A program made the translations under genes and the position numbers. From positions 1 to 48,420 of the forward strand of contig JAFIGG010000021.1 of NCBI GenBank assembly GCA_020831485.1: DNA of 48,420 nt, written 5' to 3'. The notes under the pieces are model-generated. The model searched no databases, was not told where the DNA came from, and saw only the letters and a program-made list of their open reading frames with translations. This stretch comes from Opitutales bacterium (GTDB lineage: Bacteria > Verrucomicrobiota > Verrucomicrobiia > Opitutales > Oceanipulchritudinaceae). This document shows positions 1 to 48,420 of this stretch, piece by piece (position 1 is the first letter of the stretch; each line of letters starts with the position of its first letter).

Positions 1-150
1 CGCGCACCCGAAGGTGAAACCCACGACCCCGACAAGCTCCTTTCGCAGCTCAACGAGCTCAATGCCGCCATCGCCGCAACCGAGCAAGCACTTCATGATG
101 AACTCGCCGCCGCACTGGCCCATCATTTCAACGAGAAATCGCCAGCATGA
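1..150 (+). CDS. hsdM: Type I restriction-modification DNA methyltransferase subunit HsdM, C-terminal end (partial)
   Basis: An open frame enters from the left edge in frame 1 and stops at TGA 148-150, giving 49 residues. They form a charged, Leu/Ala-rich helical tail (for example LLSQLNELNAAIA), which fits the C-terminal coiled coil of HsdM subunits. The stop overlaps the hsdS start as ATGA (147-150), the usual hsdM-hsdS coupling. The catalytic domain lies outside the window, so the call rests on the tail and on the HsdS neighbour. Another protein ending in a coiled coil cannot be excluded. Confidence 0.7.
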   Translation, partial: RAPEGETHDPDKLLSQLNELNAAIAATEQALHDELAAALAHHFNEKSPA

Positions 151-2045
151 GTCCGGAAGCGTTTTTAGCAAACTTCGGCCATGTGGCCAATGCGCCGGGA
201 GGAGTTGAGAAGCTGCGGGAGTGCATTCTTTTTGCTGCCATCAATGGCATGCTGGTCGACCAAAACTCCAACGATCAACCTGCATCTGGATTACTAGATG
301 AAATAGCCAAGGCGAAACAGAAGCTTATTTCAGGTAAGGGTTTGAAGCCACCTAGGCGATCGAAAGAACAGTCAAACCCTCCTGCTAATCAAATTAGGGT
401 GCCCAATGGATGGGAGATGGTGGTTAACCATGATCTCTTCTTTCTTCGCAAAGGTAAAAAGCCAAAGACTCTCATAAATACAGCTTCTAAGTATCCATAC
501 TTGGATATTGAAGCACTAGACCGGGAGCATATTAGGCGATATACTGACGATGAGAAGTGTCCGAGATCCACATCCAAGGATCTAGTTATCGTTTGTGATG
601 GATCGCGTAGCGGGCTGATCCTTAACGGGCGGGACGGTGTTATCGGGTCCACACTAGCAATTGTAGAAACCCCGGAGTTTCTGCAGCCTTACCTGAAGAT
701 TCTGTTTTTAGAGGCCTTTCAAAGATTAAATTCAACGATGAAGGGAGCTGCAATCCCTCACCTGGATACAAAGACACTGTTGTCCTCATATACAAAGCTT
801 CCACCCTTCGCCGAGCAAAAGCGCATCGTGGAAAAAGTGGATGCTTTGATGGCCTTGTGTGATCGGCTGGAGGAACAGCAACGGGAACGCGCGGAATTGC
901 GACCTATATTAGCGACCGCCACCCACACCCGCTTCACCGAAAACCCCACCCCCGAGACCCTCCGCGCCTGCTTTGCCGAACCCGGCCACGCCAACCCCAA
1001 AGAACTTCGCAAAACCATCCTCTCACTGGCACTCAGAGGAGAGCTTGTTGCCCGCGATTTAGATGAAGGCTCGGGACATGAAGTTCTAGAGAAGCTTAAA
1101 CGAATTCGCACATCAATGATAGCCGATAAAAAGTTGAGGAAGATCCGGTTAAATGGATTCAATAAGACCGATAGTCCATATCGTATTCCTTCCAACTGGA
1201 TATGGGCTCAGCTTAATGACTTCATTGATGTCCGAGATGGAACTCACGACTCGCCAAAAAACTCTTCCGAAACTGATTCTGTTCCTCTAATCACAAGCAA
1301 AGATTTTAGTGACGGGAAAATTAACTTTTCTAATGCCAAACGAATTTCGTTGAAGGATCATTTAGAAATATCAAAACGCTCGAAGGTAGACCGTTATGAT
1401 ATTTTGTTTTCAATGATAGGAGGAAACATTGGAAACCAAGTTATGGTCCAGTGCGATGCGGAGTTCAGCGTTAAGAACGTTGCTCTTTTTAAATACTATG
1501 ACAAGGAATTATCTCTTCCTGGTTTCCTTAAAATCTACTTTGAGCACTTGGCATTTGGCTTACAACAAAAAGCTATTGGAGGTGCTCAACCTTTTGTGTC
1601 CTTAGGCCAACTGAGGAACCTATATATAGCTGTCCCTCCAACAGCCGAACAACGCCGCATCGTCGCCAAGGTAGACGAATTGATAGCGCTTGTGGACAAG
1701 CTGGAGCAACAGCAAGCCCGCCGAGAGGAGATGGCAGCCGCCTTTGCTCAAGCCGCCGTGAGTGCCCTCACCGGCACCGAATTCAAACCGAAAGCTGAAA
1801 AGATGAAAGCACCCAAGACCGAACTGATTTCCATGGTCCGCCTCCGCGCCAACCCGGACGACGAGGACACCGCACCGCTGGCCACTCTGCTGGCGGCCAA
1901 TAACGGCGAACTCGAAGCCAAGACCCTCTGGCAACGCTCGGGCCTCGCCATTGAGAATTTCTACCAGCAACTCAAGATGGAGATTGCCGCCGGCTACCTC
2001 CAACAGCCCGAGGAAGCCAAGCTGCGGGAACTATCCAATAAGTAG
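147..2045 (+). CDS. hsdS: Type I restriction-modification specificity subunit HsdS
   Basis: This 632-residue protein is the DNA-recognition subunit that directs the HsdM methyltransferase (and HsdR) to a bipartite target. It shows the two-fold HsdS layout: two target-recognition domains, each followed by a conserved motif and coiled coil, PPFAEQKRIVEKVDALMAL (about residues 215-235) and PPTAEQRRIVAKVDELIAL (about 497-516). The second half-repeat opens with an ELRKTILSLALRGELVARD-type segment mirrored at the N-terminus. It is longer than the usual 400-450 residues. About 80 extra C-terminal residues look like a small helical or winged-helix module. The recognition domains are visibly AT-richer than the GC-rich conserved segments. 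The start is fixed by the ATGA overlap with hsdM. Confidence 0.93.
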   Translation: MSPEAFLANFGHVANAPGGVEKLRECILFAAINGMLVDQNSNDQPASGLLDEIAKAKQKLISGKGLKPPRRSKEQSNPPANQIRVPNGWEMVVNHDLFFLRKGKKPKTLINTASKYPYLDIEALDREHIRRYTDDEKCPRSTSKDLVIVCDGSRSGLILNGRDGVIGSTLAIVETPEFLQPYLKILFLEAFQRLNSTMKGAAIPHLDTKTLLSSYTKLPPFAEQKRIVEKVDALMALCDRLEEQQRERAELRPILATATHTRFTENPTPETLRACFAEPGHANPKELRKTILSLALRGELVARDLDEGSGHEVLEKLKRIRTSMIADKKLRKIRLNGFNKTDSPYRIPSNWIWAQLNDFIDVRDGTHDSPKNSSETDSVPLITSKDFSDGKINFSNAKRISLKDHLEISKRSKVDRYDILFSMIGGNIGNQVMVQCDAEFSVKNVALFKYYDKELSLPGFLKIYFEHLAFGLQQKAIGGAQPFVSLGQLRNLYIAVPPTAEQRRIVAKVDELIALVDKLEQQQARREEMAAAFAQAAVSALTGTEFKPKAEKMKAPKTELISMVRLRANPDDEDTAPLATLLAANNGELEAKTLWQRSGLAIENFYQQLKMEIAAGYLQQPEEAKLRELSNK

Positions 2046-2051
2046 TCAACC

Positions 2052-3053
2052 ATGGCGGAGCAAATCATCTTCTACCGCACCCCCAAGGGTGACCGCCGGA
2101 TCGATGTGATCTATCGGGACGAGACCTTCTGGATGCCCCAGCGGGCGCTCGCGGATCTATTTGCAGTGGGGGTGCCCGCGATCAACAAGCACCTCAAAAA
2201 CATTTTCGACAGCGGCGAATTGAGTGCGGACTCAACTGTTTCCAAAATGGAAATAGTTCGAATGGAGGGGACGCGGGAGGTCCGCCGCAAGGTCGATTGC
2301 TACAGCCTGGACGCCATCATCGCCGTCGGCTACCGGGTCAACAGCTACGAAGCGACCCAGTTTCGCATCTGGGCCACCCGGACGCTCAAGGAGTTCATCA
2401 TCAAAGGCTTTGTGCTCGACGACGAACGCCTCAAACAGGGCAAATCCTTTGACAAAGACTACTTTGACGAACTGCTGGAACGCATCCGCGAAATCCGGGC
2501 CAGCGAGCGCCGCTTTTACCAGAAGATCACCGACATCTACGCCCTCTCCGCCGATTACGACCCACAGGCTCCCATCACGCGCGACTTCTTCGCCACGGTG
2601 CAAAACAAGCTGCATTGGGCCATCACGGGCAAGACCGCCGCCGAAACCATCTATCTGAACGCGGACGCCAGCAAACCGAACATGGGATTGACCACCTGGA
2701 AGAGCGGACCAGAGGGGAAGGTATTGAAGAGTGATGTCACCGTCGCCAAGAACTACCTCAACGAGCAGCACATCAGGGAATTGAACCGCATTGTTTCCGC
2801 CTATCTCGATCTAGCGGAAAATCGCGCCGAGCGTCAGATCGCCATGAACATGGCCGACTGGGTGCGCTTTCTGGACAGCTTTCTGGAACTTTCCAACTAC
2901 CCGGTCCTCGAGGACAAAGGCACCATCTCGGCGCTGGAAGCCAAGATCAAAGCCGAAGCCGAATTTCAAACCTTCCGCAAGAGGCAGGACCGGGAGTTTA
3001 TATCCGACTTTGACGCGGAAGTAAAACGCCTCAAAGGCAATACTGACGGATAA
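2052..3053 (+). CDS. rhuM: RhuM family protein
   Basis: This 333-residue protein matches the RhuM family often found inside type I restriction-modification operons. It has the typical opening IIFYRTPKGDRRIDVIY, a FWMPQRALADLF helix, the INKHLKNIF segment and FRIWATRTLKEFIIKGF, followed by ERIREIRASERRFYQKI. The N-terminal half resembles a DNA-binding Bro/KilA-type module, and the helical C-terminal half ends in a charged tail. The biochemical role of RhuM is unsettled. It starts 6 bases after the hsdS stop and ends 2 bases before the next gene, so it is co-transcribed with both. Family assignment is firm; function is unknown. Confidence 0.88.
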   Translation: MAEQIIFYRTPKGDRRIDVIYRDETFWMPQRALADLFAVGVPAINKHLKNIFDSGELSADSTVSKMEIVRMEGTREVRRKVDCYSLDAIIAVGYRVNSYEATQFRIWATRTLKEFIIKGFVLDDERLKQGKSFDKDYFDELLERIREIRASERRFYQKITDIYALSADYDPQAPITRDFFATVQNKLHWAITGKTAAETIYLNADASKPNMGLTTWKSGPEGKVLKSDVTVAKNYLNEQHIRELNRIVSAYLDLAENRAERQIAMNMADWVRFLDSFLELSNYPVLEDKGTISALEAKIKAEAEFQTFRKRQDREFISDFDAEVKRLKGNTDG

Positions 3054-3055
3054 TT

Positions 3056-4720
3056 ATGCACCTCGAACGACTCTACATCAAAAGCTGGCGCAACCTGCGC
3101 GACTTCGAGATCGATTTCACCCGGAGTGCTCTGGACGATTCGGGCAAAGCCGAGTGCGACAGCGAAGGCCAGCCCATCGAACTGAAAAGCCATGCGGTGA
3201 TCGGCCAGAACGGTTCCGGCAAGTCCAACCTGATCGAGTCCATCGTCACCATCTTTCGCGACCTCGACCTGAACGAGAAGACAGCCTTCGACTACGAACT
3301 CACCTATCAGGTGCGCGGCCACCGTGTGGAAATCAAAACCACCGGAGAAAAGCCCGAAGCATGGATCACAGACAAGGACAGCGACCAGCCGAAGAAGCGA
3401 GCCCTCTCCTTTCTCGCCAAGAACGCCAACACCTACTTGCCGTTGCACGTGTTTGCCTACTATTCCGGGCGGAGCAACCGAGTCGAAGCCCTGTTCCAAC
3501 GCCACCAGCAACGCTTCTACAAGGCGTTGACCGAAGGAAGCGACGAACTGCTGCGGCGCCTCTTCTACTGCCGCACGGTACACAGCCAATTTGTCTTATT
3601 GGCCTACCTCCTGAACGAAGGGGAAGCGGAGAGCAAAGAGGTCAACCAGACTGCGGCGATCCTCGATAAGCTAAACATCGAAGACCTGGACTCGGTCCTC
3701 TTCGTCCTCAAGCGGCCCTACTGGAACCGGGAAGACGACGTAAGCGAGAAGGTCCTCGAATACGGCGACCCGCGCTTCTGGTATGCACGGGGCATCGTGC
3801 AGGAGTTTCTCGACAAGCTCTGGAAGGTTGCCATTGCGCCAATCGACCATACGGAGAACCGCCTGGTTGATTACCGCGGTCGCCGCGAAGATCAGGACCT
3901 GCTTTACCTCTTTGTTCCCGACAAGGCGGCTCTGCAAGCCCTAGCCGCCGAGATCGGTGAGCCCTCACGCTTCTTTAAGTATCTGGAGAGTACCTACATT
4001 TCCGACCTAATCGATGAGGTGCGCATTAACGTGAAGCACCGTGATGTGGACGGTAACATCACCTTTGGCCAGCTCTCCGAGGGCGAGCAGCAGCTTCTCA
4101 CCGTGTTGGGCCTGATGCGCTTCACCAAAGAGGACCAATCACTTTTCCTTCTAGACGAACCCGACACCCACCTCAACCCGCTCTGGAAGTTCCGCTTCTT
4201 CGACGAGATCGAGGAGACGGTGAGCCTGCAAAAGGATACGCTCATGGGTGACTCCCAGCTCATTGTGACCACCCACGACCCGATCATGATCGGCAGCCTG
4301 CGCAAGGAGCAAGTTCGCATCCTCCGCAAGACCACCGGCGGGCGGGTCGAGGTCAGCCAACCGGATATTGACCCGCGAGGCATGGGCTTTGCCGGACTCC
4401 TCAAAAGCGAACTCTTTGGTCTACGCTCCACGGTGGATACTGAAACCCTGAAGCGACTGGATCGCCGGAATTTTCTCTACTCAAAAGGTGATCAAAGAAC
4501 GCCTGGAGAAAACGAAGAAATGTCCCGACTCAGCGATGAACTCTCCGACCTCGGCTTCGCCAAAGACTTTAAAGACCCCTACTACGCAAAATTCGTCGAG
4601 AAGCTGGCCCAGCACACAAAATTCCACAAATCGGTGCTCACCCCCGAAGAACAGGCCGAGCAAGATCGCGTCGCCGACGAGATCATCACGAAAATCCTGG
4701 CGGAGGAGAAAAAAGCATGA
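3056..4720 (+). CDS. AAA/ABC-type ATPase, PtuA-like (Septu-type defence)
   Basis: This 554-residue SMC/RecF-like ATPase carries a Walker A at residues 50-57 (GQNGSGKS), an ABC signature LSEGEQQ near 340-346, a Walker B LFLLDEPDTHLNP with D367/E368, and a switch histidine in VTTHDP. The region between the two nucleotide-binding halves is helical. The next gene is an HNH nuclease overlapping it by ATGA (4717-4720). An ATPase of this class paired with HNH is the arrangement of Septu PtuA/PtuB and of the effector pair in some retrons, so ATP-controlled nuclease defence is the likely role. No reverse transcriptase or retron RNA is visible nearby. An R-linked RloA-like ATPase of type I loci is an alternative name. 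Confidence 0.82.
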   Translation: MHLERLYIKSWRNLRDFEIDFTRSALDDSGKAECDSEGQPIELKSHAVIGQNGSGKSNLIESIVTIFRDLDLNEKTAFDYELTYQVRGHRVEIKTTGEKPEAWITDKDSDQPKKRALSFLAKNANTYLPLHVFAYYSGRSNRVEALFQRHQQRFYKALTEGSDELLRRLFYCRTVHSQFVLLAYLLNEGEAESKEVNQTAAILDKLNIEDLDSVLFVLKRPYWNREDDVSEKVLEYGDPRFWYARGIVQEFLDKLWKVAIAPIDHTENRLVDYRGRREDQDLLYLFVPDKAALQALAAEIGEPSRFFKYLESTYISDLIDEVRINVKHRDVDGNITFGQLSEGEQQLLTVLGLMRFTKEDQSLFLLDEPDTHLNPLWKFRFFDEIEETVSLQKDTLMGDSQLIVTTHDPIMIGSLRKEQVRILRKTTGGRVEVSQPDIDPRGMGFAGLLKSELFGLRSTVDTETLKRLDRRNFLYSKGDQRTPGENEEMSRLSDELSDLGFAKDFKDPYYAKFVEKLAQHTKFHKSVLTPEEQAEQDRVADEIITKILAEEKKA

Positions 4721-5613
4721 GGTGGATCGACTTTGAAAACAAGAAGCCGACCGATGCGTTCGAGGGATGGACTCCCTGGCCGCAAGATCGCTGGCAGACG
4801 TGGCAAACCAAATCCCAAAGGCTTAGGGACGATCTCATCAGGCTGTACACCGAAGCCGAGTCTCTTAAAGCTCAGGGCGATACGGTCGGCGCACAAGCAA
4901 GAATCATCGAGAGAAACAAGATGATCGACGATAACAGCGATCACTGGGCCGAGTTGAAACCCTGGCTCTTTTCGCTTTCCAGTGGCAAGTGCTGGTTCAC
5001 CGAGGGCCGCGATATTTGTTCGCACATGGATGTTGAACATTTCCGTCCTAAAAAGGAAGCGAAGGGGCTGGATGGCGCAGTAAGGGACGGTTACTGGTGG
5101 CTTGCCTTTGAATACAGCAACTTCCGCGCAGCCGGCAACGTCCCCAATCGAAAAAAAGGTGGATGGTTTCCTCTCCACAGGGATTCGCAATGTTCAACCT
5201 ATACAGCGAGGTGTGAAGAGTCTGAGGCCCCCTATTTGCTTGATCCAACGCGGCAGTCAGACGCTCAACTACTTGCGTTCGATGAAGAGGGAAATGCCAT
5301 TCCAACACCAGATGCAGACGAATGGGAGAAAGAGCGCGTCGAGGAATCAATCAAGCGCCTAAAGCTGAATGAACACGATGCATTGCCCCAAGAGCGCCGT
5401 AAAGTTTGGCAGCAGGTATCGGATGCGATTGAAGGCTATTTGGAGGCGAAATCGAGATACAAACCGGGCCTCAATCCAGCCCCAGCAACAACAATGGAGG
5501 AAAAGTTGCGCTTCATCCAACGGTGCACCCGCGAAGATGCCGAACTATCATCGGTAGCGATATGGTGCATCCGATTTCGAAATGACGCCAAACTACTACG
5601 ACTGGTTTCGTAA
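4717..5613 (+). CDS. HNH endonuclease, PtuB-like
   Basis: This 298-residue protein has an HNH core at about residues 90-150. It contains GKCWFTE (C92), then C101 and DVEHFRPKK (D105, E107, H108), with downstream NF and NRKKG positions (N135, N141, N144) completing the fold. This is the layout of PtuB-type nucleases partnered with PtuA ATPases. The N-terminal 85 residues are helical and charged and may dock the ATPase; the C-terminal half is helical with no recognised motif. The start overlaps the ATPase stop (ATGA), giving translational coupling. The 3' end overlaps the next frame by 32 bases. DNA is the expected substrate, but host tRNA or RNA cannot be excluded. Confidence 0.82.
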   Translation: MRWIDFENKKPTDAFEGWTPWPQDRWQTWQTKSQRLRDDLIRLYTEAESLKAQGDTVGAQARIIERNKMIDDNSDHWAELKPWLFSLSSGKCWFTEGRDICSHMDVEHFRPKKEAKGLDGAVRDGYWWLAFEYSNFRAAGNVPNRKKGGWFPLHRDSQCSTYTARCEESEAPYLLDPTRQSDAQLLAFDEEGNAIPTPDADEWEKERVEESIKRLKLNEHDALPQERRKVWQQVSDAIEGYLEAKSRYKPGLNPAPATTMEEKLRFIQRCTREDAELSSVAIWCIRFRNDAKLLRLVS

Positions 5614-6424
5614 TTTCCTAACCAAAAATGGAATCCATCAATTAATGATTACAAATCAACAAGCAAAACAACGGCTGGACCAATTTCAGCGAGCGATGTG
5701 GTCGTTCAATGAAATTAGAGATTGGTTTGGCTGCGATTTGGAAGAGGCTCCTCAACATTTACTCGCCCAATATCGAATCTGGGCGGCTCGCTATGATGAC
5801 ACGATGAAGGTTTTGGACTTGAGTGGGAAGCTTATTCACCGGAATCTATTCGAGCGATTCTTACAAGACCGTGAGTTGATTCCGATTCGGCATGCTGCAT
5901 TGAGATGGGGGATGAACGTTGAGTCTTTCATCAGCGTGCTCGAGGCATTGCATACTAAGGGAATGATCTCAAACACTGAAAAGGAGGGTGAATTTCAATG
6001 GGTTTTCAGGAAAACATTCGTATCAGACATTCACCATCGTTTTTCGAATATTTCTCGGATTATCTTCGCAAGTTTTCCGAGCTACGTGCGACGATTGCAT
6101 TCCGAAATTCAAAGCTGTTTGGACGTAGAACCAGCATCCGCGTATTGCGCAACATCCGTTGCGCTTCGAGAAGATCTGTTAGATTTCGGATACCGGCTTG
6201 ACTGCATTACAAGCGAACCGGTTGGACTCGGTCGCCAGATTTGGCTGGATACTCGAAAGCCGATACAACTAGAGCTAGATGGATGCTCATGGCTAACAAT
6301 GGCGAGATTCTACGATTCGCTTAACGGTTCTGTTCTCGGAAACATGCCGGATGAATTTGAGGAAAAGAGAGAGATTCTACGCCAATACATCAATGACTCC
6401 GACTCTACTATCAACGGGGGCTAA
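5582..6424 (+). CDS. Uncharacterised protein in the defence operon
   Basis: I do not recognise this 280-residue protein. It is soluble and mixed alpha/beta, without a signal peptide or membrane segment. One stretch (about residues 95-130, ending EALHTKGMISN) looks like a winged-helix DNA-binding fold. Trp and aromatic residues are frequent, and the DNA is AT-richer than the RM genes before it. The chosen ATG overlaps the HNH gene by 32 bases. A later ATG at 5645 would remove the overlap, but neither has a clear ribosome binding site. It lies between the HNH gene and another unknown gene, so a partner or regulator of the same system is plausible but unproven. Confidence 0.6.
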   Translation: MTPNYYDWFRNFLTKNGIHQLMITNQQAKQRLDQFQRAMWSFNEIRDWFGCDLEEAPQHLLAQYRIWAARYDDTMKVLDLSGKLIHRNLFERFLQDRELIPIRHAALRWGMNVESFISVLEALHTKGMISNTEKEGEFQWVFRKTFVSDIHHRFSNISRIIFASFPSYVRRLHSEIQSCLDVEPASAYCATSVALREDLLDFGYRLDCITSEPVGLGRQIWLDTRKPIQLELDGCSWLTMARFYDSLNGSVLGNMPDEFEEKREILRQYINDSDSTINGG

Positions 6425-7157
6425 CCAAGCTTTATCGATCCTTTCCGGATCTACCAAGGGCGATGGCACTGAGAGTTTCCCCGGCTGGATGAAAGGAAAG
6501 GAAGATATTCGCATTAGAAACGATCAATCAATTTGGGACTGGTTTCGTGGTATCGTGGGCCAATCCGAAGATGTAGTTGATCTAATCCTTGAATCCGCGA
6601 TTAACGATCATTTCTCGCTTATGGGAAGTTTGAGCTGGAAGGATGGGTGCATTTCATTCTGTCGATTGCACGCACTCATCGTTGAGGAATGTACCCTTCT
6701 CGATTTTTACTCGTCCGAGGGCACCGACAATTCAAAGACCCAATACTATCGCCTGGACTATGATCCGAGTAAACCCGGACCTCTGTTCAGCGAACCTATT
6801 CCGCACATTCATTGCTGTCCGGAAGGGTCTCCCCGCATCCCCTTACCCGGTAATGATGATGAAACTCTACCAATTCGATTTTTGGAGTTCATTTACCTGA
6901 ACCATTTCCAACAGGATTGGATAAAGTGGGTCAAGGAGGAGGTAAAATGTCGAGGTAAAATCGACCTTCCGATTGATGCTATTGTAGAAGGGTATGCATC
7001 TGGTTCCATCCTCGCTCGCTTGGACGACTTCGATCCTCACCTCAACGAGTTACGGGCCATTCTAGGTGCAAGTAAGAGGAATCATTCTCGTTCTAGCTCA
7101 CTAATTCCCCCAGCCATCCGAACACTCAACTACACCGCGACGGACGCTACTTCATGA
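6393..7157 (+). CDS. Uncharacterised protein in the defence operon
   Basis: I do not recognise this roughly 254-residue protein. It begins near MTPTLLSTGANQAL; an upstream in-frame ATG at 6351 would add 14 residues but would overlap the previous gene by 74 rather than 32 bases. The sequence is acidic and aromatic-rich (FPGWMKG, WDWFRGIVG, HFQQDWIKWVKEE), with no signal peptide or membrane segment. The frame ends at TGA 7155-7157 inside an ATGA shared with a truncated copy of the RecD-like gene. That is the same junction the helicase gene makes with the full RecD-like gene, so this gene may once have been directly coupled to it. DNA composition is AT-richer than the RM genes. Confidence 0.55.
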   Translation: MTPTLLSTGANQALSILSGSTKGDGTESFPGWMKGKEDIRIRNDQSIWDWFRGIVGQSEDVVDLILESAINDHFSLMGSLSWKDGCISFCRLHALIVEECTLLDFYSSEGTDNSKTQYYRLDYDPSKPGPLFSEPIPHIHCCPEGSPRIPLPGNDDETLPIRFLEFIYLNHFQQDWIKWVKEEVKCRGKIDLPIDAIVEGYASGSILARLDDFDPHLNELRAILGASKRNHSRSSSLIPPAIRTLNYTATDATS

Positions 7158-7327
7158 AAGTCACCCAACACCTCACCCTCCGCGTAGCCTGGCACGATGC
7201 AAAATGGGCTGGCACCGTCTGTAACGCTCCTTCCAAGAATTCATTTTGCGTCATGATCGACGGTGTGCGGGAAGAACGGGATGACACAGCCGAAGATGCT
7301 CTGAGTGGTAACAACGGGAGAAATTGA
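7154..7327 (+). pseudogene. Truncated 5' fragment of the downstream RecD-like helicase gene
   Basis: A 57-codon frame begins with ATG at 7154 and repeats the start of the gene at 12101. The first 18 codons are identical and the rest is closely similar, up to a one-base deletion near 7320 that brings a TGA into frame (7325-7327). The encoded peptide retains two conserved cysteines (C23, C32) but only a small part of the N-terminal domain. It lies between an unknown gene and the large helicase gene. It is most simply a remnant of a duplication made when the helicase gene was inserted or rearranged. A small expressed peptide is possible, because the ATGA coupling to the gene before it is kept. 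Confidence 0.8.
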
Positions 7328-7335
7328 CCACGGAA
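7154..7335 (+). repeat. Direct repeat, left copy, flanking the helicase gene
   Basis: This ~182-base segment matches 12101-12283. By hand alignment the first 56 bases are identical; the whole shows about 15 mismatches and a one-base gap. Homology begins exactly at the ATG and I see none upstream of it. The two copies lie in the same orientation about 4.95 kb apart with the helicase gene between them. Confidence 0.9.
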
Positions 7336-7346
7336 TTGCCGTCACC

Positions 7347-10300
7347 ATGAACACCTCTTCCCGAGCCGATCCTTTTTCCCCATTCGGAGGTCTCCGTATA
7401 TTTTTGGAAGAACGTCAAAAATCCCGTCTCAGCGCCTACGAACACTGCAAGCACGACATCACAGAGCATTACAACATCGAACAAAACATCCTCGCCGGAG
7501 GCTATGGTTACCGGCAGATCCTCGAATTAGTGCAGAATGGCGCGGATGCGATTCTGGAAGCCTGTGAAGCCGGGGAGGACTCATCCCATGAAGGCCGGAT
7601 ACATGTGGCGTTGCGGAAAAACTGCCTTTACGTCGCGAACACGGGTGCGCCACTGAGTCCAGACGGATTGGATGCACTGCTTAGTTCTCATTCCTCCTCA
7701 AAACGCAAAAATCAGATCGGCAGATTCGGGATCGGGTTTAAGTCTTTGCTTCGTCTTGGAGGCAGAATCGATTTGATCAGCAAGGGGTCTGGGCTTATCC
7801 GCTTCGATCCGGCCCAATGCAGGGAAGAGTTGAAATCGCAATTCGGCGTGGAAAACGCCCCCGGCCTTAGAATGGCGTGGGCCATTGGAGATGCGAATAG
7901 GGAGCAGGATTCGTTTTTATCCGAATTCGATTGGGCGGAAACCATTGTGAGGGCAGAGGTCACTCAACAAAATCTAGCCGAACATCTATGTGCAGAGATC
8001 GAAGGCTTTCCAGCGGAGTTTCTTTTGTTTCTACCTGTAACCGTCTCACTGACCCTGGATTCGGGCGGAGATAATACTCTTCGGGATCTGCGACGGGAGA
8101 AAGAACGAGAGGTCATCATCCTTTATGATCGCTCGACAACCTCCCGCTGGAGAGTTTTCGAGGAACCAATGGTAGCGATCTCAGATCCCGCTGCACGTTC
8201 CGATGCCACCCACATCCATGCACGGAAAACCGTCCCAATAGCTTGGGCCCTTCCCATGGACAGCAAACGAGAAGAGGCTGGCCGTTTCTGGGCCTTCTTT
8301 CCGACCCACACGCCAACCTATTTCCCCGGTATCCTCAATGCTCCTTGGAAACTGAATAATGACCGTAACGCAATTATTGGTGGAGCATGGAACGATGAGC
8401 TGATGAGGAAAGCGGCTGACCTCATCGGCAAGGTTTTGCCAAAGCTTGCCACGGAAGATGATCCGGGACGGATTCTTGACGCATATCCCCGGCAATTGGA
8501 ACGGGCTGATGACGATGCCGCACAACTGGTTAACGCCGTTTGGGCGTTGTTGGAGGAGAAAGCGGTCTTACCAGACGGCCATGGAGAGCTACGTCCGGTC
8601 CATGCCTTATGGCGACATCCTGAAACAAAAGCGGATATCCTGGAGAGGTGGAATGAGTTGGCTGATAAGGACGAACGCGCACAGTTTGTTCATCCCACTT
8701 GCCAGAAGGGCGTCCGGGCCAGTCGTATCAAGGTGCTCGCAGACCGGCTAAGATCCAACGCCGAGGGAACGAGCGATCAACCACAATTGAGTGTTTATAG
8801 TTCTGCTTCATGGTTTTCAGTCATCGCATCCGATGCTCCGCAGCACGCAATCAAGGTATTGGCTTTAGTTGAAACCTTTATGGAGCAGTGCGAAAACTGG
8901 CGCTGGAATCGACTACGTCCCGATCTAAAAATAGTCCCTACGCCCACCGGTGAATTACTCCCACCGGGAAAGCTCGTCCTCGCCAAAGACCAAGTCGGCG
9001 TTCCCGAGGGTAGATTCATCGTTCACCCCTTACTCCTTGAAGATGACGAGTCGCTCCGTCGCCTAAAGGAGGTTCTGGAGATTGCCCCCTTGGACGACGA
9101 TACTTGGACAACGGTTTTGCAGGATGCTTTAGCTGGTGCAGGGGACTGGACGGAGTTCTGGAATAAATTAAGGACGGCTCCCGAGGTGGTCCGAAAGAAT
9201 TTCGTAAAACGGCAAGGTGGAAAAATCCGTGTGCGACGAAATGACGGCGAATGGGTCTCCGCCAACGATGCCTTACTTCCGGGTGTGCTAGTGAATACTA
9301 ACGATACCGCCAATGCCCACATCCTCATAGATCTGGAGTTTCACCAGAAGCATGAAACGGAACTGGAGCTTTTGGGGGTGAGGGCTTCGGCAGGTGGTTG
9401 GGTGGAAGCAGATCACGACTCTCAATTCCTTTCCGCATGGCTCAAGTCATGTCGCCGAGAATATAAGAACACTTACGACAACTCCGCTTCCTGGAAATAC
9501 CTACTGGCCTTCAACTTGAAAATGCCGGGGGGGTGGGAATTCCTTCCTCGCTTGAAAGGTGCGGCAAAGAGCAGGCTTACTTGTCACTTCCTTGCCTCTT
9601 TGACCGCTAAGGAATGCGTAGAGGGAGTTCGGTTTGGCCATCGAACCAGCAATCATTATCCGGAAATTTGCGTTCGTCACCCACTTCAAGAGTTTCTCCT
9701 ACAATATGGCGCGTTCCTCATCGGAGAAGATGCAGTTCCATTGGCGGTGGTGGTGGCTAGAATGGATGAACCAGCCCTCGCCCTCCTACCGGAATGGAGG
9801 GATATCCGGGACCTGGTAGAGTCTTTGGCGACAACGGACGGGCATACCGGCGAAGGTGCAGAAACGTTCTGGCTAGCACTCATTGGCGCACTTACAGCCC
9901 AGAAACCAGTTGAAGACGATTCACTGGAGGTGCTCTGGGCTAGTGCGGCACAGGGTGGGTGCGTTCCCGAATCATTACAAGGACCCGCCGGTGCGGTCTC
10001 GCTTGAGGAAATTTACGTAACGACCTCCTCGGATCTCGCTCGTCGAGCAAGAAATAGAGACCGGATCGTGCTCGCACTTGATCACGATACCGCTCAGACG
10101 TGGCTGCAGAAGGGTGCACGCGACTTGGCCGAGTTGCTCCAACCTGAGTGGGAGGATCATTCCTCAGGATCAGCTGCTCTCCTGATCGAAGCGGTTCCTG
10201 AACTAAAAACCGTCATGTATGACGTAGCTGCAAGAACTGCGGTTTGTCGTCTTGTTGCTACGCTTTATCTGAAAATCAGTGATGCCCGTGAGCGTATTTC

Positions 10301-12104
10301 CTGCCTCCTTTGGGAGGACGTTTTGCTGCTTGATCAGGAGAGTATGGCATCACTGCCGCGTTCGGATCGCCTGCGGGTGTTGCTCGGTGAGATCGCTGCA
10401 ACAGGGTGGCTGAATTGTCCGCTCGTTGAAGCGTTGGATAAACTTGCCGATTCCCAAGTTGAACAGCTCCGTGAGCATGTGGCTGCGGGTGCGACACTGG
10501 CGGAGAAGCTCAGGCGCGCAGTTGGAGAAAGACGAGAGCCTCTACTGGAAGCACTTGCTGGATTGGGCCAGATGGACTTTGTCGTGTCGTGTGATCTGGG
10601 TAAACTCGCAGACTTAGTGCTGGCGCAACTCGGGCCGACTACTCTAAGCGTGCTACAAAATACGCTCGATGCGGAAGGCCTGCACCCGCCGGGCCGCTGG
10701 AATACGGCAGAAGCGCGGAGTTTCGTCGCAAGCATTGGCTTCCCCGAAGTATTCGCCACATCGCCCGTTACCAGACGTGATCCTGAAGAGATCATTAATG
10801 GGCCGATTCACTTGCCTCCGTTGCACCCATTTCAGCAAGACGTGTTCGATGGTGTAAGCAGCTTGTTGAAAAGCCCTGCTCCTCGCCGCCGGGCGGTCAT
10901 AAGCCTGCCCACTGGTGGCGGCAAAACGAGGGTGACGGTTCAGGCTGCGGTCGAGCTAATTTTGCATCCTGAATCAACCGAGCGCAGTGTGTTGTGGATC
11001 GCGCAGTCCGACGAACTTTGCGAACAAGCGGTTCAATCTTTTCGGCAGGTTTGGATCAATCGAGGTTCAGAGAAAACCGATTTGCGGGTTATTCGGCTTT
11101 GGGGCAGCAATCCTTATCCGGCTCCGGCAACCGGTGGACAGCCTGTTGTTGTGGTCGCTTCTATTCAGACACTGAACAGCAGGATGGGCCGCGAAGAATT
11201 GGAGTGGCTTAAGAAGCCGGGACTGGTTATTGTCGATGAGTGTCACCATGCAATAGCTCCCAGCTACACCGGATTGCTGCGGTGGCTCGATGCCGACGGT
11301 CGACCCAGAAATGAAGCGCTGGAGTTTGAACCACCTATTATCGGATTGAGCGCGACTCCCTTCAGATCGGACGACGAGGAAAGTCATCGTCTTGCCAGGC
11401 GGTTTGACAATCGCTGGTTGCCGGAACAACAGGAAGATCTCTACGTTCAGCTCCAGGAAACCGGCGTGTTATCCCGATCTACTTATCGTTCCCTCGAATC
11501 GGGCTCAGGTTTATTGGAGAACGAAGCGGATGAAATGGGGCGGCTGGAAGATTCATGGGATGGCCCCGAATTCAATCAACTGATTGAGTTGATCAACCAA
11601 CGCCTGGCAAAGGATTCGGCCCGAAGTGAGCGAATCTTGGAATACATTCAATCATCGGATGAAAGGTCGATTCTTCTTTTCGCAAATTCGGTCGACCACG
11701 CCGGAGAAATGGCTGCCCGTCTTAACCTTGCCGGGATCTCCGCAGCAGCCGTCAGCGGAGGAACGGCCCGTTCCTCGCGACGCTATTTCATCGACCGCTT
11801 TCAACGTGGTAAAATACGGGTTCTTTGTAATCACAGCGTCTTAACCACAGGATTCGATGCACCAAAGGTGGACATGGTGCTGATCGCCAGACAGGTATTC
11901 AGCCCTGTCCGCTACATGCAGATGGTCGGCCGAGGGCTCCGAGGAGAAGCAAATGGCGGAACGGCATTCTGTAGCATCGTTACCGTGATGGATAACCTTG
12001 GACGATTTCGCAGCCGGCATCCTTACAACTATTGCAAGCAGTATTTTGAAAAACTGACCTCCGTAGAAGGTGCAGAATCCGTAAGACAGATTTCTAATTT
12101 ATGA
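7347..12104 (+). CDS. Hsp90-like (sacsin-type) ATPase domain fused to a superfamily 2 helicase
   Basis: This protein has 1585 residues from ATG 7347; an in-frame GTG at 7305 would add 14 but lies inside the repeat. The N-terminus is a GHKL/Hsp90-like ATPase of sacsin type: N-box ILELVQNGADAI with N64, NTGAPLS, and the glycine box GRFGIGFK at 125-132. A long middle region (about 300-1150) lacks recognised motifs. The C-terminus is an SF2 helicase: Walker A PTGGGKT (K1193), motif II DECH (1297-1300), motif III LSATPF and motif VI QMVGRGLRG (from Q1525). The fold suggests an ATP-driven DNA-remodelling or sensing machine. It ends in an ATGA overlap with the RecD-like gene. I cannot assign it to a named defence system. 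Confidence 0.85.
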   Translation: MNTSSRADPFSPFGGLRIFLEERQKSRLSAYEHCKHDITEHYNIEQNILAGGYGYRQILELVQNGADAILEACEAGEDSSHEGRIHVALRKNCLYVANTGAPLSPDGLDALLSSHSSSKRKNQIGRFGIGFKSLLRLGGRIDLISKGSGLIRFDPAQCREELKSQFGVENAPGLRMAWAIGDANREQDSFLSEFDWAETIVRAEVTQQNLAEHLCAEIEGFPAEFLLFLPVTVSLTLDSGGDNTLRDLRREKEREVIILYDRSTTSRWRVFEEPMVAISDPAARSDATHIHARKTVPIAWALPMDSKREEAGRFWAFFPTHTPTYFPGILNAPWKLNNDRNAIIGGAWNDELMRKAADLIGKVLPKLATEDDPGRILDAYPRQLERADDDAAQLVNAVWALLEEKAVLPDGHGELRPVHALWRHPETKADILERWNELADKDERAQFVHPTCQKGVRASRIKVLADRLRSNAEGTSDQPQLSVYSSASWFSVIASDAPQHAIKVLALVETFMEQCENWRWNRLRPDLKIVPTPTGELLPPGKLVLAKDQVGVPEGRFIVHPLLLEDDESLRRLKEVLEIAPLDDDTWTTVLQDALAGAGDWTEFWNKLRTAPEVVRKNFVKRQGGKIRVRRNDGEWVSANDALLPGVLVNTNDTANAHILIDLEFHQKHETELELLGVRASAGGWVEADHDSQFLSAWLKSCRREYKNTYDNSASWKYLLAFNLKMPGGWEFLPRLKGAAKSRLTCHFLASLTAKECVEGVRFGHRTSNHYPEICVRHPLQEFLLQYGAFLIGEDAVPLAVVVARMDEPALALLPEWRDIRDLVESLATTDGHTGEGAETFWLALIGALTAQKPVEDDSLEVLWASAAQGGCVPESLQGPAGAVSLEEIYVTTSSDLARRARNRDRIVLALDHDTAQTWLQKGARDLAELLQPEWEDHSSGSAALLIEAVPELKTVMYDVAARTAVCRLVATLYLKISDARERISCLLWEDVLLLDQESMASLPRSDRLRVLLGEIAATGWLNCPLVEALDKLADSQVEQLREHVAAGATLAEKLRRAVGERREPLLEALAGLGQMDFVVSCDLGKLADLVLAQLGPTTLSVLQNTLDAEGLHPPGRWNTAEARSFVASIGFPEVFATSPVTRRDPEEIINGPIHLPPLHPFQQDVFDGVSSLLKSPAPRRRAVISLPTGGGKTRVTVQAAVELILHPESTERSVLWIAQSDELCEQAVQSFRQVWINRGSEKTDLRVIRLWGSNPYPAPATGGQPVVVVASIQTLNSRMGREELEWLKKPGLVIVDECHHAIAPSYTGLLRWLDADGRPRNEALEFEPPIIGLSATPFRSDDEESHRLARRFDNRWLPEQQEDLYVQLQETGVLSRSTYRSLESGSGLLENEADEMGRLEDSWDGPEFNQLIELINQRLAKDSARSERILEYIQSSDERSILLFANSVDHAGEMAARLNLAGISAAAVSGGTARSSRRYFIDRFQRGKIRVLCNHSVLTTGFDAPKVDMVLIARQVFSPVRYMQMVGRGLRGEANGGTAFCSIVTVMDNLGRFRSRHPYNYCKQYFEKLTSVEGAESVRQISNL

Positions 12105-12283
12105 AAGTCACCCAACACCTCACCCTCCGCGTAGCCTGGCACGATGCAAAATGGGCGGGCACCGTCTGTAACGCTCCTTCCAAGAATTCATTTTGCGTGA
12201 TGCTCGACCGTGTTCGGGAAGAACGGGACGACGCGGCCGAAGATGCTCTGAGTGGCAAGGACTGGAGTGAATTGACTCCGGAA
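12101..12283 (+). repeat. Direct repeat, right copy (start of the intact RecD-like gene)
   Basis: This is the right-hand copy of the repeat at 7154-7335. It keeps the open frame, whereas the left copy lacks one base and stops. Recombination between the copies would remove the helicase gene and leave an unknown gene coupled to an almost normal RecD-like gene. Confidence 0.9.
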
Positions 12284-15200
12284 CAGCTTCCTCCCTGCAA
12301 AGCGGAATCGGGTGTATTCATGAATCCTCATCCCTGGTTTCGCCGCTTCAAACATCCCTACGCGGATAACAAGAAATGTGCGGCCACACACGGGGGGATG
12401 AAGGAACGGTTGGTTCAGGTTCCTCCCTTCACAGCGATTGCTGTGCCTTTTCATTGGATGCTTGCGCGGGAGCAAGACGCGATTGATGGTCGCCTGCCGG
12501 TTCCAATGCCATCCGATGAAAAGGCCCCTTTTGTTTCTCCATGGGTTTTTGGGAAGGAGCGGCAGTGCGCTCTGACTGAACATGTATTCGGAAAACTGTC
12601 CGAGCAGGAGTCGCTCGTCTTCTTTTACACCAAAGAAGGCCATCCTCTAGGCGAGGGGATTCGGCGGCTGGTGGTCGGGGTCGGCAACATCACCAAAGTC
12701 GGAAAGCTTCAGCGTTATGACTCTGAAAAGGGCACCGGCTATCCCCTTTGGGACCGCCTCATTAGCCACAGTATCCGCCCAGATGGCGAACAGGGTTTTC
12801 TACTGCCCTATCATGAGTATCTTGAAGCGACTGGCGACCCCGAAAAGGACTCCCGTAGACGCGAGCTACTGAAAGAAATCGTGGTCGAGCCCGATGCTTC
12901 GCACCAGATTTCATTTTCCTACGGCTCCGAGGTTACGCGCGGCGATGTTGCGTTGTCGGTGTTGGTTCGATGCCTGAAAGCCGTTCAAAAAATCCGCGAG
13001 CATGGCATTGCCAAGGGCCCGTGGCAGGCACGGGAAGATTGGTTGAATCGTCAGCTCGCCGCAGCGTGGAAGGATCGGGGTGCTTTCCCTGGCACCGGCT
13101 CGGCACTTGAGGCGTTAGGCATGCGCTTGGGGACCGCCTTGGTCATGGAAATGCGCGCGGCAGGAACATTGACCGCAGAGCAAAATCCGTGGCCGGTCGT
13201 GGCCGGTGTTTTAGAAGGAAAATCCCCACCGCCACAAAGAGCCTACGAGCCTGACCTTCGCAATATTTGTCCGGTTTGGAGAGCCCTTCCGGATGAGCGA
13301 CGCGTGCTCCTGCAGCTCCTTTCACGCTTTGATCTGACCCCCGACCAGGCAACCCGCTTCTTCGACCCGTCCAAGAGACGGGACAGCCTATCTCCCTATC
13401 CCTCGGACAAAGAGATAATCGAAAACCCCTACCTCCTGGCCGAAAGCGACATCGGCACTTTCACCGAAAGTCCTGTATCAATGACAACGATTGACCGCGG
13501 GCTGTTGCCGGATGAAATGGCCGCTGGCGGTGATCCAGTCCCGGCTCCAAGCCATGTTGAAACGCCAACGGACCCTCGTCGGGTGAGGTGCGCTTTGGTG
13601 GGCGTCCTGAGGAGTGCAGCAGAAAACGGGGACAGTCTTTTGAGCCTCGCCGATTGTCAGGATCGCCTGGCAAAGCTGGATACCAAGCATACCATTCAGG
13701 TGACCACGGATTGGTTGAGGGGGCACATTGCTTTCGTCGGCAATCGGGTCCGCTACGAGGTACTCGACCCTGATGGCACGAATACACACTCAGTGGAAAC
13801 CTTACAGTTGGACGAACTTGCAAAACGCGAAGATCGCCTTCGAAGAGTGCTCAAAGCACGGGTATTGAAGCCGGTGCCTTCCCTTGCCGTAAACTGGACC
13901 GACCTGCTTATTAAAGCCATTCGGGACAGTGGCAATCAAGTCGACCTGGCAAATGATCGCCACAAACAGGCGCTTGCCGAACAGGCTCATGCCTTGGAGA
14001 ACATCACGACCCGACGGTTGTCCGTTCTCATTGGTCAAGCGGGCACTGGAAAAACCTCCGCCGTTGGTGCCTTGGTGGAGTGCGAGCCCTTGCTCAAGGA
14101 GGGAATACTGCTCCTGGCACCGACAGGAAAGGCGCGCGTCCGCTTGTCGAGCGCGACCAAAGGCACCGAAGCCAACACGATTGCCCAATTCCTTTATTCC
14201 TTGGGGCGTTACGACGGCAGTCGACAGCGTCCACGTTTTGGAGACGAGAATCCTCAGGCAAAGAAGTACAGTGGCGCACAGACTATAGTCATCGACGAGG
14301 CATCGATGCTCACGATGGATTACCTCCAAGCCATCCTCGACGCAATCGATATGGCCCACGTGAAACGAATCATCCTCGTAGGAGATCCCAACCAGCTGCC
14401 CCCCATCGGAGTTGGTAGGCCTTTTGTGGACCTTGTTTCCTTTCTCGAGAACGCCAAAACAGAGCCCGCAAAAGAAGCGCCTTCAGGCGCACTGGGACGT
14501 TTATCGGTGGAAGTGAGAACCCGAGGCGATGAAGCGTCGGATGCCCTGAGGCTGGCGTCGTGGTATACCAGTCAGCCGGTTGATGGACTGGCCGAAGCGG
14601 TGCTGAGCGAGATCGGGGAAAGGTCGGAGTTCAATGACCTTGAAATTGCTTTCTGGAAAACACCGGATGATCTGCGCAAAACGCTTCTTGCCCACTTCAA
14701 GAAACATCTAGGAATCCAGGGTCCAGAGGACGCTGATGGCTTCAATGCCGCTTTGGGCTTTATCGATGGAAATGTGTCCTTTGCCAATCCTGAAGGGGTT
14801 GAAAACTTTCAAATTTTATCGCCGGAGCGCGCACATCCTTACGGCGTTCATGACCTCAATCGGTGGATACAGAGCCTTTTTCGGGCCAGAGAATTGCGAA
14901 ACGCCCGCCAATACTACAAGAAGTCTTTGGGTGATGAAGATATTGTGATGAAGGACAAGGTCATCCAAGTCATTAACAAGAAGCTTCATGGTTTCGATTG
15001 GAAAAAACGCCAAAAGGAACAGCACTATATCGCAAACGGAGACATCGGTGCGGTCGGGCCCGAGAAAAATGGATACCTAAATGTAGCCTTTTCCGGAAAG
15101 CCCGATCTGACATTCGGCTATTCCGGAGCAGAGTTTGGGGAATTCGCCTCACCCCTGGAACTCGCTTACGCACTCACGATTCACAAGGCGCAAGGCAGTC

Positions 15201-15802
15201 AATTCGGGAAGGTCTTTGTCATTCTTCCGAAAAGCTCCCGATTGCTTTCGCGGGAGTTGCTTTATACTTCTCTGACGCGATCCAGGGACCAACTCGTTCT
15301 CCTGATCGAAGGCGACGATGCGGGGATTTTGCATGAACTCAGCAAGCCGGAACATTCCAACGCTGCCTGCCGCAACACGAACCTTTTTAGCGCCGTGGTC
15401 CGTAAGGCCCCGGACGAACCTCCGCATGCCGAGCACCTGATTCACCGAACTCTCAAAGGTCACATGGTGCGCAGTAAGTCTGAACTGATTATTGCGGATA
15501 AATTGTTCAGAGCGGATATCAAATACGACTACGAAAGGCCCTTGGATGGTTCGACTCGAAAAGGACGTATCTTTCCCGACTTCAGCTTCACTGACGCGGC
15601 GGGCGACTTGATCATCTGGGAACACTTTGGCCGAATGGATGATCCCCAGTATGTAAAAGGGCACGAGTGGAAAATGCGCTGGTATTCGGAGAATGGCTTT
15701 ACAAAGGGCGAGAATCTTTTTGTTACCGAGGAGACTTTGAACTCTGGTCTAGACTCCACTCAACTCGAGGGTGTTCTAGCAGAGATTCGGGAATTAATTT
15801 GA
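12101..15802 (+). CDS. RecD-like superfamily 1 helicase with extra N-terminal domain and nuclease-like C-terminus
   Basis: This 1233-residue protein has three parts. The first (about 1-130) holds W18, C23, C32 and a later LPPCKAESGVFM segment, and may bind metal. A central SF1B helicase of RecD/TraA type follows, with Walker A GQAGTGKT (645-652), Walker B VIDEAS (D732/E733), GDPNQLPPIG, THKAQGSQF-like motif V (read as TIHKAQGSQF) and LYTSLTRSRDQL motif VI. The C-terminal ~100 residues contain SKSELIIADKL, PDFSF (D1160) and IIWEHFG (E1174). These resemble a PD-(D/E)XK nuclease-like fold, although the usual lysine is not in the ExK place. Unwinding coupled to DNA cleavage is the likely activity. 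The start is set by ATGA overlap with the helicase gene. Confidence 0.85.
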   Translation: MKVTQHLTLRVAWHDAKWAGTVCNAPSKNSFCVMLDRVREERDDAAEDALSGKDWSELTPEQLPPCKAESGVFMNPHPWFRRFKHPYADNKKCAATHGGMKERLVQVPPFTAIAVPFHWMLAREQDAIDGRLPVPMPSDEKAPFVSPWVFGKERQCALTEHVFGKLSEQESLVFFYTKEGHPLGEGIRRLVVGVGNITKVGKLQRYDSEKGTGYPLWDRLISHSIRPDGEQGFLLPYHEYLEATGDPEKDSRRRELLKEIVVEPDASHQISFSYGSEVTRGDVALSVLVRCLKAVQKIREHGIAKGPWQAREDWLNRQLAAAWKDRGAFPGTGSALEALGMRLGTALVMEMRAAGTLTAEQNPWPVVAGVLEGKSPPPQRAYEPDLRNICPVWRALPDERRVLLQLLSRFDLTPDQATRFFDPSKRRDSLSPYPSDKEIIENPYLLAESDIGTFTESPVSMTTIDRGLLPDEMAAGGDPVPAPSHVETPTDPRRVRCALVGVLRSAAENGDSLLSLADCQDRLAKLDTKHTIQVTTDWLRGHIAFVGNRVRYEVLDPDGTNTHSVETLQLDELAKREDRLRRVLKARVLKPVPSLAVNWTDLLIKAIRDSGNQVDLANDRHKQALAEQAHALENITTRRLSVLIGQAGTGKTSAVGALVECEPLLKEGILLLAPTGKARVRLSSATKGTEANTIAQFLYSLGRYDGSRQRPRFGDENPQAKKYSGAQTIVIDEASMLTMDYLQAILDAIDMAHVKRIILVGDPNQLPPIGVGRPFVDLVSFLENAKTEPAKEAPSGALGRLSVEVRTRGDEASDALRLASWYTSQPVDGLAEAVLSEIGERSEFNDLEIAFWKTPDDLRKTLLAHFKKHLGIQGPEDADGFNAALGFIDGNVSFANPEGVENFQILSPERAHPYGVHDLNRWIQSLFRARELRNARQYYKKSLGDEDIVMKDKVIQVINKKLHGFDWKKRQKEQHYIANGDIGAVGPEKNGYLNVAFSGKPDLTFGYSGAEFGEFASPLELAYALTIHKAQGSQFGKVFVILPKSSRLLSRELLYTSLTRSRDQLVLLIEGDDAGILHELSKPEHSNAACRNTNLFSAVVRKAPDEPPHAEHLIHRTLKGHMVRSKSELIIADKLFRADIKYDYERPLDGSTRKGRIFPDFSFTDAAGDLIIWEHFGRMDDPQYVKGHEWKMRWYSENGFTKGENLFVTEETLNSGLDSTQLEGVLAEIRELI

Positions 15803-16273
15803 AGCGTGACACCATGGACTATCTTGATCCAAGAAAACAATCGTAATATCCTGACTATGAGCCAATTAAGATCGTTTCTCACGCGAGATGAGCCCTGGTC
15901 TGCCTAGTTTAAGGGCTTTGTGGAGAATATGGTTTCCGGCGGTCTCGGCGAAACCGCCCCACCCTTTGGTTGTGTGGGTTGCAGGACACAGCCGACACGG
16001 AGGTCGGCCCTCCAATTGGATTTCACGGTGGAGGGCCACATAATGGGCATAGCTTGACTTTGGTGGTGGGCTGGCTGACTATTTGTGGACTCGATGAATC
16101 AAACGATAATTGTGCTTTTCAGACTGGTTCGCGGAGCATTCAGTCTGCTGTTTGCGCAGACAGCCCGTTGAACTTTTTGGATAAGGGATAGAGCCGCCAA
16201 TTCTATCTCCTGTTTCTGTTTGGCTGAATTGGTTTCCTGACTGGGAGGTTCCGGCAGGTTTTAGGAGTTATTC
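15803..16273. other. Repeat-like intergenic region
   Basis: No convincing gene is seen in these 471 bases. Two palindromic pieces stand out. GGCGGT (15938-15943) pairs with ACCGCC (15953-15958) and sits within a GGTTTC/GAAACC frame. GGCCCTCCA (about 16006-16014) pairs with TGGAGGGCC (about 16029-16037). Neither is followed by a T-run, so they look like extragenic repeat modules rather than clean terminators. The region separates the defence operon from the UPF0316 gene. A short frame at 15970-16191 crosses these palindromes and is not credible. Confidence 0.55.
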
Positions 16274-16849
16274 ATGTTTGCGTTTGATTTTGTTGCATGG
16301 GTTTTGGTGCCCATACTGATATTTGTTGCCAAGATGGTGGATGTGAGTTTGGCGACAGTTCGACATATTCTCATCTACAAGGGTATGAAACGGATTGTTC
16401 CCGTTCTCGCCTTTGTTGAAGTGACTATCTGGCTGATAGCCATTACCCAGGTGATGCAAAACCTGAACAACCTAGCCTGTGTGCTTGCCTGGTCGGGAGG
16501 CTTTGCCGCTGGAACCTACGCAGGTATGTGGATCGAGGAAAAACTGGCTCTGGGTTATCAACTGATGCGGGTTATTTCCGATAAAAACTCGACGACTCTG
16601 GAACAGGCTTTAAGAGCGAGCGATTTCGGCGTCACAACCGTCGATGCCACGGGCAGCAAAGGTCATGTTCGGGTCTACCTGCTGATCTTCGAGCGCAAGC
16701 GCCTCGCCGAGCTCACTCGAATCCTTACAGACATGGAGCCAGTCCCGTTCTACACAATTGAAGACGTAAAGAGCGTCGAGCAACGTCCCTGGATGAAGAA
16801 CCTGACTCCTGGAACCTTCGCATTCGAAGGAGACCTTAAGCGGAAGTAA
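16274..16849 (+). CDS. UPF0316 family membrane protein (DUF2179/DUF5698)
   Basis: This 191-residue protein has three N-terminal membrane segments (about residues 7-24, 39-58 and 66-86) with the family hallmark VDVSLATVRHILIYKGMKR. A cytoplasmic DUF2179 domain follows, seen in GVTTVDATGSKGHVRVYLLIFERKR and the later FYTIEDVKSV segment. Length and order match UPF0316. The molecular role is not known; the C-terminal fold suggests ligand binding at the membrane. AGGAG about 7 bases before the ATG supports the start. It appears monocistronic, flanked by repeat-rich DNA on both sides. Confidence 0.88.
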   Translation: MFAFDFVAWVLVPILIFVAKMVDVSLATVRHILIYKGMKRIVPVLAFVEVTIWLIAITQVMQNLNNLACVLAWSGGFAAGTYAGMWIEEKLALGYQLMRVISDKNSTTLEQALRASDFGVTTVDATGSKGHVRVYLLIFERKRLAELTRILTDMEPVPFYTIEDVKSVEQRPWMKNLTPGTFAFEGDLKRK

Positions 16850-16853
16850 GTAC

Positions 16854-16915
16854 TTGGCCTGCCATGAGCAAGCGGAGTGCAACGGAGCGCGTCGAATGGC
16901 GGAGGGTGAGGGATT
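16854..16915 (+). repeat. Short repeat copy A, including a partial tRNA-Ser 3' end
   Basis: This 62-base copy of the unit at 17522-17583 is diverged in the middle. Its last 27 bases (16889-16915) are identical to 17557-17583, of which 19 (16897-16915) correspond to the CCA-end and acceptor/T-arm of the tRNA-Ser gene. It lies just after the UPF0316 stop. At 17010-17033 a T-arm-like segment in the opposite orientation faces it, suggesting a small element bounded by inverted tRNA 3' ends. Confidence 0.75.
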
Positions 16916-17045
16916 GGCGGGCTGCGCCCGGTCCTGCGGACTCACTCCTTCTGAGTGCCCCTTCTACGGTCGCTCGCTTCGCGGGATCCCTTCGTCGAAC
17001 GCCCCGGGCGGGGGTTCTCATCCCTCACCTCGGAATGAAACGGGC

Positions 17046-17435
17046 CTACGGATTATCCCTCGATTCGCTGAGTTGCTTCAACTCCGCATGGTCTCCTCGC
17101 GCAAGAGCCATTTTCTTTGCGCGTGACCACTTCTTCAACTGGCGCTCTCGTTGCACGGCCGCTTCAAGATGCAAAGGACCCTCCACATAAACCAACTGAA
17201 ACTCTTTCAATTGTCTTGTCTGCCGGGCACCCGTCCCATCAGCGTGCCGTTTCAATCGTCGGCCAACATCCCGACTCTGTCCGACATAGAATGAACCGTT
17301 GGAGCACAGTAACATATAAACAAAACAAAGCCCTTCGCCCCCTCGACCATGCTCGGGGCAGGCAGGCTCAGGGCATTCGACGCTCGAGAGAGCTTCGGGC
17401 GGTAGGATTTGTTTTGATGTTGTTTGGCCTGCCAT
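17046..17435 (-). CDS. GIY-YIG family nuclease (YhbQ/UvrC-N-like)
   Basis: This protein has about 129 residues. The recognised part begins near residue 38 with FVYMLLCSNGSFYVGQSRDV, which covers the two short strands of the GIY-YIG core, followed by an RRLKRH basic helix, LEAAVQRERQLKKW with the catalytic-type Glu, and a C-terminal KMALARGDHAELKQL. This is the size and order of single-domain GIY-YIG proteins. The first ~37 residues are encoded by the short repeats at 17325-17435, so the true start may be internal or non-ATG. It lies between a partial and a complete tRNA-Ser end, which suggests a mobile or homing-like history. The natural substrate is unknown. Confidence 0.75.
   Translation of the reverse strand: MAGQTTSKQILPPEALSSVECPEPACPEHGRGGEGLCFVYMLLCSNGSFYVGQSRDVGRRLKRHADGTGARQTRQLKEFQLVYVEGPLHLEAAVQRERQLKKWSRAKKMALARGDHAELKQLSESRDNP
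17325..17383 (+). repeat. Short interspersed repeat, long form
   Basis: This segment shares ACAAAGCCCTTCG at its left end and AGGCTCAGGGCATTCGACGC at its right end with the copy at 17482-17516, but carries about 24 extra bases in the middle. It overlaps the 5' part of the GIY-YIG reading frame. Confidence 0.6.
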
Positions 17436-17467
17436 GAGCAAATGGAGCGAAGCGAAATGCGTCGAAT
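17424..17467 (+). repeat. Short repeat copy B
   Basis: These 44 bases are identical to 17522-17565 (TTGGCCTGCCATGAGCAAAT and onward) but are not followed by a tRNA end. The copy lies across the presumed start of the GIY-YIG gene and shows local tandem amplification of the tRNA-proximal unit. Confidence 0.85.
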
Positions 17468-17481
17468 TCAGTCAAAACCTA

Positions 17482-17516
17482 ACAAAGCCCTTCGACAGGC
17501 TCAGGGCATTCGACGC
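17482..17516 (+). repeat. Short interspersed repeat, short form
   Basis: This 35-base copy of the element at 17325-17383 lacks its central insert. It lies between repeat copies B and C. Together they form an alternating two-unit array beside the tRNA gene. Confidence 0.6.
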
Positions 17517-17521
17517 ATTTT

Positions 17522-17583
17522 TTGGCCTGCCATGAGCAAATGGAGCGAAGCGAAATGCGTCGAATGGCGGAGGGTGAGGGATT
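17522..17583 (+). repeat. Short repeat copy C, running into the tRNA-Ser gene
   Basis: The first 44 bases are identical to copy B; bases 17565-17583 are the real 3' end of tRNA-Ser. It is probably the source copy from which A and B derive. Confidence 0.8.
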
Positions 17584-17652
17584 CGAACCCCCGAGACCTT
17601 TCGGCCTAACGGTTTTCAAGACCGCCGCGTTCGGCCACTCTGCCAACCCTCC
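17565..17652 (-). tRNA. tRNA-Ser (anticodon UGA)
   Basis: Read on the minus strand, the 88-base gene starts GGAGGGT and ends ACCCTCC-G-CCA, a perfect 7-bp acceptor stem with encoded CCA. The anticodon loop is CTTGAAA with anticodon TGA. A long variable arm (AGGCC-GAAA-GGTCT) is typical of class II serine tRNAs, and the T-arm carries GGTTCGAATCC. It reads UCA-type serine codons. The 3' end abuts the repeats described separately, making it a likely integration target. Confidence 0.97.
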
Positions 17653-17816
17653 TGTGGTAATTTACCGAAGGGAGGGATGGAAAAGGATTTGGGGGAGGGC
17701 TTCAAGGCTGAAGTTTGGGATTTATTCGGGGATGGTTGGCCACTATTGACGTCGGAGAGGATTTCGGACAAGGTTCACCGCTTTTCTCAACTCAAGCCAC
17801 TGACCACCGCTTTTTC

Positions 17817-19427
17817 ATGGACGCCAAATCCGAAATCAACCGCCGTCGCACTTTTGCGATCATTTCCCATCCGGATGCGGGTAAGACCACCCTGACCGAA
17901 AAATTCCTGCTGTATGGGGGTGCGGTGAATCTTGCAGGTGGGGTGAAGGACCGGAAGGCGGAGCGGGCAACGGCGTCGGACTGGATGGAGCTGGAAAAGC
18001 AACGGGGCATCTCGGTTTCCTCAACGGTTCTGCAGTTCGAATACGAGGGGTTTGCGGTCAACTTGCTGGATACTCCCGGGCACAAGGATTTCTCCGAGGA
18101 CACCTATCGGGTGCTGACGGCGGTGGATGCGGCGGTGATGGTGCTGGATGCGGCGAAGGGGCTGGAAACGCAGACGCTGAAGTTGTTTCAGGTCTGCCGT
18201 CAGCGGGGAATACCGATTTTCACTTTCATCAACAAGTGTGACCGGCCTTGCAAAAACCCCTTGGCCTTGCTGGATGAAATCGAAGAGGTGCTGGGGCTGC
18301 AGCCCTACCCGATCACCTGGCCGATCGGTGAGGGCGACCAGTTTCAGGGAGTCTTCCAGCGGGGCGATGAAGCAATTCACTGGTTTGAACGGGTGACGGG
18401 TGGCCGCAAGCGGGCAACGGTCGAAACCGGTAGCCTGGCAGACGAGGCTTTTGTGCAGAAAATCCCAGCTCAGTTGCGTGAGCGCTTTCAGGAGGACCTG
18501 GAGCTGCTCGAGTGCGCAGGCACGGAATTCGACCGCGATGCGATTTTGGCGGGCAAACAGACGCCGGTCTACTTCGGCAGTGCCTTGAACAACTTCGGGG
18601 TGCAGCTTTTGCTGGATGGCTTTTTGAAATACGCCCCTACCCCTTCGGCCCGCTTTGCAGGTGAACGATTGGTCGAACCAACCGAAAAGGCCTTTTCCGG
18701 ATTCATCTTCAAAATCCAGGCAAACATGGATCCGCGGCACCGCGACCGGCTGGCTTTTGTGCGGGTCTGCTCCGGGAAGTTCACCCGCGACATGTCGGTG
18801 TGCCATACCCAGACGGGTAAGCAGCTGCGCCTCTCTTTTTCCCACCAGCTCTTCGGCAAAGACCGGGAGACACAGGATGAAGCCTGGCCAGGCGATATCC
18901 TCGGCATCAGCGGCCAGTCCGACTTCGGTATCGGCGATACCCTATCGGAAGACAATGGAATCCAATACAACGCCATTCCGCGCTTTCCTCCGGAATGTTT
19001 CGCCTACCTGCACAATACCGATACGAGCAACTTCAAACGCTTCCGCAGCGGCATCGACCAGCTCCTGCAGGAGAAAGTCATTCAGCGCTTCTACCCGGTC
19101 AACTCGGTAGCCAACATCCCGCTACTGGGTGCCGTTGGCGCACTGCAGTTCGATGTGGTTTGCCACCGGATGGAAAATGAATACAGGGCACCCTGCCGTT
19201 TGGAAATGGCTACCTGGACACAAACCCGCTGGCTGCCGGCCGGTGTCGAGGAAGCGGAGCTCGAAGGCATTTACATGGGCGGCAACCTGCTTGCGCGGGA
19301 TGCCAATGATCGCCTGGTTATCCTATTTGAGAACCAATGGGGACTGGACTATTTCCAACGCGAAAACCCGGACCTGTCGCTGTCCGCCCGGCCCGATGGC
19401 TCACTTGAGGCGGCTCCGGCGAGTTAA
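17817..19427 (+). CDS. prfC: Peptide chain release factor 3 (RF3)
   Basis: This 536-residue translational GTPase removes RF1/RF2 from the ribosome after peptide release. It has G1 SHPDAGKTT (17-25), G3 DTPGHKDF (from D85) and G4 NKCD (139-142), then the RF3-specific stretch with FKIQANMDPRHRDRLAFVRV and a C-terminal QFDVVCHRMENEY segment. Length agrees with E. coli RF3 (529). An in-frame extension to 17715 exists but has no family similarity, so the ATG giving MDAKSEINRRRTF is chosen. No strong ribosome binding site precedes it. It stands alone, convergent with an HDOD gene. Confidence 0.96.
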   Translation: MDAKSEINRRRTFAIISHPDAGKTTLTEKFLLYGGAVNLAGGVKDRKAERATASDWMELEKQRGISVSSTVLQFEYEGFAVNLLDTPGHKDFSEDTYRVLTAVDAAVMVLDAAKGLETQTLKLFQVCRQRGIPIFTFINKCDRPCKNPLALLDEIEEVLGLQPYPITWPIGEGDQFQGVFQRGDEAIHWFERVTGGRKRATVETGSLADEAFVQKIPAQLRERFQEDLELLECAGTEFDRDAILAGKQTPVYFGSALNNFGVQLLLDGFLKYAPTPSARFAGERLVEPTEKAFSGFIFKIQANMDPRHRDRLAFVRVCSGKFTRDMSVCHTQTGKQLRLSFSHQLFGKDRETQDEAWPGDILGISGQSDFGIGDTLSEDNGIQYNAIPRFPPECFAYLHNTDTSNFKRFRSGIDQLLQEKVIQRFYPVNSVANIPLLGAVGALQFDVVCHRMENEYRAPCRLEMATWTQTRWLPAGVEEAELEGIYMGGNLLARDANDRLVILFENQWGLDYFQRENPDLSLSARPDGSLEAAPAS

Positions 19428-19432
19428 GAACA

Positions 19433-19465
19433 GAATGGTTCGGCAATAGCTGTATCAAACCATTC
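19433..19465. terminator. Weak convergent terminator-like inverted repeat
   Basis: GAATGGTT (19433-19440) pairs with AACCATTC (19458-19465) across a 17-base loop, exactly between the convergent prfC and HDOD genes and overlapping the stop of the latter. There is no T-run on either strand, so intrinsic termination is uncertain. Confidence 0.3.
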
Positions 19466-20348
19466 CCTGCAGAATCATGGGAATGCGCTCGATGCTCGAC
19501 TTGAGGGAAGCCTGGGCGATACGGGTTTTCGAAGAGTTATCCGGAAACAGGATCTTCCAACCGTCCAGCTCAAGCCAGGAGTCCGTGGCAACGGGGTCCA
19601 AATCCTCCACACTGCTGTCGATGCCTGAATAGCGCACCAGCACATCCGCAACCTGAGCGGCTGCCGCATAATGTGCGTAGGGTCCCGCCTCTGACGGGTT
19701 GTTGTGCCATTTTACAGCCGCAATGATTTCCTCGGCCAAACCGTGCAGGCGCAGGTATTCTCCGCCAGCATCGCTGTGGTCCCAGCCGAAGGCCCGCATT
19801 TCTTTTTCCGCAAACTGCTGCGTGTCTTTGGTTTTCCAGGTCAGTGTCTCGGCAAACTCATCCTTGAAGGCATAGGCCATGACAATCTTGCCCACATTGT
19901 GAAGCAGGCCCACAAGGTAATCCATGTCACTTGTCGACGCGCTACCGTAAAGCGAAAGGATTTCCCGGGACAAATAACCAGCGCTGATACTGTGCTTCCA
20001 CAGCTGCCGCCAATCGACATCACTCGTCAGCCCGGGCAGATCGGACAAGTCATCGATCAAGCGGGTTGACAGAGACAAGTGGCGAATGCCGCGGATGCCC
20101 AGGTAAAAAACAGCCGTTTCCAAGTCATCCACCGGCGTCTGCAAACCAGTGTAGACAGAATTCACCAACCGCAGCAATCGCGTCGTCAGCGAAGGGTCTT
20201 TGCGAATAATCTCGGCTACTTGAACGGAGTGACAATCTGAGGACTGAGTCAGCTCAGCCAAAGCATTATTCACACTCCTCAAGGAACCGAGAACCGGACA
20301 TTTCTGTATCTTCTGGTGAAAGGGTGTAACGGTGCTATTTATTGGCAT
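19455..20348 (-). CDS. HDOD domain signalling protein
   Basis: This 297-residue protein is made almost entirely of an HDOD domain, an HD-related helical output module common in bacterial signalling and motility regulation. Recognisable parts are CPVLGSLRSVNNALAEL, IIRKDPSLTTRLLRLVNS, AVFYLGIRGIRHLSL and DYLVGLLHNVGKI. The position normally written HD reads HN here, and HDOD proteins usually lack phosphodiesterase activity anyway. A second HDOD protein is encoded at 24597-25505. It is followed upstream on the same strand by a coiled-coil membrane protein and an ATPase-like protein, possibly one unit. Confidence 0.9.
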   Translation of the reverse strand: MPINSTVTPFHQKIQKCPVLGSLRSVNNALAELTQSSDCHSVQVAEIIRKDPSLTTRLLRLVNSVYTGLQTPVDDLETAVFYLGIRGIRHLSLSTRLIDDLSDLPGLTSDVDWRQLWKHSISAGYLSREILSLYGSASTSDMDYLVGLLHNVGKIVMAYAFKDEFAETLTWKTKDTQQFAEKEMRAFGWDHSDAGGEYLRLHGLAEEIIAAVKWHNNPSEAGPYAHYAAAAQVADVLVRYSGIDSSVEDLDPVATDSWLELDGWKILFPDNSSKTRIAQASLKSSIERIPMILQGMV

Positions 20349-20374
20349 AACGGATAGTGTGTGGGTCTAAAGTT

Positions 20375-21037
20375 TCAATTCGTATATTCCGGTGATGGCA
20401 AGAGATTCCGCATACGTTTCATGTCCTGCTCGAGTTCTGTGATCTGACGCTGGATCATTTTCATCTCCATTTCCTGAATGAGCTTATGCTTATTGGATTC
20501 CGTCGGGACAGGGCGCGGCCCAGCAGACGCAGTGGCTTTGCGTTTGGGTTTGCTCGAAATCCTGGCCGTCCACAGGAAGCCCCAGCCGATCAACACGCTA
20601 CCCAACAGTATCAAGGTCACCGAGACGCCCTGATGCCCGAGAATACCCAGGTAAAGAAAAAAGGCCCCCAGCAAATCGAGCAATAAAGGCCACCAGAGCG
20701 AATCCCCCTGGGAACGACCCGAGGACGCATGAGCCCGGCCGCTTTTAATTTGAGCGGGCATATGACTGCGCAACCGCTGCGCCAGCCAGGACTTCCGCTT
20801 TTGCAGGTCCGTCAGAACTCCTTCCATCTCCACCAACTGCTCCGCGATCTGACGCTCGCGCTCACGCAAGACCGCGTCGGCACGCTGATGGATTTCATCG
20901 AACAGGTCCGGATCCAGCAAGCGGCTATAGGTTTTCAAACAGGTCGCATGGCGTTCCTGAATGCGCTGACGACCATTAACTTCCTCGAAATACTCCGGCT
21001 TGCGGTCAATAAACTGTACCAGATCTTTCCAGTTCAT
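20375..21037 (-). CDS. Coiled-coil protein with two membrane segments, unknown function
   Basis: I do not recognise this 220-residue protein. Residues 40-95 form a charged helix likely to be a coiled coil (RERERQIAEQLVEMEG). Two close membrane segments lie near 115-132 and 137-155, separated by a short loop. The tail has a basic, Pro/Ala-rich linker and a second coiled coil (IQRQITELEQDMKRM). Both soluble ends should lie on the same side, probably the cytoplasm. It begins 2 bases after the stop of the ATPase-like gene upstream, so the two are coupled. Confidence 0.65.
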   Translation of the reverse strand: MNWKDLVQFIDRKPEYFEEVNGRQRIQERHATCLKTYSRLLDPDLFDEIHQRADAVLRERERQIAEQLVEMEGVLTDLQKRKSWLAQRLRSHMPAQIKSGRAHASSGRSQGDSLWWPLLLDLLGAFFLYLGILGHQGVSVTLILLGSVLIGWGFLWTARISSKPKRKATASAGPRPVPTESNKHKLIQEMEMKMIQRQITELEQDMKRMRNLLPSPEYTN

Positions 21038-21039
21038 GC

Positions 21040-22329
21040 TCAGCCCGGGAACACCGCCTCCAGTAAGTTTCGATCAAAATCCGGCAAGGGCGCCAGATAG
21101 CTCAGGTGCATGCGGTCCTCTGGACGCGGTGCCCAGCTGACCAGCTCTTCGATAAGGCGGCCATATTCCGTGCATTCTTCGAGCAACGGCGACTGATGGC
21201 GCCGCATCCAGTCAATGATCGCGACGCGCAGGGACAATTCGACCTCAACCATATCCCCTGTGCCACGTGGCGACACAAACGGCAGGTTGCGCAGGTAGCG
21301 CATGGCCTGAAAAGCTTCACGCTTTCCAAGCAGCAGGGTCAGGGATTCCTCGCGGCAAAAGCCAAATGCAGCCGCTGCCTGAATCCACAGCCGCTGATGC
21401 GGCGGCAGCGGCTTTTCGACACTCTGTGGAAGCAGGTTTTCAAAGCCTTGGTCCCGATTGGCATTCTGGACCCGCATCTTCCAGCGACCCAGCGCCTGTT
21501 CGATCCGTCCCGGAACGCCACCACACTCCGCATACAGCCACTCCCAAGCCTCACGGGGGCAATTGCGGTGTCCTAGAAAGGCAAAGAAGTCCGGCCGACT
21601 CAGCGGCTCCAGACGGAACTGCGTCACCCAACTCGATGAGAGCCCCTCAAACGCCTGACTGCCACTCAGAGGAAATGCTTCACGACCCGTAGACAAAACA
21701 ACAACTGGCCAGGGAGCGCTTCGCTGTTTTAGATGCTCGATCAAATCGATGCCTAGCCAGGATTGAAATACCGGTGGACTCGACAGCAGTTGCTCGATGC
21801 GCACAACCATTATCCCATCCGGATCAAAGCCGCTCTGGATGGGCGCTCCTGCGATATGCGACCACAAATTCAAAAATCCCTTGGCCGTGTCACGGCGAAA
21901 CACCGCATCCACCTTTTGTCCGGGAGCGCCACGACCCGTGCGGTAGCCCCCCTGCTGTTTATATAGCACCAGACTTCCGTCCGACAGCTGACGCCGTCGC
22001 TCGTCCTCAACCAACTGCCGCAGGTCCGCTTCCGGCGAGCGTATTTGAATTGTGTCACTAATACCCACCAGCCCGCGGCTGTCCAATAACTGGCGAATGC
22101 AATCCGCCAGAGGCATGAAACGAAACACCTTTGCCAAGGCCCAGGAAGCCACGGGGCGACCTTTCCGCTCCCGCTCGAGAATCCATTCCTCGGCAAGACG
22201 GGTCACACCAATTCCAGACGGACCATACAAATGCACGAAGTGAAACGGATCGCCACGGACTCCCGCCGCATCGACCGTTTCACCTATCCATTGCAGCTCG
22301 CGCTGGCGACCTTCAAAGGGTTCTGTCAT
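21040..22329 (-). CDS. STAND/Orc1-like AAA protein with degenerate P-loop
   Basis: This 429-residue protein opens with FEGRQRELQWI and the strand-loop FHFVHLYGPSGIGVTRLAEE. That matches the ring-nuclease-free AAA_16/Orc1-like NTPase start, except that the P-loop reads GPSGIGVT with Val where Lys is expected. A Walker B-like GIMVVRIEQLL and a sensor-like VVVLSTGREAFPL follow. The C-terminal third is helical (winged-helix or repeat-like). Loss of the P-loop lysine suggests weak or no ATP hydrolysis, so a scaffold or sensor role is possible. It is transcribed divergently from the flagellin gene 236 bases away. Confidence 0.6.
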   Translation of the reverse strand: MTEPFEGRQRELQWIGETVDAAGVRGDPFHFVHLYGPSGIGVTRLAEEWILERERKGRPVASWALAKVFRFMPLADCIRQLLDSRGLVGISDTIQIRSPEADLRQLVEDERRRQLSDGSLVLYKQQGGYRTGRGAPGQKVDAVFRRDTAKGFLNLWSHIAGAPIQSGFDPDGIMVVRIEQLLSSPPVFQSWLGIDLIEHLKQRSAPWPVVVLSTGREAFPLSGSQAFEGLSSSWVTQFRLEPLSRPDFFAFLGHRNCPREAWEWLYAECGGVPGRIEQALGRWKMRVQNANRDQGFENLLPQSVEKPLPPHQRLWIQAAAAFGFCREESLTLLLGKREAFQAMRYLRNLPFVSPRGTGDMVEVELSLRVAIIDWMRRHQSPLLEECTEYGRLIEELVSWAPRPEDRMHLSYLAPLPDFDRNLLEAVFPG

Positions 22330-22537
22330 GACTCAGTCACCTAGCCCCCTTTCAGTCGATTGCTTACAGCAGTACACAATGCCATGTCCACTTCTACGGC
22401 AGATTGCCACTAAGATTTAGTCAATCCGGCAAGAATTGCAGCGGAACAGGAGCTTTTTTCCTAAGCGCAGTCCCAGGCAAGCTGGCGACAATCCCTATTC
22501 CACTGAAACAAAAGCACTTAAGGGAAATTCGCCAACA

Positions 22538-22555
22538 CTGGCATTGCTCATGCTA
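22538..22555 (+). promoter_or_regulatory. Possible sigma-54 (-24/-12) promoter before flagellin
   Basis: CTGGCATTGCTCATGCTA has GG and GC exactly 10 bases apart, as in the sigma-54 consensus TGGCAC-N5-TTGC, though the -12 part is imperfect. It ends only 11 bases before the flagellin ATG, so a transcript would be nearly leaderless; no Shine-Dalgarno is seen. The remainder of 22330-22565 shows nothing else clear. Confidence 0.35.
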
Positions 22556-22565
22556 AACCACCGGC

Positions 22566-23402
22566 ATGAATATCCCCAGCTCTGGTCTTGGATCCATTTT
22601 GACTGCCCACCGCAATGTCATTGCGAATATGAACCGCAACTTCGACATTCTGTCGACTGGGACAAAGGTCGGTAAACCCAAGAACAATCCGGTCATCTAC
22701 AAAGAGATCGAGCTGCACAATGAGACCTTCCGCAAACTGGAAGTCTTTTCGAACAACCTGCATGCGGCCGGATCTTCAGTCGGTGTTGCGCTCTCGTCCA
22801 TGACCATGGCTGACGAGCAACTCAAACTTATGGAGCAGAAGCTCAGGGATGCCATTTTCTACCCTGAGGGTTCTGAGGACCGCGCTCACCACCTCCGCGA
22901 ATACAACCGCATGCTGCCGCTTATCAATGACATTGCGCGGGCACCGGACCCAGGAGCGCGGCGATTGCTGGATTCGCCGCATGATTTCGATGAAGCTGGC
23001 GACATCTTTGTCAAGATAGCCCCTGAGGGCCAGCAACTGCGCCTGCGCGCACAGCCAATCCATGTCGGCGAAGACGGCCTCGACGTCCGCCTCATTGATG
23101 ACCCCGTGGCCACCAATGATGACCGCATCCGGGAGGAAATCATTCGCCTCGAACTTGCCCGCGAAACCCTGCTGGACAAGAGCAAAGCCCTGGGCGTCGA
23201 CGCATCGACCATCGAAAAATCGCTCAATTTCAACGGTGCCCTGATGAACCAGCACCAGATGGCGGCTACCCGTCTCGACGATACCGACCTCAACCGCGAA
23301 GCCATCCTTTCGACCAGCCTTAAAGTCCGTCAGGAACTGGCCCTCAACAGTATTCAATCGGTTCTGGGCAACCGTGAAATGGCCCTGCAACTCCTGCGCT
23401 AA
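22566..23402 (+). CDS. fliC: Flagellin (short)
   Basis: This 278-residue protein is related to flagellin at both ends. The N-terminus (LTAHRNVIANMNRNFDILST, then GTKVGKPKNNP) matches the D0/D1 helix that normally reads NxxxLxxSLxRLSSG. The C-terminus (LKVRQELALNSIQSVLGNRE) matches the terminal helix used in filament packing. The surface-exposed D2/D3 domains are nearly absent; the middle ~100 residues are acidic. An FlgL-type junction protein is an alternative, but the size, the standalone position and the flbT-flaF genes directly after it favour flagellin. Confidence 0.78.
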   Translation: MNIPSSGLGSILTAHRNVIANMNRNFDILSTGTKVGKPKNNPVIYKEIELHNETFRKLEVFSNNLHAAGSSVGVALSSMTMADEQLKLMEQKLRDAIFYPEGSEDRAHHLREYNRMLPLINDIARAPDPGARRLLDSPHDFDEAGDIFVKIAPEGQQLRLRAQPIHVGEDGLDVRLIDDPVATNDDRIREEIIRLELARETLLDKSKALGVDASTIEKSLNFNGALMNQHQMAATRLDDTDLNREAILSTSLKVRQELALNSIQSVLGNREMALQLLR

Positions 23403-23405
23403 GCC

Positions 23406-23828
23406 ATGGCCCTGACCATCAAACTCAAACCTGGAGAATCCCTGATTCTCAATGGTGTGTTCGTCGAAAACGGCGACAACCCTACGGAATTCCGGCTCTT
23501 AAACAAGGCGCCGCTACTTCGGGAAAAGGATATTCTTCGGGAAGCAGACGCCACCACCATCTGCCGGAAAATCTACTTTCTGCTGCAGTGGATGTATTTC
23601 GATGAAGCCAACCGTTTGTCCGGCTATCAGTCCTTTCTGAAGATGTCGATGGAAGTAATTCGGGCTGCGCCCTCAACTTGCGACTATTTAGACCGTATAC
23701 AAAACCTGTTGTTAAAAGACCGCTATTATCAAGCGCTTAAGGAAACCAAACGCCTCATTAAGTACGAGGACGAACTATTGAGCCATGCCAGCCAACCCCT
23801 ACAAGATCTACCAGAAGAACAAGGTTAA
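23406..23828 (+). CDS. flbT: Flagellin synthesis regulator FlbT
   Basis: This 140-residue protein matches FlbT, which in Alphaproteobacteria binds flagellin mRNA and tunes its stability. Family features are LKLKPGE-type opening (TIKLKPGESLILNGVFVENG), LLNKAPLLREKDIL, and a helical C-terminus (KDRYYQALKETKRLIKYEDE). It starts 3 bases after the flagellin stop and overlaps flaF by 44 bases, so all three are expected to be co-expressed. Its presence directly after flagellin strengthens both calls. Confidence 0.88.
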   Translation: MALTIKLKPGESLILNGVFVENGDNPTEFRLLNKAPLLREKDILREADATTICRKIYFLLQWMYFDEANRLSGYQSFLKMSMEVIRAAPSTCDYLDRIQNLLLKDRYYQALKETKRLIKYEDELLSHASQPLQDLPEEQG

Positions 23829-24210
23829 CACCTCCTCCGGCAAGGGCATTGAGATTGCGGTGCTGGAGATGGCCAATTCCCGGTTGCGCAGCAGCCGCGG
23901 TTCCTGGAAGGAAGGTATCTTCTGCCGGGAACTTGATGAGACCCTGCGCTTCAATCAGAAAATCTGGGACGTTTTCCAGGCTGATTGGGCCCGCGAAGAC
24001 TGTTCACTGCCCCTCGAACTGCGCAAAGACCTGCTCAGTCTCAGCGTCTTTGTGCGGCGCACCACCTTTTCCATGCTGGGCCAACCGGAACTGGGCAAAC
24101 TCGACTCCCTGATTCAAATCAATGAAAACCTGTCAAAAGGGTTGCGGGGACAAAGCATGCAAAGCCGCCCAGCCAGCCCCAAACCACAGCCAGCAAGCCA
24201 AGCACGGTAA
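23785..24210 (+). CDS. flaF: Flagellin secretion/assembly chaperone-type protein FlaF
   Basis: This 141-residue protein has the FlaF layout: an N-terminal PYKIYQKN segment, a conserved helix ending in ALxxNxxLW-like DETLRFNQKIWDVFQADW, then LPLELRKDLLSLSVFVRRTTF. In Alphaproteobacteria FlaF works with FlbT, binding flagellin and promoting its translation and secretion. The C-terminal 20 residues are a Pro/Gln/Ser tail. It overlaps flbT by 44 bases and the following gene by one base. Confidence 0.85.
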   Translation: MPANPYKIYQKNKVNTSSGKGIEIAVLEMANSRLRSSRGSWKEGIFCRELDETLRFNQKIWDVFQADWAREDCSLPLELRKDLLSLSVFVRRTTFSMLGQPELGKLDSLIQINENLSKGLRGQSMQSRPASPKPQPASQAR

Positions 24211-24632
24211 TGGATATTTCCGCAATAATTGCCCCAGTCCTTTCCCAGATCACCCAGCAGGTTTTCAATTCGAAACCACCGCAGGCCATGGAAGCCGCTC
24301 AGGCAGCCACCTTTGAAAAGTTGATGGCCGAACAAAGCATCAAGCTTGCGGCAACACCGGTGCATGAATGGCCAGCCGTCAAAGAAGCCATTTCGGCGGC
24401 GAAAGATCACAAACCCTACGCGCTCTCAATCGACGCGGACGGCAGTCTCAGCGTTCTCGGACAGGACGGCTCGAAACACCTCGTAAATTTGGATGAATCT
24501 GCGCGCCAAATCCTCGGCGATCGCTACGCCGGAGGGCCCCACCCGCTTGAGATCCCGCTGGATTCGCTGCGTTCAACAACAGACAGCGAGCGCCCATTAC
24601 ACCTCGTCGCCCAGCTTAATACGGCCGGTTGA
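24210..24632 (+). CDS. Small unknown protein coupled to flaF
   Basis: I do not recognise this 140-residue protein. It starts with ATG sharing one base with the flaF stop (TAATG). It is helical at first (MDISAIIAPVLSQITQQVF), then has a strand-rich part reading YALSIDADGSLSVLGQDG, with no signal peptide. Its 3' end overlaps the convergent HDOD gene by 36 bases. Position suggests a flagellar export or filament accessory role; the sequence itself does not say more. Confidence 0.6.
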   Translation: MDISAIIAPVLSQITQQVFNSKPPQAMEAAQAATFEKLMAEQSIKLAATPVHEWPAVKEAISAAKDHKPYALSIDADGSLSVLGQDGSKHLVNLDESARQILGDRYAGGPHPLEIPLDSLRSTTDSERPLHLVAQLNTAG

Positions 24633-25505
24633 CAGCGAATTGCCCAGCATCTTTTCCAGGCGCTGACAAACCACCGGCAGGATCTCTTCACCCTGCTCTT
24701 CGGTAATCCCGAAGCTACGCAGAAAGCGACTGTCTGCTTCGGCGAGAAAGCCCTCTTCGCCCACGCCAACGCCCAATGAGACCGCGAGTTGTTTGGCTGC
24801 GTGAATAACGGCCAGCAAAGCGCTGCAGTGAGACGGCCCGCGCGAAGGGTCCGCATAAAAACGGGCAGCGATGATCAACGATTCCGGGAAACTCCACTTC
24901 GTCAGAATACCCGAACTGACCTGTGTGTGATCAAAACCGAATACCGCCCGCTCGTTCTGAATCCAGGTTCCACCTTCAGAAATCTGCCGGTCCCGAACCC
25001 GAGTCAACTCGTATGGCAAAGCATGTGCCAGGGCGAGCTTACCGATATCATGGAGAAGCCCGGCAGTGTAGGCCCTAAGCGGATCCTCGATGCCTGTGCG
25101 TTCAGCAAACAGCTGGGCACCAAAGGCTACAGCCAGAGAGTGCCGGCAAAAGTCGCCCGGCTCCCAGCCGTACCCGCCGGCCTCCTGAACCATCCAGCGA
25201 ACACTCAATGAGGTCGCGGTAATCTGGTACACCTCACGGGCCCCCAAACGAAAGATTGCCTCACGCAGTGAATCACAGGAACTGGGCAACCCAAACCAGC
25301 TGGAGTTGGCCAGGCGCAAGGTAGCACTTGAGACGCCGGGATCGAGCCCGATCAACTGCTCAAGCTCATCCGCACCCTTATTGGGGTCCTCAATCGCATC
25401 CAACATACGCGGCAGCAGGAAAGGAGCGGCAGGGATCTGCAAAGCCTTACTCATGACCTCTGAAAAGAGGGCGGCGGCCGCTGGTTCTAAATCGGAAACA
25501 TTCAT
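24597..25505 (-). CDS. HDOD domain signalling protein
   Basis: This 302-residue single HDOD-domain protein shows LLPRMLDAIEDPNKGADELE, LIGLDPGVSSATLRLANSSW, AIFRLGAREVYQI and a canonical GLLHDIGKLALAHALPYE. HDOD proteins commonly connect chemotaxis or motility signals to regulators. It lies downstream of a lipoprotein gene and a chemoreceptor on the same strand, with 12 bases between it and the lipoprotein gene. Its 3' end overlaps the opposing 24210-24632 gene by 36 bases. Confidence 0.92.
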   Translation of the reverse strand: MNVSDLEPAAAALFSEVMSKALQIPAAPFLLPRMLDAIEDPNKGADELEQLIGLDPGVSSATLRLANSSWFGLPSSCDSLREAIFRLGAREVYQITATSLSVRWMVQEAGGYGWEPGDFCRHSLAVAFGAQLFAERTGIEDPLRAYTAGLLHDIGKLALAHALPYELTRVRDRQISEGGTWIQNERAVFGFDHTQVSSGILTKWSFPESLIIAARFYADPSRGPSHCSALLAVIHAAKQLAVSLGVGVGEEGFLAEADSRFLRSFGITEEQGEEILPVVCQRLEKMLGNSLSTGRIKLGDEV

Positions 25506-25517
25506 CGTTTGAAGTCC

Positions 25518-26168
25518 TTAGGAACGCTCTGGGGTATAGGAAAGCGGTGGTAAGGTTGAGAAAACAAAGTCGGCAAAAAACCGGGCGAACTGGCGGGGGC
25601 TGAGTAAGATTGCCTCCCCACTCTGGACTGGGTAATCACGCCGGTGCTGGCTCTGGCCGTAGCGGCGCGCGGAGCGGGCTACGGCAGGATCACCGGCATT
25701 GAGGAACTGATCAATTGACCAAAGTACATCGCCGCCATCCATCGTCGCTATGTACAGGCGGGCCCCAATATTCAACGGAGGATATGCACTGTAGGACGTG
25801 ACTTCTATACGCAGAAACACATCTGCGTCGGCCAGAGCGGCCTCGCCTGCCGGCAAAACCCTGAACCGATTTGTCAACAGCAGCCGGTCCCGGAAGGCCT
25901 CCTGAAGCAGGGCTGCCACTTTGGGGTCTGCAACGCCTGACACTGGCAACACCGCAAGGTTCCTGTGGGCGGCATCGATCGAGTTGACCGCGTAGAAATT
26001 CCCCGGCTCAACACCGTAGCCCCAGACCGTTTCAGAAACCGCACGCTCGGCGGACTGGCATGCGCATAACAACAGAACGACAATGAAACAGGCAGTGAAC
26101 AAAGGCAACCGGAGCGCTAATCGCTCCGGTTGCCTCGAATCGGACTCCTTAGAAAAGTCAGCCTGCAT
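25518..26168 (-). CDS. Lipoprotein, unknown function
   Basis: This 216-residue protein starts with an arginine-containing leader, a hydrophobic core FTACFIVVLLL and a lipobox-like LCAC, with cleavage expected before C37. The mature part has NLAVLPVSGVADPKVAALLQEAF and DRLLLTNRFRVLPAG, which resemble curli-assembly CsgG- or penicillin-binding-activator-like nucleotide-free folds that read xVAVLPF...L...F. DADVFLRIEVTSY follows. That link is weak and I give no function. A strong hairpin lies inside the leader-coding DNA (26104-26134). It sits 33 bases after the chemoreceptor stop. Confidence 0.7.
   Translation of the reverse strand: MQADFSKESDSRQPERLALRLPLFTACFIVVLLLCACQSAERAVSETVWGYGVEPGNFYAVNSIDAAHRNLAVLPVSGVADPKVAALLQEAFRDRLLLTNRFRVLPAGEAALADADVFLRIEVTSYSAYPPLNIGARLYIATMDGGDVLWSIDQFLNAGDPAVARSARRYGQSQHRRDYPVQSGEAILLSPRQFARFFADFVFSTLPPLSYTPERS
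26104..26134 (-). terminator. Perfect 13-bp hairpin inside the lipoprotein leader sequence
   Basis: GGCAACCGGAGCG (26104-26116) pairs perfectly with CGCTCCGGTTGCC (26122-26134) around a 5-base loop. In the minus direction it is followed by TTTGTT, a short T-rich tract, so it resembles an intrinsic terminator for the chemoreceptor gene. It lies about 12-22 codons into the lipoprotein frame, so it may attenuate that gene or act on its mRNA. Confidence 0.55.
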
Positions 26169-26201
26169 ACAACTTCAACTGTTTACAGATTCATAACGGA
26201 A

Positions 26202-28262
26202 TCAACGGAAGAATTCCTCGATGCGTGTTTCTTCATCCACATCAACTTCGTTAACTGATCTATGCGCCTCTTTGCGGTCGGTCTTGGACGCTGAGACCTT
26301 CTTCTGGCCGTTGTTCGAAGACTTTGCCCCCTTGCCATTCGTAGCATGGACGGAAGATCTGGACTCAGGCTTGGAGCCGTTGCTGCCGGCGCCTCTCTTT
26401 GCCTTTGGGGAGGCAGACTCCTTGCTGACAGGCTCCTCAGTTTCTTCCAGCACCTCATCGTCGTCCGAATCGCCATTCACAAGTTCGATCAAAGCATCGA
26501 CCGCACGCTTCAGGTCCGTGGACTGATCGCGCAGTGATGCGGACGCACTGGCGGTCTCTTCGGCACCGGCGGCGTTGGACTGAGTGACCTGGTCCATCTG
26601 CACGATAGCCGCGTTGATCTGCTTGATGCCCTGACTCTGCTCGGTGTTGGCACCGGCAATTTCCTCGACCAACTTATCCACCTCCTGGACCCGCTCGACG
26701 ATTTCGCGGAGGCTTATGCCAACTTTCTCGCTGACCTTAGCCCCTTGCTCGGACTGTTCAGCCGCTGAACCTAGACGTTCCGCGGTCTCGCGGGCTGCAT
26801 CCGCACTGCGCTGGGCAAGGTTGCGGACTTCATCCGCCACCACCGCAAAACCTGCGCCGGCCTCACCTGCCCGGGCCGCTTCAACGGCGGCGTTCAGGGC
26901 GAGAATGTTTGTCTGGAAGGCGATTTCATCAATCGTCTTGATAATCTTGGAAATCTCCTTGCTCGACTGGATGATTGAATTCATCGAGCGGGACATTTCC
27001 TCCATATCCTGATAGCCACGGTCAGCGGCCTCACGGGCAATATTGGAAAGCTTCTTGGCTTCCATTGCATTGGCCGCATTGCGCTCAACCATACTGGCCA
27101 TCTCCTCCATGGAAGAAGAGGTCTCCTCCAGTGAAGACGCCTGCTGATTGGCTCCACTGGCCAGTTCCTGGCTGGACGAAGCAATCTGGGCGGAAGCCGC
27201 GTCGGTTTCAATCGAAGCAGTGCGCAGTTGACTTGCAACCGTAGTAAGGGTCTTCCTCAACCAACGGGAGAACAGCCATCCTGCAACGAAACAGAATGCG
27301 ATTCCAGAGAGCCCTACAATCAGGGCAAGTACTCGGGAAAAGTTCACCAGAGCAACCAGGTCCGCATTGGCTTGATCCACAGAGGCATCAATCTCAGCGA
27401 TCAAAGCTGCCAGACCCTCCACAATGTCCCGCTGCGCAAGGAGAATCTCATCATTTAAGATGCGGTCGGTTTCAATCTGCAGGTCAATCATCTGCCCGAG
27501 GTAGTTGACCTTACCCTCGATCCCGTTGATCACACTCTCAAAAGCCTCTTCCTTCACGGGATCAGCCAGACTGTCGTCAAAATCCACCATTTCATAGTGA
27601 TCCACGGCTACACTTCGGAAGTAATCTTGTACAGCCTGCATCATCTGGATGGCTTCCCGCGCATAGTCGGGGTCCCCTGAGACTACGAAATTAAAAACCC
27701 GCTGGCGGGCACGGGCCATCTGCGAAGACTGTCCCGTAACTTCGAGCGCTGTATTGATAGCTCCTGCCAGGCGCTCGCTGTTAGTCACCTGCTCTATGCC
27801 CTGCCCCACCTGTTCGTGCAACACGTTCACATGGTTCTCCATAATATTGGCACTCTGCTCCAGCAGCTGAACTTGCCGATTGAAGGACTGGAGCAACCGC
27901 TCCTCCTCTTCCCTCAGCGCCTGCGTCATGGCACGACGTTCGGGATCTTCCACGAGCAAGAGAGCTCGATCAACGAGTTCCAGCGAAGCGCTGCCGATTC
28001 CCTCGACCTCATCCCGAACCGCTTCGTCACGGCTAGCCAAATAACGATTGATTCCGTCGTTCAAGCGCAACACACTGCGCTCCCAGCCATAAAGGGTTTC
28101 GAGCTCATCCTGTGCCTGGGTCGAGAAATCGACGCTGCGGTCGACCCGGTTGAAAGAAAAAATCATTGCAACAGCCATGACCACGACGAGCAGGAGGCTG
28201 ACTGAAAACAGTAGCGCAATTTTGGCGGTCAGGCCGGTTTTGTTCCAGAATCTATCTAGCAT
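26202..28262 (-). CDS. Methyl-accepting chemotaxis protein
   Basis: This 686-residue transmembrane receptor signals to CheA through CheW. TM1 lies at about 14-35 and TM2 at about 310-333. They enclose a ~275-residue helical periplasmic sensor. Little or no HAMP domain is evident after TM2. The signalling tip is clear: [20 protein letters not shown], then [20 protein letters not shown]. The last ~90 residues form a charged, Ser/Lys-rich tail ending in EEFFR, without an evident CheR-docking pentapeptide. It is followed by a terminator-like hairpin and preceded by a TonB-domain gene and cheW on the same strand. Confidence 0.95.
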
Positions 28263-28290
28263 TGTTAGCGGGGGTTAGGGGAAATTTGCT

Positions 28291-28809
28291 TCAATTGAAT
28301 CGAAGCGGGACGCGGATGTAGCAGGAAACAGGACTCCCGCCAACCTTTGCAGGTTGAAAGCGCCAGCGGTTCACCGCTTCGAGAGCGGCTTCATTCAAAT
28401 CATCGTTCTGAGAGCGGTGAATACGGGCCTGGGCCACGTTGCCATCGGCATCGATCACAATGGCCACGCTGACCATCCCGGATGCTCCCCGGGGGATGAG
28501 GTTGCGGCGCGGCTCAGCGGTGCGAATTGGTGCCGGCGGCTCGTCGAAGTTGCTGTAAACGTCGGCAAGCGCCGGGTTGGAAGCCCGCCAGGCATCAAGC
28601 TCGCTGCGGCTTTCGGCGCTCAAATCGGCGATGTCGAGCGTGACTTCCTCGTCATTGCCGTTCACAAGAACGACAATGTCGGAATTGCTGCGAAGGATTT
28701 CACCGCGGACGGATTCACCACTGGCCAGCACAAAGGCGGCCGAAGCTTGGCTGGCCAAGGCCAGCGCAACAATGGATGAGAGAAGGATAAGGATTTTTTC
28801 GAGTCGCAT
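28291..28809 (-). CDS. Secreted protein with TonB-type C-terminal domain
   Basis: This protein has about 172 residues from the ATG giving MRLEKILIL; an upstream ATG at 28833 adds 8. The signal peptide ends near ALASQASA-A. A small beta-rich domain (SGESVRGEILRSNSDIVVLV) recalls SHD1/Sla1-like repeats. The C-terminal TonB domain follows: GMVSVAIVIDADGNVAQARI, then NEAALEAVNRWRFQPAK and VPLRFN. It lacks an N-terminal membrane anchor and a long Pro-rich spacer, so it is periplasmic rather than a classic energy-transducing TonB. It lies between cheW and the chemoreceptor, which suggests an envelope partner. Confidence 0.8.
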   Translation of the reverse strand: MRLEKILILLSSIVALALASQASAAFVLASGESVRGEILRSNSDIVVLVNGNDEEVTLDIADLSAESRSELDAWRASNPALADVYSNFDEPPAPIRTAEPRRNLIPRGASGMVSVAIVIDADGNVAQARIHRSQNDDLNEAALEAVNRWRFQPAKVGGSPVSCYIRVPLRFN

Positions 28810-28865
28810 GGTATTTACGGATTCAGGATTCACGATTGTTGAAAATATGGATAGCTTCTTGGTAT

Positions 28866-29411
28866 TTAACTTTGGGCCTCAACGGCATCCGGTTGGTCGG
28901 CCACGGATTCATCAATTTTTTGCAGGGTCTCGTCATTGACCACGCGGTCAATATTGAGGACGGTGGCGATCTGCTCGTCCATGCGGACGACACCGTGGAT
29001 GTAATCGGCGGCGAGAAAGCTGTGACCGAAATTGTGTGCTTCAATAATGTCTTCGTCTTTGAGGTGAATGACCTCTTCGACACCATCCACAACCAGGCCG
29101 GTCAAAAACTCCCGCCCATCGTCGCCGCGAATATACACGACTACTATGCAGGTCCGGTCGGAATAAGCCTGCTCTTCAAATTCAAATTTAATCCGCAGGT
29201 CCACCACAGGGATGACTTTCCCGCGGAGATTGATCACTCCTTTAATATAGGATGGCAGACGGGCGATGCGGGTAATAGGCTGAACCTGGATGATCTCCGA
29301 CACCTTTAGAACCGGCACGGCGTAGTGTTCGCCGGCAACGGAAAAGACCAGATAGCGCTGCCCCTGGCGGTCAGTGGTTTGATTGATGCGGGTGGTTGCT
29401 GCAATGGCCAT
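28866..29411 (-). CDS. cheW: Chemotaxis adaptor CheW
   Basis: This 181-residue protein links chemoreceptors to CheA. CheW motifs are RYLVFSVAGEHYAVPVLKVSEI, RIARLPSYIKGVINLRGKVI (with the conserved NLRG), PVVDLRIKFEF, and GLVVDGVEEVIHL near the receptor-binding face. The C-terminal 30 residues are acidic. It is the first gene of the minus-strand set that ends with the HDOD gene, and is divergent from the FlgM-like/cheX set across 176 bases in which I see no clear promoter. Confidence 0.95.
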   Translation of the reverse strand: MAIAATTRINQTTDRQGQRYLVFSVAGEHYAVPVLKVSEIIQVQPITRIARLPSYIKGVINLRGKVIPVVDLRIKFEFEEQAYSDRTCIVVVYIRGDDGREFLTGLVVDGVEEVIHLKDEDIIEAHNFGHSFLAADYIHGVVRMDEQIATVLNIDRVVNDETLQKIDESVADQPDAVEAQS

Positions 29412-29587
29412 GGATGTGAGTTTGCTGGGGTTGGACGGGGTTTCATATGGCTAAACACGCCAATTTAGATGGTATTACGGCAGCCGCTTTAGCGACTTTA
29501 AGGAAATATACGAAAAAAAACTGAAATAATCTCTAAAGCTTCCCCACCAGCCTCCGTTAAACTACTCGAACTCAATCCACGAAAAAC

Positions 29588-29875
29588 ATGTCCGGAATCG
29601 AATTCTCAAATCCACTGCCCAATCCACACGGGCCCAGCAACAACGTCTCCCGCCCCTCAGGCAACAAGGAGGCATCCGCTGCTGGTAAGCAAAAAACTGT
29701 CAAACCCCCTCCGCCAAGCCAGGCTTCATCCTGGAACGCCAAGCTCAATGAGCTGCCGGAGGTGCGCCCTGAGATGGTGGAGAAAGGCAAAGCGCTGATT
29801 CAGAACTCCGACTATCCTTCCCGTGCCCAGATTGAGGCTCTCGCAAGCAAGTTGCTGGGAGAGCGTGATGCTTAA
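29588..29875 (+). CDS. Small protein, possibly FlgM-like
   Basis: This 95-residue protein has a disordered Ser/Pro/Asn-rich first half and a helical end reading RPEMVEKGKALIQNSDYPS, then IEALASKLLGE. That resembles the C-terminal sigma-28-binding helices of the anti-sigma factor FlgM (a G-x-Y turn between two helices, ending with a KLL). The match is by eye and weak. Its place ahead of cheX and near flagellar genes fits. A small unrelated motility protein is equally possible. Confidence 0.5.
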   Translation: MSGIEFSNPLPNPHGPSNNVSRPSGNKEASAAGKQKTVKPPPPSQASSWNAKLNELPEVRPEMVEKGKALIQNSDYPSRAQIEALASKLLGERDA

Positions 29876-29894
29876 CTAAATATACTATCGCTCA

Positions 29895-30425
29895 ATGATC
29901 TCAGAACTCCCCATTGAAACGGAACGCTTCAATCTCATTGTCGCCAACGCAGTCAGCAGCGTCTTCCAAACGATGCTCAGCCGGCACATCGAGCTAGACA
30001 CTACCTCGAGTCACGATGCCAACGGAGCTCCGGTACGTCATATCCCAATAACGGAATCGGGCCAGCAACTGGTCGTCGGTAACATTGGTTTTGTGGGGAA
30101 ACTGACGGGTATGGTCTACCTCTACATGACCTACCCCTTTGCCATCAATATCGCCTCGGAGATGCTCGGCATGGATCCGCATGAAGTCGAGGAGGACGAA
30201 ATGGTCAACGATGTGATCGGGGAGCTCAGCAACATGATCGTCGGACATTTCAAAAATCAGCTCGATGAACATGGCTACGGCTGCCGCCTGACCATTCCTT
30301 CCATCTTGCGTGGGAGCAATTTTGAAGTCGAGCCGGTCCGCTCGGCCTCCCGCCAAGTCTATTATTTTTCAACACCCGACGATCAGCACCTCATTTTTGA
30401 CCTGCTGATGCAGCCGGGGGACTGA
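29895..30425 (+). CDS. cheX: CheX-like CheY-P phosphatase
   Basis: This 176-residue protein of the CheC/CheX/FliY phosphatase family has one clear ExxN active-site helix: DVIGELSNMIVGHFKNQL. The preceding part (VGFVGKLTGMVYLYMTYPFA) matches the central beta strands. CheX dephosphorylates CheY-P and so resets the motor signal. It is followed by a receiver-domain protein and CheA, its natural partners. No cheR, cheB or cheZ lies in the window. Confidence 0.85.
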   Translation: MISELPIETERFNLIVANAVSSVFQTMLSRHIELDTTSSHDANGAPVRHIPITESGQQLVVGNIGFVGKLTGMVYLYMTYPFAINIASEMLGMDPHEVEEDEMVNDVIGELSNMIVGHFKNQLDEHGYGCRLTIPSILRGSNFEVEPVRSASRQVYYFSTPDDQHLIFDLLMQPGD

Positions 30426-30465
30426 GTTTTCCCATCAACCCTTTCCACATTAGCAAAGCCCCGTT

Positions 30466-31596
30466 ATGAAATTGCTCACCGTAGACGACTCTAAAACCGT
30501 TCGCATCATTGTTCGCAAGGCTTTCAAAGGTTACGACCTGAACATCCTCGAAGCCGCCAATGGAGTCGAAGGCCTTGCGATTGCGGCCAAAGAAATGCCG
30601 GACCTTATCCTGCTGGATGTCACCATGCCGGTGATGGATGGCATAGAGATGCTCACCAAGCTCAAATCCAATCCACTGGTCAAAAACATCCCGGTCATCA
30701 TGCTCACGGCCGAAGGGGGACGCGACACCGTACTTAAGATCGCAAAAATCGGCGTCCGCGACTACATGGTTAAACCTTTCAAGGAAGACGTACTGCTGGA
30801 CAAGGTAGGACGCATCCTCGACCTCAAGCTGGTCGGAGAAGAAGTCGAAGCGCGCCGAACCATTCTCGACAAAGTGCAACTGCTCATGGTTGAGGACAAA
30901 CCGGCAATTGTGGAACAAGTACGCGAAGGCCTTAAGCACACCCCTTGGGAAATCCACCACTCCACAAACACCTGGAACGCCGTCGACTTTGCCCAAAACA
31001 ACACGGTCGACTTGTTCCTCGTAAGCTTAAACCTGCCCGAAGACTCATCCTTTGAATTGATTCAAATTCTGCGCAGCAACCGCAAGACAAAGAGTGTTCC
31101 GGTTCTGGCCATGGTGGTTAAGACCGACAAGAATCGCTACGCCAAAGCGCAACAAATGGGCTTTTCGGGCATCGTCACCAAACCGCTGGAAATGGTCGAA
31201 CTGGAAGCCCGTGTCGCGCGTTGCATGAATTTGGACATGTCGCCCCGCTATTACAGCTTCGAGCAGAAATACATGGTCATACGCTTCCCGGAAAAGCCCA
31301 CGGGCATCGATCTCTCGGAAATCTCCAACAACCTTTCAAAGAAGCTGTCCGAGGCTGTTGATTCGGGTCTGTCCCGCATAATCATCGATCTTCAGAACTG
31401 CAAGAGCCTGGAAGTCGGAATTATCAAGCAAGTGCTGCAAATCACCCAGTCCTGCCGCGATCTTTCGCTCGAACACGCCTTGGTTGGAAATGATTCGATT
31501 GTGGAACAGGGCCAAAGCTTCGAAGAAACCAAGAACTGGAAGGTTTATCAGTCCATCGAAAGCGCTGAAGAACTCCTTCAGGTTCCCGTCTCCTGA
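30466..31596 (+). CDS. Response regulator: receiver + degenerate receiver + STAS-like domain
   Basis: This is a 376-residue protein. Domain 1 (1-120) is a complete receiver: D7/D8 acid pair, phospho-acceptor D51 in LILLDVTMP, conserved T/A, and Lys in YMVKPF. Domain 2 (about 135-265) has a receiver fold (LLMVEDKPAIV, GIVTKPLE), but its DLFLVSLNLPED strand has Ser where the phospho-Asp should be. Domain 3 (about 272-376) reads RIIIDLQNCKSLEVGIIKQV and resembles a STAS domain. No DNA-binding domain is seen, so protein-protein output is likely. Placed between cheX and cheA, it is a probable CheA target. Confidence 0.85.
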   Translation: MKLLTVDDSKTVRIIVRKAFKGYDLNILEAANGVEGLAIAAKEMPDLILLDVTMPVMDGIEMLTKLKSNPLVKNIPVIMLTAEGGRDTVLKIAKIGVRDYMVKPFKEDVLLDKVGRILDLKLVGEEVEARRTILDKVQLLMVEDKPAIVEQVREGLKHTPWEIHHSTNTWNAVDFAQNNTVDLFLVSLNLPEDSSFELIQILRSNRKTKSVPVLAMVVKTDKNRYAKAQQMGFSGIVTKPLEMVELEARVARCMNLDMSPRYYSFEQKYMVIRFPEKPTGIDLSEISNNLSKKLSEAVDSGLSRIIIDLQNCKSLEVGIIKQVLQITQSCRDLSLEHALVGNDSIVEQGQSFEETKNWKVYQSIESAEELLQVPVS

Positions 31597-31627
31597 TTCA
31601 TTCCACATCCCATTCCGGACCGCACAC

Positions 31628-33829
31628 GTGGGCTCAGACTCAACCAACGAAATCTGGCAGAATCTTCAATCCGAAGCAGCACTTGCCTCACCAGGCAATG
31701 ATGAAGCTCTGCTTCCGGTCTATTCCCTGCTCGGCGACCTGACCGAATCAATGCAGGAGTCTGATTCGGGCTTTGCGGACGCGATGAAAATGCGCGAAGC
31801 CATAGAGGAGCTCTTCCTCTCAGGTGGAACCTGGACGGAGTCCATTCTTGCCGATCTGAAGCACTTTTTAAATCCGGAAACCACTGGCGCGGCCCCGGAT
31901 GCGGCATCACCCGAACCGGAATCAGTTTGGCAGGGGCCCGAAGCACCGGCTGCGACCAATGCGGAAGCAGCAATTGAAGCGGTCGATACCTCTCAGATCG
32001 ATGTCCTGATGGTCCTGGATCTGGGCGAAAACAGCGAACTGCTGGAGGAATTTGTCAACGAAGCCAGTGAACACCTGGACGAAATCGAAAACGCGCTGCT
32101 TAAAGTTGAGCACAATCCGGAAGACGAAGATTCCATCCATTCCTTGTTCCGCTCTTTTCACACAATCAAGGGTGTATCCGGATTTCTCGAGCTGATCCCG
32201 ATCAATAAACTGTCGCACGATGTTGAGTCCTTGCTCGACCTTGCCCGCAATCACAAGCTGGTGCTGGACAGCGACATTATTTCCGTCCTGCTGCAGTCAC
32301 GGGACCGCCTGTTGCAACTGGTGCAACAGGTACAGATCGGCCTCCAGAGCCATCAACAACCCGAAGCGCTGATTCCGGTAGCCGACTTGATCACCAGCGT
32401 GCGACAGCTGGCCATATCCACTCCTACAGCTGGAGTAGCAAGCGCAGCTGAGCCAACGCCGGAGCCTGTCGAAACCAAAACCACAGAGCTTGCACAAGCG
32501 CCAGAGCCCACAGGCGCAGAGCCGCTCGCTCAGCCAAAAGCCGAGCTCCCAGCGGCCGCTGCAAGGCAGGAAAAACCAGCACCCGCGCCTCAAGCGGCTC
32601 CGTTGCAGCAAGCCACCCAGGACAATAAGCCCGTTGCCGAAATCAAGGACACCTCCATCCGCGTCAACATTGACAAACTGGATACATTGGTGGATTCCGT
32701 GGGCGAGCTGGTCATCCTTGAATCTCAGCTGCTTAACAGTCTCGAGGGTATCGATCGTTCGGACAACAGTCAGCTGCAAAAACAGTTGAACCAACTTCGG
32801 CGTATTGTCCGGAGCCTACAAAACGATGCCCTGGCCATCCGAATGGTCCCGGTGCGCCAGACATTCCGTAAAATGGAACGCCTTGCCCGTGAGTTGAGCC
32901 GCAAGCTGGGCAAGAACGTTGATTTTATCCTCTCCGGAGAAGATACCGAACTCGACCGCACGATGGTCGAGGTCATTGGCGACCCGCTGGTCCACATGAT
33001 CCGCAATGCCGTCGATCACGGCCTCGAAGATCCCGAAACCCGTGTTCGCAATGGGAAAAATGAAACCGGGACAATCAAGCTGTCCGCCTTTCACCAGGGA
33101 GGCTACGTGGTTCTGGAGCTCCGCGACGACGGCCGCGGCCTAAACGCTGAGCGGATCCACAGCAAGGCCATCGAAAAGGGCCTCGTTCAGCCGAATCAGA
33201 AATTTAGCAATGAAGAGATTTTTCACTTCATCTTCCGTCCCGGCTTTTCCACTGCGGAAAAATTGACCGACGTTTCCGGTCGTGGCGTCGGCCTCGACGT
33301 AGTCCGAAAAAACATCGAAGGACTCCGCGGCAAGGTAGAAATAAAATCCGAAGATGGCGAGGGCACAGTATTTTCGATCAAGCTGCCTCTGACCCTCGCG
33401 ATCATTGAAGGTCTGGTGGTAAAAGTTGCCGGTGACACCTACATCCTCCCCGCCACTTCGATCCGGGTTGCCCTGAAGCCGGAAAAAGCACAATTGAAGC
33501 GCATCCATGGCCGCGGTGAAACCCTGTCGATGCGAGGGGAAATCATTCCGCTCTTCTACCTGAGCCATATTTTCGATTCAAAATCCTCGGTTCGCAAAGC
33601 CGATGACGGCATTGTGGTGGTTATCGACGCCTTCAACCGAACCTACGGACTGGTAGTGGACGAGCTGATATCCAAACAGGAAGTCGTGATCAAATCGCTC
33701 GGACCAGTTACCAGGAACCTGCCGGGATTGCTGGGCGGAGCGATTCTCGGCGACGGCTCCATTGCTCTCATCGTCGACCCTGTGAATATCGTCGACCGCG
33801 ATGTCAAACAAAGCGTCCGTACCAAGTAA
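31628..33829 (+). CDS. cheA: Chemotaxis histidine kinase CheA
   Basis: This 733-residue kinase runs from GTG 31628. The open frame reaches back to 31484, but that part overlaps the response-regulator gene and is unlike CheA. Order: ~130 N-terminal residues without a known domain; Hpt with phospho-accepting H178 (LFRSFHTIKGVSGFLE); an Ala/Pro/Gln-rich linker (about 265-330) in place of a clear P2; dimerisation domain; ATP-binding domain with N-box HMIRNAVDHGLED and LRDDGRGL; and a C-terminal CheW-like domain. It phosphorylates CheY-type receivers in response to receptors. The genes around it (cheW, MCP, cheX, REC protein) complete a core pathway. Confidence 0.93.
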   Translation: MGSDSTNEIWQNLQSEAALASPGNDEALLPVYSLLGDLTESMQESDSGFADAMKMREAIEELFLSGGTWTESILADLKHFLNPETTGAAPDAASPEPESVWQGPEAPAATNAEAAIEAVDTSQIDVLMVLDLGENSELLEEFVNEASEHLDEIENALLKVEHNPEDEDSIHSLFRSFHTIKGVSGFLELIPINKLSHDVESLLDLARNHKLVLDSDIISVLLQSRDRLLQLVQQVQIGLQSHQQPEALIPVADLITSVRQLAISTPTAGVASAAEPTPEPVETKTTELAQAPEPTGAEPLAQPKAELPAAAARQEKPAPAPQAAPLQQATQDNKPVAEIKDTSIRVNIDKLDTLVDSVGELVILESQLLNSLEGIDRSDNSQLQKQLNQLRRIVRSLQNDALAIRMVPVRQTFRKMERLARELSRKLGKNVDFILSGEDTELDRTMVEVIGDPLVHMIRNAVDHGLEDPETRVRNGKNETGTIKLSAFHQGGYVVLELRDDGRGLNAERIHSKAIEKGLVQPNQKFSNEEIFHFIFRPGFSTAEKLTDVSGRGVGLDVVRKNIEGLRGKVEIKSEDGEGTVFSIKLPLTLAIIEGLVVKVAGDTYILPATSIRVALKPEKAQLKRIHGRGETLSMRGEIIPLFYLSHIFDSKSSVRKADDGIVVVIDAFNRTYGLVVDELISKQEVVIKSLGPVTRNLPGLLGGAILGDGSIALIVDPVNIVDRDVKQSVRTK

Positions 33830-33916
33830 CGACTGTCCCCTTGTAAGCAGCAGGTAAAAGTTGCCGATTACACACTGAGCAATTGCCGCCAAGCTGAAAT
33901 ACGACTTTTTATCCCG

Positions 33917-33945
33917 TTGTATTAAAACATCTTACATAATATCTA
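33917..33945 (+). promoter_or_regulatory. Possible housekeeping-type promoter for the flagellar operon
   Basis: TTGTAT (33917-33922) and TATCTA (33940-33945) are separated by 17 bases in an AT-rich patch between cheA and flgB, 35 bases before the flgB start. No good sigma-28 or sigma-54 match was seen in 33830-33980. Confidence 0.4.
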
Positions 33946-33980
33946 ATTAATTGCGGCATACCCACTGCTAAGTCTGGGGT

Positions 33981-34367
33981 ATGCTGGATGCAATCTTTAG
34001 TGGAACCAATTACGTGGCGGCAAAGCAGATGCTGGATGCTGCCCAAGTTCGTCATCAGGCAATCACTTCAAATATTGCGAACGTCGATACGCCTGGTTAT
34101 CAACGAGTAGACCTCAGGGACGACTTTCAAGCGGAGTTGAACCGCCTCGTCGCCAACGGCGACACCAATGCAATCAGACGCCTTGAAGCTGAAACTGCGG
34201 TTACCGATCCCAATTCGTCGAAATCGGGGATCAATGGCAAAGTTCAGCTCGACAAAGAGCTGATGGAGATGAACCGCAATGCCTTGCAATACGAAACCCT
34301 GACTCAGTTTGTCAGCGGATCCCTCCGCCACCTGCGCATGGCTATAACCGGCCAGCCCCAACGCTAA
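33981..34367 (+). CDS. flgB: Flagellar proximal rod protein FlgB
   Basis: This 128-residue rod protein has the N-terminal rod motif ITSNIANVDTPGYQRVDL and the C-terminal helix ALQYETLTQFVSGSLRHLRM that forms the coiled-coil rod packing. Length is typical of FlgB. It opens the long flagellar operon and is followed 18 bases later by flgC. Exported by the flagellar type III system without a cleaved signal, it builds the rod in the periplasm. Confidence 0.95.
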   Translation: MLDAIFSGTNYVAAKQMLDAAQVRHQAITSNIANVDTPGYQRVDLRDDFQAELNRLVANGDTNAIRRLEAETAVTDPNSSKSGINGKVQLDKELMEMNRNALQYETLTQFVSGSLRHLRMAITGQPQR

Positions 34368-34385
34368 TAGGAAAGGAACTGGACC

Positions 34386-34793
34386 ATGAGCATGATGAAT
34401 CTCATCCCCGGAATACAATCGACTGGCTCAGCCTTGGATGCCTACCGCCAGCAGCTTGAAATCGTCGCTCAGAACATTGCCAACGCACAGACGACGCGCA
34501 CTGAGAGCGGCGGTCCCTACCAGCGCCAGCAAATCTCTTTCGAATCCTATTTGCACGACACCGGCACCGGCATCCGCATTTCGGAAATCGCGCCGGATAC
34601 ACGCCCTGGCCCTATGGTCCGCCAACCGGATCATCCGCACGCCAACGCCGAAGGCATGGTCCAGATGACCAACGTCAATGTTGCCCTCGAAATGGTCGAC
34701 ATGATTACGGCCTCCCGCGCCTACGAAGCCAATCTTTCCGTAGCCAAAACCTCCCGCGACCTCGCCCAAAAAGCATTGGAGATTGGCCGCTAA
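34386..34793 (+). CDS. flgC: Flagellar proximal rod protein FlgC
   Basis: This 135-residue protein has the rod N-terminus LDAYRQQLEIVAQNIANAQT and C-terminus NVALEMVDMITASRAYEANL, both characteristic of FlgC. AGGAAAGGA lies about 9 bases before the ATG. It assembles with FlgB, FlgF and FliE into the proximal rod. It is co-transcribed with flgB and fliE. Confidence 0.96.
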   Translation: MSMMNLIPGIQSTGSALDAYRQQLEIVAQNIANAQTTRTESGGPYQRQQISFESYLHDTGTGIRISEIAPDTRPGPMVRQPDHPHANAEGMVQMTNVNVALEMVDMITASRAYEANLSVAKTSRDLAQKALEIGR

Positions 34794-34811
34794 CCCCCAC
34801 TCGACTGAACC

Positions 34812-35216
34812 ATGGACGCTCTATCTGGAATCATCGCTCAAAACCCCGGCCTGGGATCGGTTCAACAGAATCAAATGCTCTCGCCCCAGGCGATGGAGCA
34901 ATGGCAAAACCTGCTCCAAAACACCACCGCCGCAAGCCCCGGATCCATGGCGGCCGAACCGACTGCCGGCCAGAGAGCCATGCGCAGCCAGGCCGGCTCG
35001 CCCATTTCCGGGATGGTCAACGACTTTGTCCGCAACGTGGACGGCAAACTCAAGGAAGGTGAGAACCTGCGCACCGGTTTGCTCACCGGAGAGCCGGTCA
35101 ACCTCCATCAGGCGACCATAGCACTCCAGGAAGCCAGCGTCTCCTTCACCCTAATGATGGAGTTCCGCAACAAGATTATGGAAGGCTACCAGGAACTCAT
35201 GCGCATGCAGATCTAG
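34812..35216 (+). CDS. fliE: Flagellar hook-basal body protein FliE
   Basis: This 134-residue protein links the MS-ring to the rod. The conserved C-terminal part reads GEPVNLHQATIALQEASVSF, then LMMEFRNKIMEGYQELMRMQ. The N-terminal ~70 residues are Gln/Pro/Ala-rich and variable, as usual. The order flgB-flgC-fliE-fliF is the common one in bacteria. Confidence 0.95.
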   Translation: MDALSGIIAQNPGLGSVQQNQMLSPQAMEQWQNLLQNTTAASPGSMAAEPTAGQRAMRSQAGSPISGMVNDFVRNVDGKLKEGENLRTGLLTGEPVNLHQATIALQEASVSFTLMMEFRNKIMEGYQELMRMQI

Positions 35217-35242
35217 GACCCCTACGAGGACTCAATTAAGCC

Positions 35243-36799
35243 ATGCAAACCGCCATCAACAACGCCGTCGCCATCTGGAACCAGATTGGAATCAACCAGC
35301 GCATCAGCCTGGTTCTTTTCATTCTGGGCACTATCGGCGCGATGATCGCCATCGCCATCTGGGCTCACCGCCCCCAATACCAAATGCTATTCGGAGGCCT
35401 CTCTGCTCAGGATGGATCGGAAGTCGTAGAATCCCTTGAAAGCCGCGGAATTCCCTATGAAATCCGTGGCGGAGGGACTGCGGTTTACGTTCCAGCCGGA
35501 GAAGTGCACCGAGTCCGCATGGACTTGGCAGGCTCGGGGGTTCCTTCCGGAGACAGCGTCGGCTACGAAATTTTTGACCGCGGCTCCTTCGGGGTCAGCG
35601 ACTTTGTTCAGCGCACCAACTACGTCCGCGCAGTTCAGGGTGAGCTATCCCGCACCATTTCCCAACTCAACGGGGTGCGCTCGGCCAGAGTCATGATCGT
35701 TGTTCCGGAAAATCGCTTACTGGTAACCAACCCGGACATCATTCCAACCGCTTCCGTCCTGGTCGATCTGGGAAGTGGACGCTTGAGCCGCCCGGCGGTG
35801 CATTCGATCCGCTCGCTGGTCGCGAATTCAGTGGAAGGCCTGCAGCCACGCGATGTCGCCGTTGTCGATAACCACGGCAATGTTTTGTCGGACGACCTCG
35901 ACGACGACGACGGCGGCCCGTCCAACGTCGCACAAGTGCGCCACCGCCAAAACGTTGAGGGTTATCTGGTTGAAAAAGTTGAAAGCATGCTCAGCCAGAT
36001 TCTTGGTCCCAACCAGGCCGTTGTGCGGGTCTCCGCCGACATCGATTTGCAGTCCCTCACCATCACCGAAGAGACCTTTGATCCAGAAAGCCAGGTGGTG
36101 CGCTCACAGACGTCCACCGAAGAGTCCAGCACTTCCCGCGAAAGCCGGCCTCAGGGCTTTGCTGGGACTGCCGGCAACATTGACGGTATGGACCCTGAAT
36201 CGGTGGCACTGACCACCTCCAACACAACTGGCCGCGAGCAGCGTACCCGTAATCAGACCTACGAAATCAGCCGTTCTCAAATCAACCGGGTACAGCCAGC
36301 CGGAGAGATTCGCAGCGTCTCAGCAGCCGTATTCGTAGCGCCTCGCCCACCGATCGGCGATGCCCAGGAACCGACTCCCCGAACCCAGCAGGAACTGAAC
36401 CGCCTGCGCGACATGATAGCCCTGACCCTCGGCATCACCAACCCTGCCGATATCGCACGCCTTGTCTCCGTGGAAGAAGCCCCTTTTTCAATCCGCGGCG
36501 GTCCGGCCATGCAAACCTTTGAAGCGGGTTGGGACCTGAATCAAATCCTCGGGCTGACTCAGGACTTTGCCCCGATCGGACTGGCCCTGGTCTTCTTCCT
36601 GATTCTGCTGCACATGTTGCGGCGCACCCGGTCTGAGCCAATTTTCGCGCCGTCCAATAGACAGGAATCCGTGGAAAATACTCAGAACGCGGATGATACC
36701 CCCATTTCGCCCGAGGTTCTCAACGAGCTCATCCGCCAGAAGCCTGAGAATGTGGGCACCGCACTTCGCAACTGGGTCAACCCCAACCGCAACACCTAG
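35243..36799 (+). CDS. fliF: Flagellar MS-ring protein FliF
   Basis: This 518-residue protein forms the MS-ring in the inner membrane. TM1 is near 21-42 (LVLFILGTIGAMIAIAIW) and TM2 near 443-463 (IGLALVFFLILLHML). Between them lie the ring-building motifs, including YQMLFGGLSAQDGSEV and VRAVQGELSRTISQLNGV. An acidic stretch DDLDDDDGG marks the variable collar. The cytoplasmic tail that binds FliG (ISPEVLNELIRQKPENVGTA) is present. It lies 5 bases before fliG. Confidence 0.97.
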   Translation: MQTAINNAVAIWNQIGINQRISLVLFILGTIGAMIAIAIWAHRPQYQMLFGGLSAQDGSEVVESLESRGIPYEIRGGGTAVYVPAGEVHRVRMDLAGSGVPSGDSVGYEIFDRGSFGVSDFVQRTNYVRAVQGELSRTISQLNGVRSARVMIVVPENRLLVTNPDIIPTASVLVDLGSGRLSRPAVHSIRSLVANSVEGLQPRDVAVVDNHGNVLSDDLDDDDGGPSNVAQVRHRQNVEGYLVEKVESMLSQILGPNQAVVRVSADIDLQSLTITEETFDPESQVVRSQTSTEESSTSRESRPQGFAGTAGNIDGMDPESVALTTSNTTGREQRTRNQTYEISRSQINRVQPAGEIRSVSAAVFVAPRPPIGDAQEPTPRTQQELNRLRDMIALTLGITNPADIARLVSVEEAPFSIRGGPAMQTFEAGWDLNQILGLTQDFAPIGLALVFFLILLHMLRRTRSEPIFAPSNRQESVENTQNADDTPISPEVLNELIRQKPENVGTALRNWVNPNRNT

Positions 36800-36804
36800 G
36801 GCGC

Positions 36805-37821
36805 ATGAATCTCGATGATTACAACAACCTGTCACGGCTGCAAAAGCTCTCGGTCTTCCTGACCCTGGTCGGGCCTGAATCCGCAGCAAAGATTCTGAGT
36901 CATTTCGACGATTTTGAAATCGAGCAGATTGGATTGGAAATGACCCAAATCGAGCTGGTTGACGAAGCGGTTCAACAGCGGGCTTTTGAAGAATTTGCAG
37001 AGGTCATTGGCGAAAGCATCAACTCCGTATCCGGAGGCTATGACATCGCGCGCGAAACCATCGAATTGCTCAAAGGACCCTACCAGGCCGAGCGCTTCAT
37101 TTCCAAACTCTCCCCTACCCGCAACTCTAGTGAGGTTATCAAGGAGCTTAGCGAAATGGAACCCCGCCAGATCTACAATGTGGTCCGCACCGAGCAGCCA
37201 CAGATGATCGCTTTTCTGCTCTCCTATTTGAACCCGCGCAAGGCCTCCCAGATCATCGAACTCTGTCCGAACGAATTGCGGACCGAAATCACTCTGCGGA
37301 TGGGTACGCTCGAAGCCACCTCTTCGAACACCATCAATACGGTTGTCCGTCGTCTTGAGCGTCACCTCGATATGAAGGCTGGCCAGACAATGCACAAGAT
37401 CGGCGGATCCACCCATCTCGCGGATGTGCTCAATCTGCTCGATCGCAATATCAGTAAACCCCTGCTCGAGCGCATTGAAGAGCAGAATGCGGCGCTCGGC
37501 GCAAGCGTGCGCAAACGCATGTTTACCTTTGAAGACCTTGTGCGCCTCCAGGTGGTGGACCTCCAGCGCCTGCTGCGCGAAGTCGACGCGGCCAACCTTG
37601 CTCTGGCATTGAAACCGGTCGGAGCAGCCCTGAAGGAAAAGATCATGCAATGCATGTCCAAACGGGCTGCTGAAGCCCTGCAGGAAGAGCTCGAATTTAT
37701 GGGTGCCGTCAAACTTCGCGAAGTGGAAGTCGCACAGGAAGGTATCATTGGCATTGTCCGCCGCCTTGAAGAAGAGGGTGAAATCTCACTCGACGGGGAG
37801 GGTCAGGAGTATGTCAATTGA
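36805..37821 (+). CDS. fliG: Flagellar motor switch protein FliG
   Basis: This 338-residue C-ring protein has the N-terminal FliF-binding domain, the middle domain with EMEPRQIYNVVRTEQPQMIA and LSYLNPRKASQIIE (EHPQ-like region), and the C-terminal torque domain FEDLVRLQVVDLQRLLREVD with EELEFMGAVKLREVEVAQ. The charged residues that meet the stator are in place. Length equals typical FliG. Its last 11 bases overlap the start of fliH. Confidence 0.97.
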   Translation: MNLDDYNNLSRLQKLSVFLTLVGPESAAKILSHFDDFEIEQIGLEMTQIELVDEAVQQRAFEEFAEVIGESINSVSGGYDIARETIELLKGPYQAERFISKLSPTRNSSEVIKELSEMEPRQIYNVVRTEQPQMIAFLLSYLNPRKASQIIELCPNELRTEITLRMGTLEATSSNTINTVVRRLERHLDMKAGQTMHKIGGSTHLADVLNLLDRNISKPLLERIEEQNAALGASVRKRMFTFEDLVRLQVVDLQRLLREVDAANLALALKPVGAALKEKIMQCMSKRAAEALQEELEFMGAVKLREVEVAQEGIIGIVRRLEEEGEISLDGEGQEYVN

Positions 37822-38401
37822 GGTCCATAGAGTCGAGCTGCCGCACCGTGCGGAGGCAGTGGTCAGCATTACACCTCCGGCACTGATCATCGACCATCTC
37901 AGCGACGAGGAACGCAATCGCGCGTTCGAACAGGGCTACCGGGAAGGTTTTGACCAAGCCGCACAAAGCTTGAAGAAAGAAATGCGGGAAGAGCGCATGC
38001 GCTGGGAGCAGGACCTCCAGCAAATTCTAAACCAGCTGCAACAACAGGAAGATCAGCTGGCCAACCAGGTCGAACAGGCGCTTGGACAACTCATCCTGAG
38101 CGGACTCAAGCGGATTATCCGTGATTTTGAACCCAGCGCGGAACAGCTGCATTCAATCGTCAGCGATGCATTGGCCACTTACCCGAGGGAAGAAGCCAAC
38201 TTGATCATCCTGCTCAACCCTGAGAATTGCGAACTGGTTCAAGACTTCGCGGATGCATGGATTTCCCAATACCCCGGATTGCAATTTAAAGCGGACAAAG
38301 CTTTGCGGCGGGGCGACTGCCTGGTGCAAGGGCGCTACGGAACAACCGATGCCCGAATGTCAACCAAGCTAAAAAACCTTGAAGAAACCCTTAGCCAATG
38401 A
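37811..38401 (+). CDS. fliH: Flagellar export ATPase regulator FliH
   Basis: This 196-residue protein runs from ATG 37811, which has CAGGAGT directly upstream. The frame opens further back at 37703, but that part lies wholly inside fliG. Features are a GYREGFDQA-type segment (the GxxxG-like motif of FliH), a long Gln/Glu coiled coil (QQILNQLQQQEDQLANQVE) and a C-terminal domain with LIILLNPENCELVQDF. It binds and restrains the ATPase FliI. It overlaps fliG by 11 bases and fliI by ATGA. Confidence 0.9.
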   Translation: MSIEVHRVELPHRAEAVVSITPPALIIDHLSDEERNRAFEQGYREGFDQAAQSLKKEMREERMRWEQDLQQILNQLQQQEDQLANQVEQALGQLILSGLKRIIRDFEPSAEQLHSIVSDALATYPREEANLIILLNPENCELVQDFADAWISQYPGLQFKADKALRRGDCLVQGRYGTTDARMSTKLKNLEETLSQ

Positions 38402-39726
38402 CCCCCAACCCTCGGTTTAAATCGATCCTCGACGGCTTCAACCGCCAGTTGGACAAAGCCAACCTTGTCAGCCAGACCGGACAGGTTTCCGAGCTTCGCG
38501 GACTTGTGATCGAAGCCGATGGCCCTGGCGCAGCGGTCGGCGATATCTGCGCCATTTACCCGCAAAACGGGAGCAAACCCTGCCACGCGGAAGTGGTCGG
38601 ATTTCACAACCACCGCCTGATGCTGATGCCATTGGAGGACATCCAGGGCATTCATCCTGGATGCAGGGTTATTCCAGCGCCGATGTGGACACGTATTCCC
38701 ACCGGAACCGAGCTAAGGGGCCGCATCCTCGACGGTCTTGGACGCCCGCTGGACGACGGCCCGCTTCCCGCTTGTTCCGACGAGCACAGCCTGCACCGCC
38801 AGCCACCCCACCCCCTCAAGCGCCAGCGGATTAGCGACCCTTTCGTTTCCGGGGTCCGCGCAATGGATCTCTTTACTCCCATTGGCCGCGGCCAACGCAT
38901 CGGCCTCTTCGCCGGCACCGGGGTCGGTAAAACCACCCTGCTGGGCATGTTGGCCCGCAACAGTGAGGCAGATGTCAATGTCGTCGCTCTCATCGGTGAA
39001 CGCGGTCGTGAAATCCGCGAACTTGTGGAAAAAGATTTCGGCGCCGAAGGCCTCGCAAAGTCCGTGGTCATCGTCGCCACTTCCGACAGTCCGGCTCTGG
39101 TCCGCCTGCGCGCGGCCTTTCTGGCAACCGCAATCGCCGAGTCATTCCGCGATCAGGGAAAAAACGTCCTTTTCATGATGGATTCGGTCACCCGCTTTGC
39201 CATGGCCCAGCGCGAGATTGGCCTGTCCGTCGGCGAGCCACCGGCCACCCGCGGCTATCCTCCGTCGGTCTTCGCCCTCTTGCCCAAACTGCTCGAACGC
39301 ACGGGCGCCGGCGAGTCGGGCACTATAACCGCCTTTTACACTGTGCTGGTCGAAGGCGATGATATGAATGAACCGATCGCCGATGCGATCCGGGGTATTC
39401 TCGACGGCCACATCGTGCTCAGCCGGGCCCACGCCAACGCCAACCGCTTTCCTGCCGTGGATGTACTCGACAGCATCAGTCGCTTGACCCGGGACATCTG
39501 CAACGCGGATGAACTCGAACTCCTTTCCAAAGCCCGCGACAGCCTTGCACTGTATCGGAAAAACGAGGACCTGATCACCATCGGGGCGTATGCAAAAAAC
39601 AGCAACCCACGCCTCGATCGGGCCATCGAACTGCACGAACGCATTGAAAACCTCCTGCGTCAGGACGTACACGACCGATCCAAACGGGCGGAGGCCTTTG
39701 AACAATTACGAAAGGTACTGACATGA
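38398..39726 (+). CDS. fliI: Flagellum-specific ATP synthase-like export ATPase FliI
   Basis: This 442-residue ATPase powers substrate unloading at the flagellar export gate. It has P-loop AGTGVGKTT (172-180), a preceding AMDLFTPIGRGQRIGLF, the Walker B region VLFMMDSVTRFAMAQREIGL, and TGAGESGTITAFYTVLVEGD, DDMNEPIAD, GHIVLSR, all diagnostic for FliI. It starts within the fliH stop (ATGA) and ends in an ATGA with fliJ. Confidence 0.98.
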   Translation: MTPNPRFKSILDGFNRQLDKANLVSQTGQVSELRGLVIEADGPGAAVGDICAIYPQNGSKPCHAEVVGFHNHRLMLMPLEDIQGIHPGCRVIPAPMWTRIPTGTELRGRILDGLGRPLDDGPLPACSDEHSLHRQPPHPLKRQRISDPFVSGVRAMDLFTPIGRGQRIGLFAGTGVGKTTLLGMLARNSEADVNVVALIGERGREIRELVEKDFGAEGLAKSVVIVATSDSPALVRLRAAFLATAIAESFRDQGKNVLFMMDSVTRFAMAQREIGLSVGEPPATRGYPPSVFALLPKLLERTGAGESGTITAFYTVLVEGDDMNEPIADAIRGILDGHIVLSRAHANANRFPAVDVLDSISRLTRDICNADELELLSKARDSLALYRKNEDLITIGAYAKNSNPRLDRAIELHERIENLLRQDVHDRSKRAEAFEQLRKVLT

Positions 39727-40175
39727 AACGCTTTCATTTTCCCCTGCAAAGCTTGATCCGCCTTCGCGAACACCGTCTGGACGAAGCCCGCGAAAGCGTG
39801 CGCAAGGCAACTGAAGCCTGCCTCGAAGCAACCCGGGTTGTTTCCGAATCCGAGCAAAGCATTCATAAATGGGAGGAATCCATGAATGAGGTCTTTCGTC
39901 AAAAGTCCTTCAATCCTCACCAGGTCGCTTCCAACCTCGACCACCTGAAGGTGCTGAATGCAGAATTGTACGCTGCGCAAGAACACTACCGCCAGGCTGT
40001 CCAGAAAGAAAGCGATGCCATGCAGCGTCTGCGGCTCCGCAAGATGGACTGCCAGGCCTTGGAGCGGCTCAAGGAAAAAGCCTGGAACGACTATCAACGG
40101 GAACAGCGACGCTTCGAAGAGGCCGAGGCTGAAGCCTTTCACAACGCGCGCAAACATCAAATGGAGTGCAGGTAA
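39723..40175 (+). CDS. fliJ: Flagellar export chaperone FliJ
   Basis: This 150-residue, almost fully helical protein begins KRFHFPLQSLIRLREHRLDE, the classic FliJ opening, and continues as one long coiled coil with basic and acidic residues alternating. It couples FliI to the gate protein FlhA. Sequence conservation in FliJ is low, so the call rests on the opening motif, length and place between fliI and the MotE-like gene. Confidence 0.88.
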   Translation: MKRFHFPLQSLIRLREHRLDEARESVRKATEACLEATRVVSESEQSIHKWEESMNEVFRQKSFNPHQVASNLDHLKVLNAELYAAQEHYRQAVQKESDAMQRLRLRKMDCQALERLKEKAWNDYQREQRRFEEAEAEAFHNARKHQMECR

Positions 40176-40177
40176 AA

Positions 40178-40798
40178 ATGGCTCAGAAGAAGCTTGTCTG
40201 GCTCTTGATCGGTATTGGTTTTCTCCTGAGTCTTGGGACTAACCTGGGACTGCTGTACCTGCGCCAGGACGCCTGGCTGCCGGAAGACGCTAAACTCAAT
40301 CTGTTTGCAGATAAAGCTACCCCGGAAAAGAAAACTGAAGAGAGGGAAGGATCCGACTGGAACGAATGGATGATTGGCCTCAATCAACTGGAGGACCTCA
40401 CAACAGAGCTCAAAACCAGGGAGACCCAATTGGCGGAAAAAGCAGCAAGCATCGCCCGCGCTGAAACCCGCCTGATCGCAGAACGCGAGGAACTCGAACG
40501 CGCCCGAGAAGCACTCGACGAACGCCTCGAGGAGATCGAAAACCTGTTCGTCCGATTCCGCCAGGCGGAACGTACGAACGTCCGTTCTCTGTCCCGCATG
40601 TATGCCGAAATGAACGCCCGGGCAGCCGCTGACCTTTTCAAGGAGCTGGAAGAAGACTTAGCCGTTAAAATCCTGAACCAGCTGCCACAGGAAAACGCTG
40701 GCAACATTCTTCAGGAACTGGCCTCCCGCGAAGGAGACGATGCACGCCTGGCCGCACGCCTTACCTCACGGATTCACACTTTAATCAATGACGACTGA
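40178..40798 (+). CDS. MotE-like coiled-coil protein with MgtE_N-like domain
   Basis: This 206-residue protein has one N-terminal membrane segment (LVWLLIGIGFLLSLGTNLGL), a long coiled coil (about 70-130) and a C-terminal helical domain (MNARAAADLFKELEEDLAVK, then ILNQLPQENAGNILQEL) like the MgtE N-domain. This is the build of MotE, a periplasmic protein that in some bacteria aids stator (MotC/MotB) function, often encoded between fliJ and fliK. ATG 40178 is chosen because GCAGG precedes it; GTG 40166 would add 4 residues inside fliJ. No motA/motB lie in the window. Confidence 0.75.
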   Translation: MAQKKLVWLLIGIGFLLSLGTNLGLLYLRQDAWLPEDAKLNLFADKATPEKKTEEREGSDWNEWMIGLNQLEDLTTELKTRETQLAEKAASIARAETRLIAEREELERAREALDERLEEIENLFVRFRQAERTNVRSLSRMYAEMNARAAADLFKELEEDLAVKILNQLPQENAGNILQELASREGDDARLAARLTSRIHTLINDD

Positions 40799-42552
40799 TG
40801 CTCTTCAATCTGTTGCCTCTCCTACCCGCCTCTACCGCCAACATCAAACTGGGTGGATCTGCGGAAGTCCCATCCCCTGAAGGCGCACTCCAAAGTTTAG
40901 GTAGATCGCTGAAGGGCGATTCTGAACCTCTTCTGGAACAGTTTCCACAGTTCGCCCAATGGCTCGAAGAGACAACTGCCGAAGCTCCCGCCAACCCGGG
41001 AAAGGTGCCGGAATGGATTCAGGGGATGCCACAGAGCGTCTTAGAAGAAATTCGCGAAGTCATCGTTCAACCTGATTCGCCTGGCAAACAGGAAGCGGTC
41101 GCCATTCAGGTCCTCACCGCCGGACTAACCCACCTGCTGCAACAACAAAACGAACCTGCTACCAGCCAGCCGATTCAGGAGTCCATCCGCGAATGGCTCG
41201 GTCTCCATCCAGCCCAGAGTTCTCCTGTAAACCGACAACAGGCCGCACCCAAGGACAGGGCTCCAGCGACAAATGCGGTCTCCCCTCAGGTCGCGGTGCC
41301 CTCCACTCAGACCAAGGCCTTCACTCAGACCAAAACTTCCACTCAGACCGAGACTTCCACTCAAGCCACGACTTCCAGCCAGACAGCACCCCCAGCTACG
41401 ACTTCGTTCACAACCGAAACCGGTCCAAGCCAGGATGCCAGCATTCCAGCGCTTCAGAGCCAAAAGCCACGACCAGCGAACCCTTCAGTTAATAGCGCTC
41501 CCACCCCGCCAACTACTGCTGAAACGGCCCAACCAGGCGCACACACAAGCGCTCCCCAACAAGCAACATCCTCCGATGCCAAAGGCATTTTTTCGCGAAC
41601 AGATCCCCCGCCAACCAACGCCAGCACCGCAAACCCCAGCCCTTTGATACCTCAGGACAAAGCCGCATTGGTCCAGGCGGTCAGTCAATCACTGGCGGCG
41701 ACGATAGCGGCAAAAAAGGAACAGCCCCTGCGAACCGAAGAGAGCCGCACCGAGCGGTCAATCCCCTTGGCAACAACTTCGCAGGCCCAGCCGACAAAGA
41801 TTGCCGACGCACAGTCACCGGAGACGCCCCTGGCACCGAAAAATTTGCCTTCCAGGGGGTCTGAAGCCTCGACCAAAACTGCCTACGATAAATTTTATAC
41901 CACTGACAAGCAGACGCTTACAATCGATCAAAACACTACTGGCGCGCGAGATGCTATGCAGTCAGAACGCATGCCAACCTCGCAACAATCCAGCACCTTA
42001 TTCAGATCCGAGACGCCAAGTTCCGGACGTGAGTTTGCCTTGGACACAGCGCAGACCAATCGCCCTGTAGCGCAGACAACGACTCCTTCCGCAACCCCTG
42101 CTAGCCGTCCCCAAGCCAGCGTCTGGACCCAGCAGATTTCTGACAGCTGGGAACGCATGCGCAGCGATGGTGTTTCCCGCATGACCGTTCAGATTCAGCT
42201 CAATCACAACGAGAGGATTTCGGTCGAACTCAGGGTCCAGGGGCAAACCGTGCAAACCCGCTTCTTCACCGAATCGGAGGCTGTGCGCCAAGGTCTGCAA
42301 CAAAGCTGGGATGAATTGACGACGCGTTTTGCCGAGCGCGGTGCGCGGCTCGAACTGCCTCAGTTTCAGAATTCAAATCCATCGAATGCCTTCCGTCAGG
42401 ATTTCGGACAGCAGCCATCCAGCGGAAACGGCTCACAGTCGCGACAAGACAACGACAAAGCGGCCGAGCCTTCAAAGCCTGCCACAACTGCGTCCAAAAA
42501 GAACTCCTTCACCGGCACCGAATCGACCTCAACCCTTTCAGCCTGGGCCTGA
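40798..42552 (+). CDS. fliK: Flagellar hook-length control protein FliK
   Basis: This 584-residue protein measures hook length and switches export specificity. The first ~440 residues are low-complexity, rich in Thr, Gln, Pro, Ala and Ser, as in a molecular ruler, and include a fourfold hexapeptide repeat. The C-terminal conserved domain lies at about 450-520 (MTVQIQLNHNERISVELRVQ, then QTRFFTESEAVRQGLQQSW). It shares one base with the upstream stop (TGATG). Place before flgD and flgE is standard. Confidence 0.87.
   Translation: MLFNLLPLLPASTANIKLGGSAEVPSPEGALQSLGRSLKGDSEPLLEQFPQFAQWLEETTAEAPANPGKVPEWIQGMPQSVLEEIREVIVQPDSPGKQEAVAIQVLTAGLTHLLQQQNEPATSQPIQESIREWLGLHPAQSSPVNRQQAAPKDRAPATNAVSPQVAVPSTQTKAFTQTKTSTQTETSTQATTSSQTAPPATTSFTTETGPSQDASIPALQSQKPRPANPSVNSAPTPPTTAETAQPGAHTSAPQQATSSDAKGIFSRTDPPPTNASTANPSPLIPQDKAALVQAVSQSLAATIAAKKEQPLRTEESRTERSIPLATTSQAQPTKIADAQSPETPLAPKNLPSRGSEASTKTAYDKFYTTDKQTLTIDQNTTGARDAMQSERMPTSQQSSTLFRSETPSSGREFALDTAQTNRPVAQTTTPSATPASRPQASVWTQQISDSWERMRSDGVSRMTVQIQLNHNERISVELRVQGQTVQTRFFTESEAVRQGLQQSWDELTTRFAERGARLELPQFQNSNPSNAFRQDFGQQPSSGNGSQSRQDNDKAAEPSKPATTASKKNSFTGTESTSTLSAWA
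41311..41382 (+). repeat. Four 18-bp tandem repeats inside fliK
   Basis: Four in-frame 18-base units encode TKAFTQ, TKTSTQ, TETSTQ and ATTSSQ. The DNA units share ACTTCCACTCAG. Gain or loss of units would keep frame and change the length of the FliK ruler region. Confidence 0.85.
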
Positions 42553-42554
42553 CC

Positions 42555-42977
42555 ATGGATATCACCGCACTTCAATCCGCCGCAGGATTTAACACTACCG
42601 GCAACACACAGCAAACCGGCCCCAGCAACGATCTGGGCATGTTTGATTTTCTCAAATTGCTGACGGTGCAAATGAGCAATCAGGATCCCCTGAGCCCCAT
42701 GGACGATATGGACTTCATCGCTCAAATGGCCCAGTTCAGCAGCCTTCAGGAGATGAGCCGCATGAACAATCAGTTCAGCGCACTTCGGGACGAGCAGTCC
42801 TGGATCAGTGCCCAGCAGTTCATTGGCAAGGAAGTCACCTTTGTAGACAGCGATGGCAACAACCAGAAGGGCGTTGTCAATGGCTCCTCCAGAGAAGGCA
42901 AAGACATTTTTCTCCGCATAGAAGGCAACCAAATCCCCATCACATCGGTTCATCAGGTAAACCTGGTCAACAGCTGA
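42555..42977 (+). CDS. flgD: Flagellar hook cap protein FlgD (short form)
   Basis: This 140-residue protein is the scaffold for hook assembly. The conserved N-terminal part reads MFDFLKLLTVQMSNQDPLSP and MDFIAQMAQFSSLQEM, followed by a short beta domain (QFIGKEVTFVDSDGN). It lacks most of the FlgD Ig-like C-terminal domain seen in the ~220-residue enteric form, as in other short FlgD proteins. It starts 2 bases after fliK and precedes flgE. Confidence 0.94.
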   Translation: MDITALQSAAGFNTTGNTQQTGPSNDLGMFDFLKLLTVQMSNQDPLSPMDDMDFIAQMAQFSSLQEMSRMNNQFSALRDEQSWISAQQFIGKEVTFVDSDGNNQKGVVNGSSREGKDIFLRIEGNQIPITSVHQVNLVNS

Positions 42978-43017
42978 TTCAATCACTCACAAGACAACGT
43001 CTAAATCCAAAAATACT

Positions 43018-44277
43018 ATGGCACTCATCGGCTCACTATCTACAGGCGTCTCCGCAATGAAATCTTTTGTCCGCGGAATGGACACCATTGGTCACAATAT
43101 CGCAAATGTGAACACCATGGGCTTCAAGGCCCAGCGCACCAATTACAGCGACAATTTTTCTGAAACCCTGCAAAGCGCTTTGCCTCAAACCGGCGACCGC
43201 TCCAACACACCGCCAATGCAAATCGGCACCGGTGTAGGTCTCGGTTCTGTGCAGAAGCTCTTCACCCAGGGAACGGTCAACCAAACAGGCGTCGATTCAG
43301 ACCTGGCCATCGCCGGCAGTGGATTCTTCACCGTCTACGACGCGTCGAACAACACCAATTTCGTAACCCGGACCGGTAACTTCCGCGTCAACCAGGAAGG
43401 TTACATGGTTGATCAGAACGGTTACTATCTGCTCGGCCTCACGGGTGGCAGCCAGTTCGAAAACCCGGACAGCATTGGACGTATCCGTATTGACCTGGCC
43501 AACGATGTCCGCGTTGACGCCCAGAACCGACCCGTCGACATGCAGGGCAACATCATTCTCGAAGATGCCAATCGGGCGAGCCCCAACGCCTCTTCAAGCA
43601 CTGGATTCTACTACACCGATCCAGCAGGGCGGCCGCTCGACCCGAATGGCCGTATCATTCTGAGTGATGGCACCTTTGCCGTCGCGAACCCCAACTCTCC
43701 AACCGGATACGACCATGTCGATGACAGCCAGACGCCTCCCGAGGTCGGCAGCTGGAATCCGAATGCACCCATGCCGACCATCGGCATGCTGGACCAGGCG
43801 ATGGAATGGGATCCGGCCAATCCACAGATCGCCGTTCCCGCAGCCTCTGCTGATGACCCACGCCAACAGCCCCTCGCCATTGAGTCCTGGGCGATCGACA
43901 AAGAAGGTCAGGTAAACCTCTTCCTCAACGATGGTTCAACCTATACCCGCGGTCAGCTGCTGCTGCAACAGGTCAATGATCCGAGTTCACTTTCGGCCAT
44001 GGGCAACGGCCTTTATTCAGGAACAGTAAACGCCGGCCCGGTTGGCGGCATGAACTGGGCCATTGGAACCCGGCCAACCGAAGCCCAACTTCAGTACTAC
44101 CGTCCCAATGAAAACGGAGTGGGCTTTATCCAGGCCCGCGCACTGGAAGGTTCGAATGTCGATCTGACGGAGGAGTTCTCCAACATGATCACGACTCAAC
44201 GCGCCTTCCAGGCCGGCTCCCGACTTATTTCCACCTCGGACGACATGCTGCAGGAAATCGTGAACCTCAAGCGTTAA
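43018..44277 (+). CDS. flgE: Flagellar hook protein FlgE
   Basis: This 419-residue protein is the hook subunit. The N-terminus MALIGSLSTGVSAMKSFVRG with HNIANVNTMGFKAQRTNYSD and the C-terminus VDLTEEFSNMITTQRAFQAG are the paired D0/D1 helices of hook and rod proteins. The middle exposed domain carries two successive similar 34-residue segments starting at R171 (RPVDMQGNIILEDANR) and R205 (RPLDPNGRIILSDGTF), an internal duplication. FlgG/FlgF are alternatives, but length and position after flgD favour FlgE. Confidence 0.93.
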   Translation: MALIGSLSTGVSAMKSFVRGMDTIGHNIANVNTMGFKAQRTNYSDNFSETLQSALPQTGDRSNTPPMQIGTGVGLGSVQKLFTQGTVNQTGVDSDLAIAGSGFFTVYDASNNTNFVTRTGNFRVNQEGYMVDQNGYYLLGLTGGSQFENPDSIGRIRIDLANDVRVDAQNRPVDMQGNIILEDANRASPNASSSTGFYYTDPAGRPLDPNGRIILSDGTFAVANPNSPTGYDHVDDSQTPPEVGSWNPNAPMPTIGMLDQAMEWDPANPQIAVPAASADDPRQQPLAIESWAIDKEGQVNLFLNDGSTYTRGQLLLQQVNDPSSLSAMGNGLYSGTVNAGPVGGMNWAIGTRPTEAQLQYYRPNENGVGFIQARALEGSNVDLTEEFSNMITTQRAFQAGSRLISTSDDMLQEIVNLKR

Positions 44278-44292
44278 GGAACCTGACCACTG

Positions 44293-44835
44293 ATGCCTGA
44301 TCCGGATCCAACCGAGTTTGACGATGTAGCGAAAGGGAAAGACAGCCCACGGCAGCGCTTTCCCTGGCTGGTGCTCGTCCTTGCGATTGTGCTGATGCCC
44401 CTCGCATCCTTCCTCTTGACCGAACTGGTACTCATTCCCCGGATCAAGGAAGCGGTCGACAGCGGCAGCATCTCAGTCGCACAACCCCAGGCACAGGCCA
44501 GCATCGCCGGCAACCTCGCAGCCCGCCAGGAGCTACCGCACAGCCACGAATTCAGGGGAATCATCGTGAATGTTGCAGGCACTATGGGAACGCGTTTCCT
44601 GAAAATCAGTTTCAAAGTCGCAAGTAATCAAGCGGACATCTCCAATCGGATGGAGAGGCACCGGGCCGCCGTCCTCGATGCTGTATTGTCCACTCTATCA
44701 ACCCGGACGCTCACGGAGCTGGAAGGGCCAGGCGTTCGCAATGCAATCCGCCGGGCACTCATCGAAAACATCAATGACGTAGTGGGAACCAACACGGTTC
44801 AAGAACTCTACTTTACCGAATTCATCGTCCAATGA
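44293..44835 (+). CDS. fliL: Flagellar basal body-associated protein FliL
   Basis: This 180-residue protein has one membrane segment (WLVLVLAIVLMPLASFLLTE, about 25-44) after a short acidic cytoplasmic start, and a periplasmic stomatin-like domain: RGIIVNVAGTMGTRFLKISF ... ENINDVVGTNTVQELYFTEF. FliL rings surround stators and support torque. It ends in an ATGA overlap with fliM. Confidence 0.9.
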   Translation: MPDPDPTEFDDVAKGKDSPRQRFPWLVLVLAIVLMPLASFLLTELVLIPRIKEAVDSGSISVAQPQAQASIAGNLAARQELPHSHEFRGIIVNVAGTMGTRFLKISFKVASNQADISNRMERHRAAVLDAVLSTLSTRTLTELEGPGVRNAIRRALIENINDVVGTNTVQELYFTEFIVQ

Positions 44836-45875
44836 GCTCCGACGAAGAGGAAAACATTCCTTTCGATATGGAGGGAGGCATGCTCTCGCAGGATGAGATT
44901 GACAATCTCCTTGCGCAAGCCACTGAGCAAGAATCAAGCCTGATCATCTGGCACGATAAGCGACGCTCACGTCAGACTGAGACCGTCCACATCGAACCCT
45001 ATGACTTCCGCACTCCGATATTCCTGAGTGAGATCGAGATGCGGCGGCTTCGGCTACTGCACGAGGACTTCATCCGCTACCTCGAAGCACGTATGGCGAT
45101 CTTCCTGCGCCTGGAGATATCCATCAAGATGTCCAAGCTCTCAACCATTTCCTATGGTCAATACACCGAGAGCATGAGCAACCCGACTCATATCTGCTTC
45201 TTCAAAGTCAATCCTCTGCCGGGCCTGTGCATCATCGACATTAACCCGCGGCTGGCCTTGACCATTGCCAGCCGCATGCTGGGTGGCGCCGGACAAGCAG
45301 TCAATGCCGACCGCTACCTTACCGAGATTGAAACCGACCTGATCGATGAGATGATTGGCATAGTGCTCAAAGAGTGGGCGGGAAACTGGGATTACGATGA
45401 AACTCTCGAACCCTCGATCGTTGGCCACGAACTGAGCGGCCGCTTCCTGCAGACAGCTCCACACGATTCCATCGTGCTCTTGCTCGCCCTTGAATTTGAA
45501 GTCCGGGACTGCCTTGAACAGATGCAGATCGCCTTTCCCCTCCACCTGGTTGAGCCTCTGGTACGCAATCTGCAGAACAAGCGCCGCAAGGAAATGGACT
45601 ACGCCCACGGCGAACGCAAGATCGCCTGGCGTGACAGCTACGGAAAGATCAACATTCCAGTGACCGCATCCTGGCAGACCCCTGCCATGAAACTTTCCGA
45701 TTGGCTGAACCTCGAAGTCGGAACCGTAATCCCCATCAACAGACGCCACGACGGCAATCTGGAACTGGAACTCGCCGGCAAAGGTGCCTTTGTCGCTGAA
45801 CCCGGTATCCAGGATGGCCAACGCTGTATTCGCATTCAATCCAAACTGACTGAACCCAATGAGCCAAACTTATGA
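44832..45875 (+). CDS. fliM: Flagellar motor switch protein FliM
   Basis: This 347-residue C-ring protein binds CheY-P. The N-terminus carries MLSQDEIDNLLAQ, the typical CheY-P-binding segment, though preceded here by ~16 acidic residues. Then come YDFRTPIFLSEIEMRRLRLL, the GGAG-containing middle domain (SRMLGGAGQAVNADR) and a C-terminal SpoA domain (VTASWQTPAMKLSDWLNLEV). It overlaps fliN by 17 bases. Confidence 0.96.
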   Translation: MSSDEEENIPFDMEGGMLSQDEIDNLLAQATEQESSLIIWHDKRRSRQTETVHIEPYDFRTPIFLSEIEMRRLRLLHEDFIRYLEARMAIFLRLEISIKMSKLSTISYGQYTESMSNPTHICFFKVNPLPGLCIIDINPRLALTIASRMLGGAGQAVNADRYLTEIETDLIDEMIGIVLKEWAGNWDYDETLEPSIVGHELSGRFLQTAPHDSIVLLLALEFEVRDCLEQMQIAFPLHLVEPLVRNLQNKRRKEMDYAHGERKIAWRDSYGKINIPVTASWQTPAMKLSDWLNLEVGTVIPINRRHDGNLELELAGKGAFVAEPGIQDGQRCIRIQSKLTEPNEPNL

Positions 45876-46113
45876 CGAAAACGCGTTGAACACGATACTT
45901 GATGTCAGAGTTCACGCCACCGTTCAACTCGGATCCTGTCGCCTGCGGATGAAAGAGATCCTGGAGCTATCGCCAGGTGCCGTCGTCCAGCTGAATCAGC
46001 TGGCAACGGATCCTGTTGGACTCTACCTCAATGACCGCCTCATAGCTGAGGGTGAAGTCATTATCATCGACGACCATCTCGGGATCAAAATAACCGAAAT
46101 AAAAATGGGCTGA
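45859..46113 (+). CDS. fliN: Flagellar motor switch protein FliN (short)
   Basis: This 84-residue protein is essentially one SpoA domain: ILDVRVHATVQLGSCRLRMK, EILELSPGAVVQLNQLATDP, and VIIIDDHLGIKITEI. It forms the lower C-ring and docks FliH. It lacks the longer N-terminal extension of enteric FliN. It overlaps the fliM end by 17 bases. Confidence 0.95.
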   Translation: MSQTYDENALNTILDVRVHATVQLGSCRLRMKEILELSPGAVVQLNQLATDPVGLYLNDRLIAEGEVIIIDDHLGIKITEIKMG

Positions 46114-46131
46114 TAAGCCTGCCAAGGAGCG

Positions 46132-46491
46132 ATGATCAACCACCTGCAGCTGCTTACCGCAACCGATTCTCCGGACCTCTGGCCCGGATCGGCCACTTCA
46201 TCGCTGTTGCCCATTATCCTGCTTTTCATCCTGGCCGTTCCGCTGGTCTGGATCCTCTGGCGCAAACGCATGCCGCGTGCTGTGGGAGGAAATCGCAAGC
46301 TGAATATTAGCGAAAGCTGTATGGTCGGGCCGCGCCAGTTCATCATCGTAGCCAGTTACGAGAACGAGCGAATACTCATCGGCGTCTCCCCTGGACAGAT
46401 CAATTACCTCTGCAAAGTCAAGGCCGGCGAAGAGCCGGCAACAACCGATTCACGATTCGAAGAGCTCCTGACAAAAGACACCCTGCAATGA
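46132..46491 (+). CDS. fliO: Flagellar biosynthesis protein FliO
   Basis: This 119-residue protein has one membrane segment (LPIILLFILAVPLVWILW, about 24-42) and a small cytoplasmic domain reading SESCMVGPRQFIIVASYENE and RILIGVSPGQINYL, the FliO/FliZ signature. AAGGAG stands just before the ATG. FliO helps assemble the FliP ring of the export gate. The stop overlaps fliP as ATGA. Confidence 0.9.
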   Translation: MINHLQLLTATDSPDLWPGSATSSLLPIILLFILAVPLVWILWRKRMPRAVGGNRKLNISESCMVGPRQFIIVASYENERILIGVSPGQINYLCKVKAGEEPATTDSRFEELLTKDTLQ

Positions 46492-47270
46492 CCCGGGCCG
46501 AATCCCAGTTTAACCTCACATGGATGCGACGAGTGATTCCCCTGCTCGCCGTTCTTGTGTATACAGGCCTGGTAAGCAGCGCCGGCGCACAAGATGGGGG
46601 TGCCAATTTCAGTATCAGCTACAATCAGGGAGGCGACGAAGCCGACTACAGCATGGTGATTCAGATCCTGTTCATCATGACCATCGTTTCCCTCGGACCG
46701 GCGATCGTCCTTATGATGACCAGCTTTCTGCGGATAACCATTGTTCTCAGCTTTCTGCGTAATGCCATGGGTTTGCAGACGACGCCTTCCAATCAGGTGA
46801 TCGTTGCCATCAGTTTGTTTCTAACCTTTTTCCTCATGTCCCCGGTAATCGCGGTGATTCAAACAGAGGCCCTGGAACCCTACCAGGCGCAGGAGATCAC
46901 CTCCCAGGTCGCCCTGGACCGCAGCGTAAATACCCTGAAACAATTCATGCTGAACCAGACCCGGCCCGCAGACCTCGAGTTCTTTCTTGAGCTGTCTGGT
47001 TCCGGTCGCACGGGGGTCGCCGACCTTCCCGTGTCGGTGGTGATTCCGGCGTTCGTCCTCAGTGAGCTGAGAACAGCTTTCCAAATGGGCTTTCTGATCT
47101 TTCTGCCGTTCATCGTCATCGACTTCCTGGTCGCTTCCTCGCTGATGGCCATGGGGATGTTCATGATGCCCCCGGCACTGGTTTCACTTCCTTTCAAGAT
47201 CCTTTTGTTCGTCCTCGTCGACGGCTGGTATCTGGTAATTCGTTCCCTCGTCCAAAGCTTTCAAATATGA
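46488..47270 (+). CDS. fliP: Flagellar export gate protein FliP
   Basis: This 260-residue protein has a cleavable signal peptide (about 1-34, ending SSAGA-Q) and the FliP core: FIMTIVSLGPAIVLMMTSFL, RITIVLSFLRNAMG, VIPAFVLSELRTAFQMGFLI and LIFLPFIVIDFLVASSLMAM. Five FliP with FliQ and FliR form the export gate. The start overlaps fliO and the end overlaps fliQ. Confidence 0.98.
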   Translation: MTRAESQFNLTWMRRVIPLLAVLVYTGLVSSAGAQDGGANFSISYNQGGDEADYSMVIQILFIMTIVSLGPAIVLMMTSFLRITIVLSFLRNAMGLQTTPSNQVIVAISLFLTFFLMSPVIAVIQTEALEPYQAQEITSQVALDRSVNTLKQFMLNQTRPADLEFFLELSGSGRTGVADLPVSVVIPAFVLSELRTAFQMGFLIFLPFIVIDFLVASSLMAMGMFMMPPALVSLPFKILLFVLVDGWYLVIRSLVQSFQI

Positions 47271-47536
47271 CAATCGAACTTGCAGTCGAATTGCTCCGCC
47301 TGACCTTCAGCCAGGCCCTGGCCATGGTTCTGCCTCTATTGCTGACGATTCTCAGCGTCGGGGTCACAATCAGCCTAGCCCAGTCGGTGACCAGTATCCA
47401 GGAGCAAACCCTGACTTTCGTACCCAAGCTGATTGCTGCCAGCATGGTCTTTCTCGCTACCGCATACTGGAGCATCCAGTCCATCATGACATTCACCACT
47501 CTCATGTTTGAACGGATTCCCGACATGGCGAATTAG
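47267..47536 (+). CDS. fliQ: Flagellar export gate protein FliQ
   Basis: This 89-residue protein with two membrane helices (about 16-38 and 55-75) is joined by the typical LAQSVTSIQEQTLTFVPKL loop. Length and motif are standard for FliQ. It starts in ATGA overlap with fliP. Confidence 0.97.
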   Translation: MTIELAVELLRLTFSQALAMVLPLLLTILSVGVTISLAQSVTSIQEQTLTFVPKLIAASMVFLATAYWSIQSIMTFTTLMFERIPDMAN

Positions 47537-47547
47537 GTTTTTGATCA

Positions 47548-48339
47548 ATGTTGACCTTCATACAGTTTGACGAATGGCTCTCCTGGATATTTCCATTTAT
47601 CCGGGCACTGTCGTTGCTCACACTGATTCCGTTTGTTCTCAGTCCCGTACCCATGATGGTGCGTATCGGACTGGCACTTTTCCTTGGCTTCATCGCGATG
47701 CCAATGGTTCCCCCTATTCCCGCTGCCACTAGTCTGGTCGGAGTGGGCTCACTGGTAGCAGGCGAAATCCTCTGCGGTGCCCTGATGGGATTCGCCATCA
47801 TGATTGTCTACCAGATCGCCGCCGCAGCAGGCCGATTCATCTCACAGGAAATGAGCTTGATGCAGAGCAATCTCTTCAATCCGGCCAGCGGGACATCCGA
47901 ACCCCTGCTCTCCATTCCCCTCGGGCAATTGGTGACTCTGATGATCTTTCTCACCGGGGCGCACTACCATCTGCTCTACGCCTTCATCCGCAGCTTCCAG
48001 ATCGCACCGGTTGGGTCCGGCTTCCTCAACGAAGCCACAGTGATCTACATGATGCAGCAGTCCAGCGCCATTTTCCTGGTCGGTGCCCAAATGGCTGCCC
48101 CATTCATCGCCGCCAACTTTATTGTGGTTTTCGCTTTTTCCATTCTCGGACGCACAGTTCCATCCATCAACGTCTTCATGCTCAGCTTCCCAGTGCGCAT
48201 TCTGGTTGGATTCATCCTCCTCGGCGCGACGGTAACCCTGATGGGCCGCTACCTGATGCAGCCCGTGGAAGCGACACCGGAACGCATGCTGCGCATGATC
48301 TACGCGCCGGAAGCCGCACAACCCCTGATGACACCCTGA
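47548..48339 (+). CDS. fliR: Flagellar export gate protein FliR
   Basis: This 263-residue protein has six or seven membrane helices. It contains RALSLLTLIPFVLSPVPMMV, GEILCGALMGFAIMIVYQIA, AAAGRFISQEMSLMQSNLFN (FliR signature around the plug) and FSILGRTVPSINVFMLSFPV. One FliR completes the FliP5Q4R1 gate. It is followed 10 bases later by flhB. Confidence 0.97.
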   Translation: MLTFIQFDEWLSWIFPFIRALSLLTLIPFVLSPVPMMVRIGLALFLGFIAMPMVPPIPAATSLVGVGSLVAGEILCGALMGFAIMIVYQIAAAAGRFISQEMSLMQSNLFNPASGTSEPLLSIPLGQLVTLMIFLTGAHYHLLYAFIRSFQIAPVGSGFLNEATVIYMMQQSSAIFLVGAQMAAPFIAANFIVVFAFSILGRTVPSINVFMLSFPVRILVGFILLGATVTLMGRYLMQPVEATPERMLRMIYAPEAAQPLMTP

Positions 48340-48349
48340 TTCGAACGCC

Positions 48350-48420
48350 ATGGCCGACAAACCAGATAAAGCATCCAAAACCGAAGAGCCGACACAAAAG
48401 CGGATTGAGGATGCCCATGC
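48350..48420 (+). CDS. flhB: Flagellar export protein FlhB, N-terminal start (partial)
   Basis: ATG 48350 opens a frame that runs off the right edge after 23 complete codons. The visible part contains KTEEPTQKRIEDA, close to the EKTE-PTxKRxxDAR start that marks FlhB proteins. Placement right after fliR is the usual order. The membrane and autocleavage domains lie outside the window. Confidence 0.9.
   Translation, partial: MADKPDKASKTEEPTQKRIEDAH

Follow-up and report, generated by a model that had tools for sequence, protein, structure and literature searches.

A single open reading frame on the forward strand of the window (the whole stretch of 48,420 nucleotides analysed here) encodes a protein in which a sacsin-type GHKL ATPase is fused to an SF2 helicase, and this fusion is conserved across about ten phyla. 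We use the name SacHel for the product of the reading frame as well as for its family of fusions. About half of the relatives of SacHel are found in or beside genes for DNA modification or DISARM-like defence. With moderate confidence we regard SacHel as a DNA motor that serves modification-based anti-phage systems as an accessory part, with a mechanism that we infer from fold and genomic context. The frame gives 1585 residues and a stop codon, without internal stops, and comprises the following parts.

7347-12104, forward strand: SacHel, fusion of a sacsin-type GHKL ATPase and an SF2 helicase, 1585 residues (translation, profiles, alignment)
7440-8447, forward strand: GHKL domain and S5 transducer, residues 32-367 (AF2 model m3082bd0e57fc, VIA-align)
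8484-10796, forward strand: middle scaffold of alpha/beta elements, residues 380-1150, without an assigned fold (mostly confident prediction)
10797-12086, forward strand: SF2 helicase core, RadD-like, residues 1151-1580 (profiles, structure model)

An upstream extension of the frame to a GTG at 7305 (1599 residues) is possible. Since this codon falls within a duplicated fragment of a RecD gene and most homologues begin to align only at about residue 10-30, the ATG at 7347 is the preferred start. The GHKL motifs consist of E60 and N64 within ELVQN as well as G125-K132 (GRFGIGFK); the helicase motifs consist of K1193 in LPTGGGKT, DECH at 1297-1300, and Q1525 of motif VI in YMQMVGRG. Every residue named in the original prediction (all of the above except E60) is found in the translation, and its description of a sacsin-type Hsp90-like ATPase and an SF2 helicase in one chain is correct according to translation, profiles and structure matches. 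The NCBIfam model of the sacsin ATP-binding domain (NF047352) matches SacHel with 61.4 bits, over its cut-off of 50, and Pfam ResIII and Helicase_C both exceed their cut-offs on the C-terminal part. Pfam SACS (PF25794, 20.9 bits) lies under its gathering cut-off of 32.8, as HATPase_c_3 and HATPase_c lie below theirs. No nuclease domain is recognised in SacHel by the Pfam, NCBIfam and PADLOC profiles.

Two overlapping AlphaFold models, each computed from a 49-row alignment, cover residues 10-1160 (mean pLDDT 88.1) and 640-1585 (mean pLDDT 87.4). Their pTM values are only 0.57 and 0.66, respectively, and the arrangement of the domains is therefore uncertain. Residues 32-367 align with Hsc82 (VIA-align Z 16.6, 267 aligned residues, 4.4 Å) and also match Topo VI-B (Z 16.1), SMCHD1 (Z 15.2) and GyrB. 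A PDB search with the 49-row profile of residues 10-1160 ranks sacsin chains first (lizard sacsin, E 3e-5), followed by Hsp90, and a search of viral structures with the SacHel head gives Hsp90-like, RIIA-like and topoisomerase-like matches. The original prediction had left some 850 residues between the two ATPases unassigned. Part of them, residues 190-367, forms the S5 transducer in the AlphaFold model, whereas residues 380-1150, which were barely covered by structure searches that reached mainly head and helicase, are indeed without an assigned fold. Within this scaffold, one pair of internal repeats (388-479 and 515-609) is weakly supported with an hhalign probability of 59.5. It is the only one of 15 segment pairs with a probability above 5, and we make no claim of tandem repeats across the entire scaffold. 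The helicase core, residues 1151-1580, aligns with DbpA (Z 29.1, 335 aligned residues, 3.4 Å) and RadD (Z 26.6). By sequence, no solved helicase is closer than RadD, which Foldseek also ranks first (E 1.1e-14).

Conservation of the motifs was assessed in an alignment of 60 rows, comprising the window, L005, L093 and those of 71 loci whose picked reading frame has at least 1380 residues. The pattern E-L-x-Q-N is retained in 53 rows; it is absent in four whose frame lacks the N-terminus (L025, L028, L035, L092), in two that are diverged or misaligned (L029, L062), and in L088, where the wrong frame was picked. The latter is also the sole row to fail the helicase motifs, hence Walker A, DExH and the glutamine of motif VI are retained in 59 of 60 rows. 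This retention of active-site residues, across phyla at 27-56% identity, together with the full-length open frame and intact active sites of the window copy, speaks against a decayed fusion that has lost its function and is a passenger of a mobile island. We consider such decay highly improbable, although a truncated RecD copy adjoins SacHel and the assemblies show some relatives in truncated or split form.

SacHel is a real and conserved family with a patchy spread. A scan of named genomes with limited patterns, and hence a lower bound, gives at least 71 loci. In a sample of 387 genomes of the phylum, ten match SacHel at E<=1e-20: five harbor the fusion or a clearly recognisable portion (the window's own genome G000, G158, G066, G015, and G318 with a fragment at a contig end), and the remaining five harbor only the helicase part. 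A viral collection gives no match with a single-protein query and one SacHel locus with an alignment query. A tree of 58 rows (the alignment without L005 and the mispicked L088), with labels from ten phyla, is divided into a DECHH clade of 28 rows, which includes the window, and a DEAH clade of 30 rows. The closeness to RadD would suit a helicase of DNA repair or genome maintenance that occurs in variable islands by chance. We think this quite improbable, as it accords poorly with the patchy spread within the phylum, with the many neighbours that are defence genes, and with a window copy that lies in a restriction operon beside a duplicated gene start. The genes and repeats in question are listed below.

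1-150, forward strand: 3' end of hsdM, whose gene starts on contig G000:C34 (frame read by eye)
147-2045, forward strand: hsdS, Type I specificity subunit (profile matches)
2052-3053, forward strand: RhuM family protein (profile matches)
3056-4720, forward strand: PtuA-like ATPase, Septu (PADLOC, 655 bits)
4717-5613, forward strand: PtuB-like HNH protein, Septu (PADLOC, 307 bits)
5582-6424, forward strand: orfA, without a family match (profile scans)
6351-7157, forward strand: orfB, without a family match (profile scans); its stop codon overlaps the start codon (ATG) of the truncated RecD copy
7147-7320, forward strand: direct repeat copy 1, truncated duplicate of the start of the RecD gene, just upstream of SacHel, 57 codons followed by a stop (BLAST)
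12094-12267, forward strand: direct repeat copy 2, start of the genuine RecD-like gene, 92% identical to copy 1
12101-15802, forward strand: RecD-like helicase, PADLOC candidate PDC-S68 (1353 bits, residues 2-1229 of 1233)
15482-15631, forward strand: C-terminal E...PDF...EHxG motif, residues 1128-1177 of the RecD-like protein (unchanged in all 8 homologues compared)

The genes hsdS, rhuM, ptuA, ptuB, orfA, orfB, SacHel and the RecD-like gene all point in one direction. Adjacent genes overlap or are separated by a few bases, and only SacHel is preceded by a longer gap, about 190 bases, which contains the repeat; the RecD-like start codon, for example, overlaps the SacHel stop (ATGA). The window begins with 55 bases that are identical to the last 55 bases of the reverse-complemented contig G000:C34, and by this overlap C34 likely adjoins the window. 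An N6-methylase on C34 leaves the contig end in frame with window positions 1-150 and ends across the hsdS start codon; it is preceded by a helicase frame of 838 residues, which is presumably hsdR. On the strength of the overlap, the in-frame methylase and the helicase frame, the operon very likely reads hsdR-hsdM-hsdS-rhuM-ptuA-ptuB-orfA-orfB-SacHel-RecD. SacHel resembles HsdR as an SF2 motor within an hsd operon and differs from it by the lack of a recognised nuclease domain. Because the Type I system of the window very likely has its own restriction subunit, SacHel would be dispensable for restriction there, and the general claim that SacHel replaces HsdR, to which the orders hsdM-SacHel-hsdS in L024 and hsdM-RecD-SacHel-hsdS in L022 had pointed, was dropped. 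Drm genes are absent from the window operon, whose genes match hsdS, rhuM, ptuA, ptuB, the RecD-like family or nothing in profile scans. Between 22 and 48 kb, ten scanned proteins give no sign of a prophage: two of them match PHROG families, and their best matches have no assigned function.

The PDB profile matches of the RecD-like protein are RecD2 and RecD. Near-full-length relatives occur in 4 of the 387 genomes of the phylum sample; at E<=1e-40 there are matches in 17 genomes, the other 13 of which share mainly the RecD core. Of 20 SacHel genomes with long flanks, selected on the same side of the family as the window, five have such a near-full-length relative, and in four of these five its position beside SacHel was already known. 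In the L046 genome the gene is located outside 10 kb on either side of SacHel. The last 130 or so residues of the RecD-like protein contain the E...PDF...EHxG pattern, which we take to be typical of PD-(D/E)XK nucleases and treat as a candidate assignment. In one of three homologues scanned, Pfam gives a TPD match to this C-terminus that stays under the threshold (16 bits against a cut-off of 27); there is no Pfam match over cut-off and no meaningful one in the PDB.

The two copies of the direct repeat share 92% identity over 174 bases (BLAST: 190 bases, 90.5%). The upstream copy encodes roughly residues 1-51 of the RecD-like protein, with its ATG overlapping the orfB stop just as the true RecD ATG overlaps the SacHel stop. 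The simplest reading of this sequence arrangement is that orfB-RecD was the former operon and that SacHel arrived as a cassette carrying, or duplicating, the RecD start. The order hsdM-RecD-hsdS, found in two genomes without a SacHel match in the phylum search (L111 and L112), would represent the empty state before the insertion. The third full-length RecD outside the window (L113) sits at a contig end. Among 61 loci tested by DNA, a long repeat hugging SacHel occurs only in the window. The other matches consist of 21 bases in L047, an inverted repeat in L073, a self-match of overlapping stretches in L056, and 62 bases at 82% identity in L065, located 1 kb upstream and 2.4 kb downstream of SacHel. 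A test for such scars at the protein level (42 loci, 168 shuffled pairs) gives 105 bits for the window, 25.0 for L047 and 23.9 for L086. The best unrelated control reaches 22.7 bits; a control of 48.9 bits pairs the window with another RecD gene. Since their scores barely exceed the unrelated control, the scar in L047 is only suggestive and that in L086 seems to be noise. In L034 a fragment of a RecD start (49 residues, 55 bits) lies directly behind SacHel.

Neighbours of SacHel were counted within 8 kb over 73 loci (the window and L022-L093, including truncated loci and the mispicked L088); clusters of neighbours were named by PADLOC or Pfam on one representative each and extended by HMMs built from the same loci, at more than 100 bits. 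DrmA or DrmB is found in 27 loci, HsdM/HsdS without Drm in 5, only a RecD-like gene in 4, and none of these in 37. Among the 48 loci flanked on each side by 4 kb or more, the corresponding numbers are 26, 4, 3 and 15. We note that short contigs partly account for the 37 loci without scored partners, yet 15 of the 48 long-flank loci have none either. Four loci scored as having none do possess other modification systems: in L032 SacHel is directly behind a profile-matched BREX pglX-pglZ-brxL, L033 has identical clusters in identical order, and a Type III and a Type IIG methylase are near SacHel in L026 and L057, respectively.

On the tree, 27 rows carry the Drm label: every one of the 25 rows of a clade with SH-aLRT support of 100 and, in the other clade, L034 and L039. 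DrmA or DrmB is near SacHel in 25 of the 30 rows of the DEAH clade. A consecutive order SacHel-UvrD-DrmA occurs in 19 of 73 loci, with DrmB next in 16 of the 19. The likeness to DISARM consists of DrmA/DrmB, often with a C5 methylase, near SacHel in Actinomycetota, Chloroflexota, Acidobacteriota and two Pseudomonadota loci; the difference is that SacHel and usually a UvrD-like helicase lead those Drm operons, while the window has no Drm genes. DISARM also features DrmC and a methylase of the DrmMI or DrmMII type. The single C5 methylase that was scanned near SacHel scores 296 bits as Type II versus 79 bits as DrmMII.

Outside the DISARM-like clade the gene order around SacHel is variable. A label for Type I, BREX or RecD requires 8 changes for 9 rows of the tree, and shuffled labels are equally low in 155 of 500 cases; being scattered in this way, the association is loose. 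The original prediction had proposed to look for the domain pair beside RecD-like genes. Such a pairing exists in 6 of 73 loci, and in a seventh if the RecD fragment of L034 is counted, so RecD is an occasional and not a defining partner. A common small partner upstream of SacHel was rejected, as the compared upstream proteins (12 named and 16 looked up) are mutually unrelated. Exceptions are an Actinomycetota group (c7), the near-identical pair in L036 and L063, and a short weak match of this pair to L044. As a rough background rate, 50 SacHel genomes (approximately 288 Mb) contain 155 N6-methylase matches, about 0.5 per Mb with gene pieces counted separately, and in 5 of the same 50 genomes HsdM lies no more than 8 kb from SacHel. 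Clustering of defence genes in islands could yield part or all of the neighbour associations of SacHel.

Profile searches, named in the original prediction as its refuting test, did not refute it, as they did not place SacHel squarely in a characterised defence family. TmtA of Tiamat matches no more than residues 19-496, corresponding to 30% of the TmtA model. The homology concerns the sacsin-type GHKL domain and transducer, i.e. the first 420 or so residues (hhalign probability 99.3 over SacHel profile columns 12-413; PADLOC 183 bits over model positions 12-466 of 1538). The helicase half of SacHel has no similarity to TmtA (hhalign probability 0.1), and the two TmtA members scanned (L123 and L124) carry NOV_C at the C-terminus, with no helicase seen in either. 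Neither the SacHel of the window nor that of L048 has a whole-length match to a PADLOC 2.0.0 model. The shared head and differing C-termini would fit a Tiamat-like defence by a single gene, in which head and scaffold sense infection, the C-terminal module (NOV_C or helicase) is the effector, and methylases are mere co-residents of the island. The 37 loci without scored partners, the unfixed gene order outside the DISARM-like clade and the scattered Type I/BREX/RecD label point in the same direction. A gene acting on its own is at odds with the Drm genes within 8 kb in 25 of 25 rows of the DISARM-like clade and with the consecutive SacHel-UvrD-DrmA order, and pairs of separate GHKL and helicase genes among relatives suggest a joint machine instead of sensor and effector. 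Taken with this evidence, a self-sufficient Tiamat-like gene appears unlikely, if far from negligible.

Such split pairs were found among 12 helicase-only relatives, namely H1, H2 and H4-H10 (the best nine helicase rows of 92 plasmid records) and L019-L021; the helicase-only genomes G101 and G379 of the phylum search are outside this set. A GHKL protein is in the same cluster in nine of the 12, directly adjacent in eight (H1, H4, H6-H10, L020) and one gene away in H5, and was not found near the helicase in H2, L019 and L021. The GHKL HMM was seeded with proteins of H1 and H5 and a third one from the record of H3, all Pfam HATPase_c_3 matches; six plasmid cases and L020 are therefore independent of the seed. 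H3 itself has a sacsin-type head without helicase (1096 residues), located on an Arthrobacter plasmid in an operon with C5-methylase, GHKL, PD-(D/E)XK and Z1 genes. H1, H5, H6, H8, H9 and H10 have a PLD protein, by annotation or by Pfam match, and genes of phosphorothioation type (PAPS reductase, cysteine desulfurase, DndB) are near several split clusters. The plasmid clusters thus resemble SacHel in the helicase domain (30-36% identity) and in the GHKL gene adjacent or one gene away; they differ in having two polypeptides, a GHKL of HATPase_c_3 type, a PLD protein, and phosphorothioate-type genes in place of methylases. The SacHel helicase domain also scores up to 58 bits on the PADLOC models of PbeA, described in the passages available as an HKD-SF2 fusion (PMC10853773). 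PbeABCD has been reported, in the available part of the source, to halt virus replication without cleavage (PMC6459918), which is disputed in passages of PMC10853773.

A concept of this kind is already published. According to the available text of Iyer et al. (2008, PMC2292703), GHKL-S5 ATPases of restriction operons cooperate with SF2 helicases, methylases and nucleases, and looping or remodelling of DNA is proposed. These MORC/paraMORC systems share with SacHel the combination of GHKL-S5 and SF2 helicase beside methylases and, as a candidate in the case of SacHel, a nuclease; as described there, they are encoded by separate genes, whereas SacHel unites a sacsin-type head, a large scaffold and the helicase in a single polypeptide. 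The GHKL-S5 unit is present in the SacHel model (Z 15-16 to Hsp90, Topo VI-B and SMCHD1), the SF2 partner is fused in SacHel and paired in the split relatives, and methylation is represented in the window operon by hsdM (via the likely C34 overlap) and hsdS; the E...PDF...EHxG motif of the RecD-like partner would be the candidate nuclease. The original prediction had proposed a conformational sensor that licenses DNA remodelling. This guess is partly supported: it agrees with the 2008 proposal, and in several relatives the two ATPases are encoded by separate neighbouring genes; sensing and licensing are conjectural. The word sacsin does not occur in the main text of PMC2292703. A YprA/ARMADA preprint describes many uncharacterised DISARM-like classes, and in its available text sacsin, Hsp90 and GHKL do not occur (PMC12458937). 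Among the titles and abstract openings listed for the openly licensed literature we found no description of a sacsin-type ATPase-helicase fusion; the openly licensed literature searched also gave no paper on DISARM together with sacsin and no experiment on any member of the SacHel family. SacHel does not fall squarely within any family of the libraries searched and is best seen as a fused, one-chain variant of the GHKL-SF2 restriction machinery predicted in 2008.

For SacHel as an accessory motor of modification-based defence, fold and context suggest the following course. The gene would have joined the hsd-RecD operon as a cassette. With ATP, two GHKL heads may close in the manner of Hsp90, MutL and Topo VI-B and thereby form an ATP-gated clamp or loop around DNA. 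Closure of the heads would position the SF2 motor, which would translocate on DNA that is not protected as self, and the RecD-like partner, with its probable nuclease domain, would unwind and cut that DNA. Where a nuclease partner is lacking, SacHel may block or strip replication complexes. The information on self and non-self would come from the associated modification enzymes, HsdM/HsdS in the window and C5 methylases, PglX or others elsewhere.

A more far-reaching reading, which we hold only tentatively, is that SacHel is a transferable clamp-motor cassette, taken up independently by Type I, BREX and DISARM-like systems and performing the same ATP-gated step of DNA trapping in each. If this is true, one family would link systems hitherto treated as unrelated, and the bacterial sacsin-type head would be a DNA clamp and not a chaperone. 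Pairs of a GHKL ATPase and a helicase recur in defence-linked clusters, for which the published passages available give no worked-out mechanism; with both ATPases in one chain, the coupling is testable by two point mutations. The SacHel family connects DISARM-like, Type I and BREX-adjacent loci and, via its helicase-only relatives, phosphorothioation-linked ones, and the window is a likely example of such a part being added to a restriction operon.

In the window, the stretch between hsdS and the gene for the sacsin-type GHKL ATPase/SF2 helicase fusion (SacHel) of the Type I operon (2052-7157) carries RhuM, a Septu-like PtuA/PtuB pair, and the orphan genes orfA and orfB, neither of which has a match in Pfam, NCBIfam or PADLOC. 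Downstream of the defence operon, a tRNA-Ser (tga; 17565-17652, minus strand) adjoins prfC and possibly marks an island boundary. The products of 31484-33829 and 26202-28262 are chromosomal proteins that match PHROGs of unknown function with 409 and 239 bits, respectively. Contig C8 of the same genome opens with a further N6-methylase gene (locus L117, G000:C8:352-6000), followed by an hsdS-like frame, as judged by eye, and another long open frame.

At the SacHel locus L047, a short stretch that looks like a remnant of the hsdS start (9918-10010; 25 bits, versus 22.7 for controls) lies immediately 5' of SacHel and hsdS proper immediately 3'. The remnant is a possible second insertion scar, in addition to the duplicated RecD gene start upstream of SacHel in the window. 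At L034, the start of the RecD-like gene is present as a fragment (14659-14898; 49 residues, 45% identity) directly 3' of SacHel.

At L111 and L112, which lack SacHel, hsdM and hsdS flank the RecD-like PDC-S68 gene, and at L112 a UG5 reverse transcriptase comes next after this set. Homologues of the Tiamat protein TmtA, which resembles SacHel only in the head, carry a C-terminal NOV_C domain at L123 and L124, scoring above the Pfam cut-off. Seven plasmid loci (L135, L136, L138-L142) harbor helicase-GHKL clusters, most with a PLD protein, with genes of phosphorothioation type (PAPS reductase, cysteine desulfurase, DndB/DGQHR) alongside.

Finally, SacHel is found in operons of the order SacHel-UvrD-DrmA-DrmB (L048, L060, L083, L084 and L089, among others), often with a C5 methylase close by. 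Across Actinomycetota, Chloroflexota and Acidobacteriota, these operons look like an undescribed DISARM-like class.
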